A stretch of DNA of 64,000 nucleotides from contig MKUN01000025.1 of assembly GCA_001897835.1 (NCBI GenBank), positions 1-64,000 of the forward strand, given 5' to 3'. Every line of letters begins with the position of its first letter. Position 1 is the first letter of the stretch. Source of the DNA: Bacteroidetes bacterium 46-16 (GTDB lineage: Bacteria > Bacteroidota > Bacteroidia > Chitinophagales > Chitinophagaceae). Below the pieces are notes generated by a model, which saw nothing but the letters and a program-made list of their open reading frames with translations, was not told the DNA's origin and searched no databases. A program made the position numbers and the translations under genes. Shown here piece by piece: positions 1 to 64,000 of the stretch.

Positions 1-44
1 CGGTAAAGTTCGGATGGGGGGCGGGGATGGGAAAATTGAGTTTT

Positions 45-110
45 TATGATACCCTGATTTTTGGGGTATGATACCCTAATTTCAGGGGTATGATACCGTT
101 ATTTTTGAGC
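45..110. repeat. Three tandem 22-bp repeats with palindromic junctions
   Basis: Three 22-bp units (45-66, 67-88, 89-110) share the core TATGATACC followed by a T-rich tract and GGGG. The unit boundaries create the palindrome GGGTATGATACCC at 64-76, with a near copy at 86-98. They lie about 120 bp upstream of the GH16 gene and may be a binding array for a regulator, but nothing else in the window matches them. Confidence 0.7.
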
Positions 111-232
111 TTAAGTTTTTGATAATGAAGGGTTGATAAAATGAAAGGGGTTGGGCGGAAATGTGCGACACAAGAGTGCTCTCACGCAACTGCAACTAAA
201 TGAATATATTGCAGGTAAGGGAATTACATTAA

Positions 233-1135
233 ATGGCTTACAGAATATTCATCATAGCAGCGCTTTCCTGCCTGGCCTTTATACAGGCAGGCGCACAGGT
301 CACCTTTCCGCCGGGCACCAGCCTATGCGATACCGGCGCCTGGCAAATGATATGGCACGACGAGTTCGATGGCCCGGCGCTCGATACATCCAAATGGTAC
401 ACATGGACCCCATCCTGGAACCCGGAGACCAACAGGCAGGATACCTTTGCCCGCACCGCCTACACCCGCAGTGGCGGCGGGGTGCTCTACCTCGATAGCA
501 ATGTACAGGTGAGTGAGGGCACCTGCAAACTTACAGCCCGCTACCAGCCCACGCAGTGGATAACCGAAAATGACAATGGTGGCCGCGACACAGTGCGCAA
601 AGATCATATATCGGGCCTCATACATACCTGGAACCGCTCCTTCGGCCCCGGCCGCTTCGAGATACGCTGCCGCCTGCCCGAGGCCAAAAAAGATGTGCAT
701 GCCACCTTCTGGACCTGGGGCGATGCCAACCATAACGAGATCGACATCTTTGAATGGTATGGCAAAAAACATAAGAATACCAGCGTGGTGCATGCATGGC
801 CCAAAGAGGGCGAGCGGCACGATGGCAGCATATACCGCTTCAATGCAGCAGGCTGGCACACCTATACCTGCGACTGGGACCAGAATTTCATACGCGTATA
901 TATCGACGGGGCGCTCAAATATACCGCACGACGCTACCGGGGCAAGTACCGCGACGATTGCAGGCCCAAAGAAGGCAAGACCTTTGAGCTGAATCCCGCC
1001 TGGCTCGATGACCGGGAGACCAGCCAGCTCATCGTAAGCCTCGATGCCGACCGTAAAAAGAAGATACCTCCCGGTGAAACAAGAGTCATGGAAATAGATT
1101 ACATACGTGTATACCAAAGAATAAATAATAAATGA
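233..1135 (+). CDS. Secreted glycoside hydrolase family 16 (endo-beta-glucanase type)
   Basis: The 300-residue protein starts with a signal peptide (about residues 1-22, ending AGAQ) and is otherwise one GH16 beta-jelly-roll domain. The family's catalytic signature is intact as EIDIFE at residues 169-174, with Glu169 as nucleophile, Asp171 as helper and Glu174 as acid/base. Family members cleave beta-1,3 or mixed-linkage glucans, agar or carrageenan; the sequence does not fix which. The C-terminal strand MEIDYIRVYQ is the usual GH16 ending. No carbohydrate-binding or T9SS sorting domain follows, so the enzyme is probably periplasmic or exported another way. It stands alone, without SusC/SusD partners in the window. 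Confidence 0.93.
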   Translation: MAYRIFIIAALSCLAFIQAGAQVTFPPGTSLCDTGAWQMIWHDEFDGPALDTSKWYTWTPSWNPETNRQDTFARTAYTRSGGGVLYLDSNVQVSEGTCKLTARYQPTQWITENDNGGRDTVRKDHISGLIHTWNRSFGPGRFEIRCRLPEAKKDVHATFWTWGDANHNEIDIFEWYGKKHKNTSVVHAWPKEGERHDGSIYRFNAAGWHTYTCDWDQNFIRVYIDGALKYTARRYRGKYRDDCRPKEGKTFELNPAWLDDRETSQLIVSLDADRKKKIPPGETRVMEIDYIRVYQRINNK

Positions 1136-1147
1136 GCCTTGTAAAGG

Positions 1148-1179
1148 TTGGATTTTACTATTTTTTTTAATTACATTTA
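1148..1179 (+). promoter_or_regulatory. Putative promoter of W-repeat T9SS gene
   Basis: TTG at 1148-1150 and TACATTTA at 1172-1179 (7 of 8 matches to TAnnTTTG) are separated by 21 bp, close to the Bacteroidota sigma-factor arrangement, 38 bp before the ATG at 1217. Confidence 0.45.
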
Positions 1180-1216
1180 TGCCCAAACATCGTATTATAA
1201 AACAAATTTTACTTCT

Positions 1217-2539
1217 ATGAAGTTGAAATACTTCCTTTTAAGTGCATTGCTTTTCCCAACCTTAAGTCACGCGCAGTCGCCTGCTGCATTGATTGGGCTC
1301 ACACACAGCAACTACAGCGGTAGCACATTCGTGCCGGTCGATTCTTCATGGCTCAGCTACTCCGGTGGCCGTGCCAGTGATGTGAAAACCACTAAGGAGT
1401 TTTATCCTTCGCTGCAGATGACCCCTACCGGTGATGCAGGTACTTTTAACTATGATGTATGGGCCATGGGCACTTACGACACTGCCCAGGCGTGGAACAT
1501 GACCGCGCAGCATACGCAGGTCTTCGACAGTGCCAACAGCAATATGCTGCTGTCCAATACCTACAGCGCACCCGATAGCTCAGGCTGGATGGATGTATCG
1601 CGCGTTAATTACGAATACGACAGCATGGGCTCGCTTACCGCACAGGTAATGCAGTCATACATAGCCAGCAACTGGGAAAATGTAACACGCCTGGAATATA
1701 CTTACGACCCGGCTCATAACATTACCTCCATCACCAACATGGTATGGAATGGCAGCACCTGGGACAATAACAGCCGTAATGTGTACTATTACAACTTCCT
1801 CAACAAAGTGACCAGCTCACTCGTTCAGGCATGGAATATAGGTACAATGCAGTGGGATAATACAGAACACTACATCTACTATTCGCACGACAACAATGTG
1901 ACTGTTGACTCCGTATACTACCAGGAAATGGTAGCTATGAACTGGGTTACCATCACAAAAGATATGTATGCCAACGATGGCAACAACGATGCCATTGCAC
2001 ACTGGCACTACAGTGGCGGCATCCTTATGTGGGCCGATAGCACAGTTTATGACGGCATGCACAACATGACCTCGCAGACACACATGGTTTGGGATACCAC
2101 ATCGATGATGCTGGTGAACACCAAACAATATAACTGGGCCTACAATGCAGCAGGCCAGCCTGTTACTTACCTCTCAGCTTCATGGGATAACTCCGGCCTC
2201 TGGATATATAATAATACCGACATGATGACGGCTTATTACTACTCCGTAGATACCAACCTGCATGTAGCCGCTATAGCCAACAGCAATATCGCCGATATGC
2301 AGTTGTATCCCGTGCCTGCACAAAACGTACTTAACCTCAACATGACATGGAACCAGCCCGAAGCATTCACAGTTACTATACTGGATGTCCAGGGCCGTGT
2401 ACTGCGCCAGTGGGCTGAGCCAGCCACTGCCAGCTATACCAAAACTATCCCTGTGATGGACCTTGCTTCAGGCAACTACTTCATATCTGTTAAGAACAGC
2501 ACTACCAATGCAGCACGCCAGTTCAGCGTGGTTCATTAA
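1217..2539 (+). CDS. Secreted W-rich repeat protein with T9SS type A sorting domain
   Basis: Starting at the ATG at 1217 (an upstream in-frame TTG is ignored because the signal peptide MKLKYFLLSALLFPTLSHAQ begins here), the product has 440 residues. The middle is built of roughly 35-45-residue repeats with Trp, paired Tyr and Asn-rich turns (for example WENVTRLEYTYD, WNGSTWDNNSRNVYYY), resembling YD-type extracellular repeats. The last 80 residues are a T9SS type A sorting domain: MQLYPVPAQNVLNL, a VLDVQGRVLRQW-like strand and ASGNYFISV. It should be exported to the cell surface or medium; the ligand or role of the repeats is not recognised. A rho-independent terminator follows at 2563. Confidence 0.85.
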   Translation: MKLKYFLLSALLFPTLSHAQSPAALIGLTHSNYSGSTFVPVDSSWLSYSGGRASDVKTTKEFYPSLQMTPTGDAGTFNYDVWAMGTYDTAQAWNMTAQHTQVFDSANSNMLLSNTYSAPDSSGWMDVSRVNYEYDSMGSLTAQVMQSYIASNWENVTRLEYTYDPAHNITSITNMVWNGSTWDNNSRNVYYYNFLNKVTSSLVQAWNIGTMQWDNTEHYIYYSHDNNVTVDSVYYQEMVAMNWVTITKDMYANDGNNDAIAHWHYSGGILMWADSTVYDGMHNMTSQTHMVWDTTSMMLVNTKQYNWAYNAAGQPVTYLSASWDNSGLWIYNNTDMMTAYYYSVDTNLHVAAIANSNIADMQLYPVPAQNVLNLNMTWNQPEAFTVTILDVQGRVLRQWAEPATASYTKTIPVMDLASGNYFISVKNSTTNAARQFSVVH

Positions 2540-2562
2540 TAACAGTTCATATCATTTTAGCG

Positions 2563-2594
2563 AGGGCTTCCCAAAAGGAAGCCCTTGTTCTTTT
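2563..2594 (+). terminator. Rho-independent terminator
   Basis: The 9-bp perfect stem AGGGCTTCC/GGAAGCCCT has a 5-nt loop and is followed by TTGTTCTTTT, just after the T9SS gene. Confidence 0.85.
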
Positions 2595-2709
2595 ATAGCG
2601 CAGTCAATGTTTTGTTAAATAACGGCCTGCCTTCCCGACAGGCATCATTTTTACATTAAACCCCCGGGTGCTTAATGCATCTAATTAAAGAACGAGAAAA
2701 ACGAAGACT

Positions 2710-3015
2710 ATGAAACAGCTAAGAAAAAATGCACTGATCTTACTCTTATTGCTGGGCACATCCGCAGGCAGCCTTTACGCACAGGTATATGTGCGGGTAC
2801 GCCCGCCAAGGCCCCATGTTACGGTAAGCGTGCGGCCTGCCGCACCATCGCCCCGCCATGTATGGATAGAAGAAGACTGGAGCCCCGCCGGCCGCGAATA
2901 CCGCTGGCACGGAGGGTATTGGGCAGAGCCGCCACGCCCCAGGGCCGTATGGGTGCCGGGGCACTGGCGCCATGCCCGCCGCGGCTGGGTTTGGAGACCC
3001 GGGCACTGGCGTTAA
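2710..3015 (+). CDS. Small secreted WxxGxW-repeat protein
   Basis: The 101-residue protein has a signal peptide (about 1-24, ending SLYAQ) and a short, Pro-, Arg- and Trp-rich mature part. It contains WVPGHW and WRPGHW near the C-terminus and a related HGGYW, matching the WxxGxW repeat family found as small periplasmic or outer-membrane-associated proteins in many Gram-negative bacteria. Their function is unknown. The gene stands alone between two terminators, so it is probably monocistronic. Confidence 0.8.
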   Translation: MKQLRKNALILLLLLGTSAGSLYAQVYVRVRPPRPHVTVSVRPAAPSPRHVWIEEDWSPAGREYRWHGGYWAEPPRPRAVWVPGHWRHARRGWVWRPGHWR

Positions 3016-3025
3016 GCAATTAAAA

Positions 3026-3054
3026 AAAGGGGGCTCCGCCGGAGCCCCTTTTAT
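3026..3054. terminator. Bidirectional terminator
   Basis: Stem GGGGCTCC (3030-3037)/GGAGCCCC (3041-3048) with a 3-nt loop is flanked by an A-run and a T-run. It serves the WxxGxW gene on + and the convergent DUF2147 gene on -. Confidence 0.85.
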
Positions 3055-3072
3055 ATTTCTTTTAAAGTATCA

Positions 3073-3519
3073 TCAGTCGGCAATGGTCCACTTCTCCGAG
3101 CGGCCTATAAGCGATATCATGACATAGCCATGCACATCAAGCACATTATCTTTCAGCTTCATCGTGCAGTCATATGTCTTGCCGTTCTTGGGATCATAAA
3201 TAGTGCCGTCCTGATATGCACCCTCGCCGGTCTTCTTAAAACTTTTTAATACCAGCAGTCCCATTACGGGTTCATTACGTTTGCTCTTATTGGGGTTACT
3301 GATATCGAGCTTGGGTTTGCCATCGCGGTTAGGCTCTTTAAGCCATACGATCTTACCGTAAAATTTACCGTCGCGGGCCTTATATATCTGCACCTTACCC
3401 GTCTTGGCCTCGTTGTACCATGTATGCTCTATAGGATCGGCCTGGGCCCGGGCTAATATATTGACAGACAATGAAAAGAATAATAGAAAACAAAAACGGG
3501 CAAGCTGTTTTGAAAGCAT
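3073..3519 (-). CDS. Secreted DUF2147 family protein
   Basis: The ATG at 3519 gives a 148-residue protein; a longer reading frame exists only through a TTG codon at 3552 and is disfavoured. A signal peptide (about 1-26, ending LARAQA) is followed by a DUF2147 domain with the family pattern HTWYNEAKTGKVQIY, GKFYGKIVWL and the conserved block GTIYDPKNGKTYDCTMKL. DUF2147 proteins are small periplasmic beta-barrel proteins of unknown function. The gene lies 47 bp downstream of the DUF2807 gene in the same direction and ends at the shared terminator at 3030-3048. Confidence 0.88.
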   Translation of the reverse strand: MLSKQLARFCFLLFFSLSVNILARAQADPIEHTWYNEAKTGKVQIYKARDGKFYGKIVWLKEPNRDGKPKLDISNPNKSKRNEPVMGLLVLKSFKKTGEGAYQDGTIYDPKNGKTYDCTMKLKDNVLDVHGYVMISLIGRSEKWTIAD

Positions 3520-3566
3520 AAGCAGGGAAGTTTTACTTACTAAATTTAGCAAGATTTTTTCAAAGA

Positions 3567-4298
3567 TCAGTTACCATCTTCCACACCGCCTACCCCACTG
3601 GTTTGCGAGCTGATGACCGGGTGCCCCTTGTAGCGTATGCTGCCGGCACCGCTTACATTGGCCGTAAGCTTTTGCTCGGCATATACCTGCATATCGCCCG
3701 CACCCGATACGCTTGCCACGGTCTCCATACTGTGCAACCCATAGGCCTTAATATCACCAGCGCCCGATACAGTATAAGATGCCTGCTGTACATTGCCCTT
3801 GTTTATTTTTATGTCTCCAGCCCCTGATACAGTAGTTGTGAAGCTGGTGGTATTTACTTCAGCGATGGTCACATCGCTGGAGCCTGAAATAGTAAGTTTG
3901 AAATCATTGCCGGTAATGGCCCCCTGTACCTCTGCATCGGGCGCGCCTTCCATTACCAATTCGGTGAGTGCCGGTACGCTTATCTCGGCATTGAGGTATT
4001 CCTCGCCATCTATCTGCACACCGGGGTCGGTATAGATGCGCAGCTTATTATCTTTTACCTCGGTCTTTATGTAAGCCATCACATTTTTATAGCCCGATAA
4101 CTTTATCCCCGGGCTGCCCGTCGCATTCACCTTAATGGCTGCTTTGAGCGGCACCGCTATCTCAATAGCATTAAAATTACCCGTGCTGCGCTCGTCGCTG
4201 CCTATACTGCCGTGGCCTGAAATGACATTCTCGCGGCATGAACAGAATAATATTGTTGCCGCTATGCATGATGAAAAAAGAAAAGAGGCGTTCTTCAT
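3567..4298 (-). CDS. DUF2807 (head GIN domain) putative lipoprotein
   Basis: The 243-residue protein begins with a lipoprotein-like signal (MKNASFLFSSCIAATILFCSC) and contains one DUF2807 domain, a right-handed beta-helix-like fold. The tell-tale repeated VSGAGDI/VSGAGSI turns occur four times between about residues 160 and 220, with SGSSDV and GAPDA variants before them. These proteins are probably anchored in the periplasm or outer membrane; some are annotated as adhesin-like heads, but no activity is established. It may be cotranscribed with the DUF2147 gene downstream. Confidence 0.87.
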   Translation of the reverse strand: MKNASFLFSSCIAATILFCSCRENVISGHGSIGSDERSTGNFNAIEIAVPLKAAIKVNATGSPGIKLSGYKNVMAYIKTEVKDNKLRIYTDPGVQIDGEEYLNAEISVPALTELVMEGAPDAEVQGAITGNDFKLTISGSSDVTIAEVNTTSFTTTVSGAGDIKINKGNVQQASYTVSGAGDIKAYGLHSMETVASVSGAGDMQVYAEQKLTANVSGAGSIRYKGHPVISSQTSGVGGVEDGN

Positions 4299-4346
4299 AC
4301 CGGTGCGTTTATTTACAATAAAGATAGCAAGGCCGGTGCTGGAATG

Positions 4347-4568
4347 CTAATTATTTTTGTTGTGCCGCCACCAGATGAAGCCAATGGTGCCCAGCAAGGT
4401 AAGCGGGATGGCTGCGAGGTACAATATGCCACCATTGAGCCCGCGGGCGCTTTTATCGCCCAGCCCCGCTGCTGTCTTGGTGCAGATTGCGCAGCCCTGC
4501 GCCCCTGCCCTGTATGCCAGCGGCATGAGCAACACAAAGAACAATATTACCAACAAGTTCTTTTTCAT
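4347..4568 (-). CDS. Small membrane protein with CAIC motif
   Basis: The ATG at 4568 gives 73 residues: a signal/transmembrane segment (MKKNLLVILFFVLLMPLAYR), the short soluble stretch GCAICTKTAAGLGDKSARG, a second transmembrane helix (about 45-66) and a basic tail WWRHNKNN. The C-x2-C pair next to the membrane suggests metal or redox chemistry, but I do not recognise the family beyond its look as a conserved Bacteroidota hypothetical. It stands alone between divergently placed genes. Confidence 0.7.
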   Translation of the reverse strand: MKKNLLVILFFVLLMPLAYRAGAQGCAICTKTAAGLGDKSARGLNGGILYLAAIPLTLLGTIGFIWWRHNKNN

Positions 4569-4691
4569 AATGCAAAAGTATGGAAATACAGATATAGTTA
4601 AACTATTTCCGATCAATTATACAATGGTACTATTAAATACAAGCATAACAACAAATTAATCAAGAAACACAAGTATTCGGTAAAATAGGCG

Positions 4692-4699
4692 TACCTTTG
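4692..4699 (+). promoter_or_regulatory. -7 promoter element of DEAD-box gene
   Basis: TACCTTTG is a perfect TAnnTTTG -7 box, 31 bp before the chosen ATG at 4730. The TTG inside it would be an artefactual start. Confidence 0.65.
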
Positions 4700-4729
4700 C
4701 GCCTCATTTATAAAAAGTTCTTAAATTTA

Positions 4730-6436
4730 ATGACGTCTTTTTCAAGCTTCCCCATGAGGGAAGAATTAATGCGTGCCGTAGCTGATCTGGGTTTTGAAAC
4801 CCCTACTCCAATACAACAAAAAGTAATTCCCACACTTTTATCCCAACCTGTAGATATCATTGGCCTGGCACAAACCGGTACCGGTAAAACCGCCGCCTTT
4901 GGCCTGCCGCTTTTACACCATACCGATGTGGCACTGAAACATGTGCAAGCCCTGGTGCTCAGCCCTACAAGGGAGCTGTGTATGCAGATCCAGGAAGAAT
5001 TTAAAAAATACGGAGCCCACATGCGCGGCCTCCGCAGCACTGCCGTATACGGTGGTGTGCCTATTGGCGGCCAGATACGCGAACTGAAGAGCAACCCGCA
5101 GGTGGTGGTAGCCACACCCGGCCGCCTTATAGACCTGCTGGAACGCAAAGCCATCAGCCTTGAGCAGGTGCAATATGTAGTACTCGATGAGGCCGATGAA
5201 ATGCTGAACATGGGTTTCCGCGAGGATATAGATTTCATCCTGAAGAATACCCCTGCACGCGAACATACCTGGCTCTTCAGCGCCACTATGAGCAATGAAG
5301 TACGTGGCATTGCCAAACGCTTTATGAAGAAGTGGGAAGAGTTCTCGGCAGGCCAGGCAAATGTGACCAACGAGAATATAGACCACCAATACTTTGTTAC
5401 CAATCATCATAACCGCTTCGAGACCCTGCAGCGCTTGCTTGACTTTGCACCCGGTATATATGGCATCATATTCACCCGCACCAAGCAGGATTGCCAGGAC
5501 GTGGCCGAAAAGCTGATGCGCCAGGGCTACCATGTGAGCCCGCTGCATGGTGATATGGACCAAAAGATGCGCAGCAAGGTAATGGAGCGCTTCAAAAACA
5601 AAAGCCTGCAGGCCATAGTAGCTACCGATGTGGCCGCCCGTGGTATAGATGTGAATGACATAACCCACGTAATAAACTACGAACTGCCCGATGACCCTGA
5701 AGTATATACTCACCGCAGCGGCCGTACGGCCCGCGCCGGAAAGAGCGGTATATGCATGAGCATCGTATCGCCCAAAGAGATATCCAACATCCGCCAGATA
5801 GAAAGACTGGTGAAACAACGCTTCAACCGCAGTGATATACCCGATGGCGCCGAGGTGGTACGTAAGCGCCTGTTCTACTACCTGGAGCAGATAGCCGAAG
5901 CCAATCCCCAGGCAGATTTTGCCCGAGTGTACCAGGAGACGATCCATGAGCGCTTTGAGGAAATGGAAAAGGATGAGCTGATACGCCGCCTGATATGGCT
6001 GCAGCTCAAAGACACCATAGCATCGTATGAAGATGCCGAGGACCTGAATGCCAGCTATGAGAACAGGGAACGTGGCCGTGGTGGCCGCAGCGTGCGCCTG
6101 TTCATCAATATAGGCCTGAAGGATGGTATCAACTCCGCAGAAAAACTGATCAGCTTCATAACCGAGAGCACGGATATAGAGCCTGGCATCATAGACCGTG
6201 TGACCGTGCGCGACCTGAGCAGCTTCTTCAATGTGCGCTCAGATGCCGCTGAATTCATCGTGCAGGCTATGAGCCAGAAAAAATTCAAGGGCCGCAAGGT
6301 ACGTATGGAGGAGGCAGAACAACGTGACCGCGGCAGGAGCGGAGGCTATGAAAAGCCGCCACAGAAAAGGTTTTCGGGGCAATTTAAGCGCCGCGATGAT
6401 AAAGGAGGTTCACAAAAGTTTAACAAGAAGTATTGA
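4730..6436 (+). CDS. deaD: DEAD-box ATP-dependent RNA helicase, DeaD/DbpA type
   Basis: The product has 568 residues. All helicase motifs are visible: Q motif GFETPTPIQQ (21-30), Walker A AQTGTGKT (47-54), PTREL (79-83), TPGR (129-132), DEAD (153-156), SAT (184-186), ATDVAARGID and HRSGRTARAG (about 335-350). After the RecA-like core comes a DbpA-type RNA-binding domain (VRLFINIGLKDGINSAEKL, about 456-525) and an Arg/Gly/Lys-rich tail. This architecture is that of DeaD/CsdA, which unwinds structured RNA during ribosome assembly, mRNA turnover and cold growth. The ATG at 4730 was chosen because the upstream in-frame TTG lies within the -7 box. Confidence 0.93.
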   Translation: MTSFSSFPMREELMRAVADLGFETPTPIQQKVIPTLLSQPVDIIGLAQTGTGKTAAFGLPLLHHTDVALKHVQALVLSPTRELCMQIQEEFKKYGAHMRGLRSTAVYGGVPIGGQIRELKSNPQVVVATPGRLIDLLERKAISLEQVQYVVLDEADEMLNMGFREDIDFILKNTPAREHTWLFSATMSNEVRGIAKRFMKKWEEFSAGQANVTNENIDHQYFVTNHHNRFETLQRLLDFAPGIYGIIFTRTKQDCQDVAEKLMRQGYHVSPLHGDMDQKMRSKVMERFKNKSLQAIVATDVAARGIDVNDITHVINYELPDDPEVYTHRSGRTARAGKSGICMSIVSPKEISNIRQIERLVKQRFNRSDIPDGAEVVRKRLFYYLEQIAEANPQADFARVYQETIHERFEEMEKDELIRRLIWLQLKDTIASYEDAEDLNASYENRERGRGGRSVRLFINIGLKDGINSAEKLISFITESTDIEPGIIDRVTVRDLSSFFNVRSDAAEFIVQAMSQKKFKGRKVRMEEAEQRDRGRSGGYEKPPQKRFSGQFKRRDDKGGSQKFNKKY

Positions 6437-6454
6437 TATTTATTTAATGCAATG

Positions 6455-6485
6455 TTGACTTTTTCGTAACAAGGCTCTATATTTG
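6455..6485 (+). promoter_or_regulatory. Promoter of RlpA-like gene
   Basis: TTG (6455-6457), 20 bp, then TATATTTG (6478-6485): a full Bacteroidota -33/-7 promoter ending 12 bp before the ATG at 6498. Confidence 0.8.
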
Positions 6486-6497
6486 CATAAATTTTAA

Positions 6498-6950
6498 ATG
6501 CGTATGAGGCTGCTGATATTTACTACACTCTTCTTATTTAGCGGGATAGGGCTAAAGGCCCAGCAAGCACAACAGCAAGGTGAACCTGCTGCTGACAAAA
6601 AAGGCGTTGCCAGCTACTACCACGATAAGTTTGAAGGCAGGCCGACCGCAACAGGTGAGATCTTTGACAACGATAAGTTCACTGCTGCCAGCAACCGGTT
6701 GAAACTGGGTACCTATGTAAAGGTTACCAACCTGACCAATGGACGGGTGATCTATGTGCGTATCAATGACCGCATGGCCCCCAACAACCCAAGGCTAATA
6801 GACCTGGCCAGTATTGCCGCCGAGAAACTGGACTTTAAAGAACAGGGCCTTGCGAATGTAAAACTGGAGATCGTACCATCATCAGAAGGCAAGACCAAGA
6901 TACTTGCACAACGCGAAGATGTGGACCTTACGAATAAAAATGAGCTTTAA
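6498..6950 (+). CDS. rlpA: RlpA-like double-psi beta-barrel secreted protein
   Basis: The 150-residue protein has a signal peptide (about 1-21) and a double-psi beta-barrel: GVASYYHDKFEGRPTATGE at about 36-54, AASNRLKLGTYVKVTNL and the conserved VRINDRMAP at about 92-100. This pattern defines RlpA, a septal-ring lytic transglycosylase that cleaves naked glycan strands in other bacteria, and the conserved His and Asp of the active-site groove are present. There is no SPOR domain, so this is the short Bacteroidota form and septal targeting cannot be inferred. The gene has its own promoter and terminator. Confidence 0.88.
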   Translation: MRMRLLIFTTLFLFSGIGLKAQQAQQQGEPAADKKGVASYYHDKFEGRPTATGEIFDNDKFTAASNRLKLGTYVKVTNLTNGRVIYVRINDRMAPNNPRLIDLASIAAEKLDFKEQGLANVKLEIVPSSEGKTKILAQREDVDLTNKNEL

Positions 6951-6970
6951 ACTTAGTTGAAAAATATAAA

Positions 6971-6998
6971 AAACGCCCCGGAATCCCGGGGCGTTTTT
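6971..6998 (+). terminator. Rho-independent terminator
   Basis: Stem CGCCCCGG (6974-6981)/CCGGGGCG (6986-6993) with a 4-nt loop and a T5 tail, just after the RlpA-like gene. Confidence 0.88.
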
Positions 6999-7245
6999 AT
7001 TTAACCAGTATACTATCACTTAAGCCAGGGTTACCTGTCCTTGGAAGCACAGAAGCAGGGCGTCATGCAAAATGACAGGCATAACAGTGCGTACAGGATA
7101 CAACAACAGGCATAGAATGCGGTGAACAATAGTTTGCTTAAAAAGGTATTAATACATCAAATAGGCAAAAAGCAAAAGCGGCATCAATTATTTCGACATG
7201 AATTATTTGCCCGCGAATTAGCGGTATCTGGACTATTTTTGAAGC

Positions 7246-7638
7246 ATGGTCATGGCACATCCGGGTTTATATATGAAAGAGGCAGCAGGGAAAGGCAGGG
7301 CTATGTTCACTAAAACGCATATCCCTGCGGGTACTATTATTGAAACCGCAGCGGTGATCGTGCTCAGTGCTGAAGACCGCAAATTGCTAGACCAAACCCT
7401 GCTGCACGATTACATATTTGAATGGACGCCGGGGGGCGAGGCCATGTGTTGCATGGCACTGGGCAATATCCCGATGTATAACCATTCCTACACATCTAAC
7501 TGCGAACATTTTATGAATTATGAGGACGAGACAATGTATATAAAAACGATGCGCGATATAACTCCCGGCGAGGAATTGACGATCAACTACAATGGCGAGT
7601 GGAATGAACGCAAAGCAGTATGGTTTGACGTAAAATAA
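7246..7638 (+). CDS. SET domain protein (putative lysine methyltransferase)
   Basis: The 130-residue protein (128 if the second ATG at 7252 is used) is a single SET domain. It shows the GKGRAMFTKTHIPAGTIIE N-terminal strand pair, the pseudoknot motif NHSYTSNC at about 83-90 and the second motif ELTINYNG at about 113-120, which together bind S-adenosylmethionine and form the lysine channel. Stand-alone SET proteins of this size occur across Bacteroidota; their substrates are unknown. The gene lies alone, with 250 bp of empty sequence before it and a hairpin repeat after it. Confidence 0.85.
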   Translation: MVMAHPGLYMKEAAGKGRAMFTKTHIPAGTIIETAAVIVLSAEDRKLLDQTLLHDYIFEWTPGGEAMCCMALGNIPMYNHSYTSNCEHFMNYEDETMYIKTMRDITPGEELTINYNGEWNERKAVWFDVK

Positions 7639-7690
7639 GGTTGATCCAATGTGCCCGGGTATGAAAACTGTATCAAGGAATACAGATAAT

Positions 7691-7767
7691 ACAGGTCGCT
7701 CCTATGGAGCTATAATAAGTAAATAAAACCGGCACTATATACAGGACGCCCCGCCCCGAAGGGGCTG
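7691..7767 (-). repeat. Hairpin repeat element (same family as 46.5 and 55.1 kb)
   Basis: The sequence at 7691-7714 is a perfect 24-nt reverse-complement match to 46681-46704 and contains the palindrome core GCTCCTATGGAGC. It is followed after about 20 bp by a second hairpin part with CCCCGAAGGGGCT at 7754-7766, the same order as in the 46.6-kb copy read backwards. It fills the gap between two convergent genes. Confidence 0.75.
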
Positions 7768-7856
7768 CATCGTTTTCGGGACATTCCTAACGTGCCGGAC
7801 CACGAAAAGCGCTACTGACGCTATCAAAAGTCGTAATGCTGCTGATGTAATGAGCA

Positions 7857-9578
7857 TTATTCCAAACGGAAGACCGGGTAGCGCATATACTCGGGCTCCA
7901 TATATTCTGAATGCCGGTAAATAAAATCGAGCTGGGCTTTGCCATTTTTTGCAAATGCTTTATCACTTTTCTTCTGCGCCTCAAAGAGCTTACGAAGTTT
8001 GGCATCCTTCTTCAGCATAGCTGCGGCCTGGTCTTCAAATATATAGTCGCTATAGTATTCTTTTTGCTGCAGGATGGCATCAAAAAAGTTCCAGGCAAAT
8101 AATGCATCGGGAGCAAGGGGTTCCAGCACTTCAACGAGGTAGCGCTTCGCAACCTGGTCGAGCGGAATGATGTAATCGCCCTTATGCAATTGCACCTTTT
8201 GCGTTTCGGTATGCACGGCTACGTTATGATGCATATAGTGGCCTTCGTATGGATGCGGGAGGGTATCGTACTTTTCTATCCTGTAGACGGTCAGTTTCAT
8301 CAGTGTATCTTCCCCGATCTCCTGCATTTTTACCCCATTCCATTTCAACCGATTGATCGCATGTGTCCAGCCACGCTGGATGACATATGCTTTAGGAACA
8401 GTAACTTTTTTAGTAGCTATGAAATGGTCGTACACCGGCACCTCTTTGGTAAATGGCTTATCGCGATCGTAATACAAACGCGGCAATCCCGATACTTCGC
8501 TGGGCTTGCGCACGGCGCGATAACCTTTGAAGGTCACATTCATGTGCCTGGAGGTATCAGCCTTCCAGTCGATAGCAAAAGTCTTTTTGACCTGTACCTG
8601 CTCTCTGTCCCGGGTGCGGGCGGCATGTATCTCCCCGGCATGTTCGGAAGCGATCTTTATAAAGCTCAGCATGAGTGCATAAGTGGACTCCACTCTTTGC
8701 TTATAGGGCTTCCACATGTGTGTTTCAGGTACAAAAGCAAAGGTTTGGAACAATGCTGCAAAACCACTGGAAAAGCGCGGATAATCACAAAACTCCTTCC
8801 AGCCTTTTTCGGGCGTATCGTCAAAATCATTCACATAGGGCACCAGGTCATAACCCCGGTCTTTCATATCTTTATAAACAAGCGGCACTATAGTGCCGTG
8901 CTGATACTTGCCCACTGCCCCTCCTAATTTACTGTGCTGTGTCTCAAGCAGGGTCATGATGTGCTGGTAATCGGCCCCGTTGCTAACATGATTGTCAATG
9001 AACATATCGGGGTCGAGATAATGAAACAGCTCCACTAGGCTGCGTGTTTCTTTTGCATCCATTTTAATAAAATCCCTGTTCAGGTCGAGATTCTGTGCGC
9101 TGCCCCTGAAACCATAAGCTTCAGGGCCATTCTGATTGGCCCTGCTGGGTCTGCCCCTGTTCAAAGCACCGCCTATGTTATATACCGGAATTACAGCAAG
9201 CACCACATTGCGCGGTATATCTATTGCCCCGGTAGCGGCATCGCGCAGCAGCATCATACAGGCGTCTATACCATCGGGCTCGCCGGGATGTATGCCATTA
9301 TTGATGAGCAAAATGGTCTTTTGCTGCTTCTTCCATGTGTTTACATCAAATTTGCCATCCTTGCTGTAATAGACCACATGCAAAGGATATAAGGCATCGG
9401 CAGGGCCGGCCTCCTCCATTTTAATGGACTGAAAACGTTTGGCCAGCATTTTGCAATAACTGATTGCTTCGGCATATGTGGCCGACTCTTTGCCTGCGGT
9501 GCGTTCAAATACGGTAGTCATATCCTGTGCTTGTAAGAATGATGGAAGAAAGAGCAGCAATAGTATTTTTGCTTTCAT
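7857..9578 (-). CDS. Secreted M14 family zinc carboxypeptidase
   Basis: The ATG at 9578 begins a clean signal peptide (MKAKILLLLFLPSFLQAQ) and yields 573 residues; an ATG nine codons upstream is possible but less likely. Zinc-site features of M14 peptidases are visible: HPGEPDG (His and Glu ligands), DPDMFIDNHVSNGADYQ (second His) and the catalytic-Glu region FVPETHMWKPY. The remaining C-terminal 250 residues have no recognised domain. It is probably periplasmic or surface-exposed and degrades peptides or modifies peptidoglycan stems; the sequence does not distinguish these. It is monocistronic and divergent from the acetyltransferase. Confidence 0.88.
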   Translation of the reverse strand: MKAKILLLLFLPSFLQAQDMTTVFERTAGKESATYAEAISYCKMLAKRFQSIKMEEAGPADALYPLHVVYYSKDGKFDVNTWKKQQKTILLINNGIHPGEPDGIDACMMLLRDAATGAIDIPRNVVLAVIPVYNIGGALNRGRPSRANQNGPEAYGFRGSAQNLDLNRDFIKMDAKETRSLVELFHYLDPDMFIDNHVSNGADYQHIMTLLETQHSKLGGAVGKYQHGTIVPLVYKDMKDRGYDLVPYVNDFDDTPEKGWKEFCDYPRFSSGFAALFQTFAFVPETHMWKPYKQRVESTYALMLSFIKIASEHAGEIHAARTRDREQVQVKKTFAIDWKADTSRHMNVTFKGYRAVRKPSEVSGLPRLYYDRDKPFTKEVPVYDHFIATKKVTVPKAYVIQRGWTHAINRLKWNGVKMQEIGEDTLMKLTVYRIEKYDTLPHPYEGHYMHHNVAVHTETQKVQLHKGDYIIPLDQVAKRYLVEVLEPLAPDALFAWNFFDAILQQKEYYSDYIFEDQAAAMLKKDAKLRKLFEAQKKSDKAFAKNGKAQLDFIYRHSEYMEPEYMRYPVFRLE

Positions 9579-9668
9579 AAGAATAACGAAAACATAAAGA
9601 TACATGCTGGCAGCAAGTACTGAAAGCCCCGATTATGTTATCCGGTTTTTCACCCTTAATTTAACCCC

Positions 9669-10184
9669 ATGCCTGACATACGCAAAGCAAAAACAGAAGA
9701 CAGCATAACCATCGTGCAACTGGCACGGGAAATATGGGAACCTACCTACGACCCGATATTACCTAAAGGACAGGCAAAATATATGCTGGACATCATCTTT
9801 GAGCCCGGCAAAATAGAAGAACAAATAGCAAAAGGGGAACAGCAGTACCTATTGTGTTATGACGAAGGGAAGGCGATAGGATTTGCCGCTTATGCCCCCA
9901 GACCTGAAATGCCGGAGGTGTACAAACTGCATAAACTGTACTGCCTGCCTGCCGTACAAGGCAGAGGCTATGGCAAAATGCTAATAAAGGCAGTAGAACA
10001 GGAGGTATTGAATGCTGGGAAAAACATACTGGAACTGAATGTAAACCGGGATAATAAAGCTAAACTATTTTACGAAGGCATGGGTTACGAAGTAGCCTAC
10101 GATGAAGATATACCCTTTGGCCCCTACTGGATGAATGACCATGTAATGCGGAAAGAACTACAAAATGAACAAACGTATATGTAG
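9669..10184 (+). CDS. GNAT family N-acetyltransferase
   Basis: The 171-residue single-domain protein has the GNAT fold: N-terminal IRKAKTEDSITIVQL, the beta4 strand VYKLHKLYCLPAVQ, the acetyl-CoA pyrophosphate-binding motif A QGRGYGK at about 97-103 and motif B LNVNRDNKAKLFYEGMGY. The YxLHKLYVLP-like segment places it with the RimI/YhbS-type subgroup, whose substrates vary. It is divergent from the M14 peptidase and not in an obvious operon, so the substrate is unknown. Confidence 0.88.
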   Translation: MPDIRKAKTEDSITIVQLAREIWEPTYDPILPKGQAKYMLDIIFEPGKIEEQIAKGEQQYLLCYDEGKAIGFAAYAPRPEMPEVYKLHKLYCLPAVQGRGYGKMLIKAVEQEVLNAGKNILELNVNRDNKAKLFYEGMGYEVAYDEDIPFGPYWMNDHVMRKELQNEQTYM

Positions 10185-10291
10185 TTAAGGGACAAATATT
10201 TACTTATTTAAAATATTATTTTTTAAAAAAACTGGAGGGCTGTGTAAACTTATTGTTACCAAAACGGTCTACAATAGACAGAACTTCTATA

Positions 10292-11461
10292 ATGAACGGT
10301 TACCCAAAGCTTATTACAGCAGCGTGTTTTTTTACAGCTGCAGCCCTGGCCTTTGCATCGTGCAAGAAAGATAATACGGGAACAGAGCAAGCTATCTATA
10401 CCATAACGAACGTAAATAGCCCGGAACCGGGGACCATTTTAGTTTCGCCCTACAACACTTCATCGCAGGACAAAGGCAGCCTGATAATAATGGATAACGA
10501 GGGGAATATTATCAGTCAAAAGACCACAAATGGTGCTGCGTTTTGTTTCAAAAAATGGAACATCAACGGGCAGGTACGGTATTCATTCATTATCAACGAT
10601 GTCAATCAATACCATATCCCATCGGTAAATCAACTAACAGGCTATGTAGTGGTAACAGACTCTGCACTGAACGAACTGCAAAGAATAGACCTTAAAGCTT
10701 ACGGTGCAATAAATACGACAAGCGTGAACCTCGATGTGCATGATTTCATCCTGCTGGCCGACGATGATTATATCACCATGTCGTACTATCCCATGCAGGC
10801 AGACAACATACCCGATTCGCTACACCCATCTGCGGGGGTAACTATTATCTGCCCCGTAATACAGGAAGTGAAAAACGGCAGCGTGGTATGGCAATGGCTG
10901 GGTAGTGACCACCCCGAATTTTATGCAAACAGTGTGGAAGGGAATAACTTTTCGGACACGAGCGTGGCACAGGATTATATGCATATGAACTCCATGATAA
11001 TAGACCCGCGCGATAATGACCTTATATGCTCCTTCCGCAACCAGGACCAGGTAATAAAAATAGACCGGGAAACAGGGAATATTGTATGGCGGCTTGGAGG
11101 TAAGAACAGTGATTTTGTACTAAATGATAATGAGCTGTTCCTGAGGCAGCACAATGCCACACTTGCCGACAACAACCAAACACTTATGCTCTTTGACAAT
11201 GGCGATAAGACATTAAGGGCACAATCGCGGGTGATCGAATTTCAATTGGATGAAAATGCAAAAACCGTAAACAGTTTCAAAGCCTACAACATTCCCGAAC
11301 CCTTCAGCCAATATATGGGCTCGGTACAAAAGATCAATGATAAATATTTCATAGGTGGCGGAACGGGCAACTATGTAGTAGAGATAAACCCTGCTACAGG
11401 AGCGAAATCGTTTGAAATGACCAGCAACGAAACCACTTACCGTGCTTATAAATACCCATAA
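10292..11461 (+). CDS. Arylsulfotransferase (ASST)-like lipoprotein
   Basis: From the ATG at 10292 the product has 389 residues with a lipoprotein signal (LAFASC, about residues 17-22), so it is probably membrane-anchored in the periplasm. The rest is a six-bladed propeller of the arylsulfotransferase family: [57 protein letters not shown] and LMLFDNGD. The His residues of HMNS and RQHNA correspond to the catalytic region that moves sulfate between phenols in E. coli-type ASST. The usual disulfide partner genes (DsbA/B-like) are absent, so enzymatic activity is an inference from family only. A TTG 13 codons upstream was rejected. Confidence 0.8.
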
Positions 11462-11493
11462 ACTTAAACGGCATAATCTTTAACTTCGCATAT

Positions 11494-11730
11494 ATGAACT
11501 GGGAAGAAAAAGATAACAAGCTGTACCGGAGTTTTACATTCAAAGATTTTTCAGAAGCTTTTGCATTTATGAGCCGCGTGGCCCTGCTGGCAGAAAAGCA
11601 AGACCACCACCCCACCTGGACCAATACATGGAATAAGGTGGAAATATGGCTATGCACACATGATGCCGGCAATACCGTAACCGACCGGGACAGGAAACTT
11701 GCCGGTGCTATAGATAAACTGCTTCCATAG
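11494..11730 (+). CDS. phhB: Pterin-4a-carbinolamine dehydratase
   Basis: At 78 residues this is a minimal PhhB/PCD domain. The family signature [19 protein letters not shown] contains the catalytic His pair and the substrate-contacting His of [18 protein letters not shown] completes the second helix. The enzyme dehydrates 4a-hydroxytetrahydropterin made by aromatic amino-acid hydroxylases. No hydroxylase gene is in the window. TAACTTCG at 11481-11488, close to a -7 box, suggests a nearly leaderless transcript. Confidence 0.93.
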
Positions 11731-11790
11731 GAGCTAGCAAATAATAGTTTCTCTTAATGTCGCCAATCCAAATTCCTACTGCAAATGCCT

Positions 11791-11798
11791 TAAATTTG
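11791..11798 (+). promoter_or_regulatory. -7 promoter element of first uvrA
   Basis: TAAATTTG is a perfect TAnnTTTG box, 10 bp before the ATG at 11809. No clear -33 TTG was found. Confidence 0.55.
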
Positions 11799-11808
11799 CA
11801 CACTATTT

Positions 11809-14703
11809 ATGGCAGGCAAGAAAGCAGTTACAGCTAAAACAAAACATGTAGAAGGGATATCGGCACCGGAGGTGGAACATACAGGAAAGCATGAGCCAAT
11901 GGCTGCCGGCGACCCCAATGTGATTTTCATAAAAGGGGCACGCATGCACAACCTCAAAAATGTGGATGTAGCCATACCACGGAATAAGCTGGTTGTAGTA
12001 ACAGGCGTATCGGGCTCGGGCAAAAGCAGCCTGACTATGGATACCCTATTTGCCGAAGGCCAGCGCCGCTATGCGGAAAGCCTGAGCGCGTATGCACGAC
12101 AATTCCTGATGCGCATGGACAAGCCCGATGTGGATTATATACACGGTATATGCCCGGCGATAGCCATAGAACAAAAAGTGACCACCCGGACGCCCCGGAG
12201 CACCGTGGGCAGCATGACGGAAATATATGATTACCTGCGCCTGTTTTTTGCAAGGCTGGGTAAGACCTATTCGCCCATCAGCGGCAAAGAGGTAAAAAAA
12301 GACACTGTAAGCGATGTGGTGGACTTTGTACAAACCCTGCCCAAAGGCACGAAAGTACAGTTCATCGTTCCGTTGGTAACCCGCTACGGGCGCAGCGTGG
12401 AAGAAGAACTGAACATACTGATGCAAAAAGGCTTCAGCCGTATATATGTCCCTGACGCGGGTGAAAAGCCCATCAGGATAGAAGATGCTATAGACATACC
12501 TGAAAAGCCGGAGCAGGCCCCTGTGCTGAAAATGAAGCTGCCTAAAAAACATGTGTACTTGCTGGTGGACCGCATAGTGGTGAAAGAGGCATTTGAAGAA
12601 GATGACCTGCACCGCATGGCGGACAGTATACAAACTGCATTTTATGAAAGTGAGGGGGAATGCTACGTGGAAACCGATGGCAAAGACCTGCATGTATTCA
12701 ATAACCGCTTCGAAGCGGATGGCATGAGCTTCGAGGAGCCTGTGCCGAACCTGTTCTCATTCAATAACCCTTATGGCGCATGCCCCCAGTGTGAAGGTTT
12801 TGGACAAGTGCTGGGTATCGATGCCGACCTGGTGATACCTGACCGGTCGCTGAGCGTATATGAGGGGGCAGTAGCCTGCTGGAAGGGAGAAAAGATGGGT
12901 GAGTGGCTCGCATCGTTCATACGGAATGCCGCTAAATTCGGCTTCCCGATACATAAAGCCGTTGCCGACCTCAGCGAAGAGGAAGCTAAACTGCTGTGGC
13001 ATGGCAACAGTAAAGTAGAAGGCATCTTTGACTTCTTTAAGATGGTGGAGCAAAACCTGTATAAAGTACAGTACAGGGTAATGCAGGCGCGCTACAGGGG
13101 CCGCACGATATGCCCAGGCTGCAATGGTGCAAGGCTTAGGCCTGAAGCCCTGTATGTGAAAATCAACGACACGACCATTGCCGACCTTATGTTCATGCCT
13201 TCAGCCGACCTGTATGAATGGTTTCAGCAAGTGGCCCTTGACGAACATGAACTGGCCATAGGCCGCCGTATATTGACGGAGATAAACCAGCGCCTGAAAA
13301 CCTTGCTGGATGTGGGGCTGGGATACCTGACCCTTAACCGCCTGGCCAATACACTAAGCGGTGGTGAGAGCCAGCGTATACAGCTCACTAAGTTTTTGGG
13401 CAGTAACCTTACCGACTCATTATATATACTGGACGAACCGAGCATAGGTCTGCACAGCAGGGATACAGAAAGACTGATAAGTGTACTGAAATCGCTGCGC
13501 GACCTGGGCAATACAGTGGTAGTGGTGGAGCATGATGAACTCATGATGCGCGAGGCTGATTATATTATAGACATGGGGCCACTGGCCAGCCACCTGGGCG
13601 GCGAGGTAGTAGCGGCGGGACCATACGACACCATAATCAAGAACAAGATCAGCCTTACGGGGCAATACCTTAGCGGCAATATGCAGATAGCAGTGCCACC
13701 GATCAAACGCAAGCCACGCGGCAAAATACGCATAGAGGGCTGCAGGCAGCATAACCTGAAGAATGTAGATGCAGACCTGCCCCTGAATGTGCTTTGCGTG
13801 GTAACCGGTGTTAGCGGCAGCGGCAAGACCACACTGATCAAACAAACCCTGTACCCTGCCCTGCAAAAATATTATGGCGAGGGCGCTGACAGGCCGGGAC
13901 AATATCGCAGCCTAAGCGGCGACCTGCATCATATAGGCCATGTGGAAATGGTGGACCAGAACCCGATCGGTAAATCATCGCGCAGTAACCCGGTGACCTA
14001 TATAAAAGCTTACGATGAGATACGGAAACTGTACGCCAAACAGCCTTTGTCAAAAATGCGCGGCTTTGCCGAGAAACATTTTTCTTTCAATACGGACGGA
14101 GGGCGCTGCGACACCTGCAAAGGAGAAGGTGAAGTAATAGTGGAAATGCAGTTCCTGGCAGATGTGCACCTGCTATGCGAAACCTGCAAAGGCAAACGCT
14201 TTAAGGAAGAAGTGCTTGAAGTGACCTACCGGGGCAAGAACATTTACAATGTGCTGGAGATGAGCGTGGACGAGGCCATACTGTTCTTTGAAGATGAGCA
14301 GAAACTGGCAACGGCACTGCAACCCCTCAGCGATGTGGGCCTCGGCTATGTGAAGCTGGGACAAAGCAGCGATACCCTTAGCGGGGGCGAGGCGCAGCGT
14401 GTTAAGCTTGCATCGTTCCTGGGCAAAGGGAAGGTAAAAGAAAAGGTACTCTTTATTTTCGATGAGCCAACGACGGGGCTGCATATGCATGACATAAAAA
14501 AACTGTTGCAGTCCTTTGATGCCCTGATAGAACAGGGGCACTCAATAATAGTCATAGAACACAATACTGACGTGATCAAAAGCGCCGACTGGGTGATAGA
14601 CCTGGGGCCGGAAGGCGGCGCAGGCGGCGGGTACCTGCTCTACGAGGGAACGCCGGAAGGGCTGAAAAAAGTAAAAGAAAGCTATACAGCGAAATACATT
14701 TAA
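11809..14703 (+). CDS. uvrA: Excinuclease ABC subunit UvrA (first of two)
   Basis: The 964-residue protein has the UvrA double-ABC layout: Walker A GVSGSGKSSL (about 63-72), signature LSGGESQRIQL, Walker B YILDEPSIGLHS, second Walker A GVSGSGKTTL, a zinc module CDTCKGEGE...CETCKGKRF, and second signature LSGGEAQRV. UvrA loads UvrB onto damaged DNA in nucleotide excision repair. The first zinc module keeps only CPQC; its partner Cys pair is missing. An Asp/Glu/Pro-containing segment at about 220-245 differs from the second UvrA at 25.3 kb, and the N-terminus is extended by about 40 residues. This copy may be a paralogue with a specialised role; which of the two is the main repair protein cannot be decided from sequence alone. 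Confidence 0.9.
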   Translation: MAGKKAVTAKTKHVEGISAPEVEHTGKHEPMAAGDPNVIFIKGARMHNLKNVDVAIPRNKLVVVTGVSGSGKSSLTMDTLFAEGQRRYAESLSAYARQFLMRMDKPDVDYIHGICPAIAIEQKVTTRTPRSTVGSMTEIYDYLRLFFARLGKTYSPISGKEVKKDTVSDVVDFVQTLPKGTKVQFIVPLVTRYGRSVEEELNILMQKGFSRIYVPDAGEKPIRIEDAIDIPEKPEQAPVLKMKLPKKHVYLLVDRIVVKEAFEEDDLHRMADSIQTAFYESEGECYVETDGKDLHVFNNRFEADGMSFEEPVPNLFSFNNPYGACPQCEGFGQVLGIDADLVIPDRSLSVYEGAVACWKGEKMGEWLASFIRNAAKFGFPIHKAVADLSEEEAKLLWHGNSKVEGIFDFFKMVEQNLYKVQYRVMQARYRGRTICPGCNGARLRPEALYVKINDTTIADLMFMPSADLYEWFQQVALDEHELAIGRRILTEINQRLKTLLDVGLGYLTLNRLANTLSGGESQRIQLTKFLGSNLTDSLYILDEPSIGLHSRDTERLISVLKSLRDLGNTVVVVEHDELMMREADYIIDMGPLASHLGGEVVAAGPYDTIIKNKISLTGQYLSGNMQIAVPPIKRKPRGKIRIEGCRQHNLKNVDADLPLNVLCVVTGVSGSGKTTLIKQTLYPALQKYYGEGADRPGQYRSLSGDLHHIGHVEMVDQNPIGKSSRSNPVTYIKAYDEIRKLYAKQPLSKMRGFAEKHFSFNTDGGRCDTCKGEGEVIVEMQFLADVHLLCETCKGKRFKEEVLEVTYRGKNIYNVLEMSVDEAILFFEDEQKLATALQPLSDVGLGYVKLGQSSDTLSGGEAQRVKLASFLGKGKVKEKVLFIFDEPTTGLHMHDIKKLLQSFDALIEQGHSIIVIEHNTDVIKSADWVIDLGPEGGAGGGYLLYEGTPEGLKKVKESYTAKYI

Positions 14704-14733
14704 ACAAAGGCCTGAGCGATAAAATACAAATAC

Positions 14734-15495
14734 ATGGTAGCAGAAGGAATAGCCCGGATACAGGAAGGGAGCAAGACAGTAAGAGCAAGATTGATCGATC
14801 ACCCGTTATACAGCAGACTACAAACGCTGGAAGACGTGCAGCAGTTCATGGAAACGCATGTATTTGCCGTTTGGGATTTTATGAGCCTGCTGAAGGTATT
14901 GCAAAGGGGGCTTACCTGCGTATCTGTACCATGGGTGCCTGCCGGTAATGCGACCACCCGCTACCTGATCAACGAGATCGTTACAGGAGAAGAAAGTGAC
15001 CTGGACGAAGAGGGAAACAGGATGAGCCACTTTGAGCTATATCTTAAGGCCATGAAAGAAGCAGGCTGCAATACACATTCCATTACCAGCTTTATTGATC
15101 AAATAACAAAAGGTATAAGTGTACAGGAAGCATTATCGATAAAAGATATACCGGAGGGAGCACGCACCTTTGTGCAGCACACCTTCAGCGTTGTTGATCT
15201 CGGCGAGCTGCACGAACAGGCAGCAGTATTCACATTCGGCAGGGAAGACCTGATACCGGGCATGTTCCTGGAACTGGTGCGTGAACTGGAAGAAAGATTC
15301 CCCGGCAAACTGAGCACCTTCTTATATTACCTGGAGCGGCATATAGAGGTGGATGGCGACCATCATGCACATCTTGCCTACCAAATGACGGAAGAACTTT
15401 GCGGGAATGATGAACAAAAATGGGAAGAAGCCACCAAGGCTGTCAACGAAGCACTCAATGCCCGGATAGCACTTTGGGATAGCATCAGATCATAA
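14734..15495 (+). CDS. DUF3050 family protein (haem-oxygenase-like fold)
   Basis: The 253-residue all-helical protein matches DUF3050: it has the family start ([20 protein letters not shown]), [21 protein letters not shown] at about 40-60, and the late motif [16 protein letters not shown] with clustered His. The spacing of E/H residues is that of haem-oxygenase-like di-iron oxidases/oxygenases, so metal binding is plausible but unproven. It starts 31 bp after the uvrA stop and may be cotranscribed with it. Confidence 0.85.
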
Positions 15496-15509
15496 GTTTT
15501 GCTTTGGGA

Positions 15510-15848
15510 TCATAAGCCAAGCAGCTGGTTTATTTCCTCTTTCAAGATAGGGAGGTGATTGATAACAATGCTCCAAATCATCTCATCCGATATGTTATCA
15601 TATCCATGAATGATCCTATTACTTGTCCCTATTATCTTTTTTGAGTTTGATATCAACAATGAACTGTCTTTCCTTAATACACGAGATACTGCTTCTCCAA
15701 TTATTTCAAGATTGCGTTCTACTGCCCGTTTGGTTTTGATATCTTGCTTAAATGCCTCAAATACTCTTGGCCTGTCCGCAAAGAAACTGTCAATCTCATT
15801 TATAGCAGTTATGATATCCTGAAGCCATACCTTAAGCTCAATGTCCAT
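15510..15848 (-). CDS. hepT: HepT-like HEPN toxin, catalytic Arg replaced
   Basis: The ATG at 15848 gives a 112-residue helical HEPN (DUF86) protein. The C-terminal block SNRIIHGYDNIS at 76-87 is the HepT R-x4-H-x-Y motif, but the position that should be Arg is Ser76 (codon AGT) while His81 and Tyr83 are kept. HepT proteins are RNases or translation poisons held in check by adenylylation of the Tyr by the partner MntA. The gene overlaps the 3' end of mntA by 11 bp, the normal gene order for this module. With the Arg lost, RNase activity is doubtful. Confidence 0.85.
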   Translation of the reverse strand: MDIELKVWLQDIITAINEIDSFFADRPRVFEAFKQDIKTKRAVERNLEIIGEAVSRVLRKDSSLLISNSKKIIGTSNRIIHGYDNISDEMIWSIVINHLPILKEEINQLLGL

Positions 15849-16140
15849 ATAAAAACTGCTTTTTTGCTGCAATTGCTTTGGCAAAATAAGGATTTCGTAT
15901 CGCTTGCTCTTCAAGCAGATCCACATGCCTGTTCAGCAATTCTTCCAGTGAGAATTTCAAGTCGAAATAATTATCTGCATATTTTGCCACATCCATGTTA
16001 TCAAATGAAACAATAAGATCCACATCACTTGCAGCATCAAATTTATTCGTAAGTGCAGAACCGAAAGCATAAAGGGATCTCACTCTGTGTTGTACACAAA
16101 GGTCCTTTATCTCATTCATATAGTTTTCAGGAAGAAACAT
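15838..16140 (-). CDS. mntA: MntA-like minimal nucleotidyltransferase antitoxin
   Basis: The 100-residue protein is a minimal polymerase-beta-type nucleotidyltransferase with the GSx10DxD motif intact: Gly27-Ser28, then Asp39-Val-Asp41 followed by LIVSF. In HEPN/MNT modules this enzyme transfers AMP to the toxin Tyr and neutralises it. It lies upstream of, and overlaps, the HepT-like gene, so the two are cotranslated. Such pairs are commonly mobile and are often found as genomic-island passengers or defence-associated modules. Confidence 0.88.
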   Translation of the reverse strand: MFLPENYMNEIKDLCVQHRVRSLYAFGSALTNKFDAASDVDLIVSFDNMDVAKYADNYFDLKFSLEELLNRHVDLLEEQAIRNPYFAKAIAAKKQFLYGH

Positions 16141-16165
16141 AATACAAAGGTATTCTATAAAATGC

Positions 16166-16534
16166 TTATTTCATAGAATGCAGGGCCAGCCTATTGCCCT
16201 CGCTGTCGATGAAGATGGCCCAATACCCTGCTTCGGGTGATATTTGTGTTTTGGCCATGATGATGAGCCCGCCTGCTGCGGCAATTTTCTCCAGCGTTTC
16301 GTTGAGGTCTTCGGTAAGCTTCAAATAAACTATTGGCCCGTCCGTAGAAGGGTTGATGCCCGCCATCTGGAAAATGTGACCTATGTTCTTACCTGAATCA
16401 TCTTTAAAATAGGCCATAGGGAATGGCACAGAAGGGTTCTTAACCAGTTTGCCACCGGTAATAGCAGTATAAAAGTCGAAAGCTCTTTGAAAATCCGTAA
16501 CGGGGATCGCGATATAGGAGAAATAACCTGGCAT
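16166..16534 (-). CDS. VOC family (glyoxalase/bleomycin-resistance-like) protein
   Basis: The 122-residue protein has two beta-alpha-beta-beta-beta units of the vicinal oxygen chelate fold: N-terminal FSYIAIPVTDFQRAFDFYTAITG and C-terminal PIVYLKLTEDLNETLEKIAAAGG with FIDSEGNRLALHS. The end motif (DSEGNRLALH) is that of the glyoxalase/YdcJ-like group that includes small metal-dependent or metal-free enzymes and binding proteins. Substrate unknown. Confidence 0.85.
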   Translation of the reverse strand: MPGYFSYIAIPVTDFQRAFDFYTAITGGKLVKNPSVPFPMAYFKDDSGKNIGHIFQMAGINPSTDGPIVYLKLTEDLNETLEKIAAAGGLIIMAKTQISPEAGYWAIFIDSEGNRLALHSMK

Positions 16535-16563
16535 AGATCAGTTTTGCCAAATATAATACATTC

Positions 16564-18246
16564 CTATTTGCCGGGTATCGCTGCGACCAACTTCTTGGTG
16601 TATTCATTAACGGGGTGTTTCAATACCTGCTCCGCATCGCCGCGCTCCACAATTTTACCGGCCTGCATCACCATTACCCTATCACTGATATAGTGCACCA
16701 CATTGAGATCGTGTGAAATAAAAAGATAAGAAAGATCAAATTCCGTTTGCAGCTCTTTGAGCAGGTTTAGTATCTGCGCCTGCACGCTTACATCCAGCGC
16801 CGAGACACTCTCATCGCAAACTAATAACTGCGGACGCAGTGCCAGGGCCCTCGCTATGCCCAGGCGTTGCCGCTGGCCACCTGAAAACTGGTGCGGATAC
16901 CGTTTCATGGAAGCAGCCGGTAAGTGTACGGTGTCGAGCAAGCGAAGGACCTCTTTTTGTAACTGGCCGGGCGGCACAATTTGATGCACCTGCATGGGTT
17001 CCTGCAACATATCGCCAACCGTCATACGGGGGTTCAATGATGCGAAAGGGTCCTGGAAGATCATTTGTATTTGCCTGCGTACCCTGCGCCATTCTTTATG
17101 CTGCAATACCGCAAGATCTTCCTTATTGAAAAGCACCTGTCCTTCATGTATGGGTAAGAGGCCTATAAGGCTTCGGCTAAGTGTGCTTTTACCGCAGCCA
17201 CTCTCGCCAACCAGGCCCAGTATTTCCCCTTTTTTCAAAACAAAAGAAACATCATCGACTGCTTTGAAATAATTCAAGGGCCTGCCTAAAAGATCCCTGT
17301 TTTCTGTGAACCACACGCGCAGCTTATTCACTTCCAATAAGGTATCTCCACCTCCAGTGTGTAGTTTAGCCGCTACAGGCTTTGTCCCCTGCATATCATC
17401 AGCATTTAAAAAATCGCTGACAACAGGCAGGCGTTCACCTTTTTGCTGTGCTGAGGGGCGGCAGGCCAGTAATGCTTTGGTATATGCCTGCTGCGGTGTT
17501 TTCAGCACCTGTGCTGCAGGCCCATATTCTATCGTTTCCCCTTTATACATCACCAGCACATCATCGGCCATTTCCGCAGCAAGGGCCAGGTCGTGCGTAA
17601 TGAAGATCATTGCCGTATGCTGCTCCTGCTGCAGGCTGCGCATGAGCAGCATTATCTCTTTCTGTACCGTAACGTCCAGTGCGGTAGTAGGCTCATCGGC
17701 GATCAGCAACAGGGGGCCATTGCACATGGCCATAGCGATCATTACCCTTTGCTTTTGCCCACCCGATAGCTGGTGGGGATAGCGCGTATATATTTGCTCC
17801 GCTCCTGGCAAGCGTACTTTTTTCAGCCATGCAAGGGCCTGCTTTTTAGCCTCTTGTTTTGTTATATTTTGATGAGTAAGGATGCACTCGGTCAATTGCC
17901 TGCCAATGCGCATCACGGGATTGAGCGAGCTCATGGGCTCCTGGAATACCATGCTTATGGCTTTACCCCGCAATTGCTGCGCTTTCGTATTATTCACATC
18001 CTGCAGCGGAAATGAAGTATTACTATCGCTGAGTAACATTGTCCCCGACAATGAGGCTGTTTTAGGTAAAAGGCCCATCAGGGCCAGTGCAGTAAGTGAT
18101 TTGCCGGAGCCGCTCTCGCCAACAATGGCGAGGGTCCTGGCAGGCCCAAGGTGAAAAGACACATTTTTAACGGCGGTAAATGCTTCAGCTCCACCGAATG
18201 AAATATTCAACGCATCGACCTGTAATATGGTATTGGTTGCCTGCAC
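16564..18246 (-). CDS. Double ABC ATPase of oligopeptide/dipeptide type (DppDF fusion)
   Basis: The 560-residue protein fuses two ABC domains. The first has Walker A GESGSGKS (about 43-50), signature LSGGQKQRV and Walker B IADEPTTALD; the second has GESGCGKS (about 345-352), FSGGQRQRLG and VCDESVSALD. Each is followed by the family's C-terminal extension (VKTPQQAYTKALL, VLKHPVNEYTKKL). This is the peptide/nickel-importer type (YejF/GsiA/DppD-DppF). It starts at GTG, overlapping the AMP nucleosidase stop in TAGTG, so translation is probably coupled. No permease or binding-protein gene is nearby. Confidence 0.9.
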   Translation of the reverse strand: MQATNTILQVDALNISFGGAEAFTAVKNVSFHLGPARTLAIVGESGSGKSLTALALMGLLPKTASLSGTMLLSDSNTSFPLQDVNNTKAQQLRGKAISMVFQEPMSSLNPVMRIGRQLTECILTHQNITKQEAKKQALAWLKKVRLPGAEQIYTRYPHQLSGGQKQRVMIAMAMCNGPLLLIADEPTTALDVTVQKEIMLLMRSLQQEQHTAMIFITHDLALAAEMADDVLVMYKGETIEYGPAAQVLKTPQQAYTKALLACRPSAQQKGERLPVVSDFLNADDMQGTKPVAAKLHTGGGDTLLEVNKLRVWFTENRDLLGRPLNYFKAVDDVSFVLKKGEILGLVGESGCGKSTLSRSLIGLLPIHEGQVLFNKEDLAVLQHKEWRRVRRQIQMIFQDPFASLNPRMTVGDMLQEPMQVHQIVPPGQLQKEVLRLLDTVHLPAASMKRYPHQFSGGQRQRLGIARALALRPQLLVCDESVSALDVSVQAQILNLLKELQTEFDLSYLFISHDLNVVHYISDRVMVMQAGKIVERGDAEQVLKHPVNEYTKKLVAAIPGK

Positions 18247-19016
18247 TAAAACTTAAGGTGTTTTACCGTTTGCCCTTTATTGATAAGCTGCTTGAGCGAG
18301 TCGATCCCTATTTTAAGATGCAGGTTAACATAGTTTTTGGTCACCTTCTTGTCGCTGGTACTGGTCTTTACCCCATCGGGTATCATAGGCTGGTCGGATA
18401 CCAGTAACAAGGCACCCGTAGGTATGGAGTTGTAAAAGCCTGTAGTGAAGATGGTCGCGGTTTCCATATCTATGGCCATAGCCCTTATCTTCCTCAGGTA
18501 GTCTTTAAAATCATCATCATGCTCCCATACCCTGCGGTTGGTTGTATATACCGTACCGGTCCAATAATCCCGCTTATTATCCCGGATCGTTGTGGATATG
18601 GCTTTTTGCAGGGCAAATGCGGGCAAGGCAGGCACTTCGGGCGGGAAGTAATCGTTACTGGTACCATCGCCCCTTATTGCCGCTATGGGGAGTATCAGGT
18701 CCCCTACTTTGTTTTTCTTTTTCAGGCCGCCACATTTACCCAGAAACAGGACTGCCTTTGGCGATATGGCCGAAAGCAGGTCCATCATTGTTGCGGCACC
18801 TGGGCTGCCCATCCCGAAATTAATGATGGTAATACCGTCGGAAGTAGCACATTGCATAGGCTTATCCTCCCCTACTACGGGCACATTGTGCATGTCTGCA
18901 AATAGCTGTACGTAATTACTGAAATTGCAAAGGAGGATATATTTACCGAACTCTTTGAGCTCCTGGCCGGTGTAGCGCGGCAGCCAGTTTTCTACTATGT
19001 CCTGTTTTGTTTTCAT
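18246..19016 (-). CDS. amn: AMP nucleosidase, short Bacteroidota form
   Basis: The ATG at 19016 gives 256 residues. The PNP/UDP phosphorylase fold is seen in INFGMGSPGAATMMDLLSA, FLGKCGGLKKKNKVGDLILP and the active-site strand AIDMETATIFTTGF with the purine-binding MET and LLLVSDQPM. The enzyme splits AMP to adenine and ribose-5-phosphate. It lacks the extra N-terminal domain of the E. coli Amn protein, as usual in this phylum. A perfect -7 box (19020-19027) lies just upstream and the ABC ATPase gene is translationally coupled downstream. Confidence 0.87.
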   Translation of the reverse strand: MKTKQDIVENWLPRYTGQELKEFGKYILLCNFSNYVQLFADMHNVPVVGEDKPMQCATSDGITIINFGMGSPGAATMMDLLSAISPKAVLFLGKCGGLKKKNKVGDLILPIAAIRGDGTSNDYFPPEVPALPAFALQKAISTTIRDNKRDYWTGTVYTTNRRVWEHDDDFKDYLRKIRAMAIDMETATIFTTGFYNSIPTGALLLVSDQPMIPDGVKTSTSDKKVTKNYVNLHLKIGIDSLKQLINKGQTVKHLKF

Positions 19017-19019
19017 ATA

Positions 19020-19027
19020 CAAAGATA
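19020..19027 (-). promoter_or_regulatory. -7 promoter element of AMP nucleosidase
   Basis: On the minus strand this reads TATCTTTG, a perfect TAnnTTTG, only 3 bp from the ATG at 19016; the transcript would be leaderless or nearly so. Confidence 0.5.
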
Positions 19028-19097
19028 GCAAATCCAAATTTTATGCCTAGCGACGGAAGCTTCTGTATGTTATTTTCACTTTATTTTATGAACTTAT

Positions 19098-19105
19098 TAC
19101 TTTTG
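19098..19105 (+). promoter_or_regulatory. -7 promoter element of HSDR_N gene
   Basis: TACTTTTG fits TAnnTTTG and lies 10 bp before the ATG at 19116. Confidence 0.45.
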
Positions 19106-19115
19106 ATACGGGCCT

Positions 19116-19559
19116 ATGATACAGCTTGATCTCAGCAATATAACACTACCATTAAAACATGAAGGTGGCAAAGCCTATGTGTTCGATACGATACGCAAAG
19201 GCTGGTATGTACTGACACCTGAGGAACATGTACGGCAATACCTGCTTCACTATCTTATTAACTCACTGCAATATCCGCAGGGATTGATAGCTGTTGAAAA
19301 AAGGATACTGGTGGGCACAATGCCTAAGCGCTTTGATATCGTTGTATATGATGGAGATCATAAGCCCTGGCTGCTGGCCGAATGTAAAGCCCCGGATGTG
19401 ACCATAACCGATAAAGCCCTGCAGCAATTGCTGAGTTACCAGCGGAGCATACAGAGCCGGTACTGGCTGCTGGGCAATGGCAGGCAATTATATTGTGCAG
19501 ACAGTATGGACCCAATGAATATCCAATGGCTCAACCAACTACCTGCCTATAGCCTCTAA
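19116..19559 (+). CDS. Type I restriction enzyme R N-terminal-like (PD-(D/E)xK) protein
   Basis: The 147-residue protein matches the stand-alone HSDR_N_2 domain: YVFDTIRKGWYVLTPEEHVRQ, then the nuclease core RFDIVVYDGDHKPWLLAECKAP, where Asp in RFD and ECK form the PD-(D/E)xK catalytic set. These small proteins are conserved in Bacteroidota outside restriction operons and their role is unknown. Its last 21 bp overlap the convergent S41 protease gene. Confidence 0.85.
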   Translation: MIQLDLSNITLPLKHEGGKAYVFDTIRKGWYVLTPEEHVRQYLLHYLINSLQYPQGLIAVEKRILVGTMPKRFDIVVYDGDHKPWLLAECKAPDVTITDKALQQLLSYQRSIQSRYWLLGNGRQLYCADSMDPMNIQWLNQLPAYSL

Positions 19560-21185
19560 ATAACTATTGCTATTATTCAATTCCTGCATTGCCCGCTGCA
19601 CTACATTATCTTTCTGGCTATTGATATAATAATAACCATTGTCCCTAAAGAGTAAACGTGCCAGCTGCGCCCGTATTTGCAGCCTGAAGTAAGCATTCTG
19701 TGCCGGCTCCTTTAATATCATTTTCACCAATGGCCTGTAGTCCTCTTTCAAGGCGGCCAGGTAAGACTTTATAATATCGTTCTCCCCTTTGAAATTTTTA
19801 TCATAATCCTTCACTGAACTAAAGCGCAAGGAGTCCCTGTGCCGGATAAAATAATCCCAGAGCGTATTCTTCAGTTCCTCGCTATATACCATGTTCAGGA
19901 ATGCCGACGACAGCCTGGAGGTATCATACGGTACATATATATCAGGGTGTATGCCGCCCCCGCCAAATACCAGCCTGTGCCTGGAGGTATAATAATGTGA
20001 CGTATCGGCAAGTGCAAACGAATCAGTGCCTGTAAGCTCACCATTCTGAAAGCGTTGGGCAAATGCCTGCTGGTAAGCCTCTTTGCCATTGGCGAATGAG
20101 CGCTGTATGCTGCGACCTGATGGTGTATAATAACGGGCGATGGTAAGCCGCAATGCAGCGCCATCTTCCATCTCGTACTGCTCCTGTACAAGGCCCTTGC
20201 CGTAGGTGCGCCGCCCCACGATAACACCCCGGTCCCAGTCCTGTATGGCCCCGGCCAATATCTCGCTGGCCGATGCAGAGCTTTCATCTACCAATATAGC
20301 CAGCTTGCCCGTTTCAAACATGCCATCCCTGCCCGCTTTGTAATCAACACGCTGCGAACGCCTGCCCTTAGTATATACGATGAGTTTCTTATCATCGAGA
20401 AACTCATCTGCTATCATGGTAGCATCATCAAGATAACCACCCGGGTTATCGCGCAGGTCGAGCAACAGTTGCTTCATACCCTGTGCCTTGAGCTTTTTCA
20501 GGGCTTTGCTGAACTCATCGTAGGTGGTAGCGCTGAAGCGGTTTATTTTGATAAAACCGGTTATACTATCGAGCATTACCCCGGCCTCTACACTGAATAC
20601 CGGGACGATATCCCGTTCTATAGGCACTTGTTTGATGAGGCCCGATATCGGCTGTCTCAGAGTAACCGATACATGTGAATGTTGTTTGCCTTTCAGCAAT
20701 TTCATGATATGCTCCGAGGTGATCTGTGTGCCCGCCACCATACTATCGTTCACTTTTATCAGCTGGTCTCCTGTCTCCACCCCGGCATGCTCTGCCGGGC
20801 CATTCTCTATTACCGATGTTACCTGTATGGTATCGCGTATGATGGAGAACTCGACACCTATACCGAAAAAGCCCCCTTCCAGGTCCTCATTCACTTCGGC
20901 AAGCTTATCGGCAGGTATATATACCGTATGCGGGTCAAGGTGGCTCAATATACCGGTAATAGCATCGTCGTAAAGTGCATTGCCATTTATACTGTCTACA
21001 TATTTTTCGTTTATCAGGTCGATGATCTCTTCGAGGCGGTCATTACGCTGTATTATGGCCTGTATGTCGCGTTTATTGCGCAGGGTATCGCGCAGGTTGA
21101 AACCAAGTGTCATACCTGCAATTAGAATAAAAGAAAAAAGTAAAGGTGTCCAGACCCTGAACCTGCCTGCTCTGTGTTCGCCCAT
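19539..21185 (-). CDS. S41 family C-terminal processing peptidase
   Basis: The 548-residue protein has an N-terminal membrane anchor (about 12-30), an S41 N-terminal segment (LEEIIDLINEKYVD), a PDZ domain (about 104-180, GFFGIGVEF...GPAEHAGVETGDQLIKVN) and the protease core with LLLDLRDNPGGYL. The catalytic dyad is Ser305 in ESSASASE and Lys330 in RRTYGKGL, the 25-residue spacing seen in Prc/CtpA. Family members trim or destroy periplasmic proteins. It faces away from the BadF-type kinase gene. Confidence 0.92.
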   Translation of the reverse strand: MGEHRAGRFRVWTPLLFSFILIAGMTLGFNLRDTLRNKRDIQAIIQRNDRLEEIIDLINEKYVDSINGNALYDDAITGILSHLDPHTVYIPADKLAEVNEDLEGGFFGIGVEFSIIRDTIQVTSVIENGPAEHAGVETGDQLIKVNDSMVAGTQITSEHIMKLLKGKQHSHVSVTLRQPISGLIKQVPIERDIVPVFSVEAGVMLDSITGFIKINRFSATTYDEFSKALKKLKAQGMKQLLLDLRDNPGGYLDDATMIADEFLDDKKLIVYTKGRRSQRVDYKAGRDGMFETGKLAILVDESSASASEILAGAIQDWDRGVIVGRRTYGKGLVQEQYEMEDGAALRLTIARYYTPSGRSIQRSFANGKEAYQQAFAQRFQNGELTGTDSFALADTSHYYTSRHRLVFGGGGIHPDIYVPYDTSRLSSAFLNMVYSEELKNTLWDYFIRHRDSLRFSSVKDYDKNFKGENDIIKSYLAALKEDYRPLVKMILKEPAQNAYFRLQIRAQLARLLFRDNGYYYINSQKDNVVQRAMQELNNSNSYLEAIGR

Positions 21186-21329
21186 GACCTAAATTGGGTG
21201 CAATTTACTTGCAAATACGCAAGATAATAATAGACAAAAAACATAATGCCACAAAAACTCACCCTAATCGGGCACAAGATTAGGAAAATATGTATTAGCT
21301 GTGCAAATTTGTATCATCAAAGAAAGCTC

Positions 21330-22175
21330 ATGTCATCCATACTCATTGCCGAAAGCGGCTCTACAAAAACAGACTGGTGCCTGCTGAAAAAGGGTGCAAA
21401 AAGCAAGAACCATAAGACCGCAGGTATCAACCCTTACCTCCAAAACGGGGGTGAAATGCTTTCTGTGCTGGAGGATGGCCTGGGCGGCTGGCTAAAAAAG
21501 GCACCGGATGCAGTGTTTTTTTATGGCGCCGGTTTAGGCAATACGATACGCCAGAAAGAAGTAAAGGGGGTATTAAAACAATACTTTGATATAAAGCAGG
21601 TAACAGCCGATAGCGATCTTATAGCCGCGGCAAGGGGCCTTTGCGGAAATGATAAGGGTATCGTGTGCATACTGGGCACGGGCAGCAACTCCTGCTACTA
21701 CAATGGCAGGCAGGTAAAAGACAAGCAGGTATCGCTGGGCTATGTGGCCGGTGACGAAGGCAGCGGTAATCACCTGGGTAAGCGGGTGCTGCAATACTAT
21801 GCTTACAATACATTTGATACAGAGCTTAAAATGGCTTTTGAACAACGCTTCGGCAATGATATTTCCCTTATACTGCACAAGCTATACAAAGAACCCTTCC
21901 CCAACCGGTATTTAGCGGGTTTCGTACAATTACTGAAAGAGAACAGGGGCCATTTCATGGTAGAGAATATACTGGAAGATTGCCTCAATGATTTCTTTCA
22001 CCACCATATACTCAAATACAGGCAAAGCTGGAAGCTGCCGGTCAATTTTACCGGCTCGGTAGCATATGAGTTCCGGGATGTGATACTGGCCCTTTGCGAG
22101 CAATACGAATTACAGGCAGGCAAGATCGAGAAAAGTCCCCTCAAAGGGCTGATAAAATATCACAATCCCAACTAA
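21330..22175 (+). CDS. BadF/BadG/BcrA/BcrD-type ATPase, putative N-acetylglucosamine kinase
   Basis: The ATG at 21330 begins the ASKHA phosphate-1 motif IAESGSTKTDWCLL; the upstream 28 codons of the frame are not used. Further motifs are ILGTGSNSC (phosphate 2 region, about 113-121) and YVAGDEGSGNHLGKR, which matches Bacteroidota proteins annotated as N-acetylglucosamine kinases or BadF/BadG ATPases. At 281 residues it is full length. It would phosphorylate an amino sugar for cell-wall recycling or catabolism; the exact substrate is inferred. A strong terminator follows. Confidence 0.85.
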   Translation: MSSILIAESGSTKTDWCLLKKGAKSKNHKTAGINPYLQNGGEMLSVLEDGLGGWLKKAPDAVFFYGAGLGNTIRQKEVKGVLKQYFDIKQVTADSDLIAAARGLCGNDKGIVCILGTGSNSCYYNGRQVKDKQVSLGYVAGDEGSGNHLGKRVLQYYAYNTFDTELKMAFEQRFGNDISLILHKLYKEPFPNRYLAGFVQLLKENRGHFMVENILEDCLNDFFHHHILKYRQSWKLPVNFTGSVAYEFRDVILALCEQYELQAGKIEKSPLKGLIKYHNPN

Positions 22176-22196
22176 GGCAAACGAGCAAGAGCACTT

Positions 22197-22233
22197 AAAA
22201 ATATTCCCCGCCTAAGAAGCGGGGAATATTTTT
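22197..22233 (+). terminator. Rho-independent terminator of BadF-type kinase gene
   Basis: A perfect 15-bp inverted repeat (AAAAATATTCCCCGC, 7-nt loop, complement) ends in T5. Confidence 0.88.
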
Positions 22234-22245
22234 GCAACCAGGTAT

Positions 22246-22276
22246 AAAAAGTAGTCCCGCCAATTGGCGGGACTAC
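22246..22276 (-). terminator. Rho-independent terminator of OmpA-family gene
   Basis: An 11-bp perfect stem (GTAGTCCCGCC/GGCGGGACTAC) with a 4-nt loop is followed on the minus strand by TTTTTATACC, 28 bp past the OmpA-family stop. Confidence 0.88.
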
Positions 22277-22303
22277 CTATATTATTAATCTGTTACTTCT
22301 GAA

Positions 22304-24043
22304 TTAGTCTCTCCTGAGGTTCGGGAAAGGAGGAGCTACGTTAGCAGGACCTTCTTCGCCGCTCATAGCTGAACGATACATAACAGAGTTAGCATCACCC
22401 GGCTGACCATATTGGAATATGAAGCGGTTACGATCGATACCATGTTTTTCGCTCATATACTCGATGATCGCATTTACGCGGTCCCAAGAGCGCTGCTGCT
22501 GCAGTTTGCTGCCATTACCAGAACCAGTGATAACCACTTTACAAGTTGGGTTAGCCTGCATTTGAGCGGCCAGTGTAGCCAGCTGTACCTGCATTGTCGG
22601 GCGTATCCTTGAAGAGTTGTTATCGAAGTTGATAGCACCTGAACCGATGTTACCGCAAGCAGGAGCTGCTGTACCGCAACCTTCCGGACATGGGCACTTG
22701 CCTACACCATCAGCGTCAACAGGTTGACATTCTGTAGGTGTGATGAGTTGTTTATCGCGGAAATCAGGAACACCGTCACCATCTGTATCCATCGGGCAAC
22801 CATGGCTATCAACTGCAACACCTGCAGGAGTACCAGGGCACTTATCGAACTGGTCAGTGATACCGTCACCGTCTGCATCAGGCAGTACCGGATCAGGCAG
22901 CAGCATGTGGCGTGGTGAGTTAAGCTCGCTGTAAGCGTAGTCAAGCGGATTGAGCCAGTACAATGGTTCAACATTCTTCTTCTTGTTACCCAGGTTGAAG
23001 TTAAGACCCAGTGAGAAGTAGTTGATCATATCATTGTTCTGTGTCTGTACGGGTGAGCCATAAACCTGCTCAGCCCAGCGCTGACCATCAACCAGGTCAT
23101 CATCCCAGGGGATAGAAAGACGGTCTTCAAGAGATATGTTCACACGTTTGCTAACGCGGAAGGCCATACCAACACCTAAGCTAGGTGTGAATTTCTTGGC
23201 ATAAGAACCGATCTTACCGCCATAACGCCTGCCATTCTCTGTTTCAGCTTCTGTTTCGTAAGTGTTGTCCATAGCTGCTTTCAGCTTGTCGCGGATCGCT
23301 TTACGGTTCTCGTGTATCTGTGGTGTGTTACCTACGATATCAGAGAAGTTGTAAGGCTGGTCGCCAGGACCGGCAGCATTGATCATTGTATGATACATCA
23401 AAGCACCCAGGCCCAGGAAGCCGTATACGCTCATACCTGTACGTGCCTTATGGAAACGTATGTTGTTGGTAGTTGCTATCAGGTCCAGGTTTATCTGGTG
23501 AGATGTCATTTTATAGTTATAATATACCTGGTCAACCGGGGCACCGGTAGCATTACCAGCATAGTTGTAAGAAGCAACACCAGCGCCGTTCCATGCCGGG
23601 TTATACCTGTAGTTCTCAGATGACTGCCATGCCTGGCCTTTGCCAACACCGTAGTTATACTGCAAACGGGTAGATATAACATAACCCCATGCTTTACGCA
23701 CGTGGAAGTGGAAACCGTAGCCACCACCCTGCCATAACATAAGGCTGGGCACGTCGCCAATAACGTTATAAAGACCGCCACCTAAACCGATCTCCCACAT
23801 GTTGCGAGGTTTTGCGGGGAAGAAGTATTGGTGGTTCATAAACTTACGATGCTGGTCCATGCGGTACTTAGGTACGTAGTTTGAATCCATAACATCATAG
23901 TTCTGACCACGATATGTCATATCGCGACCAGCCCACTGGGCACTGCCGTCCATGGGTTGTGTCTGACTTTCCTGCGCGAACACCGGCTGCGATGCGAAGG
24001 CAAAACATAAACCGGCTAGCAATAGGTACTTTTTGTTGACCAT
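22304..24043 (-). CDS. Large OmpA-family outer-membrane protein with TSP type-3 repeats
   Basis: The 579-residue protein has a signal peptide (about 1-23), a 330-residue N-terminal beta-barrel-like region (WEIGLGGGLYNVIGD, FTPSLGVGMAFRVSKRVNIS, NYFSLGLNFNLG), two calcium-binding type-3 repeats (DADGDGITDQFDKCPGTPAG, DTDGDGVPDFRD, about 390-430), a Cys-rich linker (CPCPEGCGTAAPACG) and a C-terminal OmpA domain (about 470-555) with INFDNNSSRIRPTMQVQLA. The OmpA domain binds peptidoglycan. Bacteroidota homologues are abundant outer-membrane proteins. The strong promoter and terminator fit high expression. Confidence 0.88.
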   Translation of the reverse strand: MVNKKYLLLAGLCFAFASQPVFAQESQTQPMDGSAQWAGRDMTYRGQNYDVMDSNYVPKYRMDQHRKFMNHQYFFPAKPRNMWEIGLGGGLYNVIGDVPSLMLWQGGGYGFHFHVRKAWGYVISTRLQYNYGVGKGQAWQSSENYRYNPAWNGAGVASYNYAGNATGAPVDQVYYNYKMTSHQINLDLIATTNNIRFHKARTGMSVYGFLGLGALMYHTMINAAGPGDQPYNFSDIVGNTPQIHENRKAIRDKLKAAMDNTYETEAETENGRRYGGKIGSYAKKFTPSLGVGMAFRVSKRVNISLEDRLSIPWDDDLVDGQRWAEQVYGSPVQTQNNDMINYFSLGLNFNLGNKKKNVEPLYWLNPLDYAYSELNSPRHMLLPDPVLPDADGDGITDQFDKCPGTPAGVAVDSHGCPMDTDGDGVPDFRDKQLITPTECQPVDADGVGKCPCPEGCGTAAPACGNIGSGAINFDNNSSRIRPTMQVQLATLAAQMQANPTCKVVITGSGNGSKLQQQRSWDRVNAIIEYMSEKHGIDRNRFIFQYGQPGDANSVMYRSAMSGEEGPANVAPPFPNLRRD

Positions 24044-24106
24044 AACAGATTTGTTTATTTAAAGATTTTGGTTAAACTCGATTTTGGTTAAAATGCAAAT
24101 ATGCAG

Positions 24107-24137
24107 CAAAGGTATAGTACACTTTTAAAAAAACAAA
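24107..24137 (-). promoter_or_regulatory. Promoter of OmpA-family gene
   Basis: On the minus strand TTTG (24134-24137), 19 bp, then TACCTTTG (24107-24114): a consensus Bacteroidota promoter, giving a leader of about 55-60 nt before the ATG at 24043. Confidence 0.85.
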
Positions 24138-24264
24138 GAATAAAAAATAAAAATGTTTCATTAACAACAATTTTACAATTGTCAAGGATTATGCCAAAAA
24201 AATACTTCCACTAATCAAATACATACCCGACTTTTGCAATCTTTATGGCGGGTATCTCCTTTCG

Positions 24265-25227
24265 ATGGAACTTGTAAAGCAAATAATAGGACCGGAATTA
24301 GCAACATTTGAGAAAAAATTCTCAGATAACGTAAAGGGCTCCAACCCCTTGCTGGACAAGATTATGCGCTTTATTATCCGGCGAAAAGGCAAGCAAATGC
24401 GGCCCATGTTCGTGCTCCTTTCGGCCAGGATAGCCGGGAACATCAATGAAAAGACTTACCGGGCCGCATCGCTCATAGAATTATTGCACACAGCCACTTT
24501 GGTACACGATGATGTGGTGGACAATGCCATGATTCGTAGAAATTTTTTCTCAATAAACGCACTGTGGAAGAACAAAATAGCCGTGCTGGTAGGCGATTAC
24601 CTGCTGGCCAAAGGTTTGCTGCTGTCGGTAGAACATGGCGATTACCCTATCCTGAAGATCACATCGAGGGCGGTGAAAGAAATAAGCGAGGGTGAGCTGC
24701 TACAAATGGAAAAAGCCAGGAAGCTTGATATCAAAGAGGATATATATTTTGAAATAATAAAAGCAAAGACTGCCTCTCTACTATCAGCAGCATGTGCCGC
24801 AGGGGCCTTCTCTGCAAACGATAGTGAAGAGCAGGCGGATGCCTTCAGGCTCTTTGGGGAAAAAATAGGCATAGCCTTCCAGATCAAGGATGACCTCTTC
24901 GATTATGGCGAGGAGAAGATCGGCAAGCCCACAGGTATAGATATCAAGGAACGTAAAATGACCCTGCCCCTGATCTACACCCTTCAAAAAGTAGATAATG
25001 CAACCAAAAAGAGGATAATATATATAATAAAAAATCACAACACAGATAAACAAAAGGTAAACGAGGTGATCAGGATAGTGAATGAAACGGGGGGAATAGC
25101 CTATGCCCAGCAAAAAATGAAGGAATACCAACAGCAGGGGCTTGAACTGCTGCAACAATACCCGGACAGCCCCGAGCGCAGGGCCATGGAAGAGCTGGTG
25201 GCCTATGTGATAGACCGGAAACATTAA
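24265..25227 (+). CDS. Polyprenyl diphosphate synthase (trans-isoprenyl)
   Basis: The 320-residue protein has both aspartate-rich motifs of trans-prenyltransferases: DDVVD at about 82-86 (FARM) and DDLFD at about 207-211 (SARM), with GKQMRPMFVLLSA, LLHTATLVHDD and GDYLLAKG. It chains isopentenyl diphosphate onto an allylic primer to make the side chain of menaquinone or the carrier lipid; residues before the FARM suggest a long-chain (C35-C40) product, but length cannot be fixed by eye. It ends 100 bp before the second uvrA. Confidence 0.92.
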   Translation: MELVKQIIGPELATFEKKFSDNVKGSNPLLDKIMRFIIRRKGKQMRPMFVLLSARIAGNINEKTYRAASLIELLHTATLVHDDVVDNAMIRRNFFSINALWKNKIAVLVGDYLLAKGLLLSVEHGDYPILKITSRAVKEISEGELLQMEKARKLDIKEDIYFEIIKAKTASLLSAACAAGAFSANDSEEQADAFRLFGEKIGIAFQIKDDLFDYGEEKIGKPTGIDIKERKMTLPLIYTLQKVDNATKKRIIYIIKNHNTDKQKVNEVIRIVNETGGIAYAQQKMKEYQQQGLELLQQYPDSPERRAMEELVAYVIDRKH

Positions 25228-25327
25228 ACAATAATATCCTATATCATATTATAATGGTATTGCGTAATAAGATACCAGCAAACAAACAGTTTCCCAATAT
25301 TGATCGTTATTTTGCTTAAGAGAATTT

Positions 25328-28183
25328 ATGGCTAAAAGGGAACAATTAATTGAAAGCAACCCATATATAGAGGTACAGGGTGCGCGGGTGCATAACCTGA
25401 AGAATATTGATGTAAACATACCCAAGAACAAACTGGTAGTCATCACAGGTATCAGCGGCAGCGGCAAGTCTTCGCTGGCCTTCGATACCATTTTTGCAGA
25501 GGGGCAGCGCAGGTATATGGAAAGCTTCGCCGCCTATGCCCGCCAGTTCATGGGCGATCTTGACCGGCCCGATGTGGATAAGATAAAGGGCCTGTCACCG
25601 GTAATATCTATAGAACAGAAGACCACTAACCGTAACCCACGCTCAACAGTGGGCACGGTTACCGAAGTATATGATTTTATGCGCCTGCTCTATGCCCGGG
25701 CTTCGGAGGCTTTTTCTTACAACACGGGCAAGAAGATGTCGAAATTCAGCGAAGACGAGATCGTGGCACATATACGCGGGCATTTCGAGGGCCACAAGAT
25801 AGCCCTATTGGCCCCAATAGTACGCGGTCGCAAGGGGCACTACCGTGAGCTCTTTGAACAACTGCGCAAGCAGGGCTACCTGAAGGTGCGCATAGACGGT
25901 GAAATAACGGACCTGAAGGAGCGCATGCAGCTCGACCGCTATAAGATACATGATATAGAACTGGTGGTTGACCGGCTGCTGGTGCAGGACGATGCCCATG
26001 CACGCCTGAGCCAGAGCATACAAAAGGCCCTGCAAATGGGCAAAGACCTGCTCTTTGTACTGGATGTGGATAAGAATAGCACATCGCAATACAGCAAGCA
26101 ACTGATGTGTGCCGATACGGGCATATCCTACGAAGAGCCATCACCCAACACCTTTTCTTTCAACTCGCCGTACGGCTATTGTCCCAAATGTAAAGGCCTG
26201 GGCAGCGTGTACCAGGTGAATATGAGCGAGGTGCTGCCCGATATGAGCAAAAGTATAAACGATGGCGGCATTGCCCCGCTGGGTGGCGAAAGAGATGCAT
26301 GGACCTTTCAGCAGGCTACCATACTGGCTAAAAAGAATAAGATATCCCTTAATACCCCGATCAAAGACATCCCGCAAAAGCAGCTTAACATATTGCTGTA
26401 CGGTAACGAAGAGGGTATCATAACATATGACAACGACGGGGCGGATTCCTACCACGAGCATGTGGCACAACATAGTTATGAAGGCATAGTGAACATGCTC
26501 CTGCGCTGGTTCAACGAAACAAGCTCGGAAGCCATAAGGGACTGGGCAGAACATTATATGGAACTGGCCACCTGCGATGAATGCAATGGCGCGAGGCTGA
26601 AAAAAGAAAGCCTGTGGTTCAAAGTGGATGGCCTGAACATCTCTGAGCTTTCAGAAAAATCATTACAGGAACTGATGACCTGGTTCACCGGTATTGAAAA
26701 AAGGCTGGGCAATAAACAAAACCTGATAGCCAAGGATATATTAAAGGAGATACGCGACCGCCTCCACTTCCTGCTCGATGTGGGGCTGCATTATCTTACG
26801 CTCAACCGCCCTACCCGCACTTTAAGCGGTGGCGAATCACAGCGCATCAGGCTGGCTACGCAGATAGGCTCGCAACTTACCGGCATCACGTATATACTTG
26901 ACGAACCAAGCATAGGACTGCACCAACGCGATAACCACAGGCTCATCACAGCACTGAAGAACCTGCGCGACGGCGGCAACTCGGTACTGGTAGTGGAGCA
27001 CGATAAAGATATTATGCTGGCAGCCGACCACCTGATAGATATAGGCCCCGCTGCGGGCGTGCATGGCGGCAAAATAGTAAGCCAGGGCAAGCCAGCCGAT
27101 GTGATCAAAAGCAACACCACAACCGCGGGTTATCTTAACCATCATTTAAAAATAGAAGTACCTAAAGAACGGCGCAAAGGCATTGGCAAAAAACTGGTAC
27201 TGAAAGGGGCCACAGGCCACAACCTGAAAAACGTAAGCATAGAATTGCCCCTCGGCACATTTGTATGCGTTACCGGCGTATCGGGCAGTGGCAAAAGCAC
27301 GCTTATCAATGAAACGCTTTATCCCATACTGGGCAAGCACTGCTATCATAATTTCAAGCAGTCGCCCATGCCTTATAAAAATGTACAGGGGCTGGAGTAT
27401 ATAGATAAGGTGATCGAAATAGATCAAAGCCCCATAGGCCGCACGCCACGCAGCAACCCGGCCACCTATTGCGGCTTCTTTAACGAGATACGCCAGCTAT
27501 TCGCACAGGTACCGGAAGCTAAGATAAGGGGCTACAATGCTGGCCGTTTTTCCTTCAATGTAAAAAGCGGCCGCTGCGAGGAATGCCAGGGAGGCGGCAT
27601 GCGGGTGATAGAAATGAACTTCCTGCCTGATGTATATGTGCCCTGCGAAAAATGTAACGGCCGCCGCTATAACCGTGAAACACTGGAGATACGCTTCAAA
27701 GGCAAATCGATAGCAGACGTGCTGGATATGACGGTGGACGAAGCTGTGAGCTTTTTCAACAATGTGCATTACCTGCACCGCAAAATAAAGACCCTGCAGG
27801 ACGTGGGCCTGGGCTATGTGACACTTGGCCAAAGTGCCGTAACCCTCAGCGGCGGCGAGGCCCAGCGGGTGAAGCTGGCTACAGAGCTATCGAAAAGGGA
27901 CACAGGACAAACCATATATATACTCGACGAGCCCACCACCGGCCTGCATTTTGAAGATATAAAGCACTTGCTTGCCGTGCTCAACCGCCTGGCCGACCGT
28001 GGCAACACCGTATTGGTGATCGAACATAATATGGATGTGATAAAAGTGGCCGACTATATTATAGATATGGGGCCCGAGGGCGGCTCAGGGGGCGGTAAAG
28101 TAGTGGGTGAAGGCACACCCGAAAAAATAGCACAGATAAAAGACAGCCATACAGGACAATATCTAAAACCGGAACTGGAATAA
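25328..28183 (+). CDS. uvrA: Excinuclease ABC subunit UvrA (second of two)
   Basis: The 951-residue protein has Walker A GISGSGKSSL (about 40-49), signature LSGGESQRIRL, YILDEPSIGLHQ, second Walker A GVSGSGKSTL, zinc module CEECQGGG...CEKCNGRRY, and LSGGEAQRVKL. The region 160-230 (LLAPIVRGRKGHYRELFEQLRKQGYLKVRIDGE) matches canonical UvrA closely, more so than the copy at 11.8 kb, so this is the better candidate for the general repair UvrA. Its first zinc module is also incomplete (MCADTG instead of C-x2-C), as in many Bacteroidota UvrA. A strong terminator follows. Confidence 0.92.
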   Translation: MAKREQLIESNPYIEVQGARVHNLKNIDVNIPKNKLVVITGISGSGKSSLAFDTIFAEGQRRYMESFAAYARQFMGDLDRPDVDKIKGLSPVISIEQKTTNRNPRSTVGTVTEVYDFMRLLYARASEAFSYNTGKKMSKFSEDEIVAHIRGHFEGHKIALLAPIVRGRKGHYRELFEQLRKQGYLKVRIDGEITDLKERMQLDRYKIHDIELVVDRLLVQDDAHARLSQSIQKALQMGKDLLFVLDVDKNSTSQYSKQLMCADTGISYEEPSPNTFSFNSPYGYCPKCKGLGSVYQVNMSEVLPDMSKSINDGGIAPLGGERDAWTFQQATILAKKNKISLNTPIKDIPQKQLNILLYGNEEGIITYDNDGADSYHEHVAQHSYEGIVNMLLRWFNETSSEAIRDWAEHYMELATCDECNGARLKKESLWFKVDGLNISELSEKSLQELMTWFTGIEKRLGNKQNLIAKDILKEIRDRLHFLLDVGLHYLTLNRPTRTLSGGESQRIRLATQIGSQLTGITYILDEPSIGLHQRDNHRLITALKNLRDGGNSVLVVEHDKDIMLAADHLIDIGPAAGVHGGKIVSQGKPADVIKSNTTTAGYLNHHLKIEVPKERRKGIGKKLVLKGATGHNLKNVSIELPLGTFVCVTGVSGSGKSTLINETLYPILGKHCYHNFKQSPMPYKNVQGLEYIDKVIEIDQSPIGRTPRSNPATYCGFFNEIRQLFAQVPEAKIRGYNAGRFSFNVKSGRCEECQGGGMRVIEMNFLPDVYVPCEKCNGRRYNRETLEIRFKGKSIADVLDMTVDEAVSFFNNVHYLHRKIKTLQDVGLGYVTLGQSAVTLSGGEAQRVKLATELSKRDTGQTIYILDEPTTGLHFEDIKHLLAVLNRLADRGNTVLVIEHNMDVIKVADYIIDMGPEGGSGGGKVVGEGTPEKIAQIKDSHTGQYLKPELE

Positions 28184-28184
28184 A

Positions 28185-28215
28185 AAAAGGGCAGGAAAAG
28201 ATCCTGCCCTTTTTT
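28185..28215. terminator. Bidirectional terminator between uvrA and sucD
   Basis: Stem AAGGGCAGGA/TCCTGCCCTT with a 5-nt loop is flanked by A6 and T6, and fits both the + strand uvrA and the convergent sucD. Confidence 0.9.
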
Positions 28216-28237
28216 ACGTAAAAGTCTTTTAGCTTGT

Positions 28238-29122
28238 TTAAGCTACAGCTTCTTTCTTAAGTACCTGTGCCATGGTAACACCAATGTTGGCCGGGCTTTC
28301 TACTACATGTATGCCGCATTCGCTCATGATCTTCATTTTGGCTGCAGCAGTATCATCGGCACCGCCTATTATGGCACCGGCATGGCCCATGCGGCGACCC
28401 GGAGGTGCCGTTTGACCAGCAATAAAGCCAACAACCGGTTTGCGCATATTATCCTTCAGCCAGCGGGCAGCTTCTGCTTCCATATTACCGCCTATCTCGC
28501 CTATCATGATGATACCATCAGTTTCACTGTCGTTCATCAGCAGTTCCACAGCCTCTTTGGTGGTAGTGCCAATAATGGGGTCGCCACCTATGCCTATAGC
28601 AGTAGAGATGCCTAAGCCGGCTTTCACCACCTGGTCGGCAGCCTCATAAGTAAGTGTGCCCGATTTGGACACCACACCAATACGGCCCGGTATAAATACA
28701 AAACCCGGCATGATGCCCACCTTGGCTTCGCCGGCAGTGATAACGCCGGGGCAATTAGGGCCTATCAGCCTGCAGTCTTTCCCTACCAGGAAATCGCGGG
28801 CCATGATCATATCCTGTACCGGTATACCTTCGGTGATGCATATGATCACTTTAATGCCCGCATCGGCAGCTTCCATGATCGCATCGGCAGCAAACGCCGG
28901 GGGTACGAAAATGATGGATACGTCGGCACCGGTACCATCTACCGCATCTTTTACGGTATTGAACACGGGACGGTCAAGGTGGCTGCTGCCGCCCTTACCG
29001 GGGGTAACGCCGCCTACTACCTGTGTGCCATATTCTATCATCTGCGTGGCATGAAAAGTGCCTTCGGTACCTGTAAAACCCTGTACGATAATTTTTGAAT
29101 CCTTATTTACTAATACAGCCAT
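28238..29122 (-). CDS. sucD: Succinate--CoA ligase (ADP-forming) subunit alpha
   Basis: The 294-residue protein has the CoA-binding N-terminal domain ([19 protein letters not shown], the invariant GFTG turn), LIGPNCPGV and the active-site phosphohistidine segment [13 protein letters not shown] (His near 250). With the beta subunit SucC it converts succinyl-CoA to succinate with substrate-level phosphorylation in the TCA cycle. The sucC gene is not adjacent, an arrangement common in Bacteroidota. Confidence 0.95.
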
Positions 29123-29499
29123 GAGCCTTATATAATAACAATGAAAATTTTAATGACGCGGGCAAAATTAAGGGAATTGGCCTCAAATGCAAATTAGAAT
29201 ATCGCTTCAATGTTAAGAATACTAAAAACTATTTGCCCATTCCCAACCTTTTTTCATGCAGTACAGTCTACTTAATTGCTACAATGATAAACTCTTAGTC
29301 ATAGATAAAAGATTAAATTTTGTAATGGGTAATCAATTCTAGATTTCGAAGGCCGGTCTCTACCGGCCTTTTTCATTTTTATATCCTTCTCCCCCTACTT
29401 ACGAATATATAAATAATATATATGCTGTAATACTAACAATAGGTTATAATGTCTCGTCAATACGTAGGTAACTTATATTTTCGATCCAACTATTTTTTT
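29123..29499. other. Gene-free stretch with an orphan terminator
   Basis: This 377-bp AT-rich gap separates sucD (-) from a T9SS gene (+). It contains no open frame of note. It holds one clear hairpin terminator at 29349-29376, and TATATTTT at 29474-29481, a weak -7 box for the gene at 29500. Confidence 0.6.
29349..29376 (+). terminator. Orphan rho-independent terminator
   Basis: A perfect 9-bp stem AAGGCCGGT/ACCGGCCTT with a CTCT loop is followed by TTTCATTTTT on the + strand only. No + strand gene precedes it: the nearest upstream gene is sucD on the other strand. Confidence 0.8.
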
Positions 29500-31215
29500 A
29501 TGAAAAAGAAGATTTACTACAGTTTGCTAGCACTTGGCAGCATGTTGTGTTGCAGTAATTTATCAACCGCACAAACCATTACCGGCCACTCGGTCGTGTA
29601 TCCAAATCAGTGCGGCGGTGTTACTATGCATATTACGACCACCTATACTGCCAGTCAGCAGATCGAGACCTCATGGGGCGATATGGCCACAACAACAGTA
29701 AATGTTTACGACACACTGGGAAATGGAGATGCCTATGCTTACCATTCCTATGTCTATCCCGGTACCTATACCATAAAACATGTTTTGATACAAAATAGTC
29801 AACGTATCGATTCAGTAACTTATTCATATGATGACCCTCATTGCCAGACAGCAGGATTTTACAATTATTACGATGCTAATAATAATTGTGTGTATGACTC
29901 AGCCGTAGATACTTATAGCCCGGTAGCTTCCACGTTCGCTATCGACTCTGCCGGTGTTCCAATAGATACAATAACTGTCACCAGCGGCTTTTACTATTAT
30001 ATGTATGGCCCTACCGGTACGGTATATAAATTTACACCCATCAATGTACCTCCGGGCGCACTGGTCAGCTGCCCGGCAATTGGTTATACTACCGTCACAG
30101 TGCAGGCACCTCAGAATGTATATACTGAAGAATACTTTGGCTATACCTGTAGTGGTATCACCAGCTTCGATCTTGCTGCGAATGTAACTGTCAGCACCGG
30201 TCGTCATCATGCCAAGGCCAGCGTATTGGTAACAAACAATTACTGTAACGGACAAAATGCAACCCTTACCATGCATTTCAGCCCCAAATATGATTTTCAG
30301 TATGCCATGCCGGCACCCACAACCGTAAACGGCAATACACTTACATGGGATATAACCAACCTGTCTCTTTTAACACCAGGGTATATTACTGCTGATTTTG
30401 AAGTACCAAATTCGCAGAACCAGGCTAACTGGCTGCTTCCCGGCGACACTGTACATTCAAGTTACTATTTGACGCCTACAGCTAACGATACAGACACGGT
30501 GAACAACGTAGTGATACATGAGGATACTGTAATTTCTTCTTATGACCCCAACTACAAAGAAGTGAGCCCTGAAGGTGATATCGCCCCCGGGACCGAGCTT
30601 ACCTACACACTGCATTTTGAAAATACAGGCAATGATACTGCAACAAACATTTACATCCTTGACACATTATCAGATAACCTGGTAGCAAGCACACTTGATA
30701 TTGTAGCAAGTTCCGCCACCATGATATTCAGCATGAATAAAACTCTTTCAGGGCTCAATGTTGCGAAATTTGATTTTCCCAATATCAATCTTCCTGACAG
30801 CGCGAACAATAAACCTTGTACGGGTATGGTAGTGTTTAAGATCAAAACCAGGGCTAGCCTGCCTCCGGGTACTTATGTACCCAATAGCGCCGGCATCTAT
30901 TTTGACGATAATGAAGCCGTCCAGACCAATACCGCAGTAAACATGATCGCAATACCGCAAAGTGTAAACATACTATCTAATAATGCAGACCTTATCGTTT
31001 ACCCTAACCCCACCAATGATGTGCTGACTATTAAAATGAATGCACAAGCCTATAGCACACTGGAGATAAAAAATACCCATGGCCAGGTAATACTGCAACA
31101 GACCCTGAAACAAAATGACACCAAAGTGAACGTAAAGGCCCTGCCCTCAGGTATCTACTTTGCGACCTTAAAAGGCGATGCAGGCAGCAAAACCATCAAG
31201 TTCGAAAAACTATAA
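29500..31215 (+). CDS. T9SS type A secreted protein, DUF7619-like domain (paralogue 1)
   Basis: The ATG at 29500 begins a signal peptide (about 1-22, ending STAQ); the product has 571 residues. Order: a PKD-like N-terminal region (ETSWGDMATTTVNVYDTLG...HSYVYPGTYTIKHVL), a calcium-type YYDANNNCVYDSAVD stretch, a repeat-type beta domain (DPNYKEVSPEGDIAPGTELTY, ENTGNDTATNIYILDTLSDN, SAGIYFDDNEAV) and a C-terminal T9SS type A domain (LIVYPNPTNDVLTIKMNAQA, LPSGIYFATLKG). The protein should be displayed on or released from the surface; its role is unknown. The next gene is a tandem paralogue with nearly the same plan. Confidence 0.88.
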   Translation: MKKKIYYSLLALGSMLCCSNLSTAQTITGHSVVYPNQCGGVTMHITTTYTASQQIETSWGDMATTTVNVYDTLGNGDAYAYHSYVYPGTYTIKHVLIQNSQRIDSVTYSYDDPHCQTAGFYNYYDANNNCVYDSAVDTYSPVASTFAIDSAGVPIDTITVTSGFYYYMYGPTGTVYKFTPINVPPGALVSCPAIGYTTVTVQAPQNVYTEEYFGYTCSGITSFDLAANVTVSTGRHHAKASVLVTNNYCNGQNATLTMHFSPKYDFQYAMPAPTTVNGNTLTWDITNLSLLTPGYITADFEVPNSQNQANWLLPGDTVHSSYYLTPTANDTDTVNNVVIHEDTVISSYDPNYKEVSPEGDIAPGTELTYTLHFENTGNDTATNIYILDTLSDNLVASTLDIVASSATMIFSMNKTLSGLNVAKFDFPNINLPDSANNKPCTGMVVFKIKTRASLPPGTYVPNSAGIYFDDNEAVQTNTAVNMIAIPQSVNILSNNADLIVYPNPTNDVLTIKMNAQAYSTLEIKNTHGQVILQQTLKQNDTKVNVKALPSGIYFATLKGDAGSKTIKFEKL

Positions 31216-31240
31216 TACTACTGGCACCTTCCATAAACCA

Positions 31241-31272
31241 AAAGTCCTGCTCCATGAGCAGGACTTTCTTTA
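31241..31272 (+). terminator. Rho-independent terminator between T9SS paralogues
   Basis: A perfect 12-bp stem AAAGTCCTGCTC/GAGCAGGACTTT with a 3-nt loop and a TTTCTTT tail separates the two paralogues, which are therefore transcribed independently. Confidence 0.88.
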
Positions 31273-31367
31273 TAGGTTAATAATATTTCCTCACACTACT
31301 AACGTTTTAATATATAATTTCGTCTACAATATGGTAACAGCCTTTTAACCTTAAAAAATCGAGATCA

Positions 31368-33077
31368 ATGAAAAAGTTTTACCTGTCTCTTATGACACTT
31401 ATCCTGCTCACAATTTGCTTTGCAGAAACTAATGCTCAATACCTCATAAGCTCAACAAGTATCACAAATTCGCTCGACAGTTCTTGCCATGGCCCAACTG
31501 CTATAGTGCATACCAATATGTATAGTGTGGGCCAAACGGTAGAGAATTCATGGGGCGATGGCAGCCACGATACCGTCACCGTTAATAACCAAAGCGGGAT
31601 GGGCCATATGGGCAAGCAGCATATCTATACATCTGCAGGTACTTATACCATAAAACATGTCTTGTTGTATAATAATCAACGTGTAGACTCGGCTATCCAA
31701 AGCTATTTCTATCAATTTTGCAAAACTGTATTTATCGGCACCTACAATGACGTAAATAATAATTGCATTTACGATACACTTACTGAAAAAACCAACCGGA
31801 TAGCACTAACACTTGAAGTAGATTCAAATAACGTGGCTATAGATACAGTAGACATTCTTGACGGGCTCTATTATACCTTAAAAGGATTCCCTGGCACCAT
31901 CTATAAATTCAAGGTGATCGATGCACCCCAGGGTGTACAAGTTACCTGTCCTGCAAACCAAACCATAAGCGATACAATCGCACAGTTTCTTGTAAACGAT
32001 TATATGCCTAAATCATTTGGCATAAATTGCACGGCTGTGCCCGGTTTTGACCTGGCTGAGCATGTGAGCGGCCGTGCGGGACTCGACTTTCACAGGCCTA
32101 AAATAACAATTACCAACAGTAACTGTAATGTACAAAATCCGACTCTAACGATGCACTACAGTCCAAAGTATTCATTTGTTTCAAGTAGCCCGGCACCAGC
32201 AAGTAATACCGGGCAAACCTTAACATGGAACCTGAATAATATCTCGATGATCAACCAAGCCCAGGTCTATACATCTTTTGTGCTTTCAGGTCCGGCCACA
32301 GCAGGTGATACAATACATACTACCTATTACCTTACTCCAACAACAGGGGATATCGATACTACTAACAATATGGTAATAATAATAGACACTATACACCAAT
32401 CCTGCGACCCCAACCACAAAGAAGTTTTACCCGAAGGTGATATCCTGGCAGGTACCACCCTAAGGTATGTGATCGAATTTGAGAACGTAGGCAATGCCCC
32501 CGCCCAGAACATCCACATACTGGATACACTTTCAAACAATGTGATCCTTGGTAGCCTGAAGATATTATCATCTACACACAAAGTGTATTATACAAAATTG
32601 GAAGATGGATTAGGCCATTCTATCGCAAAATTTGACTTCCCTGCCATTAACCTTCCGGACACCTCTCACCATGACTCATGTAGCGGGAATGTTATCTATA
32701 CCATACAAACCAAACCAGGCCTGCCAGATGGAACTTATATCACCAACAGGGCAGGTATTTACTTTGACTTCAATGACGTCGTCATGACTAACGAAGCTAC
32801 CAACGTGATCGGCATACCCCAAAGCGTAAATACCCTGAGCAACGTTACACATACAAACCTCTATCCAAACCCCGTTGCCGATATCCTCACCATTAATACC
32901 GATGCGACGGTTTACAACTCAGTGGAAATAAGCAACACCATCGGCCAGCTAATGCTGCAACAAAATATAAAGCAAAATGAGACCAAAGTGAATGTAAAGA
33001 CTTTGCCTGCGGGCATTTACTTTGCTACGCTTAAAGGTGAGGGCGGCAGCAAAACCATCAAATTCGAGAAACTTTAG
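31368..33077 (+). CDS. T9SS type A secreted protein, DUF7619-like domain (paralogue 2)
   Basis: The 569-residue protein has a signal peptide (about 1-23, ending TNAQ) and the same layout as its upstream neighbour: NSWGDGSHDTVTV...SAGTYTIKHVLLYNNQRVDS, YNDVNNNCIYDTLTE, DPNHKEVLPEGDILAGT, ENVGNAPAQNIHILDTLSNN, and the T9SS ending NLYPNPVADILTI...LPAGIYFATLKGEGGSKTIKFEKL. The final 30 residues are almost identical between the two, while the N-terminal 300 residues have diverged, which fits tandem duplication followed by divergence of the exposed part. Confidence 0.88.
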   Translation: MKKFYLSLMTLILLTICFAETNAQYLISSTSITNSLDSSCHGPTAIVHTNMYSVGQTVENSWGDGSHDTVTVNNQSGMGHMGKQHIYTSAGTYTIKHVLLYNNQRVDSAIQSYFYQFCKTVFIGTYNDVNNNCIYDTLTEKTNRIALTLEVDSNNVAIDTVDILDGLYYTLKGFPGTIYKFKVIDAPQGVQVTCPANQTISDTIAQFLVNDYMPKSFGINCTAVPGFDLAEHVSGRAGLDFHRPKITITNSNCNVQNPTLTMHYSPKYSFVSSSPAPASNTGQTLTWNLNNISMINQAQVYTSFVLSGPATAGDTIHTTYYLTPTTGDIDTTNNMVIIIDTIHQSCDPNHKEVLPEGDILAGTTLRYVIEFENVGNAPAQNIHILDTLSNNVILGSLKILSSTHKVYYTKLEDGLGHSIAKFDFPAINLPDTSHHDSCSGNVIYTIQTKPGLPDGTYITNRAGIYFDFNDVVMTNEATNVIGIPQSVNTLSNVTHTNLYPNPVADILTINTDATVYNSVEISNTIGQLMLQQNIKQNETKVNVKTLPAGIYFATLKGEGGSKTIKFEKL

Positions 33078-33101
33078 TCAATACGGTCATCCTAAATGCA
33101 T

Positions 33102-33130
33102 AAGGGCTGCGCATGGCGCAGCCCTTATTA
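33102..33130. terminator. Terminator between T9SS paralogue 2 and fabD
   Basis: A perfect 11-bp stem AAGGGCTGCGC/GCGCAGCCCTT with an ATG loop lies between convergent genes. The T-run is imperfect on both strands (TTATTATTAT on +). Confidence 0.7.
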
Positions 33131-33149
33131 TTATCATACAATACTTCTC

Positions 33150-34031
33150 TTAGTTGATACCATCCACAACTACATCCTTCGCTATCTTTTTTACCAGGCC
33201 CTGCAATACTGTTCCGGGGCCTACTTCGGTAAATTGTGTAACGCCATTACGGACCATGTGCTCCACACTCTGTGTCCAGCGCACGGGTGAGGTAAGCTGG
33301 TTGATGAGATTTTGCCTGATCATATGCGGATCTATATAAGGATTAGCATCTACGTTCTGGTACACAGGACAAGTGGGATTGCTGAAATGCGTAGCCTCTA
33401 TAGCCGCGGCCAGTTCTTCTTTAGCAGGTTCCATCAATGGTGAATGGAAAGCGCCACCGACAGGCAGCACCAGGGCGCGCTTGGCACCTGCCGCCTTCAG
33501 CAGCTCACATGCTTTATTGATACCGGCAATACTGCCGCTGATCACCAACTGGCCAGGGCTGTTGTAATTGGCCGGCACTACAACTTCATCACTTATGCCG
33601 CTTAGTATCTCTTCTATTTTGGCATCTTTCATACCCAGCACCGCCGCCATAGTTGAGGGGTTTATCTCGCAGGCTTTCTGCATGGCCTGCGCACGTTTTG
33701 ATACCAGCCGCAGCCCGTCCTCGAACGATAATACCTTGTTCGCCACCAGTGCCGAGAGCTCACCCAGTGAGTGACCTGCCACCACATCGGGAATAAGACC
33801 GGGCGTAGTATTGAAGAGGATGACCGAGTGCAGGAATACCGCAGGCTGGGTCACTTTGGTCTGTTTCAGGTCCTCATCACTGCCACCGAACATAATATCG
33901 GTAATGCGGAAACCCAATATCTCGTTGGCCTGTTCAAAATATTCCTTTGCCAGTGAGCTCTGTTCGTAAAGGTTCTTGCCCATTCCCGAAAACTGGGCGC
34001 CCTGCCCCGGGAATATATATGCATGCTTCAT
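33150..34031 (-). CDS. fabD: Malonyl-CoA:ACP S-malonyltransferase
   Basis: The 293-residue protein starts with the FabD hallmark YIFPGQGAQFSGMG, has the nucleophile in GHSLGE (Ser88), the acyl-selecting Arg in SKRAQAMQ, and the catalytic His in GAFHSPLM near residue 197. It loads malonyl groups onto acyl-carrier protein for fatty-acid chain extension. No other fatty-acid synthesis gene is adjacent. Confidence 0.95.
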   Translation of the reverse strand: MKHAYIFPGQGAQFSGMGKNLYEQSSLAKEYFEQANEILGFRITDIMFGGSDEDLKQTKVTQPAVFLHSVILFNTTPGLIPDVVAGHSLGELSALVANKVLSFEDGLRLVSKRAQAMQKACEINPSTMAAVLGMKDAKIEEILSGISDEVVVPANYNSPGQLVISGSIAGINKACELLKAAGAKRALVLPVGGAFHSPLMEPAKEELAAAIEATHFSNPTCPVYQNVDANPYIDPHMIRQNLINQLTSPVRWTQSVEHMVRNGVTQFTEVGPGTVLQGLVKKIAKDVVVDGIN

Positions 34032-34135
34032 AAATGTATTTTTACGGGGCTAAAATAAAGCCTATTGCCTGATCGGCAAATATTTTCCTTATAGCCATAT
34101 TGATATTAGGATATTTACCCTCGGCCGGGCTAGCT

Positions 34136-34143
34136 TATCTTTG
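34136..34143 (+). promoter_or_regulatory. -7 promoter element of ytxJ
   Basis: TATCTTTG is a perfect TAnnTTTG, 4 bp before the ATG at 34148, giving a near-leaderless transcript. Confidence 0.5.
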
Positions 34144-34147
34144 CAGC

Positions 34148-34477
34148 ATGAATTGGACAGAACTGACCGAAGAAGCCCAGTTAGACAAGATAAAACAGGA
34201 AAGCGCCCAACAAGCCGTAGTGATCTTTAAACACAGCACCCGCTGCTCCATAAGCAGCATGGCCAAAATGAGGCTGGAGCGTGAGCAGGCCCCGGCCGAT
34301 ATAAAATTCTATTACCTGGACCTTATAAAGTACAGGGCTATCTCCAATAAGATAGCCGAGCTGTTCTCGGTATGGCATGAATCGCCCCAGGTATTGCTGA
34401 TAAAGAACGGCGAATGCATCTATGATGAGAGCCATAATGGCATCAGCATGCAGGACATACAGGAACAGGCGGCCTGA
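34148..34477 (+). CDS. ytxJ: YtxJ-like bacillithiol-system monothiol redox protein
   Basis: From the ATG at 34148 the protein has 109 residues. It is a thioredoxin-fold YtxJ (DUF2847) protein: VVIFKHSTRCSISSMA carries the single active-site Cys (about 36), followed by FYYLDLIKYRAISNKIAELF and the cis-Pro region ESPQVLLIKNGE. YtxJ is thought to act as a monothiol bacilliredoxin that reduces bacillithiol mixed disulfides, implying that this organism uses bacillithiol. Its TGA stop abuts the TGA of the convergent MATE gene in the hexamer TGATCA. Confidence 0.88.
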   Translation: MNWTELTEEAQLDKIKQESAQQAVVIFKHSTRCSISSMAKMRLEREQAPADIKFYYLDLIKYRAISNKIAELFSVWHESPQVLLIKNGECIYDESHNGISMQDIQEQAA

Positions 34478-35809
34478 TCAGATCACCTTCCCCTTCCAGC
34501 GGCCGCTCCTCAGGTATATGAATGAGGCAATGAACAGGCTGCTCCAATACACGAACTCAGACACCCAGGCCCATTGCAGCGAACTATGCCCCCGCTCTAT
34601 TACCAGGTAGCAGTAGGTAAGGTAGGTGCATACACAGGCTATTTCCACAAACAGGTTAACCAATGTATTGCCTGTGCCCACCACACCGTTAAATGCCACA
34701 GTAGATATAGACATGATGAGCGTAGCCAGCACTATGATCCTGAGGCTGGGCACAGCAAAATTCACAAGCGCTTCATCGGTACTGTAAAGGCGCAGGAAGG
34801 GGTGTGCGAATACCAGCAACAGCAGGCACAATACCGCTGTAAAGCCCAGGCTAAGTTTAGCCACTTTGATGATGGTGCCGATGACACGGCTTTGTTTGCC
34901 CTGCCCGATCACATTACTCACAATAGTATTGCAGGTAGCGGCAAATGCCCAGGTGACCACACCCACGATACCGAATATGCTGCGCAGTATTTGCGATGCG
35001 GCAAGTTGCTGCCGCCCCAGGTGCTCCACAAAAATGAAAAATACCTGCCAGCCCCCTATGCTGAACAAGAACTGTATGATGAGCGGCGAGGCCACCTTCA
35101 GCGTGCGGCGTGACAATTTGAAATCGAAACGGGCATATTGCTGTATAGGATAACGTTCATAAAGCCGTTTGAAGTAGAATATGCCGTACATCGTGGCACA
35201 TGCGGTGAACTCACCGATGATGGATGCTACAGCTGCACCCGCCAGGCCCCACTCGGGGAAACCGAAATGGCCGAATATCAGTGCATAATCGAAAAAGATA
35301 TTCACAATAGCCCCCGCCACCGATCCATAGATAAGGTAGCGTGTCTGGTGTATGGAAATGAAAAAAGAATTGGCGATCTGGCTCAGCATCAGGAAAGGCA
35401 GTCCCCAGACCCTGAGGTATAGAAAATTGATGGTGAGCTCTATATTATCGCTATCGTGCAGGCTGAGCCCGAAAATGATGGGTGTAGCCCATAGCGATAG
35501 CATCATAAGGCCCAGCGCGAACATGCCTGAAAGCATGATACCGTTGATGAACACACGCGCAAGTCCCCTGTCATCATCCTCACCGGCCCTGCGGGCCATC
35601 TGCACCTGCATGCCGCTGCTGAGCCCGTAGCCTATCATGGAAATGATGAGGTAAAAAATGCCGCTCACACCATTGACCCCCAGTTCCCGTTCACCAAAGC
35701 GCCCCAGGAAGGCCGTATTGGTCAAGAAGCTTATCTGCGGCACCAATATGGCAAGGGATATAGGCGCCGCCAATTTTATAATATCTCTATTTGTAACCGC
35801 TACGCGCAC
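34478..35809 (-). CDS. MATE family efflux transporter
   Basis: The 443-residue membrane protein has about 12 transmembrane helices in two related halves (first starting IIKLAAPISLAILVPQISFL, second LKVASPLIIQFLFSIGGWQVFF). LGRFGERELG and the following segment are typical of MATE transporters, which export cationic compounds using Na+ or H+. The frame starts at GTG (minus strand, 35807-35809); no upstream ATG is in frame, and the next candidates lie inside the first helix. Substrate unknown. Confidence 0.88.
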   Translation of the reverse strand: MRVAVTNRDIIKLAAPISLAILVPQISFLTNTAFLGRFGERELGVNGVSGIFYLIISMIGYGLSSGMQVQMARRAGEDDDRGLARVFINGIMLSGMFALGLMMLSLWATPIIFGLSLHDSDNIELTINFLYLRVWGLPFLMLSQIANSFFISIHQTRYLIYGSVAGAIVNIFFDYALIFGHFGFPEWGLAGAAVASIIGEFTACATMYGIFYFKRLYERYPIQQYARFDFKLSRRTLKVASPLIIQFLFSIGGWQVFFIFVEHLGRQQLAASQILRSIFGIVGVVTWAFAATCNTIVSNVIGQGKQSRVIGTIIKVAKLSLGFTAVLCLLLLVFAHPFLRLYSTDEALVNFAVPSLRIIVLATLIMSISTVAFNGVVGTGNTLVNLFVEIACVCTYLTYCYLVIERGHSSLQWAWVSEFVYWSSLFIASFIYLRSGRWKGKVI

Positions 35810-35872
35810 ACCTGTTTATTATCCGGGCTGCAAGTTATATCATTCAGGCGGTCTTATGCTGTTTTTAATAAA

Positions 35873-36802
35873 ATGAACTTATCCACCGCATGCCCCGCAA
35901 AACTTGAAGAGCATATGCGTGTATTGTCGCAAAATTATTCTATAATTGTGTGCGTATCTATGACGGAGATAAGTAATACTAATCTGAGCCAGCAGGTCTA
36001 TAATGTGCACGGTGGCGATTCCCTGTACAACCAGGTATCGCGGGTCTTGTGCGTGCTTATGCCCAGGGCCCTTACTATTGCAGGATTCAGCGAGCATGGC
36101 GACCTGCTGATGATACGTTACAGCGACTATCAAAAGAACCTCCCGGCCTGGATACTCGATTTTTTCGAGCACCAGTTCATCAATGAGCCCCTTCTTTCCG
36201 ATCCGCATAAGGTCACTTCGGCCTTTATAGCGGGCGAGAAGGGCATGGTAGTACCCGATGTTTTATATAATGAGACTACGGCCGAGGAGTGGATGAAAAG
36301 TATATACTTTGTAGAAGGCAATGAGCTCATCAGCAAACATCACCTGCGCGAGGATAAGGCCAACTATCTGTATGCATGGCCCGGCACGATCAAAAGTCTT
36401 ATGACCCGGTATTTTGCCAATGCGCGCATATTGCCTTTTGCCGCTTACCAGTTTTACAAACCCTATAAATCAGAATGCTCCCTGCAATGCTGCATTACAG
36501 GCGAGCATGTATATGGCACATTGTACAACAACCGCATGCTGCACTGGCACCAGGTGTTCCCTTACGACACACCTGAAGATATTGCCTACCACATAAGACT
36601 GCTCTGCCAGCAAAACGATATAGATCCCCAGCGTATGGGCTTGCAATGTACCATGACCAATAAAGGGCTGGCAGGGGTAGTCAATGAACTGGCACAATTT
36701 TTCCCCGACCTGAAGGACGGCACAGGTAATGTAGGCACCAACGACCGCAACTGGACGGGCACTATTTACTTGTTACAACAGCTTTACGCATGCGCATTGT
36801 AG
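35873..36802 (+). CDS. DUF3822 family protein
   Basis: The 309-residue protein matches DUF3822, a Bacteroidota-specific family with an actin-like two-lobed pattern of unknown function (for example YNQVSRVLCVLMPRALTIAGFSEHGDLLMIRYSDYQ near the start and HVYGTLYNNRMLHWHQVFPYDTPEDIAYH later). As in other Bacteroidota it sits directly upstream of rsmD and coaD and overlaps rsmD by 13 bp, so the three are probably translated from one mRNA. Confidence 0.87.
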   Translation: MNLSTACPAKLEEHMRVLSQNYSIIVCVSMTEISNTNLSQQVYNVHGGDSLYNQVSRVLCVLMPRALTIAGFSEHGDLLMIRYSDYQKNLPAWILDFFEHQFINEPLLSDPHKVTSAFIAGEKGMVVPDVLYNETTAEEWMKSIYFVEGNELISKHHLREDKANYLYAWPGTIKSLMTRYFANARILPFAAYQFYKPYKSECSLQCCITGEHVYGTLYNNRMLHWHQVFPYDTPEDIAYHIRLLCQQNDIDPQRMGLQCTMTNKGLAGVVNELAQFFPDLKDGTGNVGTNDRNWTGTIYLLQQLYACAL

Positions 36803-37335
36803 GCGGCACATTCAGCGGGCGCAGGTTTAGCCCGCCAACCAACACCCCCGCAAGACCCACTACCGATATTGCAAAAGAGGGCCTCTTCAACATCCTGTAC
36901 AATATGATGGATATCGAAGGGGCCAGGACATGCGACATCTTCGGCGGCACAGGCAGCATAAGTTATGAACTGGCATCGAGGGGCGCGGGAGAACTGGTAC
37001 TGGTGGAGCGCGACCAGGGTAATATCAATTTCATAAAGAAAACAGCCAAAGAACTGGGCATCAGCGACAAGCTGCATATCATAAAAGGCGACGTGTTCAA
37101 ATTCATGAAGCAGAACACCGAGCAATATGATTTTATCTTTGCCGGGCCGCCTTATGCCCTGCAAAATATCGACCACCTGCCCATGCTGGTCTTCGAAAAG
37201 AATATGTTGGCGCCAAATGGTATATTTGTACTGGAGCATACGCCCCGGAACGATTACCAGCACCATCCCCATTTTAAAAGGATGAAAAATTACGGCACTA
37301 CTGTTTTTACATTCTTCACACAAGCAGCTGAGTAA
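36790..37335 (+). CDS. rsmD: 16S rRNA (guanine966-N2)-methyltransferase RsmD
   Basis: The 181-residue Rossmann methyltransferase begins MRIVGGTFSGRRF, the diagnostic RsmD start. The SAM-binding loop is DIFGGTGSISYE (49-60) and the acidic residue of strand 2 is in LVERDQ. The catalytic (D/N)PP(Y/F) motif reads AGPPY (118-122), so the expected Asp is Gly119 (codon GGG). RsmD methylates G966 of 16S rRNA; the altered motif may be a lineage feature or may lower activity. It overlaps DUF3822 and is followed 3 bp later by coaD. Confidence 0.9.
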   Translation: MRIVGGTFSGRRFSPPTNTPARPTTDIAKEGLFNILYNMMDIEGARTCDIFGGTGSISYELASRGAGELVLVERDQGNINFIKKTAKELGISDKLHIIKGDVFKFMKQNTEQYDFIFAGPPYALQNIDHLPMLVFEKNMLAPNGIFVLEHTPRNDYQHHPHFKRMKNYGTTVFTFFTQAAE

Positions 37336-37338
37336 CAC

Positions 37339-37797
37339 ATGCAACGTATCTGTTTATTTCCCGGCACTTTCGATCCCATAACCCTTGGGCATATCGACAT
37401 TATTGAGCGGGCCGTTTCCCTGTTCGACAAACTGGTGATTGGCGTGGGCATCAACTCTTCCAAGCAGCCCATGTTCAGCATAGAGCAGCGCACGGAATGG
37501 TTCAAAGACATCTTTCAAAATGAACCGCGTATAGAAGTGGCAGGCTACGAGGGCCTCACCGTCAATTTCTGCAAAACGATAGGGGCCAATTATATTCTGA
37601 GAGGTATTCGCTACGTCAGCGACTTTGAATACGAAAAGGCCATTGCTGATATGAACCGTATGCTGGAGCCGGGCATCGAAACCCTCTTCCTTACCTGTTC
37701 CCCGGATTATTCCACCATCTCATCCACATTGGTACGCGACGTTATCCGCAATGGTGGCGATGTGAGCAAGTTCGTGCCCAAAGAAGTAAAGTTTTAA
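37339..37797 (+). CDS. coaD: Phosphopantetheine adenylyltransferase
   Basis: The 152-residue protein has the nucleotidyltransferase start FPGTFDPITLGHIDII with the T/HxGH motif, RGIRYVSDFEYE for phosphopantetheine binding, and the KMSK-like ISSTLVRDV. It makes dephospho-CoA in the fourth step of CoA synthesis. It is the last gene of the DUF3822-rsmD-coaD run and is convergent with the DUF1232 gene. Confidence 0.95.
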   Translation: MQRICLFPGTFDPITLGHIDIIERAVSLFDKLVIGVGINSSKQPMFSIEQRTEWFKDIFQNEPRIEVAGYEGLTVNFCKTIGANYILRGIRYVSDFEYEKAIADMNRMLEPGIETLFLTCSPDYSTISSTLVRDVIRNGGDVSKFVPKEVKF

Positions 37798-37799
37798 GG

Positions 37800-38108
37800 T
37801 CAGCGCCTCCGCCCCATTGCTTTGTGCCTGTTGTACCGCTGTGTCTCAGCACCCAGGCGTTTAAGCAGCAGGTATAGCACAAGGCCATCATCTATCCAGC
37901 CCACAACAGGTATATAATCAGGCAGCAGATCGAAGGGGACCACAACATAAATAAGACAAAACACGATGCCCCCTGTGGTGACAAGGGACATCCTGTAACG
38001 CCCTTTGAAGACGTCGCTGAGCATTTGCCATAAAGTTCTGCGGCTTTGAAATAAATGTGCAAGATGTTTAACAAGCTTCACATGCCGCGCAGGTATAGAT
38101 TTCGGCAT
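37800..38108 (-). CDS. YkvA family (DUF1232) membrane protein
   Basis: The ATG at 38108 gives 102 residues (a TTG two codons upstream is ignored). It has the DUF1232 core VFCLIYVVVPFDLLPDYIPVVGWIDDGLVLYLL: a single hairpin of hydrophobic helices with the invariant PxDLLPD...GWxDD motif. Function is unknown, although related proteins occur in many phyla. It lies 2 bp from the coaD stop, tail to tail. Confidence 0.85.
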   Translation of the reverse strand: MPKSIPARHVKLVKHLAHLFQSRRTLWQMLSDVFKGRYRMSLVTTGGIVFCLIYVVVPFDLLPDYIPVVGWIDDGLVLYLLLKRLGAETQRYNRHKAMGRRR

Positions 38109-38179
38109 ATCCAATCAATTCTTTACTGCAAAAGTACCCCGCTTTATGTTGAGGTAATGTTAAACAAGGCTTGCCGATA

Positions 38180-39025
38180 TTACTTTAACAGGTAGTTCTT
38201 AGGTATCGAAAACGGGAACTCAAGTACCCGGTCAAAATCCATGTTGGTGTAGTTCATGTCCAGGAAATATTGCATCCCTGCATTCGACATGTTGATGGCC
38301 CGGCTGAATGCGAACAGGCGGTTATCGGCCATTACATAATTACCATACTGTATCATGGCCTGCGGGCCACCGGCCTTTTTATCACGAAACTGCTCACTGC
38401 GTATCGTGCTGTCGGTCTTATTATAGGTCACCTGCTGTATGTAATCCGGGTTATCGGCCTGTATGGACCACGCACCGGGAAAGCTAATGGCGTCGGTCAC
38501 ATTGTTCGACTTACTGAGCACATTGCCCACGATGATATTTTGCAATACCGTATAGTCCATTGGTGTTGGCAACAGGCTCTCAGCCTGTCTCATGGTCATC
38601 ATCGTCACCGATTTTTCCAGGTAATTCACCATCTTGAAACTATCCGGAGTTATATAGATGCGTGCCACCTGCACAATGCCTCCCAGTGCAGTTGCCGATA
38701 CCCATATGACCTTGTCCTTCTGTATCCGGATATTGGCCGTAAAGTCCTGCTTCTGGTCGCCCGACTCGTAATGCATACGTGCTTTGCCTGCAAAGGTCTT
38801 ATAATCGATCTCACGGTTCCATATCGGCAGCAGGCTGTCTATCAGTTGTTGCTTCTCCGCAGTTATCTGTCCCGGTTTTATTGCTTTTGCAACTGTGTCC
38901 AATGGATGGTTCACGATAGAGGTATCCACCTTCCTTTTCTTCTGTGTTGCTTTCTTACCCAGCCGGCAAGCCGGCAGGCAACATACTGATACCGCCAAAA
39001 CAATTACCGCAAACACTTTATTCAT
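38180..39025 (-). CDS. DUF4292 lipoprotein
   Basis: The ATG at 39025 begins a lipoprotein signal ending CCLPAC (about 14-19); the product has 281 residues. The DUF4292 domain (FAGKARMHYESGDQKQDFTANIRIQKDKVIWVSATAL...EVARIYITPDSFKMVNYLEKS-like) is a LolA/LolB-related half-barrel, so it may carry or receive lipids or lipoproteins in the envelope. It overlaps the TPR gene by 8 bp. In many Bacteroidota the next gene is an M23 murein hydrolase; here the strand continues instead into the DUF1232 gene. Confidence 0.87.
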   Translation of the reverse strand: MNKVFAVIVLAVSVCCLPACRLGKKATQKKRKVDTSIVNHPLDTVAKAIKPGQITAEKQQLIDSLLPIWNREIDYKTFAGKARMHYESGDQKQDFTANIRIQKDKVIWVSATALGGIVQVARIYITPDSFKMVNYLEKSVTMMTMRQAESLLPTPMDYTVLQNIIVGNVLSKSNNVTDAISFPGAWSIQADNPDYIQQVTYNKTDSTIRSEQFRDKKAGGPQAMIQYGNYVMADNRLFAFSRAINMSNAGMQYFLDMNYTNMDFDRVLEFPFSIPKNYLLK

Positions 39026-40751
39026 ACAGCTTCTTATCTTTAATTTTTTTATCCAGTTCAGGGGTATCATTACCTTTTTCCTTTGCCTTCTTCCATTGCT
39101 CAATAGCTTTATCTGCATCGTTCAGCTTATAGTATATGTCGCCTATATGCTCATACAAAGTAGCGTCAGCATTGCCTTTACTGTCGTTTATAGCTTTTTC
39201 TATATACTTTTTGGCCTCTTCATACCTCCCTTTCTTATACAGTATCCAGCCATAGGTATCCAGGTAGGTAGGCTCCTCAGGGCGCAGCTCCAGCGAGCGT
39301 TTCGACATCTTTTCAGCCTCATCGAGTCTTATGCCCCGCTCCGACAGGTAGTAACTGTAATTGTTCAGCATCGTGGCATCATCGGGCTGTAGCGCTATAG
39401 CTTTCGAATAGCTGCTGTCCGACTGTGTATATTGTTTATCCAGGTAATAAAGATCACCCAGTGTAGAATACATCTCGGCAAGCAGGCCCACATTATTTTC
39501 AGGTTGCAGGTCTATAGCACGGTTGATGGCATTCGCAGCTTTGCCGTATTCCTTTTTGTTCAGGTGGCCCAGGCCATTCATAAAGTGGGCCAGCGCCTGG
39601 TTGGGGAAAAGCCTGATCACTTTTTCGCTGTAATAGATCAGCGAATCAGCGTCCTTTTTTGCCGTATATGCAGACAACAGGCGTTGCCACACATCAAAGT
39701 GCGACTGGTCTATCGCCAGTGAGCGTCTGAATTGTGCTGCTGCGGCCTTCGGTTCGCCCTCCATTACCAGTACCTGGCCGTATATGTCCTGCACCTGTGC
39801 ATTTTGTGGATGCAATTCAGCAAGCTTACCCGCTATCTGCAGCGCTTCCTTTTTCTTCAGGCTGTCATCACCCGCCTCCTGCATCAACTCTATCAGCATA
39901 CCCATCTGCGATTCTGCATCCAGGTCTTTATTCGTCACCAGTTTTTTCAGGTATTCGGTATACTTTACCGTATCATTTGTGCGCCTGTAGTGTTCTGCAA
40001 TACCCAGCTGTATATCCGGATCGTCAGGCAGTTCTTCCTGCGCCTTTTTGAATATCTCCATTGCCTTTGCCGGCTCCTTATTGTTCTCATACAGCTCTGC
40101 CAGCAATACATAATAGCGCCCATCGCCCGGGTTATTGTCTATCAGTTGCTGGGTTACTTTCGCCGCATTGTCCAGGTCATTCATCCGCAGGTATATCTGC
40201 TGCTTTTGCTGCAGGTAGGCATCATCGTCGCCTGCTTTCTCTGCCAGCTTATCCAGCATGGCCAGGGCCTCATTATGCTTGCCCGCCCGCTCATAGAGCA
40301 GGGCTGCCTTTAGCATATAGTCCTTATTCTCTTTTTCTTCTTTAGCCAGCTGGCTGTATATAACTGCGGCTTCTTCATACTGGTTATCTATCGCCAGTAT
40401 ATTGGCATATTGGTCTTTATACCACTTATTTTTATCATTAAGGGCTATTGCCTTTTTGATATACTCTTTGGCCTTGCCAATATTCTTATCCCGGGCATAC
40501 AACTGGGCAAGATCGTAATACGGTGCTGCTTCACCGGGCTTTATAGCCACCACATCCTGCAACAATGTCATAGCCAGCTTATCATCATCCAGCATACGGG
40601 CCTTTATGGCATCGTAATAGATAGAATCGGCCCGCTCATCGTCGGTGATCATGGGCATCTTCAGGTCCTGCCCTTTCGATGAGAAAAAGGCACAGGCTGC
40701 AAGCAGTACTGATATTATATGATAAATGCCGCGCAGGCTCCTCAGGCTCAT
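39018..40751 (-). CDS. Tetratricopeptide-repeat periplasmic protein
   Basis: The 577-residue protein has a signal peptide (about 1-27) and at least ten TPR motifs of 34 residues between about 55 and 560 (for example AAPYYDLAQLYARDKNIGKAKEY, and AEMYSTLGDLYYLDKQYTQS). TPR arrays bind other proteins; in this gene neighbourhood the partner is probably part of envelope biogenesis. Its ATG overlaps the stop of the nucleotidyltransferase as ATGA and its 3' end overlaps DUF4292, so translation is coupled across three genes. Confidence 0.88.
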   Translation of the reverse strand: MSLRSLRGIYHIISVLLAACAFFSSKGQDLKMPMITDDERADSIYYDAIKARMLDDDKLAMTLLQDVVAIKPGEAAPYYDLAQLYARDKNIGKAKEYIKKAIALNDKNKWYKDQYANILAIDNQYEEAAVIYSQLAKEEKENKDYMLKAALLYERAGKHNEALAMLDKLAEKAGDDDAYLQQKQQIYLRMNDLDNAAKVTQQLIDNNPGDGRYYVLLAELYENNKEPAKAMEIFKKAQEELPDDPDIQLGIAEHYRRTNDTVKYTEYLKKLVTNKDLDAESQMGMLIELMQEAGDDSLKKKEALQIAGKLAELHPQNAQVQDIYGQVLVMEGEPKAAAAQFRRSLAIDQSHFDVWQRLLSAYTAKKDADSLIYYSEKVIRLFPNQALAHFMNGLGHLNKKEYGKAANAINRAIDLQPENNVGLLAEMYSTLGDLYYLDKQYTQSDSSYSKAIALQPDDATMLNNYSYYLSERGIRLDEAEKMSKRSLELRPEEPTYLDTYGWILYKKGRYEEAKKYIEKAINDSKGNADATLYEHIGDIYYKLNDADKAIEQWKKAKEKGNDTPELDKKIKDKKLYE

Positions 40752-41755
40752 GATTGTGTAGAGAAATCACCAAGACTCAATTCTCCTGGCTTTTCAGTGT
40801 AAATTACGTTTTTACCTAATAAAGAGTTCTCGAAGCCTGCATTTTTAACAACCGTTTGCGCCTGTATAATGCTGTTCGATATCCGTGAATCGGCCACTTG
40901 TACACCGTCTTCAAGCGATACGTAAGGGCCGATCACCGAGTTGATCACCACTACATTCTCGCCGATAAAACAGGGCGCTATGATCACCGAATTGTCTATT
41001 TTGGCAGTTGTTGCCAGCATTTGCTCTTTATCTTTCTTTATATCCAGTATCCTTTGGTTGGTGTACACGGTCGCATCCTTATTACCACAGTCCAGCCACT
41101 CATCCACCTGGTCCATATAAAATTTCACACCGGTATTCAGCATATGCTCCATGGCATCTGTTATCTGGTACTCGCCCTTCAGCTTTATATCTTCATCTAC
41201 CAGGCGCTGCAGTTCTTTTCTCAGCCCCTCACCATCACGGAAATAATATACACCTATGATCGCCAGGTCTGATACAAATTCTTTAGGCTTTTCCACAAAA
41301 GCCGCTATCTCATTATTTGCAGTAAGTTTTACCACACCGAAGGCCGATGGGTCATCCACGCGCTGTGTCCACACGATTGCATCCTTGCTGGTATCTATGC
41401 TAAAGGTTGCTTTGAATAACGTATCGGCGAAGGCGATGAACACGTTGCCCTTAAGGCTATCTGCCGCACAGAGTATGGCATGTGCCGTGCCCAGTGCCTG
41501 CTCCTGGTAACATATCCGGCCTTTTGCACCCAGCGCTTCAGCTACTTTGCAAAGGTGGGCTTCCACCTCTTTGCCAAAACCCGGCCCTATGATGAAGGCT
41601 ATCTCATCCACCTTTTCATTGCAGGTGGCCACTATATCTTCCACAAGGCGCTGCACTATGGGTTTGCCTGCAATGGGTATCAATGGTTTGGGAGTGGTCA
41701 ATGTATGCGGGCGCATTCTTTTGCCCATACCCGCCATCGGAATAATTATGTTCAT
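40748..41755 (-). CDS. Sugar-phosphate nucleotidyltransferase
   Basis: The 335-residue protein has the nucleotidyltransferase signature IIIPMAGMGKRMRPHTLTTP with PKPLIPIAGKPI, FAFADTLF-type Mg site (IAFADTLF), and EWLDCGNKDA. The C-terminal third is a left-handed beta-helix-like region (VIIAPCFIGENVVVINSVIG). It belongs with glucose-1-phosphate thymidylyltransferase-like enzymes; the sugar is unknown. It lies in a dut-nucleotidyltransferase-TPR-DUF4292 run conserved in Bacteroidota. Confidence 0.9.
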   Translation of the reverse strand: MNIIIPMAGMGKRMRPHTLTTPKPLIPIAGKPIVQRLVEDIVATCNEKVDEIAFIIGPGFGKEVEAHLCKVAEALGAKGRICYQEQALGTAHAILCAADSLKGNVFIAFADTLFKATFSIDTSKDAIVWTQRVDDPSAFGVVKLTANNEIAAFVEKPKEFVSDLAIIGVYYFRDGEGLRKELQRLVDEDIKLKGEYQITDAMEHMLNTGVKFYMDQVDEWLDCGNKDATVYTNQRILDIKKDKEQMLATTAKIDNSVIIAPCFIGENVVVINSVIGPYVSLEDGVQVADSRISNSIIQAQTVVKNAGFENSLLGKNVIYTEKPGELSLGDFSTQS

Positions 41756-41804
41756 GAATCTTTCTTATTTGTAATTATATTATACTGATAAGGCCATGCT
41801 TTCA

Positions 41805-42245
41805 CTAATGCGTGCCCGAGTGCCCGAAACCTCCGGCACCCCGTTCTGTCGTTTCCAGTTCTTCTTTTAATATCCATTCCGCCCGCTCATGCCTGGCGAT
41901 CACCATTTGCGCTATACGCTCGCCATCGCTAAGTTCCTGTACCTCCGTACTGAGGTTGATGACCGGAACCATTATTTCACCCCGGTAATCGCTGTCGATA
42001 GTGCCGGGTGTATTCACGAGGCTGATACCACGCTTAATGGCCAGCCCGCTGCGGGGCCTTATTTGCGCTTCATACCCTTCGGGCAGCGCTATAAACAAAC
42101 CGGTAGGTATCAGCTTTCGCTCCATGGGTTGTAAACTTACAGGCTCCTGCAGCCATGCCCTCAGGTCCATACCTGCCGATCCTTTTGTCTGGTATTCAGG
42201 CAGTTGATGCGGCGATTTGTTAACAATAGATATATCTACACCCAT
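41805..42245 (-). CDS. dut: dUTP diphosphatase
   Basis: From the ATG at 42245 the protein has 146 residues. All five trimeric dUTPase motifs are present: AGMDLRAW (1), PRSGLA (2), [13 protein letters not shown] (3), GERIAQMVI (4) and [10 protein letters not shown] (5). It hydrolyses dUTP to dUMP, keeping uracil out of DNA. A perfect -7 box lies 12 bp upstream. It is the first gene of the minus-strand run that ends with DUF4292. Confidence 0.95.
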
Positions 42246-42256
42246 AAATATGTGCG

Positions 42257-42264
42257 CAAAGGTA
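42257..42264 (-). promoter_or_regulatory. -7 promoter element of dut
   Basis: On the minus strand TACCTTTG, a perfect TAnnTTTG, 11 bp before the dut ATG. Confidence 0.6.
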
Positions 42265-42468
42265 AGCAGCAATCTATAAAAAATACTACCCCTTTTCCTG
42301 CAATGGCAGCTATAAAAGTATACATAGCCAGTGGCAATGTTTTTATACTTATTGTTAAAGCTTGATTACATTATTATTAATACCCATCCAAATACTGAGG
42401 AAAAGCAGGCAGGAATAGTTAATTTTGTACACTGTTAAGATATAAAAAAATATTAAGGCGAAAGGGAA

Positions 42469-44022
42469 ATGGCATTGTTAGGAAATCTTATTGCACGTTC
42501 ATTGGAAGTGAGGAAGAAATTCCGCCTCCCCGTGGCATCACCTATTACTTACCAGCGGCACACACTCCGCCAGTTGCTCGAAAGAGGGCAATACACCACA
42601 TTCGGAAAACATTACGGTTTTGAAAATATACTTGGGCAGGAAATAGATTTTGTAAAAGCCTTCCGCGAGCGCGTACCTGTTTATACCTACAACGAGATGT
42701 ATAAACAATGGTGGTATCGCTGCCAGGAAGGAGAAGAAAATGTTACCTGGCCGGGTAAGGTAAAATATTTTGCCCTCAGCTCCGGCACATCCGAAGCCGC
42801 CAGCAAGCACATACCTGTTACGCAGGATATGATACGCTCCATCAAGAAGGTAGGCTTCAAACAGCTCTACAGCATGACCGATTTCAAGGTTCCCGCTTCG
42901 GCTTTTGGCAAGGGTATCCTGATGCTTGGGGGCACTACTTCCCTCTTTGAGCGGGGCGAATATTATGAGGGCGACATGAGTGGCATAAGCGCCAAGAACA
43001 TGCCTCGCTGGATGTCGTCCCTGCTGTATAAGCCGGGTCAGCGCATATCGCGCCGTCCCAAATGGGAAGACCGCATCAAGCATATAGTACGCAATGCCCG
43101 CAAGTGGGACGTAGGCACTATATGCGGTGTGCCTGCATGGGTGCAGATCGTGCTCGAAGAGGTCATCAAATACCATAATGTAAAGAACATACACGAGGTA
43201 TGGCCCAACCTTACCATTTATATACATGGCGGAGTGTCTTTTGAGCCTTACCGCGAAAGCTTTAAGAAACTGCTGGGCAAGCCCATCAGGTTCATAGAAA
43301 CTTATATGGCCTCTGAGGGCTCCTTCGGTTTCCAGGCACGCCCGGGCGCTCCCGGTATCAAGCTCGTGCTCAATGCAGGCATTTTTTATGAGTTCGTGCC
43401 CTTTACACCAGAGAACTTTGATGAAGATGGCAACCCCAAGGCCAATCCCCTCACCTATACCATTGATGAGGTAAAAGAGAATACCAATTATGCAGTGATG
43501 ATAAGCACCTGTTCGGGTGCATGGCGCTACGTGATCGGCGATGTAGTGCGTTTTGCCAATGCAAAAGAATACGAGATCATCATAGTAGGCCGTACCAAAC
43601 AATTCCTCAGCCTCTGCGGTGAGCATATGTCTGTGGACAATATGAACAAGGCGATAGACACCGTAGCTAAAAAACTGAACATCACGATCCGCGAGTTCAC
43701 TGTGGCAGGCTTTAAATATGATAACCTTTTTGCCCACCGCTGGTATATAGGCTGCGACGATCCCAATGTAGATGCGGGGGAAGTACGCCAGCTCCTCGAC
43801 GATACGCTTTGCAAGATCAACGATGACTATGCCGTGGAGCGCACATCGGCCCTCAAAGAAGTATTTGTAGAGATCATACCCAACAAGGTATTTTACGATT
43901 ACCTGCGCAATAAAGGCAAGGAAGGTGCTATGAATAAATTTCCCCGTGTACTCAAAGGCCAGCAATTACAGGACTGGGAAGCTTTTGTGAGCAAACAGGG
44001 ACTGATGTTACACCACAGCTAA
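42469..44022 (+). CDS. GH3 auxin-responsive-promoter family (acyl-adenylate) protein
   Basis: The 517-residue protein is a bacterial GH3 homologue: GQYTTFGKHYGFENILG and FVKAFRERVPVYTYNEM at the start, the ATP-binding motif ALSSGTSEAASKHIPVT at about 103-119, then YMASEGSFGFQ, YEFVPF and the hinge motif VIGDVVRFANAKEYEIIIVGR with FLSLCGEHMS. Plant GH3 enzymes adenylate a carboxylate and link it to an amino acid; bacterial members are widespread in Bacteroidota and uncharacterised. It has no partner gene here. Confidence 0.9.
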   Translation: MALLGNLIARSLEVRKKFRLPVASPITYQRHTLRQLLERGQYTTFGKHYGFENILGQEIDFVKAFRERVPVYTYNEMYKQWWYRCQEGEENVTWPGKVKYFALSSGTSEAASKHIPVTQDMIRSIKKVGFKQLYSMTDFKVPASAFGKGILMLGGTTSLFERGEYYEGDMSGISAKNMPRWMSSLLYKPGQRISRRPKWEDRIKHIVRNARKWDVGTICGVPAWVQIVLEEVIKYHNVKNIHEVWPNLTIYIHGGVSFEPYRESFKKLLGKPIRFIETYMASEGSFGFQARPGAPGIKLVLNAGIFYEFVPFTPENFDEDGNPKANPLTYTIDEVKENTNYAVMISTCSGAWRYVIGDVVRFANAKEYEIIIVGRTKQFLSLCGEHMSVDNMNKAIDTVAKKLNITIREFTVAGFKYDNLFAHRWYIGCDDPNVDAGEVRQLLDDTLCKINDDYAVERTSALKEVFVEIIPNKVFYDYLRNKGKEGAMNKFPRVLKGQQLQDWEAFVSKQGLMLHHS

Positions 44023-44080
44023 TGCTGCGGGTGCATGAACTTGCAACAAATTAAGAATACGGTATCCATAGGCTAACTTA

Positions 44081-44088
44081 TAATTTTG
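44081..44088 (+). promoter_or_regulatory. -7 promoter element of histidine kinase gene
   Basis: TAATTTTG fits TAnnTTTG and would give a leader of about 95 nt before the GTG at 44190. No TGA-N6-TCA dyad lies at the offset seen for the other promoters of this cluster. Confidence 0.45.
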
Positions 44089-44189
44089 TTTATTTTTAGT
44101 CCGTATAATGCGGGGATACTTAAACAAAATTCCAGCATACACACAGAGGCCATATTATAGGCATGGGATAACAAACCAGTATATCCGGG

Positions 44190-45416
44190 GTGGAAAATCA
44201 AATACATAACCAGGAGTTCGAAGCACTGTTCAACAATGCTGCTATAGGTATTATCATTGTTGATGAAGCAGGCGAAATAGTACTGGCCAATAATTTTGCG
44301 CTGAAACAGTTTGGTTACAACGACGGAGAATTACTGCACCAGAAGATCGAAGTGCTCATACCACAGCGATATACCGGCAGGCACGAACAGCACAGGACCA
44401 ATTATCACGGTGCAGGTGCACACAGCAGGCCTATGGGCACGGGCATGGACCTTTATGCCATAAAAAAGAGTGGCGAAGAGTTCCCCGTGGAGGTAAGCCT
44501 GAGTTCATACAATGCCAAAGACAAAAAGTATGCTATAGCCTTCATAAGCGATATCACCATACGGAAACGCTCCGAAGAAGCACTCATTAACCTCAATGCC
44601 GAACTGGAAGAAAAAGTGAAAGAGCGCACCCGATCGCTCAGCGAAACGGTAAAGCAACTCAACCAAAGAATTAAAGAAGCCGAGGAGAAGGACAACCAGT
44701 TAAGGGCCGCCCTTGAAAAAGAAAAGGAACTGAACGAATTGAAATCCAAATTCGTCTCTCTTGCTTCACACGAATTCCGTACTCCACTTAGTACGGTATT
44801 ATCATCAGCATACCTCGTCTCGAAATATGAGACAGCAGAGGACCATCCCAAACGCGAAAAACACCTGCAGCGCATCGTATCCAGCGTCAACATGCTTACC
44901 GACATACTGAATGATTTCCTCTCCGTCGGCAAGATCGAAGAAGGCAGGATACAGGTGCGCATCAGCGAATTTAATATACAGGACCTGGTAAAGGGTCTTA
45001 TAAACGAGTTGCAGCCCATACAAAAGAAGGGCCAAAAGATCGTATATACGCATACCGGCAACGAGCACATCATGCTCGATCCATCTTTGTTCAAGCACAT
45101 CATTATGAACCTCCTCTCCAATGCCATAAAATTTTCACCGGAGCATAGCGAGATCGATCTTATTACAACACATAACAACAAACAATTAAAACTCTCAGTG
45201 GCTGATAAAGGCATGGGCATATCAAAGGAAGACCAGGAACACCTTTTCGAGCGCTTTTTCAGGGGCCATAATGTCACCAATATACAGGGTACGGGCCTTG
45301 GCCTGCATATAGTGGGCAAGTATGCCGAACTGCTCAATGGTGTAGTGACCTGCAACAGCGAGATAAACAAAGGGACAGAATTTATTATTACTTTTAATCT
45401 AAACCAGGAGCAATGA
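44190..45416 (+). CDS. PAS-domain sensor histidine kinase
   Basis: The 408-residue protein starts at GTG; the ATG 27 bp upstream is followed in frame by a stop. It has an N-terminal PAS domain (about 8-125, FNNAAIGIIIVDEAGEIVLAN...EFPVEVSLSS), a coiled coil (about 130-185), the phosphoacceptor His194 in LASHEFRTPL, and an HATPase_c domain (NLLSNAIKFSPEH, DKGMGIS, GTGLGLHIVGKY). No transmembrane segment is seen, so it senses a cytoplasmic signal. It overlaps the response regulator in ATGA, so the two form a pair. The PAS has no clear haem ligand. Confidence 0.92.
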   Translation: MENQIHNQEFEALFNNAAIGIIIVDEAGEIVLANNFALKQFGYNDGELLHQKIEVLIPQRYTGRHEQHRTNYHGAGAHSRPMGTGMDLYAIKKSGEEFPVEVSLSSYNAKDKKYAIAFISDITIRKRSEEALINLNAELEEKVKERTRSLSETVKQLNQRIKEAEEKDNQLRAALEKEKELNELKSKFVSLASHEFRTPLSTVLSSAYLVSKYETAEDHPKREKHLQRIVSSVNMLTDILNDFLSVGKIEEGRIQVRISEFNIQDLVKGLINELQPIQKKGQKIVYTHTGNEHIMLDPSLFKHIIMNLLSNAIKFSPEHSEIDLITTHNNKQLKLSVADKGMGISKEDQEHLFERFFRGHNVTNIQGTGLGLHIVGKYAELLNGVVTCNSEINKGTEFIITFNLNQEQ

Positions 45417-46471
45417 AAACGGTACTGCTCATAGAAGACAATAACGATATCCGCGAGAACATGGCGGAGATACTGGAACTGGCCGGCTATAAGGTATTCA
45501 CTGCCGAGAATGGCAAGGTAGGTGTTGAAGTGGCACAGGAAGAGAAACCCGACCTGATCGTCTGCGACATCATGATGCCTGTACTCGACGGTTATGGCGT
45601 GATACACATGCTGCAGAAAAATCCCGATCTACAGCATACGCCTTTCATCTTCCTGACGGCAAAAGCCGAACGTGCCGAGATACGCAAGGGTATGGAACTG
45701 GGTGCCGATGATTATATTACCAAGCCTTTTGACGGCACCGAACTGCTCAATGCCATAGAAAGCAGGCTGCGCAAGGCTGAGGTTTTACGCAAAGACATAC
45801 CTAAAGGGCTTGAAGGCATCAATTCGCTTTTAAGCACCATCAGCGGCACTGCAGCCATAGAGCAGTTCATCAAAGACAGGTCAACCACGAAATACAAGAA
45901 AAAACAGGCTATCTATACAGAAGGCAATCACGCTACCCGCCTTTATTATATAGAAAAAGGGAAAGTAAAAGTGTACAGGATGAATGATGATGGCAAAGAG
46001 CTTATCACCGACCTGTATGGCGAAGGCGAATTCCTCGGTTATAGCACCCTGCTGGAAGGCAGCGTGTATAAAGAAACCGCTGAGGCACTGGAAGAATGCG
46101 AGATAGCCGCTATACCCCGCTCAGAATTTGACGAACTGGTGAACAGCAACAAAGAAGTGCTGCAAAAATTCGTTCAGCTATTGGTGAACAATGTGCAGGA
46201 AAAAGAACAACAACTACTGAAACTGGCCTACAGCTCGCTGCGCAAAAAAGTAGCCGACACGCTCATCATGCTCAGCAAAAAATACAACCAGGCCAATAAA
46301 GAGCATTTTACTATTGATATCAGTCGCGAAAATCTTGCCCACATTGCTGGCACCGCTAAAGAATCCCTGATACGCACCTTAAGCGATTTTAAAGACGAAA
46401 AGCTGATTGATATACAACAGGGTGACATAGTGCTGCTCAACCAAAAGAAACTGGAGAATATGGTCAACTGA
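45413..46471 (+). CDS. Receiver-cNMP-HTH (Crp/Fnr) fusion response regulator
   Basis: The 352-residue protein joins a receiver domain (phosphoacceptor Asp52, Lys104 in ITKPF) to a cyclic-nucleotide-binding fold (about 150-265) and a Crp-type HTH (about 280-352). The recognition helix TAKESLIRTL has Glu317 and Arg321, the E-x3-R pair that in Crp and Fnr contacts the TGA/TCA half-sites. There is no Fnr-type Cys cluster (only two Cys) and the cAMP-pocket Arg-Ser is replaced by Lys-Glu, so phosphorylation by the partner kinase, not a ligand, is the likely input. It is the best candidate regulator of the adjacent cbb3 operon. Confidence 0.9.
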   Translation: MKTVLLIEDNNDIRENMAEILELAGYKVFTAENGKVGVEVAQEEKPDLIVCDIMMPVLDGYGVIHMLQKNPDLQHTPFIFLTAKAERAEIRKGMELGADDYITKPFDGTELLNAIESRLRKAEVLRKDIPKGLEGINSLLSTISGTAAIEQFIKDRSTTKYKKKQAIYTEGNHATRLYYIEKGKVKVYRMNDDGKELITDLYGEGEFLGYSTLLEGSVYKETAEALEECEIAAIPRSEFDELVNSNKEVLQKFVQLLVNNVQEKEQQLLKLAYSSLRKKVADTLIMLSKKYNQANKEHFTIDISRENLAHIAGTAKESLIRTLSDFKDEKLIDIQQGDIVLLNQKKLENMVN

Positions 46472-46511
46472 TTGATAACAGGCTACTCTTCAGCATATCT
46501 CACATTTGCTT

Positions 46512-46705
46512 TAAAAAACATTTATTAAACCAGCTTACCACTTCGGGGCACCCTGTTTATAGCCTTGAGAAGTATTGGGTATATAGCTCCACAAGAGCGA
46601 CATCTAACTAAAAAACATTCACTAAACCAGCTTAGCCCCTTCGGGGCAACCTGTTTATAGCCTTGGGAAGTATTGGATATTATAGCTCCATAGGAGCGAC
46701 CTGTA
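46512..46705 (+). repeat. Two 97-bp direct hairpin repeats
   Basis: Units 46512-46608 and 46609-46705 are similar direct copies, each with TAAAAAACATT, then CAGCTTA and a hairpin GCCCCTTCGGGGC (degenerate in copy 1), CCTGTTTATAGCCTTG, and the palindrome AGCTCCATAGGAGC followed by GACCTGT. They share family features with 7.7 kb and 55.1 kb. They fill the gap between convergent genes and contain no gene. Confidence 0.8.
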
Positions 46706-46726
46706 ACTATTAAGCGCAATATCTGC

Positions 46727-47110
46727 TTACAATATCTCGGAAAGATATTTGTTGAATTCAAACTTCAGCCGGCTGAACTCCTTTTCCATTTTGCTCATAT
46801 CCACGCGTAATCGTTCATGCTTTGCCAGCCAGTCAAGATCAATATTATCATTGGTCCACTGGGTGTTGATACCCTGGCTTTCCGTAGCTATATCATGACG
46901 CAGCAAAGCGATCACAGCATCTTTATTTAAAAAATTATTTTGGAAATATTCCACCTGCTCCAGCAGGGTCTGTTCCAGCTTATCCCGTACTATCTCAGCG
47001 AGGCGATTTTTCAGGTACACGTTCTCCTGCTGCATGTAATCCAGCGTGCGGATCCATGTGCCGTTCTCATGCCTGTATTGCTTTATTTTGCTGTTATCGC
47101 CCATGTACAT
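46727..47110 (-). CDS. Coiled-coil protein of unknown function
   Basis: The ATG at 47110 (AAGG about 6 bp upstream) gives 127 residues; a second ATG at 47104 and a GTG at 47116 are alternatives. The protein is charged and helical, with coiled-coil-like heptads at 20-60 (YMQQENVYLKNRLAEIV) and 95-125 (HERLRVDMSKMEKEFSRL). It has no signal peptide or recognised domain. It lies 96 bp beyond the hemN stop, with its own predicted promoter and a Crp/Fnr-type operator (47142-47206), so it appears to belong to the cbb3 regulon. Confidence 0.75.
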   Translation of the reverse strand: MYMGDNSKIKQYRHENGTWIRTLDYMQQENVYLKNRLAEIVRDKLEQTLLEQVEYFQNNFLNKDAVIALLRHDIATESQGINTQWTNDNIDLDWLAKHERLRVDMSKMEKEFSRLKFEFNKYLSEIL

Positions 47111-47141
47111 ATACACCTTACCACTTTTTTAACGCTCCCCG

Positions 47142-47149
47142 TAAAATTA
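47142..47149 (-). promoter_or_regulatory. -7 element of coiled-coil gene
   Basis: On the minus strand TAATTTTA, one mismatch from TAnnTTTG and no -33 TTG upstream. Its 3' end is 58.5 bp from the centre of the dyad at 47195-47206. Confidence 0.55.
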
Positions 47150-47194
47150 TCCTTGCATAACATCCTTATTAATAACGAAGGTCAATCTAAAAAC

Positions 47195-47206
47195 TGACGT
47201 ATATCA
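47195..47206 (-). promoter_or_regulatory. Putative Crp/Fnr-type operator upstream of coiled-coil gene
   Basis: TGA-CGTATA-TCA. On the minus strand it reads TGATATACGTCA, matching the other two sites in TGAT-nTnn-GTCA. Its outer flanks are only weakly symmetrical. Confidence 0.55.
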
Positions 47207-48565
47207 CTATACGGCCTTACTGAAGGCCTGTTCTTTCATGCACTGTTTCCGCTGCAGGTGCAGGTCGAATGCACTGCATATATTCCGCAAAAAACTATGC
47301 CCGATGTCCGTAACGCGAAGCCCTTCATGATCAAAATGCAATAAGCCGTCCGCCTCCATTTCCTCCAGCTGCGGAAAACTGTATTCCTCAAGGATATGCA
47401 TGTCCTGGGCAGCAAATCCTGTTTTTCCCATACACATTACATCCAGTATATACCTGCGGAAGTGTTTATCTTCCTCATCAAGGAAATAGCCCCTGTGCAC
47501 AGCAGGGAGGCCGCGTTCTACCTGCCTGTAATATTCATGCAATGTTTTCTCATTCTGGGCAAAAGCATTGCCGGTATCGCTTATCGCCGATACCCCCAGG
47601 CCCAATAGTATAGCACTTCGTTGCGTAGTATATCCCATAAAGTTCCGGTGCAGCCGCTGCTCCTGCTGGGCCTTATACAATTCATCACCCGGCAGGGCAA
47701 AGTGGTCCATCCCTATATCACGATAACCATGCTGCTCAAACAGTTCTTTGCCGGTACGGTACAGTTCCATCTTCAATTGCGCATCGGGCAGGTTGCGCTC
47801 ATCAAAAAGCCGCTGGCCCCTGCTGGTCCAGGGCACATGAGCATAGCTGTAAAATGCCACCCGGTCGGGCCTCAGCGAGATGCTCTGCATTATGGTCCTT
47901 TCAATACTGTCTTTTGCCTGGAAGGGCAGGCCATATATCAGGTCAAAGTTTACGGAAGTAAAACCTGCATCCCGCGCATTTTCCATAGCTGCCTGCACCT
48001 GCTCAAAGGCTTGTATCCTGTTTATGGCCTGCTGCACTATAGGGTCATTATCCTGTACACCATAACTTATCCGCCTGAAGCCCAGCTTATACAGGGCTTC
48101 GAGTTGTTCAGCAGTTGTATTATTAGGGTGTCCTTCTATCCCAAATTCATATTCAGGGTGCAGCACACAATTGTCAATGATCCCCAACACCAGTTGCTCC
48201 AGGTGCTGCGGCGAAAAAAAGGTCGGTGTGCCGCCGCCAATATGCAGTTCACGCAGCAAAGGTTTTTCATGCATCATTTCGCGGTACAGCTCCCATTCTT
48301 TCAGTATGGCTGCTATATATGGCTGCTCTACATTGTGGTTGGTGGTTATCTTTTTGTTGCAGCCGCAATAAGTGCACAACGATTCGCAAAATGGCAGGTG
48401 TAAGTACAAGGAAATACCTTGCCCGTTGCCTTTCCTGAACTGCTCCTGGAAGTTCAGTTCCCAGCGATCTGCATCAATGGCCCCGTCCCAGTATGGTACC
48501 GTGGGGTAACTGGTGTAGCGGGGCACGGGCACATTATATTTATTCAATAATTCTTGCTGAAGCAT
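47207..48565 (-). CDS. hemN: Oxygen-independent coproporphyrinogen III dehydrogenase
   Basis: From the ATG at 48565 the radical-SAM protein has 452 residues. It carries the 4Fe-4S motif CESLCTYC, LHIGGGTPTFF, FGIEGHPNNTT and NFDLIYGLPFQ, and a HemN C-terminal domain (GVSAISDTGNAFAQNEK, LRRYILDVMCMG-like). It oxidatively decarboxylates coproporphyrinogen III without oxygen and so supplies haem under low oxygen, matching the cbb3 genes upstream. A TTG nine codons upstream, overlapping the previous stop, is a less likely start. It is the last gene of the cco operon. Confidence 0.92.
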   Translation of the reverse strand: MLQQELLNKYNVPVPRYTSYPTVPYWDGAIDADRWELNFQEQFRKGNGQGISLYLHLPFCESLCTYCGCNKKITTNHNVEQPYIAAILKEWELYREMMHEKPLLRELHIGGGTPTFFSPQHLEQLVLGIIDNCVLHPEYEFGIEGHPNNTTAEQLEALYKLGFRRISYGVQDNDPIVQQAINRIQAFEQVQAAMENARDAGFTSVNFDLIYGLPFQAKDSIERTIMQSISLRPDRVAFYSYAHVPWTSRGQRLFDERNLPDAQLKMELYRTGKELFEQHGYRDIGMDHFALPGDELYKAQQEQRLHRNFMGYTTQRSAILLGLGVSAISDTGNAFAQNEKTLHEYYRQVERGLPAVHRGYFLDEEDKHFRRYILDVMCMGKTGFAAQDMHILEEYSFPQLEEMEADGLLHFDHEGLRVTDIGHSFLRNICSAFDLHLQRKQCMKEQAFSKAV

Positions 48566-48588
48566 AAAAAAAGCTCTTTTGAGATCGG

Positions 48589-49299
48589 TCAATGTTTATG
48601 GCAACATGATGCTTTCACACTATGCTGGTTCACTTCGATTGCAGGGCTCAGGTAAGGGATACCAAGGTTCATGCCCCTTAATACGAACAGGCTGCCGAAT
48701 ACGAACAGGAAAACCGGCACCAGTCGCCTGAAATGATTTACCCGTACAAAACTCATCTTGTTCCTTAATACGGTTATACCCACCATCATGGGCACCGTAC
48801 CGAGTCCGAACACGTACATCAGTTCCATAGCCTGTATAGTGCCCCCTGTTGTAATAGCCGCAGATAGTGCCATATACACCAGTCCGCAGGGCAGCAGTCC
48901 ATTCAGGAAGCCTGCCATGAAAAGCGACCCTAAGCCTGGCTTAGCTATGAAATGCCCCAAATATTTACGCACATACCCTGTCCAGGGCAATACCACTTTT
49001 ACCGAATTGCCGGGGAGGAACGACAGCACCCCGGCAACCAGCAACAGCGCTCCCAGTCCTATGGAGATATACTGTTGCAGGTGTGGAGTAAACATATTGC
49101 TGAATGAATGCAGCACCATTGCCAGCAATGCATAGGTCGTAATGCGCCCAAAATGATACAATGCGATCCCCGCAATTTTTTTAAAGCCCTGCAGGAACCG
49201 GAATGGCATCACCCACACTATGGGGCCGCACATGCCTGCACAGTGCAGGCTGCCTGTAAAGCCCATCAACAACGCTATACTGAAACTGAAGGTGCTCAT
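48589..49299 (-). CDS. TauE/SafE-like membrane protein of the cbb3 cluster
   Basis: The 236-residue membrane protein has six or so helices with the two small-residue motifs GFTGSLHCAGMCGPI and LNGLLPCGLVYMALSAA, which contain conserved Cys residues (CxxxC, PCG). It ends in ASCCHKH, a probable metal-binding tail. Related proteins in cbb3 clusters are thought to move or sense copper. It overlaps fixH by ATGA and precedes hemN by 23 bp, so it belongs to the cco operon. Confidence 0.85.
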   Translation of the reverse strand: MSTFSFSIALLMGFTGSLHCAGMCGPIVWVMPFRFLQGFKKIAGIALYHFGRITTYALLAMVLHSFSNMFTPHLQQYISIGLGALLLVAGVLSFLPGNSVKVVLPWTGYVRKYLGHFIAKPGLGSLFMAGFLNGLLPCGLVYMALSAAITTGGTIQAMELMYVFGLGTVPMMVGITVLRNKMSFVRVNHFRRLVPVFLFVFGSLFVLRGMNLGIPYLSPAIEVNQHSVKASCCHKH

Positions 49300-49739
49300 T
49301 TACTAAGATCTAAGCCCGATTCCTGGTAATATTTCTTCCCATCTGCTTCCAGTTCTATCTTAACTGTATAATGCGTCTTTTGCAAAACAGCACGGGATAC
49401 TTCCACATCACCGTTTACGGTATTAAGGGGCATTTCTTTGTCCCATGCTGCATGTACCGGCGAGTAAAAATGGATAGTGCCGGCCAGTTGCTTACCCTGT
49501 AGCTCTGCAGGCAGTTCTATACTTACCGCCTGTGCATTGGCGTGTACGCCTATTGGCTGCGATAGTGTTGACTGGTTCTTACCGGCATTGATTACGTCCT
49601 GGTATTTTATCTCGTCCGAATAATAGGTATCCGATACCAGGTCGAAATGCTGGTGGGTACTGGCTACAACCATAGTGCCGATCAACAGCACAAAGCCCAC
49701 ATACAACATCGTTATTTTCACACCCCAACTGATCTTCAT
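49296..49739 (-). CDS. fixH: FixH family cbb3 assembly protein
   Basis: The 147-residue protein has one N-terminal transmembrane helix (about 8-30) and a periplasmic beta domain with the family feature SDEIKYQDVINAGKNQS and VHAAWDKEMPLN. FixH is part of the cbb3 accessory set fixGHIS. It follows ccoG by 27 bp and its stop overlaps the next start as ATGA. Confidence 0.85.
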   Translation of the reverse strand: MKISWGVKITMLYVGFVLLIGTMVVASTHQHFDLVSDTYYSDEIKYQDVINAGKNQSTLSQPIGVHANAQAVSIELPAELQGKQLAGTIHFYSPVHAAWDKEMPLNTVNGDVEVSRAVLQKTHYTVKIELEADGKKYYQESGLDLSK

Positions 49740-49766
49740 GATCGTAAATTTTATTGGTTAAGGAAT

Positions 49767-51182
49767 TTAATTGCCTGTGAATGGCCCAAGGAAGGTGGTA
49801 TTGACCGTTCTTATTTTTTCCTTGCCATCATACACGGCTATTTTCAGTTGTGTCTTTCTTTTGGTCACAAATTTGTTATCCAGGTATATGAACATGGTAC
49901 CGGTGGTATAACTGTCCCGGGGCACCAACAATCTTGTTTCACCTACAAGACTAATGGTGCCATCAAAATTTTCGGGTTTAAAGCTCAGCTCCTTATTCTT
50001 GAAGGTTTTATTCAGCAGCTTGTAACTGTACAGGTTACTGATCTTATTATTGGCCTGCTCCTGGTACAGTTGTCCCGGTGTGCGCAATATGTTCACGCCT
50101 ACATCGGTACGGCTTGCCAGCAGGAACACCTCAACACCCAGCAGCACGCACATCACCGCTGTATATGCCTTCATACGCCCGGTAAAGCGCATTTTCTTAT
50201 TATTGGCTATGTTCTCTTCCGATGCATACCGGATCAGCCCCGTGGGCAGGCCTACGGCATTCATCATCTTATCGCAGGCATCTATGCAGGCCGTGCAGTT
50301 CACACATTCCAGTTGGGTGCCATTACGTATATCTATGCCTGTGGGGCATACTTTTACACATTGTGCACAGTCTATGCAGTCGCCTATTGTACGCTCTTCG
50401 TTCTTTTTGAATTTTCCTCTTTGCTCACCGCGTTTATAATCATAGGCGACCACGATCGAGTTGCGGTCGAGCAGTACGCCCTGCATACGGCCATATGGGC
50501 ATATTACAGTACATACCTGTTCTCTGAGCCAGGAATAAACGAAAAAGAATACCGTGGTAAATGTGCATAGCGAAGTGAATGTACCCAGGTGCTGGCCCAG
50601 CGGTTCACTGATCATCTTCTCCAGTTCATCTATACCTATGATATAGGCCAGGAAAGTATTGGCGATGATAAAACTGATGAGCCAGAAGGCGGTCCACTTG
50701 GCCAGCTTTTTAGTTACTTTTTCGGTGTTCCATGGCCCATGCTTCAGCATCTTTTGTTTAGCCGCATCTCCCTCTATAAGGTATTCCACTTTACGGAACA
50801 CCATCTCCATAAATATGGTCTGCGGGCAGGCCCACCCACAGAATATACGACCAAATACTACCGTGAACAGGGCTACGAATACGATGAAGATGATCATACC
50901 CAGCCCGAAGATGAAGAAGTCCTGCGGCCAGAATATTTGCCCGAAAAGGATGAACTTACGTTCCAGTATATTCAACAGGAACAATGGGTGCCCTTCGTAC
51001 TTGATAAAGGGCAGGGCAAAGAACACGGCCAGGTAAAGTATGCTTACCCATGTGCGGGCATTATACAGTTTTCCATGCGGTTTCTGCGGGAACATCCATA
51101 CGCGCTTACCCTGTTTGTCTACAGTAGCTACATTATCCCGGAATGTATTTACATCCTGTTTCTCTGAGGCCTGGCTATTCAT
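49767..51182 (-). CDS. ccoG: Cytochrome c oxidase accessory protein CcoG (FixG)
   Basis: The 471-residue membrane protein has six transmembrane helices and polyferredoxin sites: CGWACP and CTVICPYGRMQ (membrane-embedded Cys) and two 4Fe-4S motifs CIDCAQCVKVCPTG and CVNCTACIDACDK at about 265-310, then a C-terminal FixG immunoglobulin-like domain. In other bacteria CcoG reduces Cu2+ to Cu+ for cbb3 assembly. It lies 7 bp after ccoP. Confidence 0.95.
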   Translation of the reverse strand: MNSQASEKQDVNTFRDNVATVDKQGKRVWMFPQKPHGKLYNARTWVSILYLAVFFALPFIKYEGHPLFLLNILERKFILFGQIFWPQDFFIFGLGMIIFIVFVALFTVVFGRIFCGWACPQTIFMEMVFRKVEYLIEGDAAKQKMLKHGPWNTEKVTKKLAKWTAFWLISFIIANTFLAYIIGIDELEKMISEPLGQHLGTFTSLCTFTTVFFFVYSWLREQVCTVICPYGRMQGVLLDRNSIVVAYDYKRGEQRGKFKKNEERTIGDCIDCAQCVKVCPTGIDIRNGTQLECVNCTACIDACDKMMNAVGLPTGLIRYASEENIANNKKMRFTGRMKAYTAVMCVLLGVEVFLLASRTDVGVNILRTPGQLYQEQANNKISNLYSYKLLNKTFKNKELSFKPENFDGTISLVGETRLLVPRDSYTTGTMFIYLDNKFVTKRKTQLKIAVYDGKEKIRTVNTTFLGPFTGN

Positions 51183-51189
51183 ATCTTTC

Positions 51190-52368
51190 CTAATTTACTG
51201 CCACACTTTTGGCTTTGCTGCTGTCAGCTTCCCCATTTGCCGGTGCGGCACTATCCTGTTCTATATATAGTTCCCCTTGTTTATCCTTCGGTGCAGCGGG
51301 TTTGGTACCGTGCAGCGATTTAACATAACTTGCCAGTTGGGCTATCTGCTTTGGCGAGTAATCGTCTTTCCAGCTCTTCATGCCCTTATCCTGCCAGCCG
51401 TATTTTATCGATTTAAAGATGTCTTTGATACCACCACCATGCAGCCAGTAATCATCGGTAAGATTAGGCCCTACACCTCCGCCACCGTCTTTGGCATGGC
51501 AGGCAAAACAAACGGTCTGGAATATCTGCTCACCTGCCGACAGGTCTGAAGCTGTTGTAAGTACCGTGACCGTATTCTCATCCACATTATTAGCCGATTT
51601 GGCCAGGTAGGCGGCCTTTTCCTCCTCTGCTTTTTGCATTTCTGCCACATACTCATCATGCGAGCTGGGCCCGGTACCGGATATATGAAAACGGTATAGG
51701 TAAATGCATGCAAATACTATGGTAACATAGAAACCATACTTCCACCACGGCGGCAGGCTGTTGTCCAGCTCGCGTATGCCATCGTAATTGTGGTCCAGCA
51801 TGATATCCTGCTCTTTCTCTATAGGCACCACGTTATTGAAACGGTCCCAGAATGCAGCGCGTGCTTTTATTTTAGCTGCTTTGGTCGGTACCGGCCTGTT
51901 GCTGATGAGCCGGGCCATGCTCCTGATATAGAAGGCAAGACCTATCACAATGAGCAGCTCAAGCGCTATCACACTTACCAGCCAGTAAAAATCGGTATTG
52001 GCCACACCGCTTATATAAGGTGCCGTATACGTACTCACTGTACTGTCTGCATCAGCAGCAAATGCGTGGAACGATGGCAGGCTCAGCGCTATCAGCAGCA
52101 AAATGACCTTGGCTGCATTATTATTTTCCTTCTTTGCCTTTTCGGCACGCATCTTATCGCGGTACACAAGCGTGAGCTGGCTCAGCACATTGGCCAGCAC
52201 ACCTATTGCAAAAACCAGTATGAACATCAGGCTCACCAGGCTTATCAGCCCGGCGTTGAATGTATTACCGGCCTTGTCGCCTGCCGCAGCTTCCGCCGCC
52301 CCGGCCATCCCGGGCAATAACAGCAGTATCATAACAGGCAGGGAAATTTTATTGAGATTTTTACGCAT
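51190..52368 (-). CDS. ccoP: cbb3-type cytochrome c oxidase subunit III (CcoP), monohaem
   Basis: The 392-residue protein has an N-terminal signal-like helix, a second and third hydrophobic segment (about 40-62, 88-105), the FixP_N anchor DNSLPPWWKYGFY with a helix (about 205-230), and one c-type haem site CFACH with axial Met in GMKSW. Canonical CcoP has two haem c motifs; here only one is present. The extra 100-residue N-terminal region with two hydrophobic segments resembles other Bacteroidota CcoP. It passes electrons from cytochrome c to subunit II/I and is 2 bp from ccoQ. Confidence 0.9.
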   Translation of the reverse strand: MRKNLNKISLPVMILLLLPGMAGAAEAAAGDKAGNTFNAGLISLVSLMFILVFAIGVLANVLSQLTLVYRDKMRAEKAKKENNNAAKVILLLIALSLPSFHAFAADADSTVSTYTAPYISGVANTDFYWLVSVIALELLIVIGLAFYIRSMARLISNRPVPTKAAKIKARAAFWDRFNNVVPIEKEQDIMLDHNYDGIRELDNSLPPWWKYGFYVTIVFACIYLYRFHISGTGPSSHDEYVAEMQKAEEEKAAYLAKSANNVDENTVTVLTTASDLSAGEQIFQTVCFACHAKDGGGGVGPNLTDDYWLHGGGIKDIFKSIKYGWQDKGMKSWKDDYSPKQIAQLASYVKSLHGTKPAAPKDKQGELYIEQDSAAPANGEADSSKAKSVAVN

Positions 52369-52370
52369 AG

Positions 52371-52568
52371 TTATGCTGTTTTATTATGACCGTTGTTTTC
52401 GTTTTCGTTACCGTTAAATGGGATCTGTTTCATGGCATCTATATAAGTCTTGTCGGCCCTGAAGGCCCATATACTGAGTGCCGAGAAAAAAAGGAAGAAT
52501 ATCAGCAGCGATGTAAGCGGGTATATACCTACACCTGTTATTGTTTCTAGATAATGGATGAATTTCAT
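52371..52568 (-). CDS. ccoQ: CcoQ-like small cbb3 subunit
   Basis: The 65-residue protein has one membrane helix (YPLTSLLIFFLFFSALSIWAF) and a charged C-terminal tail, as CcoQ does. The family is poorly conserved, so the call rests mostly on position between ccoNO and ccoP, 21 bp after the one and 2 bp before the other. Confidence 0.75.
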   Translation of the reverse strand: MKFIHYLETITGVGIYPLTSLLIFFLFFSALSIWAFRADKTYIDAMKQIPFNGNENENNGHNKTA

Positions 52569-52589
52569 ATCCCTCGTTTTTTAAGAATT

Positions 52590-54773
52590 TTAATTATTGT
52601 TTGCCGTTTTCTGTTCCAGTTTAATATCTGTTCCCAGCCTTTGCAGGTAGGCGATCACAGCTATGATTTCACGGTCGCTCTTCGTTTTGATATTGTCTTT
52701 CGCAAGATTTGCTGCTATAGCATCTGCCTGCTTCAGCAGGTCACTGTTCGCCTGCCGGTCATAACCTTCAGGATAAGGCACGCCCAGCGTCTGCATCGCC
52801 CTGATCTTGGCCGGCGTTATCGCTGTGTCTATCTTATTGTCAAACAGCCACTGGTAATTGGGCATGATAGATCCCGGCGACATACTGGTAGGCTCATACA
52901 TATGGTTAAAGTGCCAGCTATCGGGATATTTACCGCCTTCGCGTGCCAGGTCGGGGCCTGTGCGCTTACTGCCCCACTGGAAGGGATGATCATACACGAA
53001 TTCACCGGCTTTGGAGTATTCGCCATAGCGTGCCACCTCGCTGCGGAAGGGCCTTATCATCTGGCTATGGCAGTTATAGCAGCCTTCGCGCACATATATG
53101 TCACGCCCCTGCAGTTCCAGTGGTGTATATGGCTTCACGCTGCTTATGGTCGGTATGTTCGATTTCACCATGAAGGTGGGTATCATTTCTACCAGGCCAC
53201 CTATGCCCACTACGATAAGGCTCAGCACCAGCATCTGTACCGGGCGGCGTTCTATCCACCTGTGCCAGTGTGCTTTGCCATGTGGCACATATACTTTTGC
53301 AAGCGGTGCTGCTTCGGCAGCCTCTTCATCCACGGCCTTGCCGCTTCGTATGGTCTTCCACAAGTTATAGCCCATCATCAGGGCACCTATCAGGTACAGT
53401 GTGCCACCTATGCCGCGCATGGCATAGAAGGGGCGCATTTGCTGCACTGTCTCTATGAACTGGTATTTCAGTTGTCCTTCGGGAGTAAATTCTTTCCAGG
53501 CAAGGCTCTGCATGAAACCTGCCCAGTACATCGGCACCACATAGAAGATGATACCCAGCGTACCGATCCAGAAGTGCCAGTTGGCCAGCTTTTGCGAGTA
53601 CAGGTCAGTGCGGAATATCCGCGGTATCAGCCAGTACAGCACGCCAAATGTCAGGAAGCCGTTCCAGCCCAGCGCGCCCACATGCACGTGCGCAATGGTC
53701 CAGTCGGTAAAGTGGCTGATGGCGTTCACACTCTTCAGGCTCAGCATTGGCCCTTCAAAAGTGGCCATACCATACGCCGTTACCGCCACTACCATAAATT
53801 TGAGCACCACATCCTCGCGTACCTTATCCCATGCACCGCGCAGGGTCAGCAGGCCGTTCAGCATACCACCCCACGATGGCGCTATCAGCATGATCGAGAA
53901 CACCGTGCCCAGCGACTGGGCCCAGTCGGGCAGCGCAGTATATAGCAAGTGGTGCGGGCCCGCCCATATATACAGGAATATCAGCGCCCAGAAGTGTATG
54001 ATCGAAAGCTTGTAAGAATATACCGGCCTGTTGGCTGCCTTCGGCAGGAAGTAATACATCAGGCCCAGGTAAGGTGTGGTCAGGAAGAAGGCTACCGCAT
54101 TGTGCCCGTACCACCACTGCACCAGTGCGTCCTGCACACCGGCATACCATGAGTATGATTTCATCCAGGAGTAAGGCAGTTCCATCGAGTTCACGATATG
54201 CAGCATGGCCACCGTCACCCATGTGGCTATATAGAACCATATGGCCACGTAGAGATGCCTTTCGCGCCTTTTGATGATGGTACCGAACATATTGATACCG
54301 AATATTACCCATACCAGTGTAATGAGGATATCTATCGGCCATTCCAGCTCGGCATATTCTTTACCGGTGGTATAGCCTGCCAGCAGGGTCACCGCTGCAC
54401 TTACAATGATCAGTTGCCAGCCCCAGAAATGCAGTTTGCTCAGCAGGTTGCTGAACATACGGGCCTTGGTAAGGCGTTGCAGCGAGTAATAGACACCCAT
54501 AAAGATGCCATTACCCACAAAGGCAAAGATCACGGCATTGGTATGCACCGGCCTTACACGGCCGAAGGTAGTAGCGGCCATACCCATGTTCAGGTTGGGG
54601 AAGACCAGTTCGAATGCGGCGAACAAGCCGGCCAGCATACCCACGATCCCCCAAAACACCGTGGCATAGGCAAACATCTTTACGATCTTGTTATCGTAAT
54701 AGAATTTTTCCATTTGCACTGCCGGCATTGAGGCATCCTGTTCAAATTGCTCGGAATGTGAGATAGTACTCAT
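52590..54773 (-). CDS. ccoN: Fused cbb3-type cytochrome c oxidase subunit I/II (CcoNO)
   Basis: The 727-residue protein fuses CcoN (about 1-470) with CcoO (about 490-727). CcoN keeps the haem and copper ligands: RPVHTNAVIF with the first His, VQWWYGHNAVAFFLT, IWAGPHHLLYT (the His pair), and IAHVHVGALGWN with two further His. CcoO has one membrane anchor (PVQMLVLSLIVVGIGGLVE) and one haem-c site CYNCHSQMIRP. The enzyme is the high-affinity terminal oxidase for microaerobic growth. It is the second gene of the operon, 11 bp after ccoS. Confidence 0.96.
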   Translation of the reverse strand: MSTISHSEQFEQDASMPAVQMEKFYYDNKIVKMFAYATVFWGIVGMLAGLFAAFELVFPNLNMGMAATTFGRVRPVHTNAVIFAFVGNGIFMGVYYSLQRLTKARMFSNLLSKLHFWGWQLIIVSAAVTLLAGYTTGKEYAELEWPIDILITLVWVIFGINMFGTIIKRRERHLYVAIWFYIATWVTVAMLHIVNSMELPYSWMKSYSWYAGVQDALVQWWYGHNAVAFFLTTPYLGLMYYFLPKAANRPVYSYKLSIIHFWALIFLYIWAGPHHLLYTALPDWAQSLGTVFSIMLIAPSWGGMLNGLLTLRGAWDKVREDVVLKFMVVAVTAYGMATFEGPMLSLKSVNAISHFTDWTIAHVHVGALGWNGFLTFGVLYWLIPRIFRTDLYSQKLANWHFWIGTLGIIFYVVPMYWAGFMQSLAWKEFTPEGQLKYQFIETVQQMRPFYAMRGIGGTLYLIGALMMGYNLWKTIRSGKAVDEEAAEAAPLAKVYVPHGKAHWHRWIERRPVQMLVLSLIVVGIGGLVEMIPTFMVKSNIPTISSVKPYTPLELQGRDIYVREGCYNCHSQMIRPFRSEVARYGEYSKAGEFVYDHPFQWGSKRTGPDLAREGGKYPDSWHFNHMYEPTSMSPGSIMPNYQWLFDNKIDTAITPAKIRAMQTLGVPYPEGYDRQANSDLLKQADAIAANLAKDNIKTKSDREIIAVIAYLQRLGTDIKLEQKTANNN

Positions 54774-54784
54774 GTATTGAATCT

Positions 54785-54949
54785 TTAAGATTGTTGGTTT
54801 AATTCATTGTTATTATCGTCATATAGCATGCGCATGGCAGCACCTTCCCTGTCCTCGTACTGGTTGTTCTTTACACTCCAGATAAATGCAAGCAGGAATG
54901 ATGCTGCCACCACTATACTTGCTATTACCAAAACGAAGAGTGCACTCAT
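54785..54949 (-). CDS. ccoS: Cytochrome oxidase maturation protein CcoS
   Basis: This gene is 55 codons including the stop (54 residues). It starts MSALFVLVIASIVVAASFLL, a single membrane helix, and continues AFIWSVKNNQYEDREGAAMR, the CcoS signature with the conserved W(S)VKxxQYxD segment. CcoS is needed to insert haem b and copper into CcoN. It is the first gene of the eight-gene cco operon, 11 bp before ccoNO. A -7 box and a Crp/Fnr-type dyad lie upstream. Confidence 0.9.
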   Translation of the reverse strand: MSALFVLVIASIVVAASFLLAFIWSVKNNQYEDREGAAMRMLYDDNNNELNQQS

Positions 54950-54964
54950 GCTTTAAAATTTCTG

Positions 54965-54972
54965 TAAAACTA
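54965..54972 (-). promoter_or_regulatory. -7 element of the cco operon
   Basis: On the minus strand TAGTTTTA (one mismatch from TAnnTTTG); no -33 TTG. Its 3' end is 16 bp from the ccoS ATG and 58.5 bp from the centre of the dyad at 55016-55031. Confidence 0.55.
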
Positions 54973-55015
54973 TCGTGGCGATCAGCGGCATATTATGACT
55001 ATGCTCAGGGCAAAT

Positions 55016-55031
55016 GATGATCTAAGTCATC
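55016..55031 (-). promoter_or_regulatory. Putative Crp/Fnr-type operator of the cco operon
   Basis: GATGA-TCTAAG-TCATC, a perfect 5-bp dyad with 6-bp spacer and the TGA-N6-TCA core. Confidence 0.7.
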
Positions 55032-55110
55032 GTTTTTATTTTCATGGGGAAAACGAATTACCGGCCAGGCCCATTTCCCGGAAATAAACGTATGCGCGGC
55101 CCCCGTTTAC

Positions 55111-55626
55111 TTGACCAGCCCCTTATGGGCCACCTGTTTATAGCCCCTGCAACTGCCATCACATATAAGCTCCGCAGAAGGAACTTCGCACATCACCTCG
55201 CCTCACCTCTCTGCCACAATTTGACCAGCCCCTTAGGGGGCCACCTGTTCATAGCCCCCCAGCTACCATCACACATAAGCTCCGCAGAAGGGGCTTTCAC
55301 ACATCACCTCGTCCTAACCTCTCTGCCACGATCTGGTAGCCCCTTAGGAGCCACCTGTTTATAGCCTCCGCTATTACCATCACATATAAGCTCCGCAGAA
55401 GGAACTTCACACATCACCTCGCCCTCACCTCTGCCACGATCTGGTAGCTCCTTAGGAGCCACCTATTCATAGTCCCGTAGCTACCGTCACATATAAGTTC
55501 CGCAGAAGGGGCTTTCACACATCACCTCGTCCTAACCTCTATGCCACGATCTGGTAGCCCCTTAGGGGCCACCTGTTTATAGCCTCCGCAGCTGCCGTCA
55601 CATATGAGCTCCGTAGGAGCGGCCTG
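55111..55626 (+). repeat. Tandem array of five ~110-bp hairpin repeats
   Basis: Repeats start near 55111, 55221, 55332, 55440 and 55550 (periods 110, 111, 108, 110; the last is cut after about 76 bp). Each has AGCCCCTTAGGGGC-like hairpin, CACCTGTTTATAGCC, a spacer with CATATAAGCTCCGCAGAAGG, and TTTCACACATCACCTCG. The final unit ends in ATGAGCTCCGTAGGAGCGGCC. They separate the cco operon promoter from ccoI (stop at 55649), and no gene lies in 54950-55648. Confidence 0.88.
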
Positions 55627-55648
55627 TATTTACATTATGAGATATACC

Positions 55649-58111
55649 TCAATTACCGCTTTTCAATGACAGCCCCAGCCTGCGGGCCATCACGGTGCTG
55701 GCACCTGTAGTGATCAGCACGATGCTCACGGTACTTATGGGCATCAGTATAGCCGCGATCATCGGGGCCATATGCCCCTGCATAGAGATCGCAAGACCCA
55801 CGATATTGTATAATATGGATATGCCAAAACTGAATGTAATAATATGCTTGCCGTTTGCTGCCAGCTTCAACAGCCTGGGCAACTTGCCGAATTTACGGGC
55901 ATCGAGTATCGCATCGCAGGAAGGGGTAAAATTATTGATATCATCCGCCAGGCTTATTCCTACATTGCTTTGTTGCAGCGCCCCGGCATCATTCAGTCCA
56001 TCACCCATCATCAGCACGCGGTGGCCTCTTTCCTGTAGTTTACCTATATAGTTCAGCTTGTCTTCCGGCTTTTGTTCAAACAAGAGCTCGCTCCCCGCCC
56101 CCAATAGTTCATGCAGCCTGTTCTTTTGCCTGCTGTTATCACCCGAAAGCAATGACAGCGAGTACCTCTTCTTCAATTCGGGCATTATCCCGGGTATGGC
56201 CTCCCGGAATGCCGGTAATATCTCAAAGGCGGTCACCTCGTCATTTATCCTGATGTACACATTGGCCTTTTCTCCTTTGGTCACCACGCCCGTAAAGCCT
56301 GCCGAGCCCACACGTATCCTGTTACCCCCGGCATAGGCTTCTATGCCTTTACCTTTTATTTCGGTCCATTGCTCCAGTTCACATAGCCCACGTATGCCCA
56401 GCCATGCACTTATCGCCTGGCTATAGGGGTGCCTGCTCGATACCACCATATTATACACCCAGTCTTTTTCGTCTTCACTGAGCTGGTGGCCTGTTGTCGC
56501 AAACTCTTCGCTGCCCTGTGTCAGGGTGCCGGTCTTGTCGAAGACGATATGGTCTATCTTTCCTATCTGCTCTATCACCGTAGCATCGCGCAGGTACAGG
56601 CCGTTATTGCTCAGTATGCGCAGCAGGTTACCATTGGTATAATTGGCCGATAGCAGCAAGGCACATGGGCAGGCAACGATCAGCATGGCCGATACGCTGG
56701 GTAATACCTTTGCAGGGTCATGCATAGCCCAGTATAGGGCAGTTATCCCAGCCAGTACCAAAAGTATATAAGTAAAATACCGGCTCAGCAGGTGTATGAT
56801 GCTGTGCTCGCTGTTTTGCACTTCTTTGTTCCTCCCAAATGCATGGTGATTCCAGAGCGAGGTAAGGTAACTACCGGCTACAGGTTTTATTACCTGCATC
56901 CTTACCTGTTCACCGCGCAGTTTGCCACCTGCATATACCGTATTGCCCGGCAATATGCGTACAGGTTCGCTCTCCCCCGTCACAAAGCTATAATCCACCA
57001 GCGCGGTATTATCCAGCAGCACTGAGTCAGCCGGTATGATCTCGTCATTATATAACTGCACCACATCTTTCTCCTTCAGCTCCTGCAGGCTCCTGCTTTC
57101 CAGGCCCTTTAGGGTAACCACATTCACCGCTATCGGGAAGTAAGCTTTATAATCCCTGTGGAACGATATGGAACTATAAGTGCGGTCCTGTACAATGCGC
57201 CCCACCAGCATAAAGAATACGATGCCGCTCATACTGTCCAGGTAACCTGGTCCTGTACCGGTGCCTATCTCGTATATGCTCCGTGCGTAGGTAATAATGA
57301 GCGCCAGCGCTATGGGCGCATCTATATTCAGCGTCTTTTGCTTCAGCCCTTTCCATGCCGATACAAAGAATTCCGACGCGCTGTAAAAGAACACTGGCAC
57401 CGACAAAACGAGGTTCAGCACGCGGAATAGCGTAGCATATTGCTCTTCTATCCCCGTTCCCGGTGCCAGGTATTCCGGGAAGCTCATCATCATGATATTA
57501 CCGAAACAGAATCCTGCCACACCCAGCTTATATATCCTCGCTTTGTTCGTGTATTTGGGCCTGGTTTTGCCTGCATCTTCCAGGCTTATGTATGGCTCAT
57601 AACCTACGGTAGCAAGTAGTTCCACCACCTGGCGCAGGCTTATCAGCTCCCTGTTATAGTGTACCCTAAGTTCTTTGGTGGTGAAGTTGAGCCTGCTTTC
57701 TGTTATACCCTTATTCAGTTTATGCATATGTTCCAGCAGCCACATGCAGGAGCTGCAGTGTACACCGGGAATGTAAAATGTGATGATCACATTCCGGCCA
57801 TCTGTGAACTTGTAGAGCTTTTGAGCAATATCCTCATTGTCCAGGTAGGCAAACTTATCATTACGCACAGGCTTTATCTGCGATAGCCCGGGGTGCGATT
57901 GTATCTTGTAGTAATCGCAGAGCCCGTTCTCATTCAGTATTTCGTACACCAGCTTACAGCCCTCGCAGCAAAACGTCTTGTCCCCTATATGTATATGATC
58001 ATTGGCACAGGACACCCCGCAATGGTAACATAATGTCTCCTCCTGAACAGGTTTCGATACAATGATGGTATTCTTACCCTTAGCTGTTTGCATGGATGTT
58101 CTTTTGGGCAT
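55649..58111 (-). CDS. ccoI: Copper-translocating P1B-type ATPase CcoI (FixI)
   Basis: The 820-residue ATPase has an N-terminal Cys-rich YHS/HMA region (CYHCGVSC, FCCEGCK), an HMA domain with CSSC (about 120), eight membrane helices with the CPC motif (VACPCALLLS), TGES, phosphorylation site DKTGTLTQ, the HP motif SSRHPYSQ and GDGLND. FixI-type pumps export Cu+ for cbb3 assembly. The ATG at 58111 overlaps the preceding gene by 32 bp; a second ATG at 58093 overlaps it by 14 bp. It is cotranscribed with the RIC-like gene, separate from the cco operon. Confidence 0.92.
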   Translation of the reverse strand: MPKRTSMQTAKGKNTIIVSKPVQEETLCYHCGVSCANDHIHIGDKTFCCEGCKLVYEILNENGLCDYYKIQSHPGLSQIKPVRNDKFAYLDNEDIAQKLYKFTDGRNVIITFYIPGVHCSSCMWLLEHMHKLNKGITESRLNFTTKELRVHYNRELISLRQVVELLATVGYEPYISLEDAGKTRPKYTNKARIYKLGVAGFCFGNIMMMSFPEYLAPGTGIEEQYATLFRVLNLVLSVPVFFYSASEFFVSAWKGLKQKTLNIDAPIALALIITYARSIYEIGTGTGPGYLDSMSGIVFFMLVGRIVQDRTYSSISFHRDYKAYFPIAVNVVTLKGLESRSLQELKEKDVVQLYNDEIIPADSVLLDNTALVDYSFVTGESEPVRILPGNTVYAGGKLRGEQVRMQVIKPVAGSYLTSLWNHHAFGRNKEVQNSEHSIIHLLSRYFTYILLVLAGITALYWAMHDPAKVLPSVSAMLIVACPCALLLSANYTNGNLLRILSNNGLYLRDATVIEQIGKIDHIVFDKTGTLTQGSEEFATTGHQLSEDEKDWVYNMVVSSRHPYSQAISAWLGIRGLCELEQWTEIKGKGIEAYAGGNRIRVGSAGFTGVVTKGEKANVYIRINDEVTAFEILPAFREAIPGIMPELKKRYSLSLLSGDNSRQKNRLHELLGAGSELLFEQKPEDKLNYIGKLQERGHRVLMMGDGLNDAGALQQSNVGISLADDINNFTPSCDAILDARKFGKLPRLLKLAANGKHIITFSFGISILYNIVGLAISMQGHMAPMIAAILMPISTVSIVLITTGASTVMARRLGLSLKSGN

Positions 58112-58628
58112 TCTTTATTTTGGGCAGCAATACCTCTTGCTCCAGGTAGTAAAGCTCAGTGAGCATGCTCTCCAGCAGCGATAATTCATTTTGCAGCATT
58201 TTACGCTCATATTCATCCGGCACATCCTTTTCCTGCAGGCTCACCGCCTTTATCTCTTCCAGCGTATTATGTATGTGTGCGTGCGATACCGCCACATCCA
58301 TCACGATACCCATATGTGCTGTCTTGCAGCCACCTTTGCAGGCACTGCAATCATGTCCTTCTTTATTCTTTCGTGACAATTCTCCCAGGTAGGGGAACAG
58401 GATATCTTTACGATATAGCAGGTATTCCTTTATTTCAGCCACCACTTTGGTATATGGCAGCAAATGCTCCATTATTGCCGCACCCTTTCCCCTTAGCTTG
58501 TTGGCTGCCACCCCGGCACTTTTGCATAAGCCCTCCATAGTAGTGTAGTATTCTTTATAGAAATGATCGGCAAGTTCCTGCAGTTTGTAATTACGGTATT
58601 GTGCAAAAAGCGTGTGGATCATAAACAT
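58080..58628 (-). CDS. Hemerythrin/RIC-like helical protein (degenerate)
   Basis: The frame is open further upstream, but that part overlaps the EXPERA gene and lies beyond a -7 box, so the start is ATG 58628 (182 residues) or 58622 (180). The protein resembles RIC/YtfE-type di-iron proteins in spacing: LLYRKDILFPYL, then VSHAHIHNTLEEI, then LYYLEQEVLLPKI match KEEQVLFP, HEHDDHGEALEHI and HLENNILF. Several metal ligands are changed, and CSACKGGC adds four Cys. It overlaps ccoI by 32 bp. RIC proteins repair iron centres or bind NO/O2; function here is inferred. Confidence 0.55.
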   Translation of the reverse strand: MFMIHTLFAQYRNYKLQELADHFYKEYYTTMEGLCKSAGVAANKLRGKGAAIMEHLLPYTKVVAEIKEYLLYRKDILFPYLGELSRKNKEGHDCSACKGGCKTAHMGIVMDVAVSHAHIHNTLEEIKAVSLQEKDVPDEYERKMLQNELSLLESMLTELYYLEQEVLLPKIKNAQKNIHANS

Positions 58629-58636
58629 CGTTTTTG

Positions 58637-58644
58637 CAAATGTA
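58637..58644 (-). promoter_or_regulatory. -7 element of RIC-like/ccoI unit
   Basis: On the minus strand TACATTTG, a perfect TAnnTTTG. There is no TTG at the -33 position. Its 3' end is 58.5 bp from the centre of the dyad at 58688-58703. Confidence 0.65.
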
Positions 58645-58683
58645 CCCTCAGGGGAAAGGAAGATTAATGACCACCAATAAGTA

Positions 58684-58707
58684 AAAAGGTGATCTTCGTC
58701 ACCTTTT
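58684..58707 (-). promoter_or_regulatory. Putative Crp/Fnr-type operator (or terminator) before the RIC-like gene
   Basis: AAAAGGTGA-TCTTCG-TCACCTTTT, a perfect 9-bp dyad with the TGA-N6-TCA core at 58690-58701. It lies just past the EXPERA-gene stop and its minus-strand reading ends in TTTTTAC, so it could also be the terminator of that gene; both roles are possible. Confidence 0.6.
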
Positions 58708-58711
58708 ACCT

Positions 58712-59227
58712 TTATTGCCTTGTCCGGGCAGCAAAAGGTGTCACAGACCGCCACATCCGGTACAATACCATTATGGGGAATATCAGCCATGCTGCATTGG
58801 CCAGCAGCACGCGTTGCAGGTGCGGTGTAGCATGTTCGCCGCACACCTCTTCAAAGAGAATTATGGTCACATTGGTTATCATTACCGCGGCCCATATAAT
58901 GCTGCCAAAGCGTATCCAGTTCTTACCTTTTATATAGGCATATATCGCTACAAGGTAAAAGGGCCCGAAAAAGAGGGCATCTATCCATATTGTTGCACGC
59001 CACCATGCAGGCCTCGCCATCAGCACAGGGTCAAAATTCCGACCGTACCAGTGCACAAGGTCCACCATACTTTCAGGTGGCCATACCGGGTATTGAAAGT
59101 TATCCGGGTTCGCGATCACCAACTGCTCTATATCCACTATATAAGTGATAAAGCCCAGGTTGATGATAAAAAATATAACAATGGCAATATCAACCGGCCG
59201 TTTCGAAAGTGGCAATGATTGAGGCAT
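58712..59227 (-). CDS. EXPERA-domain (emopamil-binding-like) membrane protein
   Basis: The 171-residue protein has four membrane helices and an EXPERA pattern: IAIVIFFIINLGFITYIVDIEQLV, then WYGRNFDPVLMARPAWWRATIWIDALFFGPFY, KGKNWIRFGSIIWA and later helices. The conserved WY...DP...P.W...WID segment matches emopamil-binding/TMEM97-type proteins, which bind sterols or isomerise sterol double bonds in eukaryotes. The bacterial substrate is unknown. It begins 9 bp after acs stops, so the two are cotranscribed. Confidence 0.7.
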   Translation of the reverse strand: MPQSLPLSKRPVDIAIVIFFIINLGFITYIVDIEQLVIANPDNFQYPVWPPESMVDLVHWYGRNFDPVLMARPAWWRATIWIDALFFGPFYLVAIYAYIKGKNWIRFGSIIWAAVMITNVTIILFEEVCGEHATPHLQRVLLANAAWLIFPIMVLYRMWRSVTPFAARTRQ

Positions 59228-59236
59228 ATATATGTT

Positions 59237-61138
59237 TTATACTTTCCCTTCTTTTATATCTTCTACCACCTGTGGGTCCAGCAGCGTAGTCGTATCGCCA
59301 AGGTTCTGCATATCGCCTTCCGCTATTTTGCGCAGTATGCGCCGCATGATCTTGCCACTGCGTGTCTTGGGCAGCCCTTTTACAAATTGTATCTTATCGG
59401 GTTTGGCTATAGGACCTATTATACGGCTCACGGTCTGTAATATATCCTGCCGCGTTAGCTCATCATCTCCGTGGGTATTGCCATATACTACGTAGGCATA
59501 TATCCCCTGCCCTTTCAGGTCATGCGGGTAGCCCACTACTGCGCTCTCCACCACCCCTTCATGCATATTTATAGCATTTTCCACCTCGGCGGTGCCTATC
59601 CTGTGACCACTCACATTCAGCACATCGTCCACGCGGCCCGTTATCCGATAGTTCCCCTCCGCATCCCTGTAGCAGCCGTCACCGGTAAAATAGGTCCCCG
59701 GGTAGGCAGTGAAATAGGTAGTCCTGCACCGTTCATGGTCGCCATACGTGGTGCGTATGATCGATGGCCAGGGAAATTTGATGCATAGGTTACCGCTCAC
59801 ATCATTACCTTCTATTTCTTCACCCTTTTCATCCACCAGCATCGGCTGTATACCCGGTAATGGCAGCGTGGCATACGATGGTTTTGCCGGTGTCACTCCT
59901 GCCAGGTTCGATATCATGATGCCGCCCGTCTCTGTTTGCCACCAGGTATCCACTATCGGGCATTTCCCTTTTCCTATGTTCTTGTCAAACCAGTGCCATG
60001 CCTCTTCGTTTATCGGTTCACCCACCGAGCCCAGCACCTTCAGGCTGCCCAGGTCGTGCCCTGCTATGGGCTCCGTACCGTAGGCCATCAGGCTGCGTAT
60101 CGCTGTAGGGGCCGTGTATAGTATGTTCACCTTATACTTATCCACGATATCCCAAAAGCGGCCCGCATCCGGCCATGTCGGTATCCCTTCAAACATCAGC
60201 ACCGTTGCCCCGGCACACAATGGCCCGTACACAATATAACTGTGCCCGGTGATCCAGCCCACATCCGCCGTGCAGAAAAACAGATCCCCAGGTTGATATT
60301 GAAATACATTCACAAAAGAATAGGTCGCATACACCATATACCCGCCACAGCTATGCACTACGCCCTTGGGTTTTCCTGTTGAGCCCGATGTATATAGTAT
60401 GAAGAGCGGGTCCTCGGCATCCATAAGCTCGGCAACGCAGTCCACACCGGCTTTTTCCAGTTCATCCTGCCACCATACGTCCCTGCCTTTTATCATGCTC
60501 ACCGGTGTTTTGGTATGCAGCAGTACGATCACCTTTTTCACAAACGGGCATTGCTCCAGCGCATCATCTATTACGCCTTTCAAAGGTATCTCTTTAGCTC
60601 CCCTGTAAGCCCCGTCCGCTGTTATGATAAATTGCGCCTGCGCATCCTGCAGGCGGTCGGCTATGCTTTTGGCGCTAAAGCCCCCGAAGATCACGGAATG
60701 TATCGCACCTACCCGGGCACAGGCCAGCAAAGCGATGGCCAGCTCCGGCACCATGCCCATATAGATACATACACGGTCTCCTTTGCGAACACCATTGTTT
60801 TTAAGCACATTGGCAAAGCGGCATACCTGCTCATACAGTTCTTTATAAGTAATGGTCCTGCTTTTACCTTTGGGATCATTGGGTTCCCATATTATGGCAG
60901 CCTTATCCCCGCCTGCTTCCAGGTGTCGGTCCAGGCAGTTCTCGCTTATGTTCAGCTTCCCGCCAACGAACCATTTTACATCCGGCGCTTCAAAATTCCA
61001 CTCCAGCACCTTATCCCATTTCTGCTGCCATATAAAGTGAGCGGCTACCTCGGCCCAAAATGCTTCCGGGTCTGCTACACTCTGCTCCCATGCCTGCTTA
61101 TATGCTTCTGCTGATTTTACCTGGTACGGATATGACAT
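59237..61138 (-). CDS. acs: Acetyl-coenzyme A synthetase
   Basis: The 633-residue protein has the adenylate-forming motifs YTSGSTGKPKGVVH, GEPINEEAWHW, TWWQTETGG, YFTGDGCYRDAEG and the final PKTRSGKIMRRILR with the regulatory Lys. ACS activates acetate to acetyl-CoA through acetyl-AMP. Its promoter region (61139-61230) shows TAGATTTA, a weak -7, without the Crp/Fnr-type dyad. It is the first gene of an acs-EXPERA pair. Confidence 0.95.
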   Translation of the reverse strand: MSYPYQVKSAEAYKQAWEQSVADPEAFWAEVAAHFIWQQKWDKVLEWNFEAPDVKWFVGGKLNISENCLDRHLEAGGDKAAIIWEPNDPKGKSRTITYKELYEQVCRFANVLKNNGVRKGDRVCIYMGMVPELAIALLACARVGAIHSVIFGGFSAKSIADRLQDAQAQFIITADGAYRGAKEIPLKGVIDDALEQCPFVKKVIVLLHTKTPVSMIKGRDVWWQDELEKAGVDCVAELMDAEDPLFILYTSGSTGKPKGVVHSCGGYMVYATYSFVNVFQYQPGDLFFCTADVGWITGHSYIVYGPLCAGATVLMFEGIPTWPDAGRFWDIVDKYKVNILYTAPTAIRSLMAYGTEPIAGHDLGSLKVLGSVGEPINEEAWHWFDKNIGKGKCPIVDTWWQTETGGIMISNLAGVTPAKPSYATLPLPGIQPMLVDEKGEEIEGNDVSGNLCIKFPWPSIIRTTYGDHERCRTTYFTAYPGTYFTGDGCYRDAEGNYRITGRVDDVLNVSGHRIGTAEVENAINMHEGVVESAVVGYPHDLKGQGIYAYVVYGNTHGDDELTRQDILQTVSRIIGPIAKPDKIQFVKGLPKTRSGKIMRRILRKIAEGDMQNLGDTTTLLDPQVVEDIKEGKV

Positions 61139-61255
61139 AATATTTTCAATTAATGTTGGCTATAGTAAATCTACGAATTGATAGAGAGAAAAAATAACTG
61201 GCACGTCCGGCTGCTAATTAACGCAAAGCCCCGCTAAACATAACCCGTGATTAAA

Positions 61256-61263
61256 TATATTTG
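61256..61263 (+). promoter_or_regulatory. -7 promoter element of small ORF
   Basis: TATATTTG is a perfect TAnnTTTG, 56 bp before the ATG at 61320. Confidence 0.45.
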
Positions 61264-61319
61264 TGCCATACAACCACAACGATAAGGGTTGTTAAGTCAT
61301 TCAAAAAGCAACCCGGTAA

Positions 61320-61571
61320 ATGGATCCGATAAAACTCGACGGAAATATCTTTTTCAAGATACGCTTTAATACCATGCACGCCGATACCAACCTGTATTGG
61401 CGCATTATCATTAACGATGAAGAATACCTTGCAGCAACACTCAATTGCCGGGTCAATACTTTTTCCGATGAATCATTCGACAAAAATGCCAATACCACTA
61501 AATGGCATATTGCCGGTATTTGCAGGCATTTTCATCTCGACGAAGACGGCAATGCTTCCTTCAGCGATTAA
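61320..61571 (+). CDS. Small conserved-looking hypothetical protein
   Basis: The 83-residue protein (ATG at 61320) has no signal peptide or known motif: KLDGNIFFKIRFNTMHADTN, LYWRIIINDEEYLAATLNCR, and HIAGICRHFHLDEDGNASF. It reads as a compact beta-rich domain. The -7 box upstream and ordinary composition support a real gene, but I do not recognise the family. It is convergent with the T9SS type B gene. Confidence 0.55.
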   Translation: MDPIKLDGNIFFKIRFNTMHADTNLYWRIIINDEEYLAATLNCRVNTFSDESFDKNANTTKWHIAGICRHFHLDEDGNASFSD

Positions 61572-61609
61572 GTGCAGGGCAAGCTCACCGGCCCTAAGCT
61601 GATGCGCCC

Positions 61610-64000
61610 TTATCGTATCAATATGATCGAACCCTTGTACTGGTAGCTTGTCAGCTGGTCTGTGGTGACGTGTGCATAATAGTAATAAACACCGGCATCC
61701 AGTTGCACGCCATTATAAGTACCGTCCCACTTATTGTTCAGGCTTTCCGTGCTGAAAACCCGGTTGCCCCAGCGGTCATACACCATCAGCTCATACTCCC
61801 TTACACCGCAGTTTATCCCCATCCCGAAATAGTCATTCTTTCCGTCATTATTGGGGCTAAAGGCATCTGGCAGTATCACGGCACAGGGGCATTCAGCGGT
61901 CTTCACATGTATTGTTGCCGTATCGCTGCATACGCCCTGGGTCACCACTACATAGTACGAGCCGTTCTTCGTGGCTACAAAGGTCCTGTCGGTACTGCCG
62001 TCCTGCCATAAGTATGCATTCCCGCTACCTGCATCCAGTATCGTGCTTTCGCCGTGGCAGGCTATCAGGCCATCTTTTGCATCCAGCACCACCACGCTTT
62101 GCCTTATCCTTATATCATCGGCAATGCTGCATGGCCCCACATGTACCCGCACGCTATAGTCACCGCCTTTGGTCACGGTATATGTCGCATTGCTCGAGCT
62201 ATCCTGCCACTGGTAGGTAGCATCAGGATAAATGGAGGTCGCATCCAGCAACATGGTCTTGCCCTCGCAAATACTGGTATCGTTCCCCAGGTCTACGCCA
62301 AGATCGTTGATAAAATTCACATGGAAAGTGTCTATCCCTGTAGCGCACTCATTTTGCATGTACACATATTTCGATCCCGTAGTGCTGAATAAGGTCGATT
62401 GATTCGTACCGCCGTCACTCCATAAGTAACTCACATATCCGCCGGGGGCATATATGCTTACCTGGCTGCTGAAGCACACCGTAGTGTCATTACTCAGTAT
62501 ATTGGTATCGCGCACCTGCGCTGTTACGGTAAAGGTATCTATGATCAGGTCGCACAGTTTCTGTGCATATACCCATTTTATACCTGGACCGTTAAAGGCA
62601 TTGCTTTGTTGTGTTGTCCCGTCGTTCCACAAGTAGTAGGTATAGCCCGGCGGGCCCGTCACATTCACCGTGGTCACATGATCAAAGCATACCGTCGTGT
62701 CTTTACCGAACATTGCAGTTGAATCCTGCGGGATATTCGTCGCTGTAAAATGTATAGTATCTATCAGCAGGCCGCACCCGTTCTGAGCCTGCACCCATTT
62801 GGTAGTGCTGCTGAAGAAGGTATCCGTTTGCAGCGTTATGCCATCGCTCCATAAGTAGCTGGTATAGCCGCCGGGCGCCGTTATCGGTATAGCGCTATAC
62901 GCTACGCAGTGTATGGTATCCATGCTGGCTGTCGTAGTGTCCAGTTTGGCATGCACTTTAAAGGTATCCGTTAGCACACTGCATGCACTGGTATCGTTTA
63001 CCAGCACCCACTTGCTGCCGGGGCTGCCTATGGTATCCTGCTGCACGGTAAAGCCGTCACTCCATATATACGAATCTCCCGCCGGTGCCGTTAGTATCGG
63101 TGCCGTTAGTACAAAACATGCGGAGGTATCCGTCACGATACTGTTTATTGCAGCCGGCGTTTCGGTCACATGAAAGGTATCTATACGTACCGTGCAGAAC
63201 TGTGCCGAAGTAACCCATTTGGTACCGGCAGTTCCCGCTGTATCCGTTTGTCCTGTATTACCATCGCTCCATACATAGTCGGTATAGCCATTGGGCGCAG
63301 TAAGCGTCATCGGTTTAAAATACAGGCAGCCCGCAGTGTCCCTCGAGTGGTAGGTAGTAGTTTCCATCGAATTGGGTATCACGGCATTCCCCAAAAAATA
63401 TTGCACACCGGTGCTGAATACATTGGTCTGTAAATTACAGGCCGGCCCGGCAAGGTTAGGATTATTGATCACCGATATGTTGCCGAAGTAGGCAATGTAT
63501 ATCTTGTTATCCGGCCCTATGCGCAGCCCGTTAAAGTGTTGGCTGGCTATTACGGTCTTCGAGTTTTTTACCGCCTGCACATCCGGCAGCAGCGACAGGT
63601 CATATTGATACAGGGCAGCAGCGACAGGTCATATTGATACAGGGCGGCAGGGTTACCCGAATAGGTAGGAACATACAACTTGCTCCCATCAGGCGAGTAG
63701 CTAACCCCGTATGCCCTGATAGTATCCAGGTCTATAGCATTGCTCACCACACCGGTGGTATTGTTGAACGAGTGCAGTTCCACCACCCAGGGGTTCTCAT
63801 AATTCACAAGCGCTATATTACTGTCATTGGGCGATATCTTCATTTCGCCCCTCGTGTAGCCGTTAGTTATATTGCAAAAACCCGATGTTGAAACGATGGG
63901 GGTAACATCCAGCCCGCTGGCGTCTATTTTAAATGCGTGGAACTCAGGGTTGGTATAATGATGCACGATCAGCCAGGTATAACATCCTGCCCCGCGGGCC
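61610..64000 (-). pseudogene. T9SS type B (gliding-motility C-terminal) protein, frameshifted by a 29-bp duplication; 5' end off window
   Basis: Two frames, 61610-63580 and 63568 to beyond 64000, join into one protein if a 29-bp tandem repeat at 63585-63642 is reduced to one copy: the reading then runs AALYQYDLSLLPDVQAVKNS without a break. The N-terminal part is a beta-propeller-like region (SYSPDGSKLYVPTYSGN, LRIGPDNKIYIAYFG). The middle is a set of about eight 75-80-residue Ig-like repeats with SDGxTxQxDT and KW(V) pattern, and the end is the T9SS type B domain (LPDAFSPNNDGKNDYF, YDRWGNRVFS, YQYKGSIILIR). The intact form would be a large surface or gliding-associated protein. The frameshift may be a real inactivating mutation, phase-variable, or an assembly error. 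Confidence 0.85.
63585..63642 (-). repeat. 29-bp tandem duplication causing frameshift
   Basis: 63585-63613 and 63614-63642 are identical 29-bp copies inside the type B T9SS gene. Because 29 is not a multiple of three, the second copy shifts the frame. Confidence 0.9.

Follow-up and report, generated by a model that had tools for sequence, protein, structure and literature searches.

The window, a 64,000-nt stretch of contig MKUN01000025.1 (positions 1 to 64,000), holds the genes for a soluble sensor kinase (HK) and for a regulator that joins a receiver to a Crp-type output (REG), together with the cco genes of a cbb3 oxidase and three dyads, each followed by a second dyad-like stretch and a −7 box (Table 1). 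The 3′ end of HK overlaps the start of REG by 4 nt. The names ccoG, ccoNO and ccoI are presumptive. No family match was obtained for the 129-aa gene y129 (Pfam, NCBIfam) or for the gene upstream of ccoI (Pfam, E up to 0.5; NCBIfam, E up to 1e-10), and searches at the same thresholds gave nothing to sustain the label “RIC-like” used in an earlier note on this DNA. Because hemN directly follows sulE and no tandem-dyad/−7 promoter was found at hemN in the window, this gene probably forms the end of the cco operon. A dyad-like stretch, TTGAGATCGGTCAA, at 48579 to 48592 was considered as a hemN promoter and rejected, as it has no −7 box at +35 or +57.

Table 1. Features of the HK-REG-cco region, in window coordinates
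Feature	Position	Strand	Basis or remark
−7 box TAATTTTG, upstream of HK	44081..44088	+	sequence scan
HK, soluble PAS-HisKA-HATPase sensor kinase, 408 aa	44190..45416	+	Pfam PAS, HisKA, HATPase_c; GTG start at 44190
His65 codon, equivalent of FixL haem-ligand His	44382..44384	+	alignment with FixL and DosP chains
Met86 codon, place of FixL Arg220	44445..44447	+	alignment with FixL and DosP chains
REG, receiver, cNMP-binding fold and Crp-type HTH, 352 aa	45413..46471	+	Pfam
Asp52 codon, predicted phospho-acceptor of REG	45566..45568	+	invariant in 65/65 homologues
Glu317-x3-Arg321, REG recognition helix	46361..46375	+	invariant in 65/65 homologues
y129, 129-aa gene beside REG	46727..47116	-	homologue in 16/20 fetched loci of closest REG proteins
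−7 box TAATTTTA, 129-aa gene	47142..47149	-	box scan
dyad B, 129-aa gene, 1 mismatch	47173..47184	-	22 bp downstream of dyad A
dyad A, 129-aa gene	47195..47206	-	TGA-N6-TCA scan
hemN	47207..48565	-	TIGR00538; start re-read, probably ATG at 48565
sulE (DsbD_2 / TauE-SafE-like membrane protein)	48589..49299	-	PF13386; place as in Hymenobacter pHsw1
ccoH (FixH)	49296..49739	-	PF05751
ccoG (presumed)	49767..51182	-	annotated ccoG at same place in Hymenobacter plasmid
ccoP	51190..52368	-	PF14715, PF13442
ccoNO fusion (presumed)	52590..54773	-	homologues in family; annotated ccoN at same place in Hymenobacter plasmid
ccoS	54785..54949	-	PF03597
−7 box TAGTTTTA, ccoS	54965..54972	-	+57 from dyad A
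dyad B, ccoS, exact (0 mismatches)	54996..55007	-	22 bp from dyad A
dyad A, ccoS	55018..55029	-	TGA-N6-TCA scan; conserved in relatives
ccoI copper ATPase (presumed)	55649..58111	-	synteny; P-type ATPase at same place in Hymenobacter plasmid
gene upstream of ccoI	58080..58628	-	homologue beside ccoI in several relatives
−7 box TACATTTG, gene upstream of ccoI	58637..58644	-	box scan
dyad B, gene upstream of ccoI, 2 mismatches	58668..58679	-	22 bp downstream of dyad A
dyad A, gene upstream of ccoI	58690..58701	-	TGA-N6-TCA scan

A receiver-Crp regulator and its partner kinase

Three Pfam domains score over their cutoffs in REG (Response_reg, residues 4 to 116; cNMP_binding, 160 to 246; HTH_Crp_2, 279 to 349), and the last two place the protein in the Crp/Fnr superfamily. 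The earlier note had read HK and REG at the positions given in Table 1 and had described REG as a complete receiver (Asp52, Lys104) fused to a Crp-type cNMP/HTH module that lacks Fnr Cys clusters and the cAMP-pocket Arg-Ser and keeps E317-x3-R321 in its recognition helix; the domain searches and an alignment of 65 distinct REG homologues agree with this description. The response-regulator residues D9, D52 and K104 are invariant, as is the Glu-x3-Arg pair, and residue 82 is Thr in 58 homologues and Ser in 7. Clustered Cys of the FNR Fe-S kind are absent from REG, the 65 homologues carry 0 to 3 Cys in residues 141 to 352 (none in 41 of 65), and Tyr219-Lys220 stands at the place that we take to be CRP Arg82-Ser83. 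REG resembles CRP in what is presumably the same Glu-x3-Arg recognition pair and in the best NCBIfam match of its output part, PRK11753 (105.8 bits; cutoff, 266), but lacks the cAMP Arg-Ser and carries an N-terminal receiver. An AlphaFold model of REG (mean pLDDT 84.8, pTM 0.59) gave CRP, GlxR and FNR as the best Foldseek matches, with TM-scores of 0.27 to 0.31 of the query in the rows shown, which are low because the domain packing is unsure at this pTM. The output domain of FixJ is of the LuxR/NarL type; that of REG is a cNMP fold with HTH_Crp. Taken together, domains and residues suggest that phosphorylation has replaced ligand control in REG.

An HK homologue lies directly upstream of 50 of the 65 distinct REG homologues. 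None was found in the fetched stretch of 11 cco-linked REG loci (L224 to L234), so the kinase there must sit elsewhere. For comparison of the kinases, 51 partner sequences were aligned, comprising 34 of the 50 HK-REG pairs (loci below L242) and 17 of 20 out-of-family loci; L284 and L285 did not pass a motif filter, and at L287 no reading frame lies upstream. His65 of HK, inside predicted helix 59 to 74 of the PAS domain, matches the haem-ligand His of FixL, and His occupies this place in 48 of the 51 kinases. Arg220 of FixL controls bound O2; at the place that we take to be Arg220, the window HK has Met86, and the aligned kinases have Arg (15), Met (21) or Leu (5). Both FixL residues are kept in 15 of the 51, including the kinases of six other families. 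Equating Met86 with DosP Met95 was rejected, since the alignment sets it at what we take to be DosP Arg97 and FixL Arg220.

Against solved structures, the window PAS domain is only distantly FixL-like: DosP (1.6e-9) and FixL (2.2e-9) are both surpassed by a histidine-kinase PAS domain, 10jx (3.1e-11). HK scores at most 192.8 bits with any model and does not reach the 850 bits of the curated FixL model, to which the partner kinase of L269 scores 173 bits, through its PAS part only. For one partner kinase from another family, the best solved relative is FixL itself (8js5, E 1.5e-34). A VIA-align structure look-up of HK returned rows spanning mainly residues 172 to 407, and, with the PAS domain barely covered, nothing follows from it about FixL. 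We read HK as a FixL-related kinase.

Tandem-dyad promoters

The three dyads to which the earlier note had drawn attention are present and conserved in relatives; it had overlooked the second dyad-like stretch 22 bp downstream of each. By count alone, dyads are no more frequent in the window than chance predicts (4 matches versus 3.76 expected), and the extended motif TTGA-N6-TCAA was rejected, as it is not enriched there (22 matches with ≤1 mismatch versus 26.3 expected). TGA-N6-TCA occurs at 46 strand-specific sites (23 places, both strands), of which only the three dyads have a −7-like box (matching at 5 or 6 of 6 letters) precisely 57 nt downstream. With a background of 0.6% per position for such boxes, the binomial p for the three dyads is 0.003, shared ancestry being ignored. 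No dyad was found in the 260 bp preceding HK. A search of the genome itself for dyad plus box gave 14 matches, namely, the three in the window, two at C37 and nine others; several of the nine lie inside reading frames and are probably due to chance. Hsp20, a universal stress protein and a CoA transferase are further target candidates.

Promoter geometry was compared upstream of ccoS in 98 of 100 cco genomes (G137, whose contig starts inside ccoNO, and G105, with no ccoS match, are absent). A dyad lies within 220 bp before ccoS in 62/63 genomes with REG only, 15/15 with an FNR-type regulator only, 19/19 with both and 0/1 with neither; the REG-linked genome G065 has no TGA-N6-TCA in this interval. 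Since 15 of the 16 cco genomes that lack REG also have the dyad, it does not alone point to REG. The 96 promoters that remain without G065 and G032, which have no dyad, were aligned on dyads 70 to 130 nt before ccoS, so the letters of dyad A are fixed by choice. A second dyad lies at exactly +22 in 91 of the 96 (64 exact, 27 with one mismatch), a spacing slightly favored by anchoring on the dyad with an exact +22 partner where present. At +57 stands a TAnnTTTG box, whose TTT letters occur in 96, 96 and 93 of the promoters; from dyad B to the box, the spacing is 35 nt. These regularities support reading the ccoS-type promoter as a tandem site.

A position near −41.5, upstream of a −7 box, is classic for an activator (class II rule). 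PMC9723704 places the TAnnTTTG box of Flavobacterium psychrophilum between −12 and −5, from which, with the measured spacings, the two dyads would be centered near −41.5 and −63.5. Genome-wide, and among the matches listed, 101 of the 126 genomes that have REG or FNR carry the compound element, versus 2 of the 21 that have neither; it is also present in 17 of the 23 genomes that have REG but lack both FNR and cco. The reversed pattern gave 0 in every genome. The exact element is missing in 25 of the 126 reader genomes, including 9/18 with FNR only and 13/87 with REG only.

Linkage of REG to cco and an FNR-type occupant of the same slot

Among the matches listed, REG is present in 108 of 147 family genomes, counting matches of >300 bits and also G078, which a contig end truncates, and leaving ten weaker ones (E 1e-30 to 1e-39) uncounted. 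Homologues of ccoNO occur in 100 of the 147, and in 42 of the 84 genomes holding both, REG lies ≤15 kb from ccoNO. In other Bacteroidia families, cco oxidase or assembly genes (ccoN/P/G/H) were near REG in 12 of 20 fetched loci, hand-chosen and mostly best scoring, from 46 out-of-family genomes with REG. Plasmid pHsw1 of Hymenobacter swuensis carries the same cluster, and a related-locus search of genome contigs gave 7 loci, 4 with a full-length REG. Among relatives, the order and strand of the cluster around cco are rearranged in several ways.

The 100 cco genomes have REG linked to cco in 42 cases, an FNR-type Crp protein linked in 22 and both linked in none (p = 8e-7 if genomes are independent, shared ancestry being ignored). 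Both genes are present somewhere in 20 of the 100, and in those either may be the reader at ccoS. FNR-type counts cover 40 places in 39 genomes among the matches listed, down to 41% identity, with G105, G110 and G050 counted on matches of 41 to 43%. The best match of the FNR-type occupant is Fnr (PRK11161, E 1.2e-29, 103 bits; cutoff, 228). In the numbering of the L191 frame, Cys13, Cys16, Cys62 and Cys115 are present in 22/22 occupants, Cys25 in 18/22 and Cys41 in 19/22, a spacing that we take to differ from that of Escherichia coli FNR. The recognition helix GTATES-x-IR-x-LS-x-FK is common to the REG and FNR-type consensus. In a tree, the REG sequences form a clade of their own (99/100), separate from the FNR-type sequences, with a warning for long branches. 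In-situ fusion of a receiver to a local FNR gene was rejected on this ground, and the slot would instead have switched between two old lineages. These data support REG as one of two interchangeable readers of the dyads, the other being FNR-type.

A proposed shortened relay for cbb3 control

The sequences establish the domain make-up and conserved residues of the proteins, the linkage to cco, the mutual exclusion of the two occupants, the geometry of the promoters and the co-occurrence of the element with REG or FNR; on these grounds we give a probability of roughly three in four that HK and REG are a FixL-FixJ-FixK cascade shortened to two proteins and exchangeable with FNR. At low oxygen, HK would phosphorylate Asp52 of REG, and the phosphorylated receiver would allow dimers of the Crp part to occupy the two TGA-N6-TCA dyads (centers near −63.5 and −41.5) and to activate the TAnnTTTG promoter. 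Targets in the window would be ccoS-ccoNO-ccoP-ccoG-ccoH-sulE-hemN, the gene upstream of ccoI and the 129-aa gene. In this scheme, we infer oxygen as the signal, haem, phosphotransfer, DNA binding and activation as opposed to repression. The FixJ receiver and FixK Crp-type activator steps would be merged in REG, and a stand-alone FNR-type regulator would fill its slot in related genomes.

The FixL-FixJ-FixK system of rhizobia and Caulobacter likewise has a PAS kinase, a receiver protein and a Crp-type activator for cco and hemN, but there FixJ is separate and has the fixK gene as its main target; with receiver and Crp-type output in one protein, the FixJ-to-FixK transcription step is missing here. 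With FNR, FnrL and ANR, REG shares the Crp fold, a TGA-N6-TCA type dyad as its probable site and a predicted position near −41.5, but it has a receiver and no Cys cluster. PMC4999443 deduces that Caulobacterales lost FnrN and that FixLJ took its place. In Rhizobium leguminosarum (hFixL-FxkR-FixK plus FnrN), as PMC7888657 describes it, two-component and FNR-type branches also meet at cbb3 genes, but both are together in one strain, whereas in the family studied here the cco slot is filled by a single one of the two, although 20 of 100 cco genomes contain both genes.

The same genome encodes a further two HTH_Crp_2 proteins that exceed the cutoff, the Cys-bearing C4:15211, which begins with the Cys-rich stretch DCNLKSCFFCQAC, and the short C28:10031. 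That one of them reads the dyads while REG acts elsewhere is quite unlikely, given that the C4 type, found in 46 of the 147 genomes at E up to 1e-40, has a different recognition helix, GTTYETVFK, that the ccoS dyad is present in 33/33 REG-only genomes without it, and that the compound element occurs in 0/4 genomes with the C4 type and neither REG nor FNR. The short type is the only Crp match (E up to 1e-6) in G032, a cco genome without REG, FNR or a ccoS dyad, a single case. The proposal of the earlier note that REG reads the dyads and controls cco gains support from the 33/33 count as well as from linkage, geometry and the distribution of the element. That REG and HK lie near cco by chance or old synteny, with REG a plain nucleotide-bound Crp protein and receiver phosphorylation irrelevant, is very improbable: the cNMP fold is kept, but the genes of the cluster stand around cco in a number of different orders and on different strands, the three receiver residues are invariant, and the cAMP Arg-Ser is missing.

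Rather unlikely, too, is that REG binds the dyads as a repressor or as an activator answering to a non-oxygen signal (redox state, NO, CO, light or another PAS ligand), in which case the Met found where FixL has Arg220 would mark a changed ligand. In its favor, PAS domains in general accept a wide range of ligands, HK has Met86 in place of the Arg, and Hsp20, the universal stress protein and the CoA transferase would fit general stress too. Against a non-oxygen signal, both FixL residues recur among the partner kinases, six other families included, and in F. psychrophilum oxygen limitation strongly induces cbb3, according to PMC9723704. Against repression stands the predicted site near −41.5 ahead of the −7 box, an activator position by the class II rule, as located by the measured geometry and the same paper.

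For the Bacteroidia as a whole, we lean slightly towards a cbb3 regulon in which either reader, FNR-type or FixL-type kinase plus receiver-Crp protein, may serve one tandem dyad promoter, the sensor being exchanged and the promoters unchanged; the kinase of the clade to which the window belongs would further have lost the FixL Arg and kept the His, together with Met, which hints at a changed gas or redox signal. A search of open-licence papers found no named cbb3 oxidase regulator in Bacteroidota and, as a weak negative, no receiver-Crp fusion or FixL-type cbb3 control there. If the shortened relay is real, it would account for cbb3 control in many genera, would exemplify how one sensor can replace another while the DNA sites stay the same, and predicts that a fused receiver, once phosphorylated, can serve as an Fe-S cluster or cAMP serves in other Crp-family proteins.

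The receiver-Crp fusion and its partner kinase

The gene for the PAS histidine kinase (HK) and that for the receiver-Crp fusion (REG) belong to a draft genome of 4.36 Mb in 53 contigs. They are followed on the opposite strand by the gene for a 129-aa protein, hemN, sulE, ccoH, ccoG, ccoP, ccoNO, ccoS, ccoI, and a gene that the earlier note named RIC-like. REG is one of three proteins of this genome with an HTH_Crp_2 domain above the cut-off, the others being a 201-aa protein and a 223-aa protein that begins with a Cys-rich stretch.

Features of the window and their positions
Feature	Coordinates	Strand	Description
HK	44190-45416	+	PAS + HisKA + HATPase_c, all above Pfam cut-offs
REG	45413-46471	+	Response_reg + cNMP_binding + HTH_Crp_2, all above Pfam cut-offs
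Repeat copies after REG	46512-46709		two related copies, ~98 bp apart
129-aa gene	46727-47116	-	protein without any family match
Tandem repeat	55117-55613		110 bp, 4.5 copies, between ccoI and the ccoS promoter
EXPERA (EBP superfamily) protein gene	58712-59227	-	membrane protein; adjoins the ccoI operon

The residues to which the earlier note had drawn attention held up across 65 distinct REG proteins. In the receiver, Asp52 and Lys104 are invariant, as is D9, with either Thr or Ser at position 82; the output part keeps the recognition-helix pair E317-x3-R321 invariant, along with G313, A315, and L323 (helix consensus, GTATESLIRTLSDFK; window REG, GTAKESLIRTLSDFK). The reported absence of Fnr Cys clusters and of the cAMP Arg-Ser was likewise borne out: cysteines are scarce and unclustered in these 65 proteins, and Tyr-Lys occupies the Arg-Ser place. 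By sequence, REG looks like a competent receiver joined to an output part that seemingly can make use of neither cAMP nor an Fe-S cluster.

DosP (1.6e-9) and FixL (2.2e-9) both align with the PAS domain of HK, and the PAS domain of a histidine kinase (10jx) does so more strongly (3.1e-11). His65 aligns with the haem His of FixL, and Met86 with FixL Arg220. Among 51 partner kinases, 48 have His at the haem-ligand place, which alone is no proof of haem in HK, while the Arg220 place holds Met in 21, Arg in 15, and Leu in 5. The Arg-bearing kinases come from other families (f2, f3, f5, f8, f9, and f10) and from three members of the window's own family with a more distant REG type. Given this distribution, and given that FixL is the best solved relative of an f3 partner kinase (8js5, 1.5e-34; 1dp6, 4.1e-33), the pair probably started as a FixL-type sensor with a fused regulator, the distal residue then having presumably been altered in the window's clade. 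At two f5 loci (L282 and L283), the kinase frame upstream of REG spans 1076 and 1128 aa, so the sensor part seems to have been exchanged there.

Tandem dyads and the -7 box

We aligned 96 ccoS promoters on the first TGA-N6-TCA dyad (TGAYnAAARTCAT). Because this anchor was picked 70-130 nt before ccoS, preferring an exact partner at +22 where available, its own letters are not counted as a result. A second dyad begins exactly 22 bp downstream in 91 of the 96, matching perfectly in 64 and with a single mismatch in 27; at spacings of 14-21 or 23-27, these promoters contained none. A TAnnTTTG box starts at +57, with the TTT letters conserved in 96, 96, and 93 promoters, the T and A of TA in 86 and 93, and the G in 67. 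In Flavobacterium psychrophilum, this sigma-A box has been placed at -12 to -5 (PMC9723704), by which the dyads would be centred at about -63.5 and -41.5. All three window promoters have this layout, and the near dyad carries 0 mismatches at ccoS (where both dyads are exact), 1 at the 129-aa gene, and 2 at the third gene.

In 10 hemN regions of other loci, 4 of the 7 dyads found have the box at the 35-nt spacing that a single near site would have. Where REG and ccoI are divergent, the stretch separating them contains one or two dyads, and hence REG may control its own gene there. Across the window's own genome, a search for dyad plus box gave 14 matches (3 in the control). Apart from the window's three and a pair on another contig, C37, nine matches remain, most of which look fortuitous. 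The C37 pair (9273-9366; L297 and L298) is a tandem dyad flanked by -7 boxes on both sides. An acetyl-CoA hydrolase/transferase gene lies to one side of it and a gene pair for Hsp20 and a universal stress protein to the other; these flanking genes are candidate regulon members.

REG and an FNR-type regulator at the cco genes

Of 147 family genomes, 108 encode full-length REG, 100 have ccoNO, and 84 combine the two (Fisher p 5e-5); in 42 of the 84, they lie within 15 kb, in varying gene orders and strands. Sampling of the phylum (395 genomes) gave REG in 56, of which 46 lie outside the window's family. Of 20 loci fetched from these 46, 12, spanning five families, have ccoN/P/G/H near REG, although at one (L287) the cco matches are weak and a search upstream of REG gave no kinase. 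The fetched stretches of the other eight contained no cco genes save a ccoI-like gene (L284) and a weak ccoI-like one (L279). The REG of Chitinophaga rupis groups in the tree within the REG proteins of the window's family, which is probably Chitinophagaceae. Hymenobacter swuensis plasmid pHsw1, typed as mobilizable, carries HK, REG, two group III truncated haemoglobins, a copper ATPase, ccoS, ccoN, ccoG, fixH, and sulE together (L305, 5471-19134), with dyads at a 23-bp spacing ahead of the ATPase gene and of ccoN; the module may therefore move as one unit.

One result could have overturned REG as the reader of the dyads: of 16 cco genomes without REG, 15 have the ccoS dyad, which thus does not depend on REG alone. 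These same 15 encode a stand-alone Crp protein that has several cysteines, some of them in a CxxC motif (FNR-type; best match Fnr in the two members scanned), within 4 kb of ccoNO in 11. The 100 cco genomes divide into 64 with REG only, 15 with the FNR-type only, 20 with both, and 1 with neither (G032), the last being the only REG-less cco genome that lacks the dyad. The neighbour of ccoNO is REG in 42 genomes and the FNR-type in 22; no genome has both in that position. The FNR-type helix consensus, GTATESTIRLLSEFK, is close to that of REG, and REG forms a single clade apart from the FNR-type. Exclusion, similar helices, and separate clades together point to two old lineages that replace one another in the same slot while the kind of DNA site stays the same.

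We defined the compound element as two dyads 22 bp apart plus a TAnnTTT box at the set distance; 103 of the 147 family genomes contain it, and none contains its backward-read control pattern. By reader, it is found in 74/87 genomes with REG only, 18/21 with both, 9/18 with FNR only, and 2/21 with neither. The two element-bearing genomes of the last group are 72% and 60% complete, and a profile search of all 21 matched only single parts of REG, never the full length. The element is also present in 17 of 23 genomes holding REG without FNR and cco, which ties it to REG itself. A Cys-bearing Crp of the window's own genome (C4 type) does not account for the element: 0 of 4 genomes with this type alone carry it, and the ccoS dyad occurs in all 33 REG-only genomes that lack this type.

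Proposed relay and neighbouring genes

An HK-REG relay acting on tandem dyads is the most likely mechanism; sequence, linkage, exclusion, geometry, and association support it. We infer its signal, haem, phosphotransfer, DNA binding, and direction of control: HK would be activated by low oxygen, or by a signal in its place, and would pass phosphate to Asp52 of REG, which would occupy both dyads, recruiting RNA polymerase from -41.5 with aid from -63.5. The FixJ and FixK steps would thus be merged in REG. The FixL-FixJ-FixK cascade is already described in Alphaproteobacteria, as is FixLJ taking the place of FnrN (PMC4999443, PMC7888657); FixJ and FixK are separate proteins there, whereas the window has one. 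Oxygen limitation induces cbb3 in F. psychrophilum, with no regulator named in the available text (PMC9723704), and our search of the open-access literature found no account of a receiver-Crp fusion controlling cbb3 in Bacteroidota.

The 129-aa gene accompanies the closest REG proteins in 16 of 20 loci and also occurs in four genomes without cco (L063, L066, L071, and L072); a dyad was present in 17 of the 19 upstream regions examined. Its product is probably a member of, or helper for, the REG regulon. The 110-bp tandem repeat and the copies after REG have CCTGTTTATAGCC-like stretches in common.
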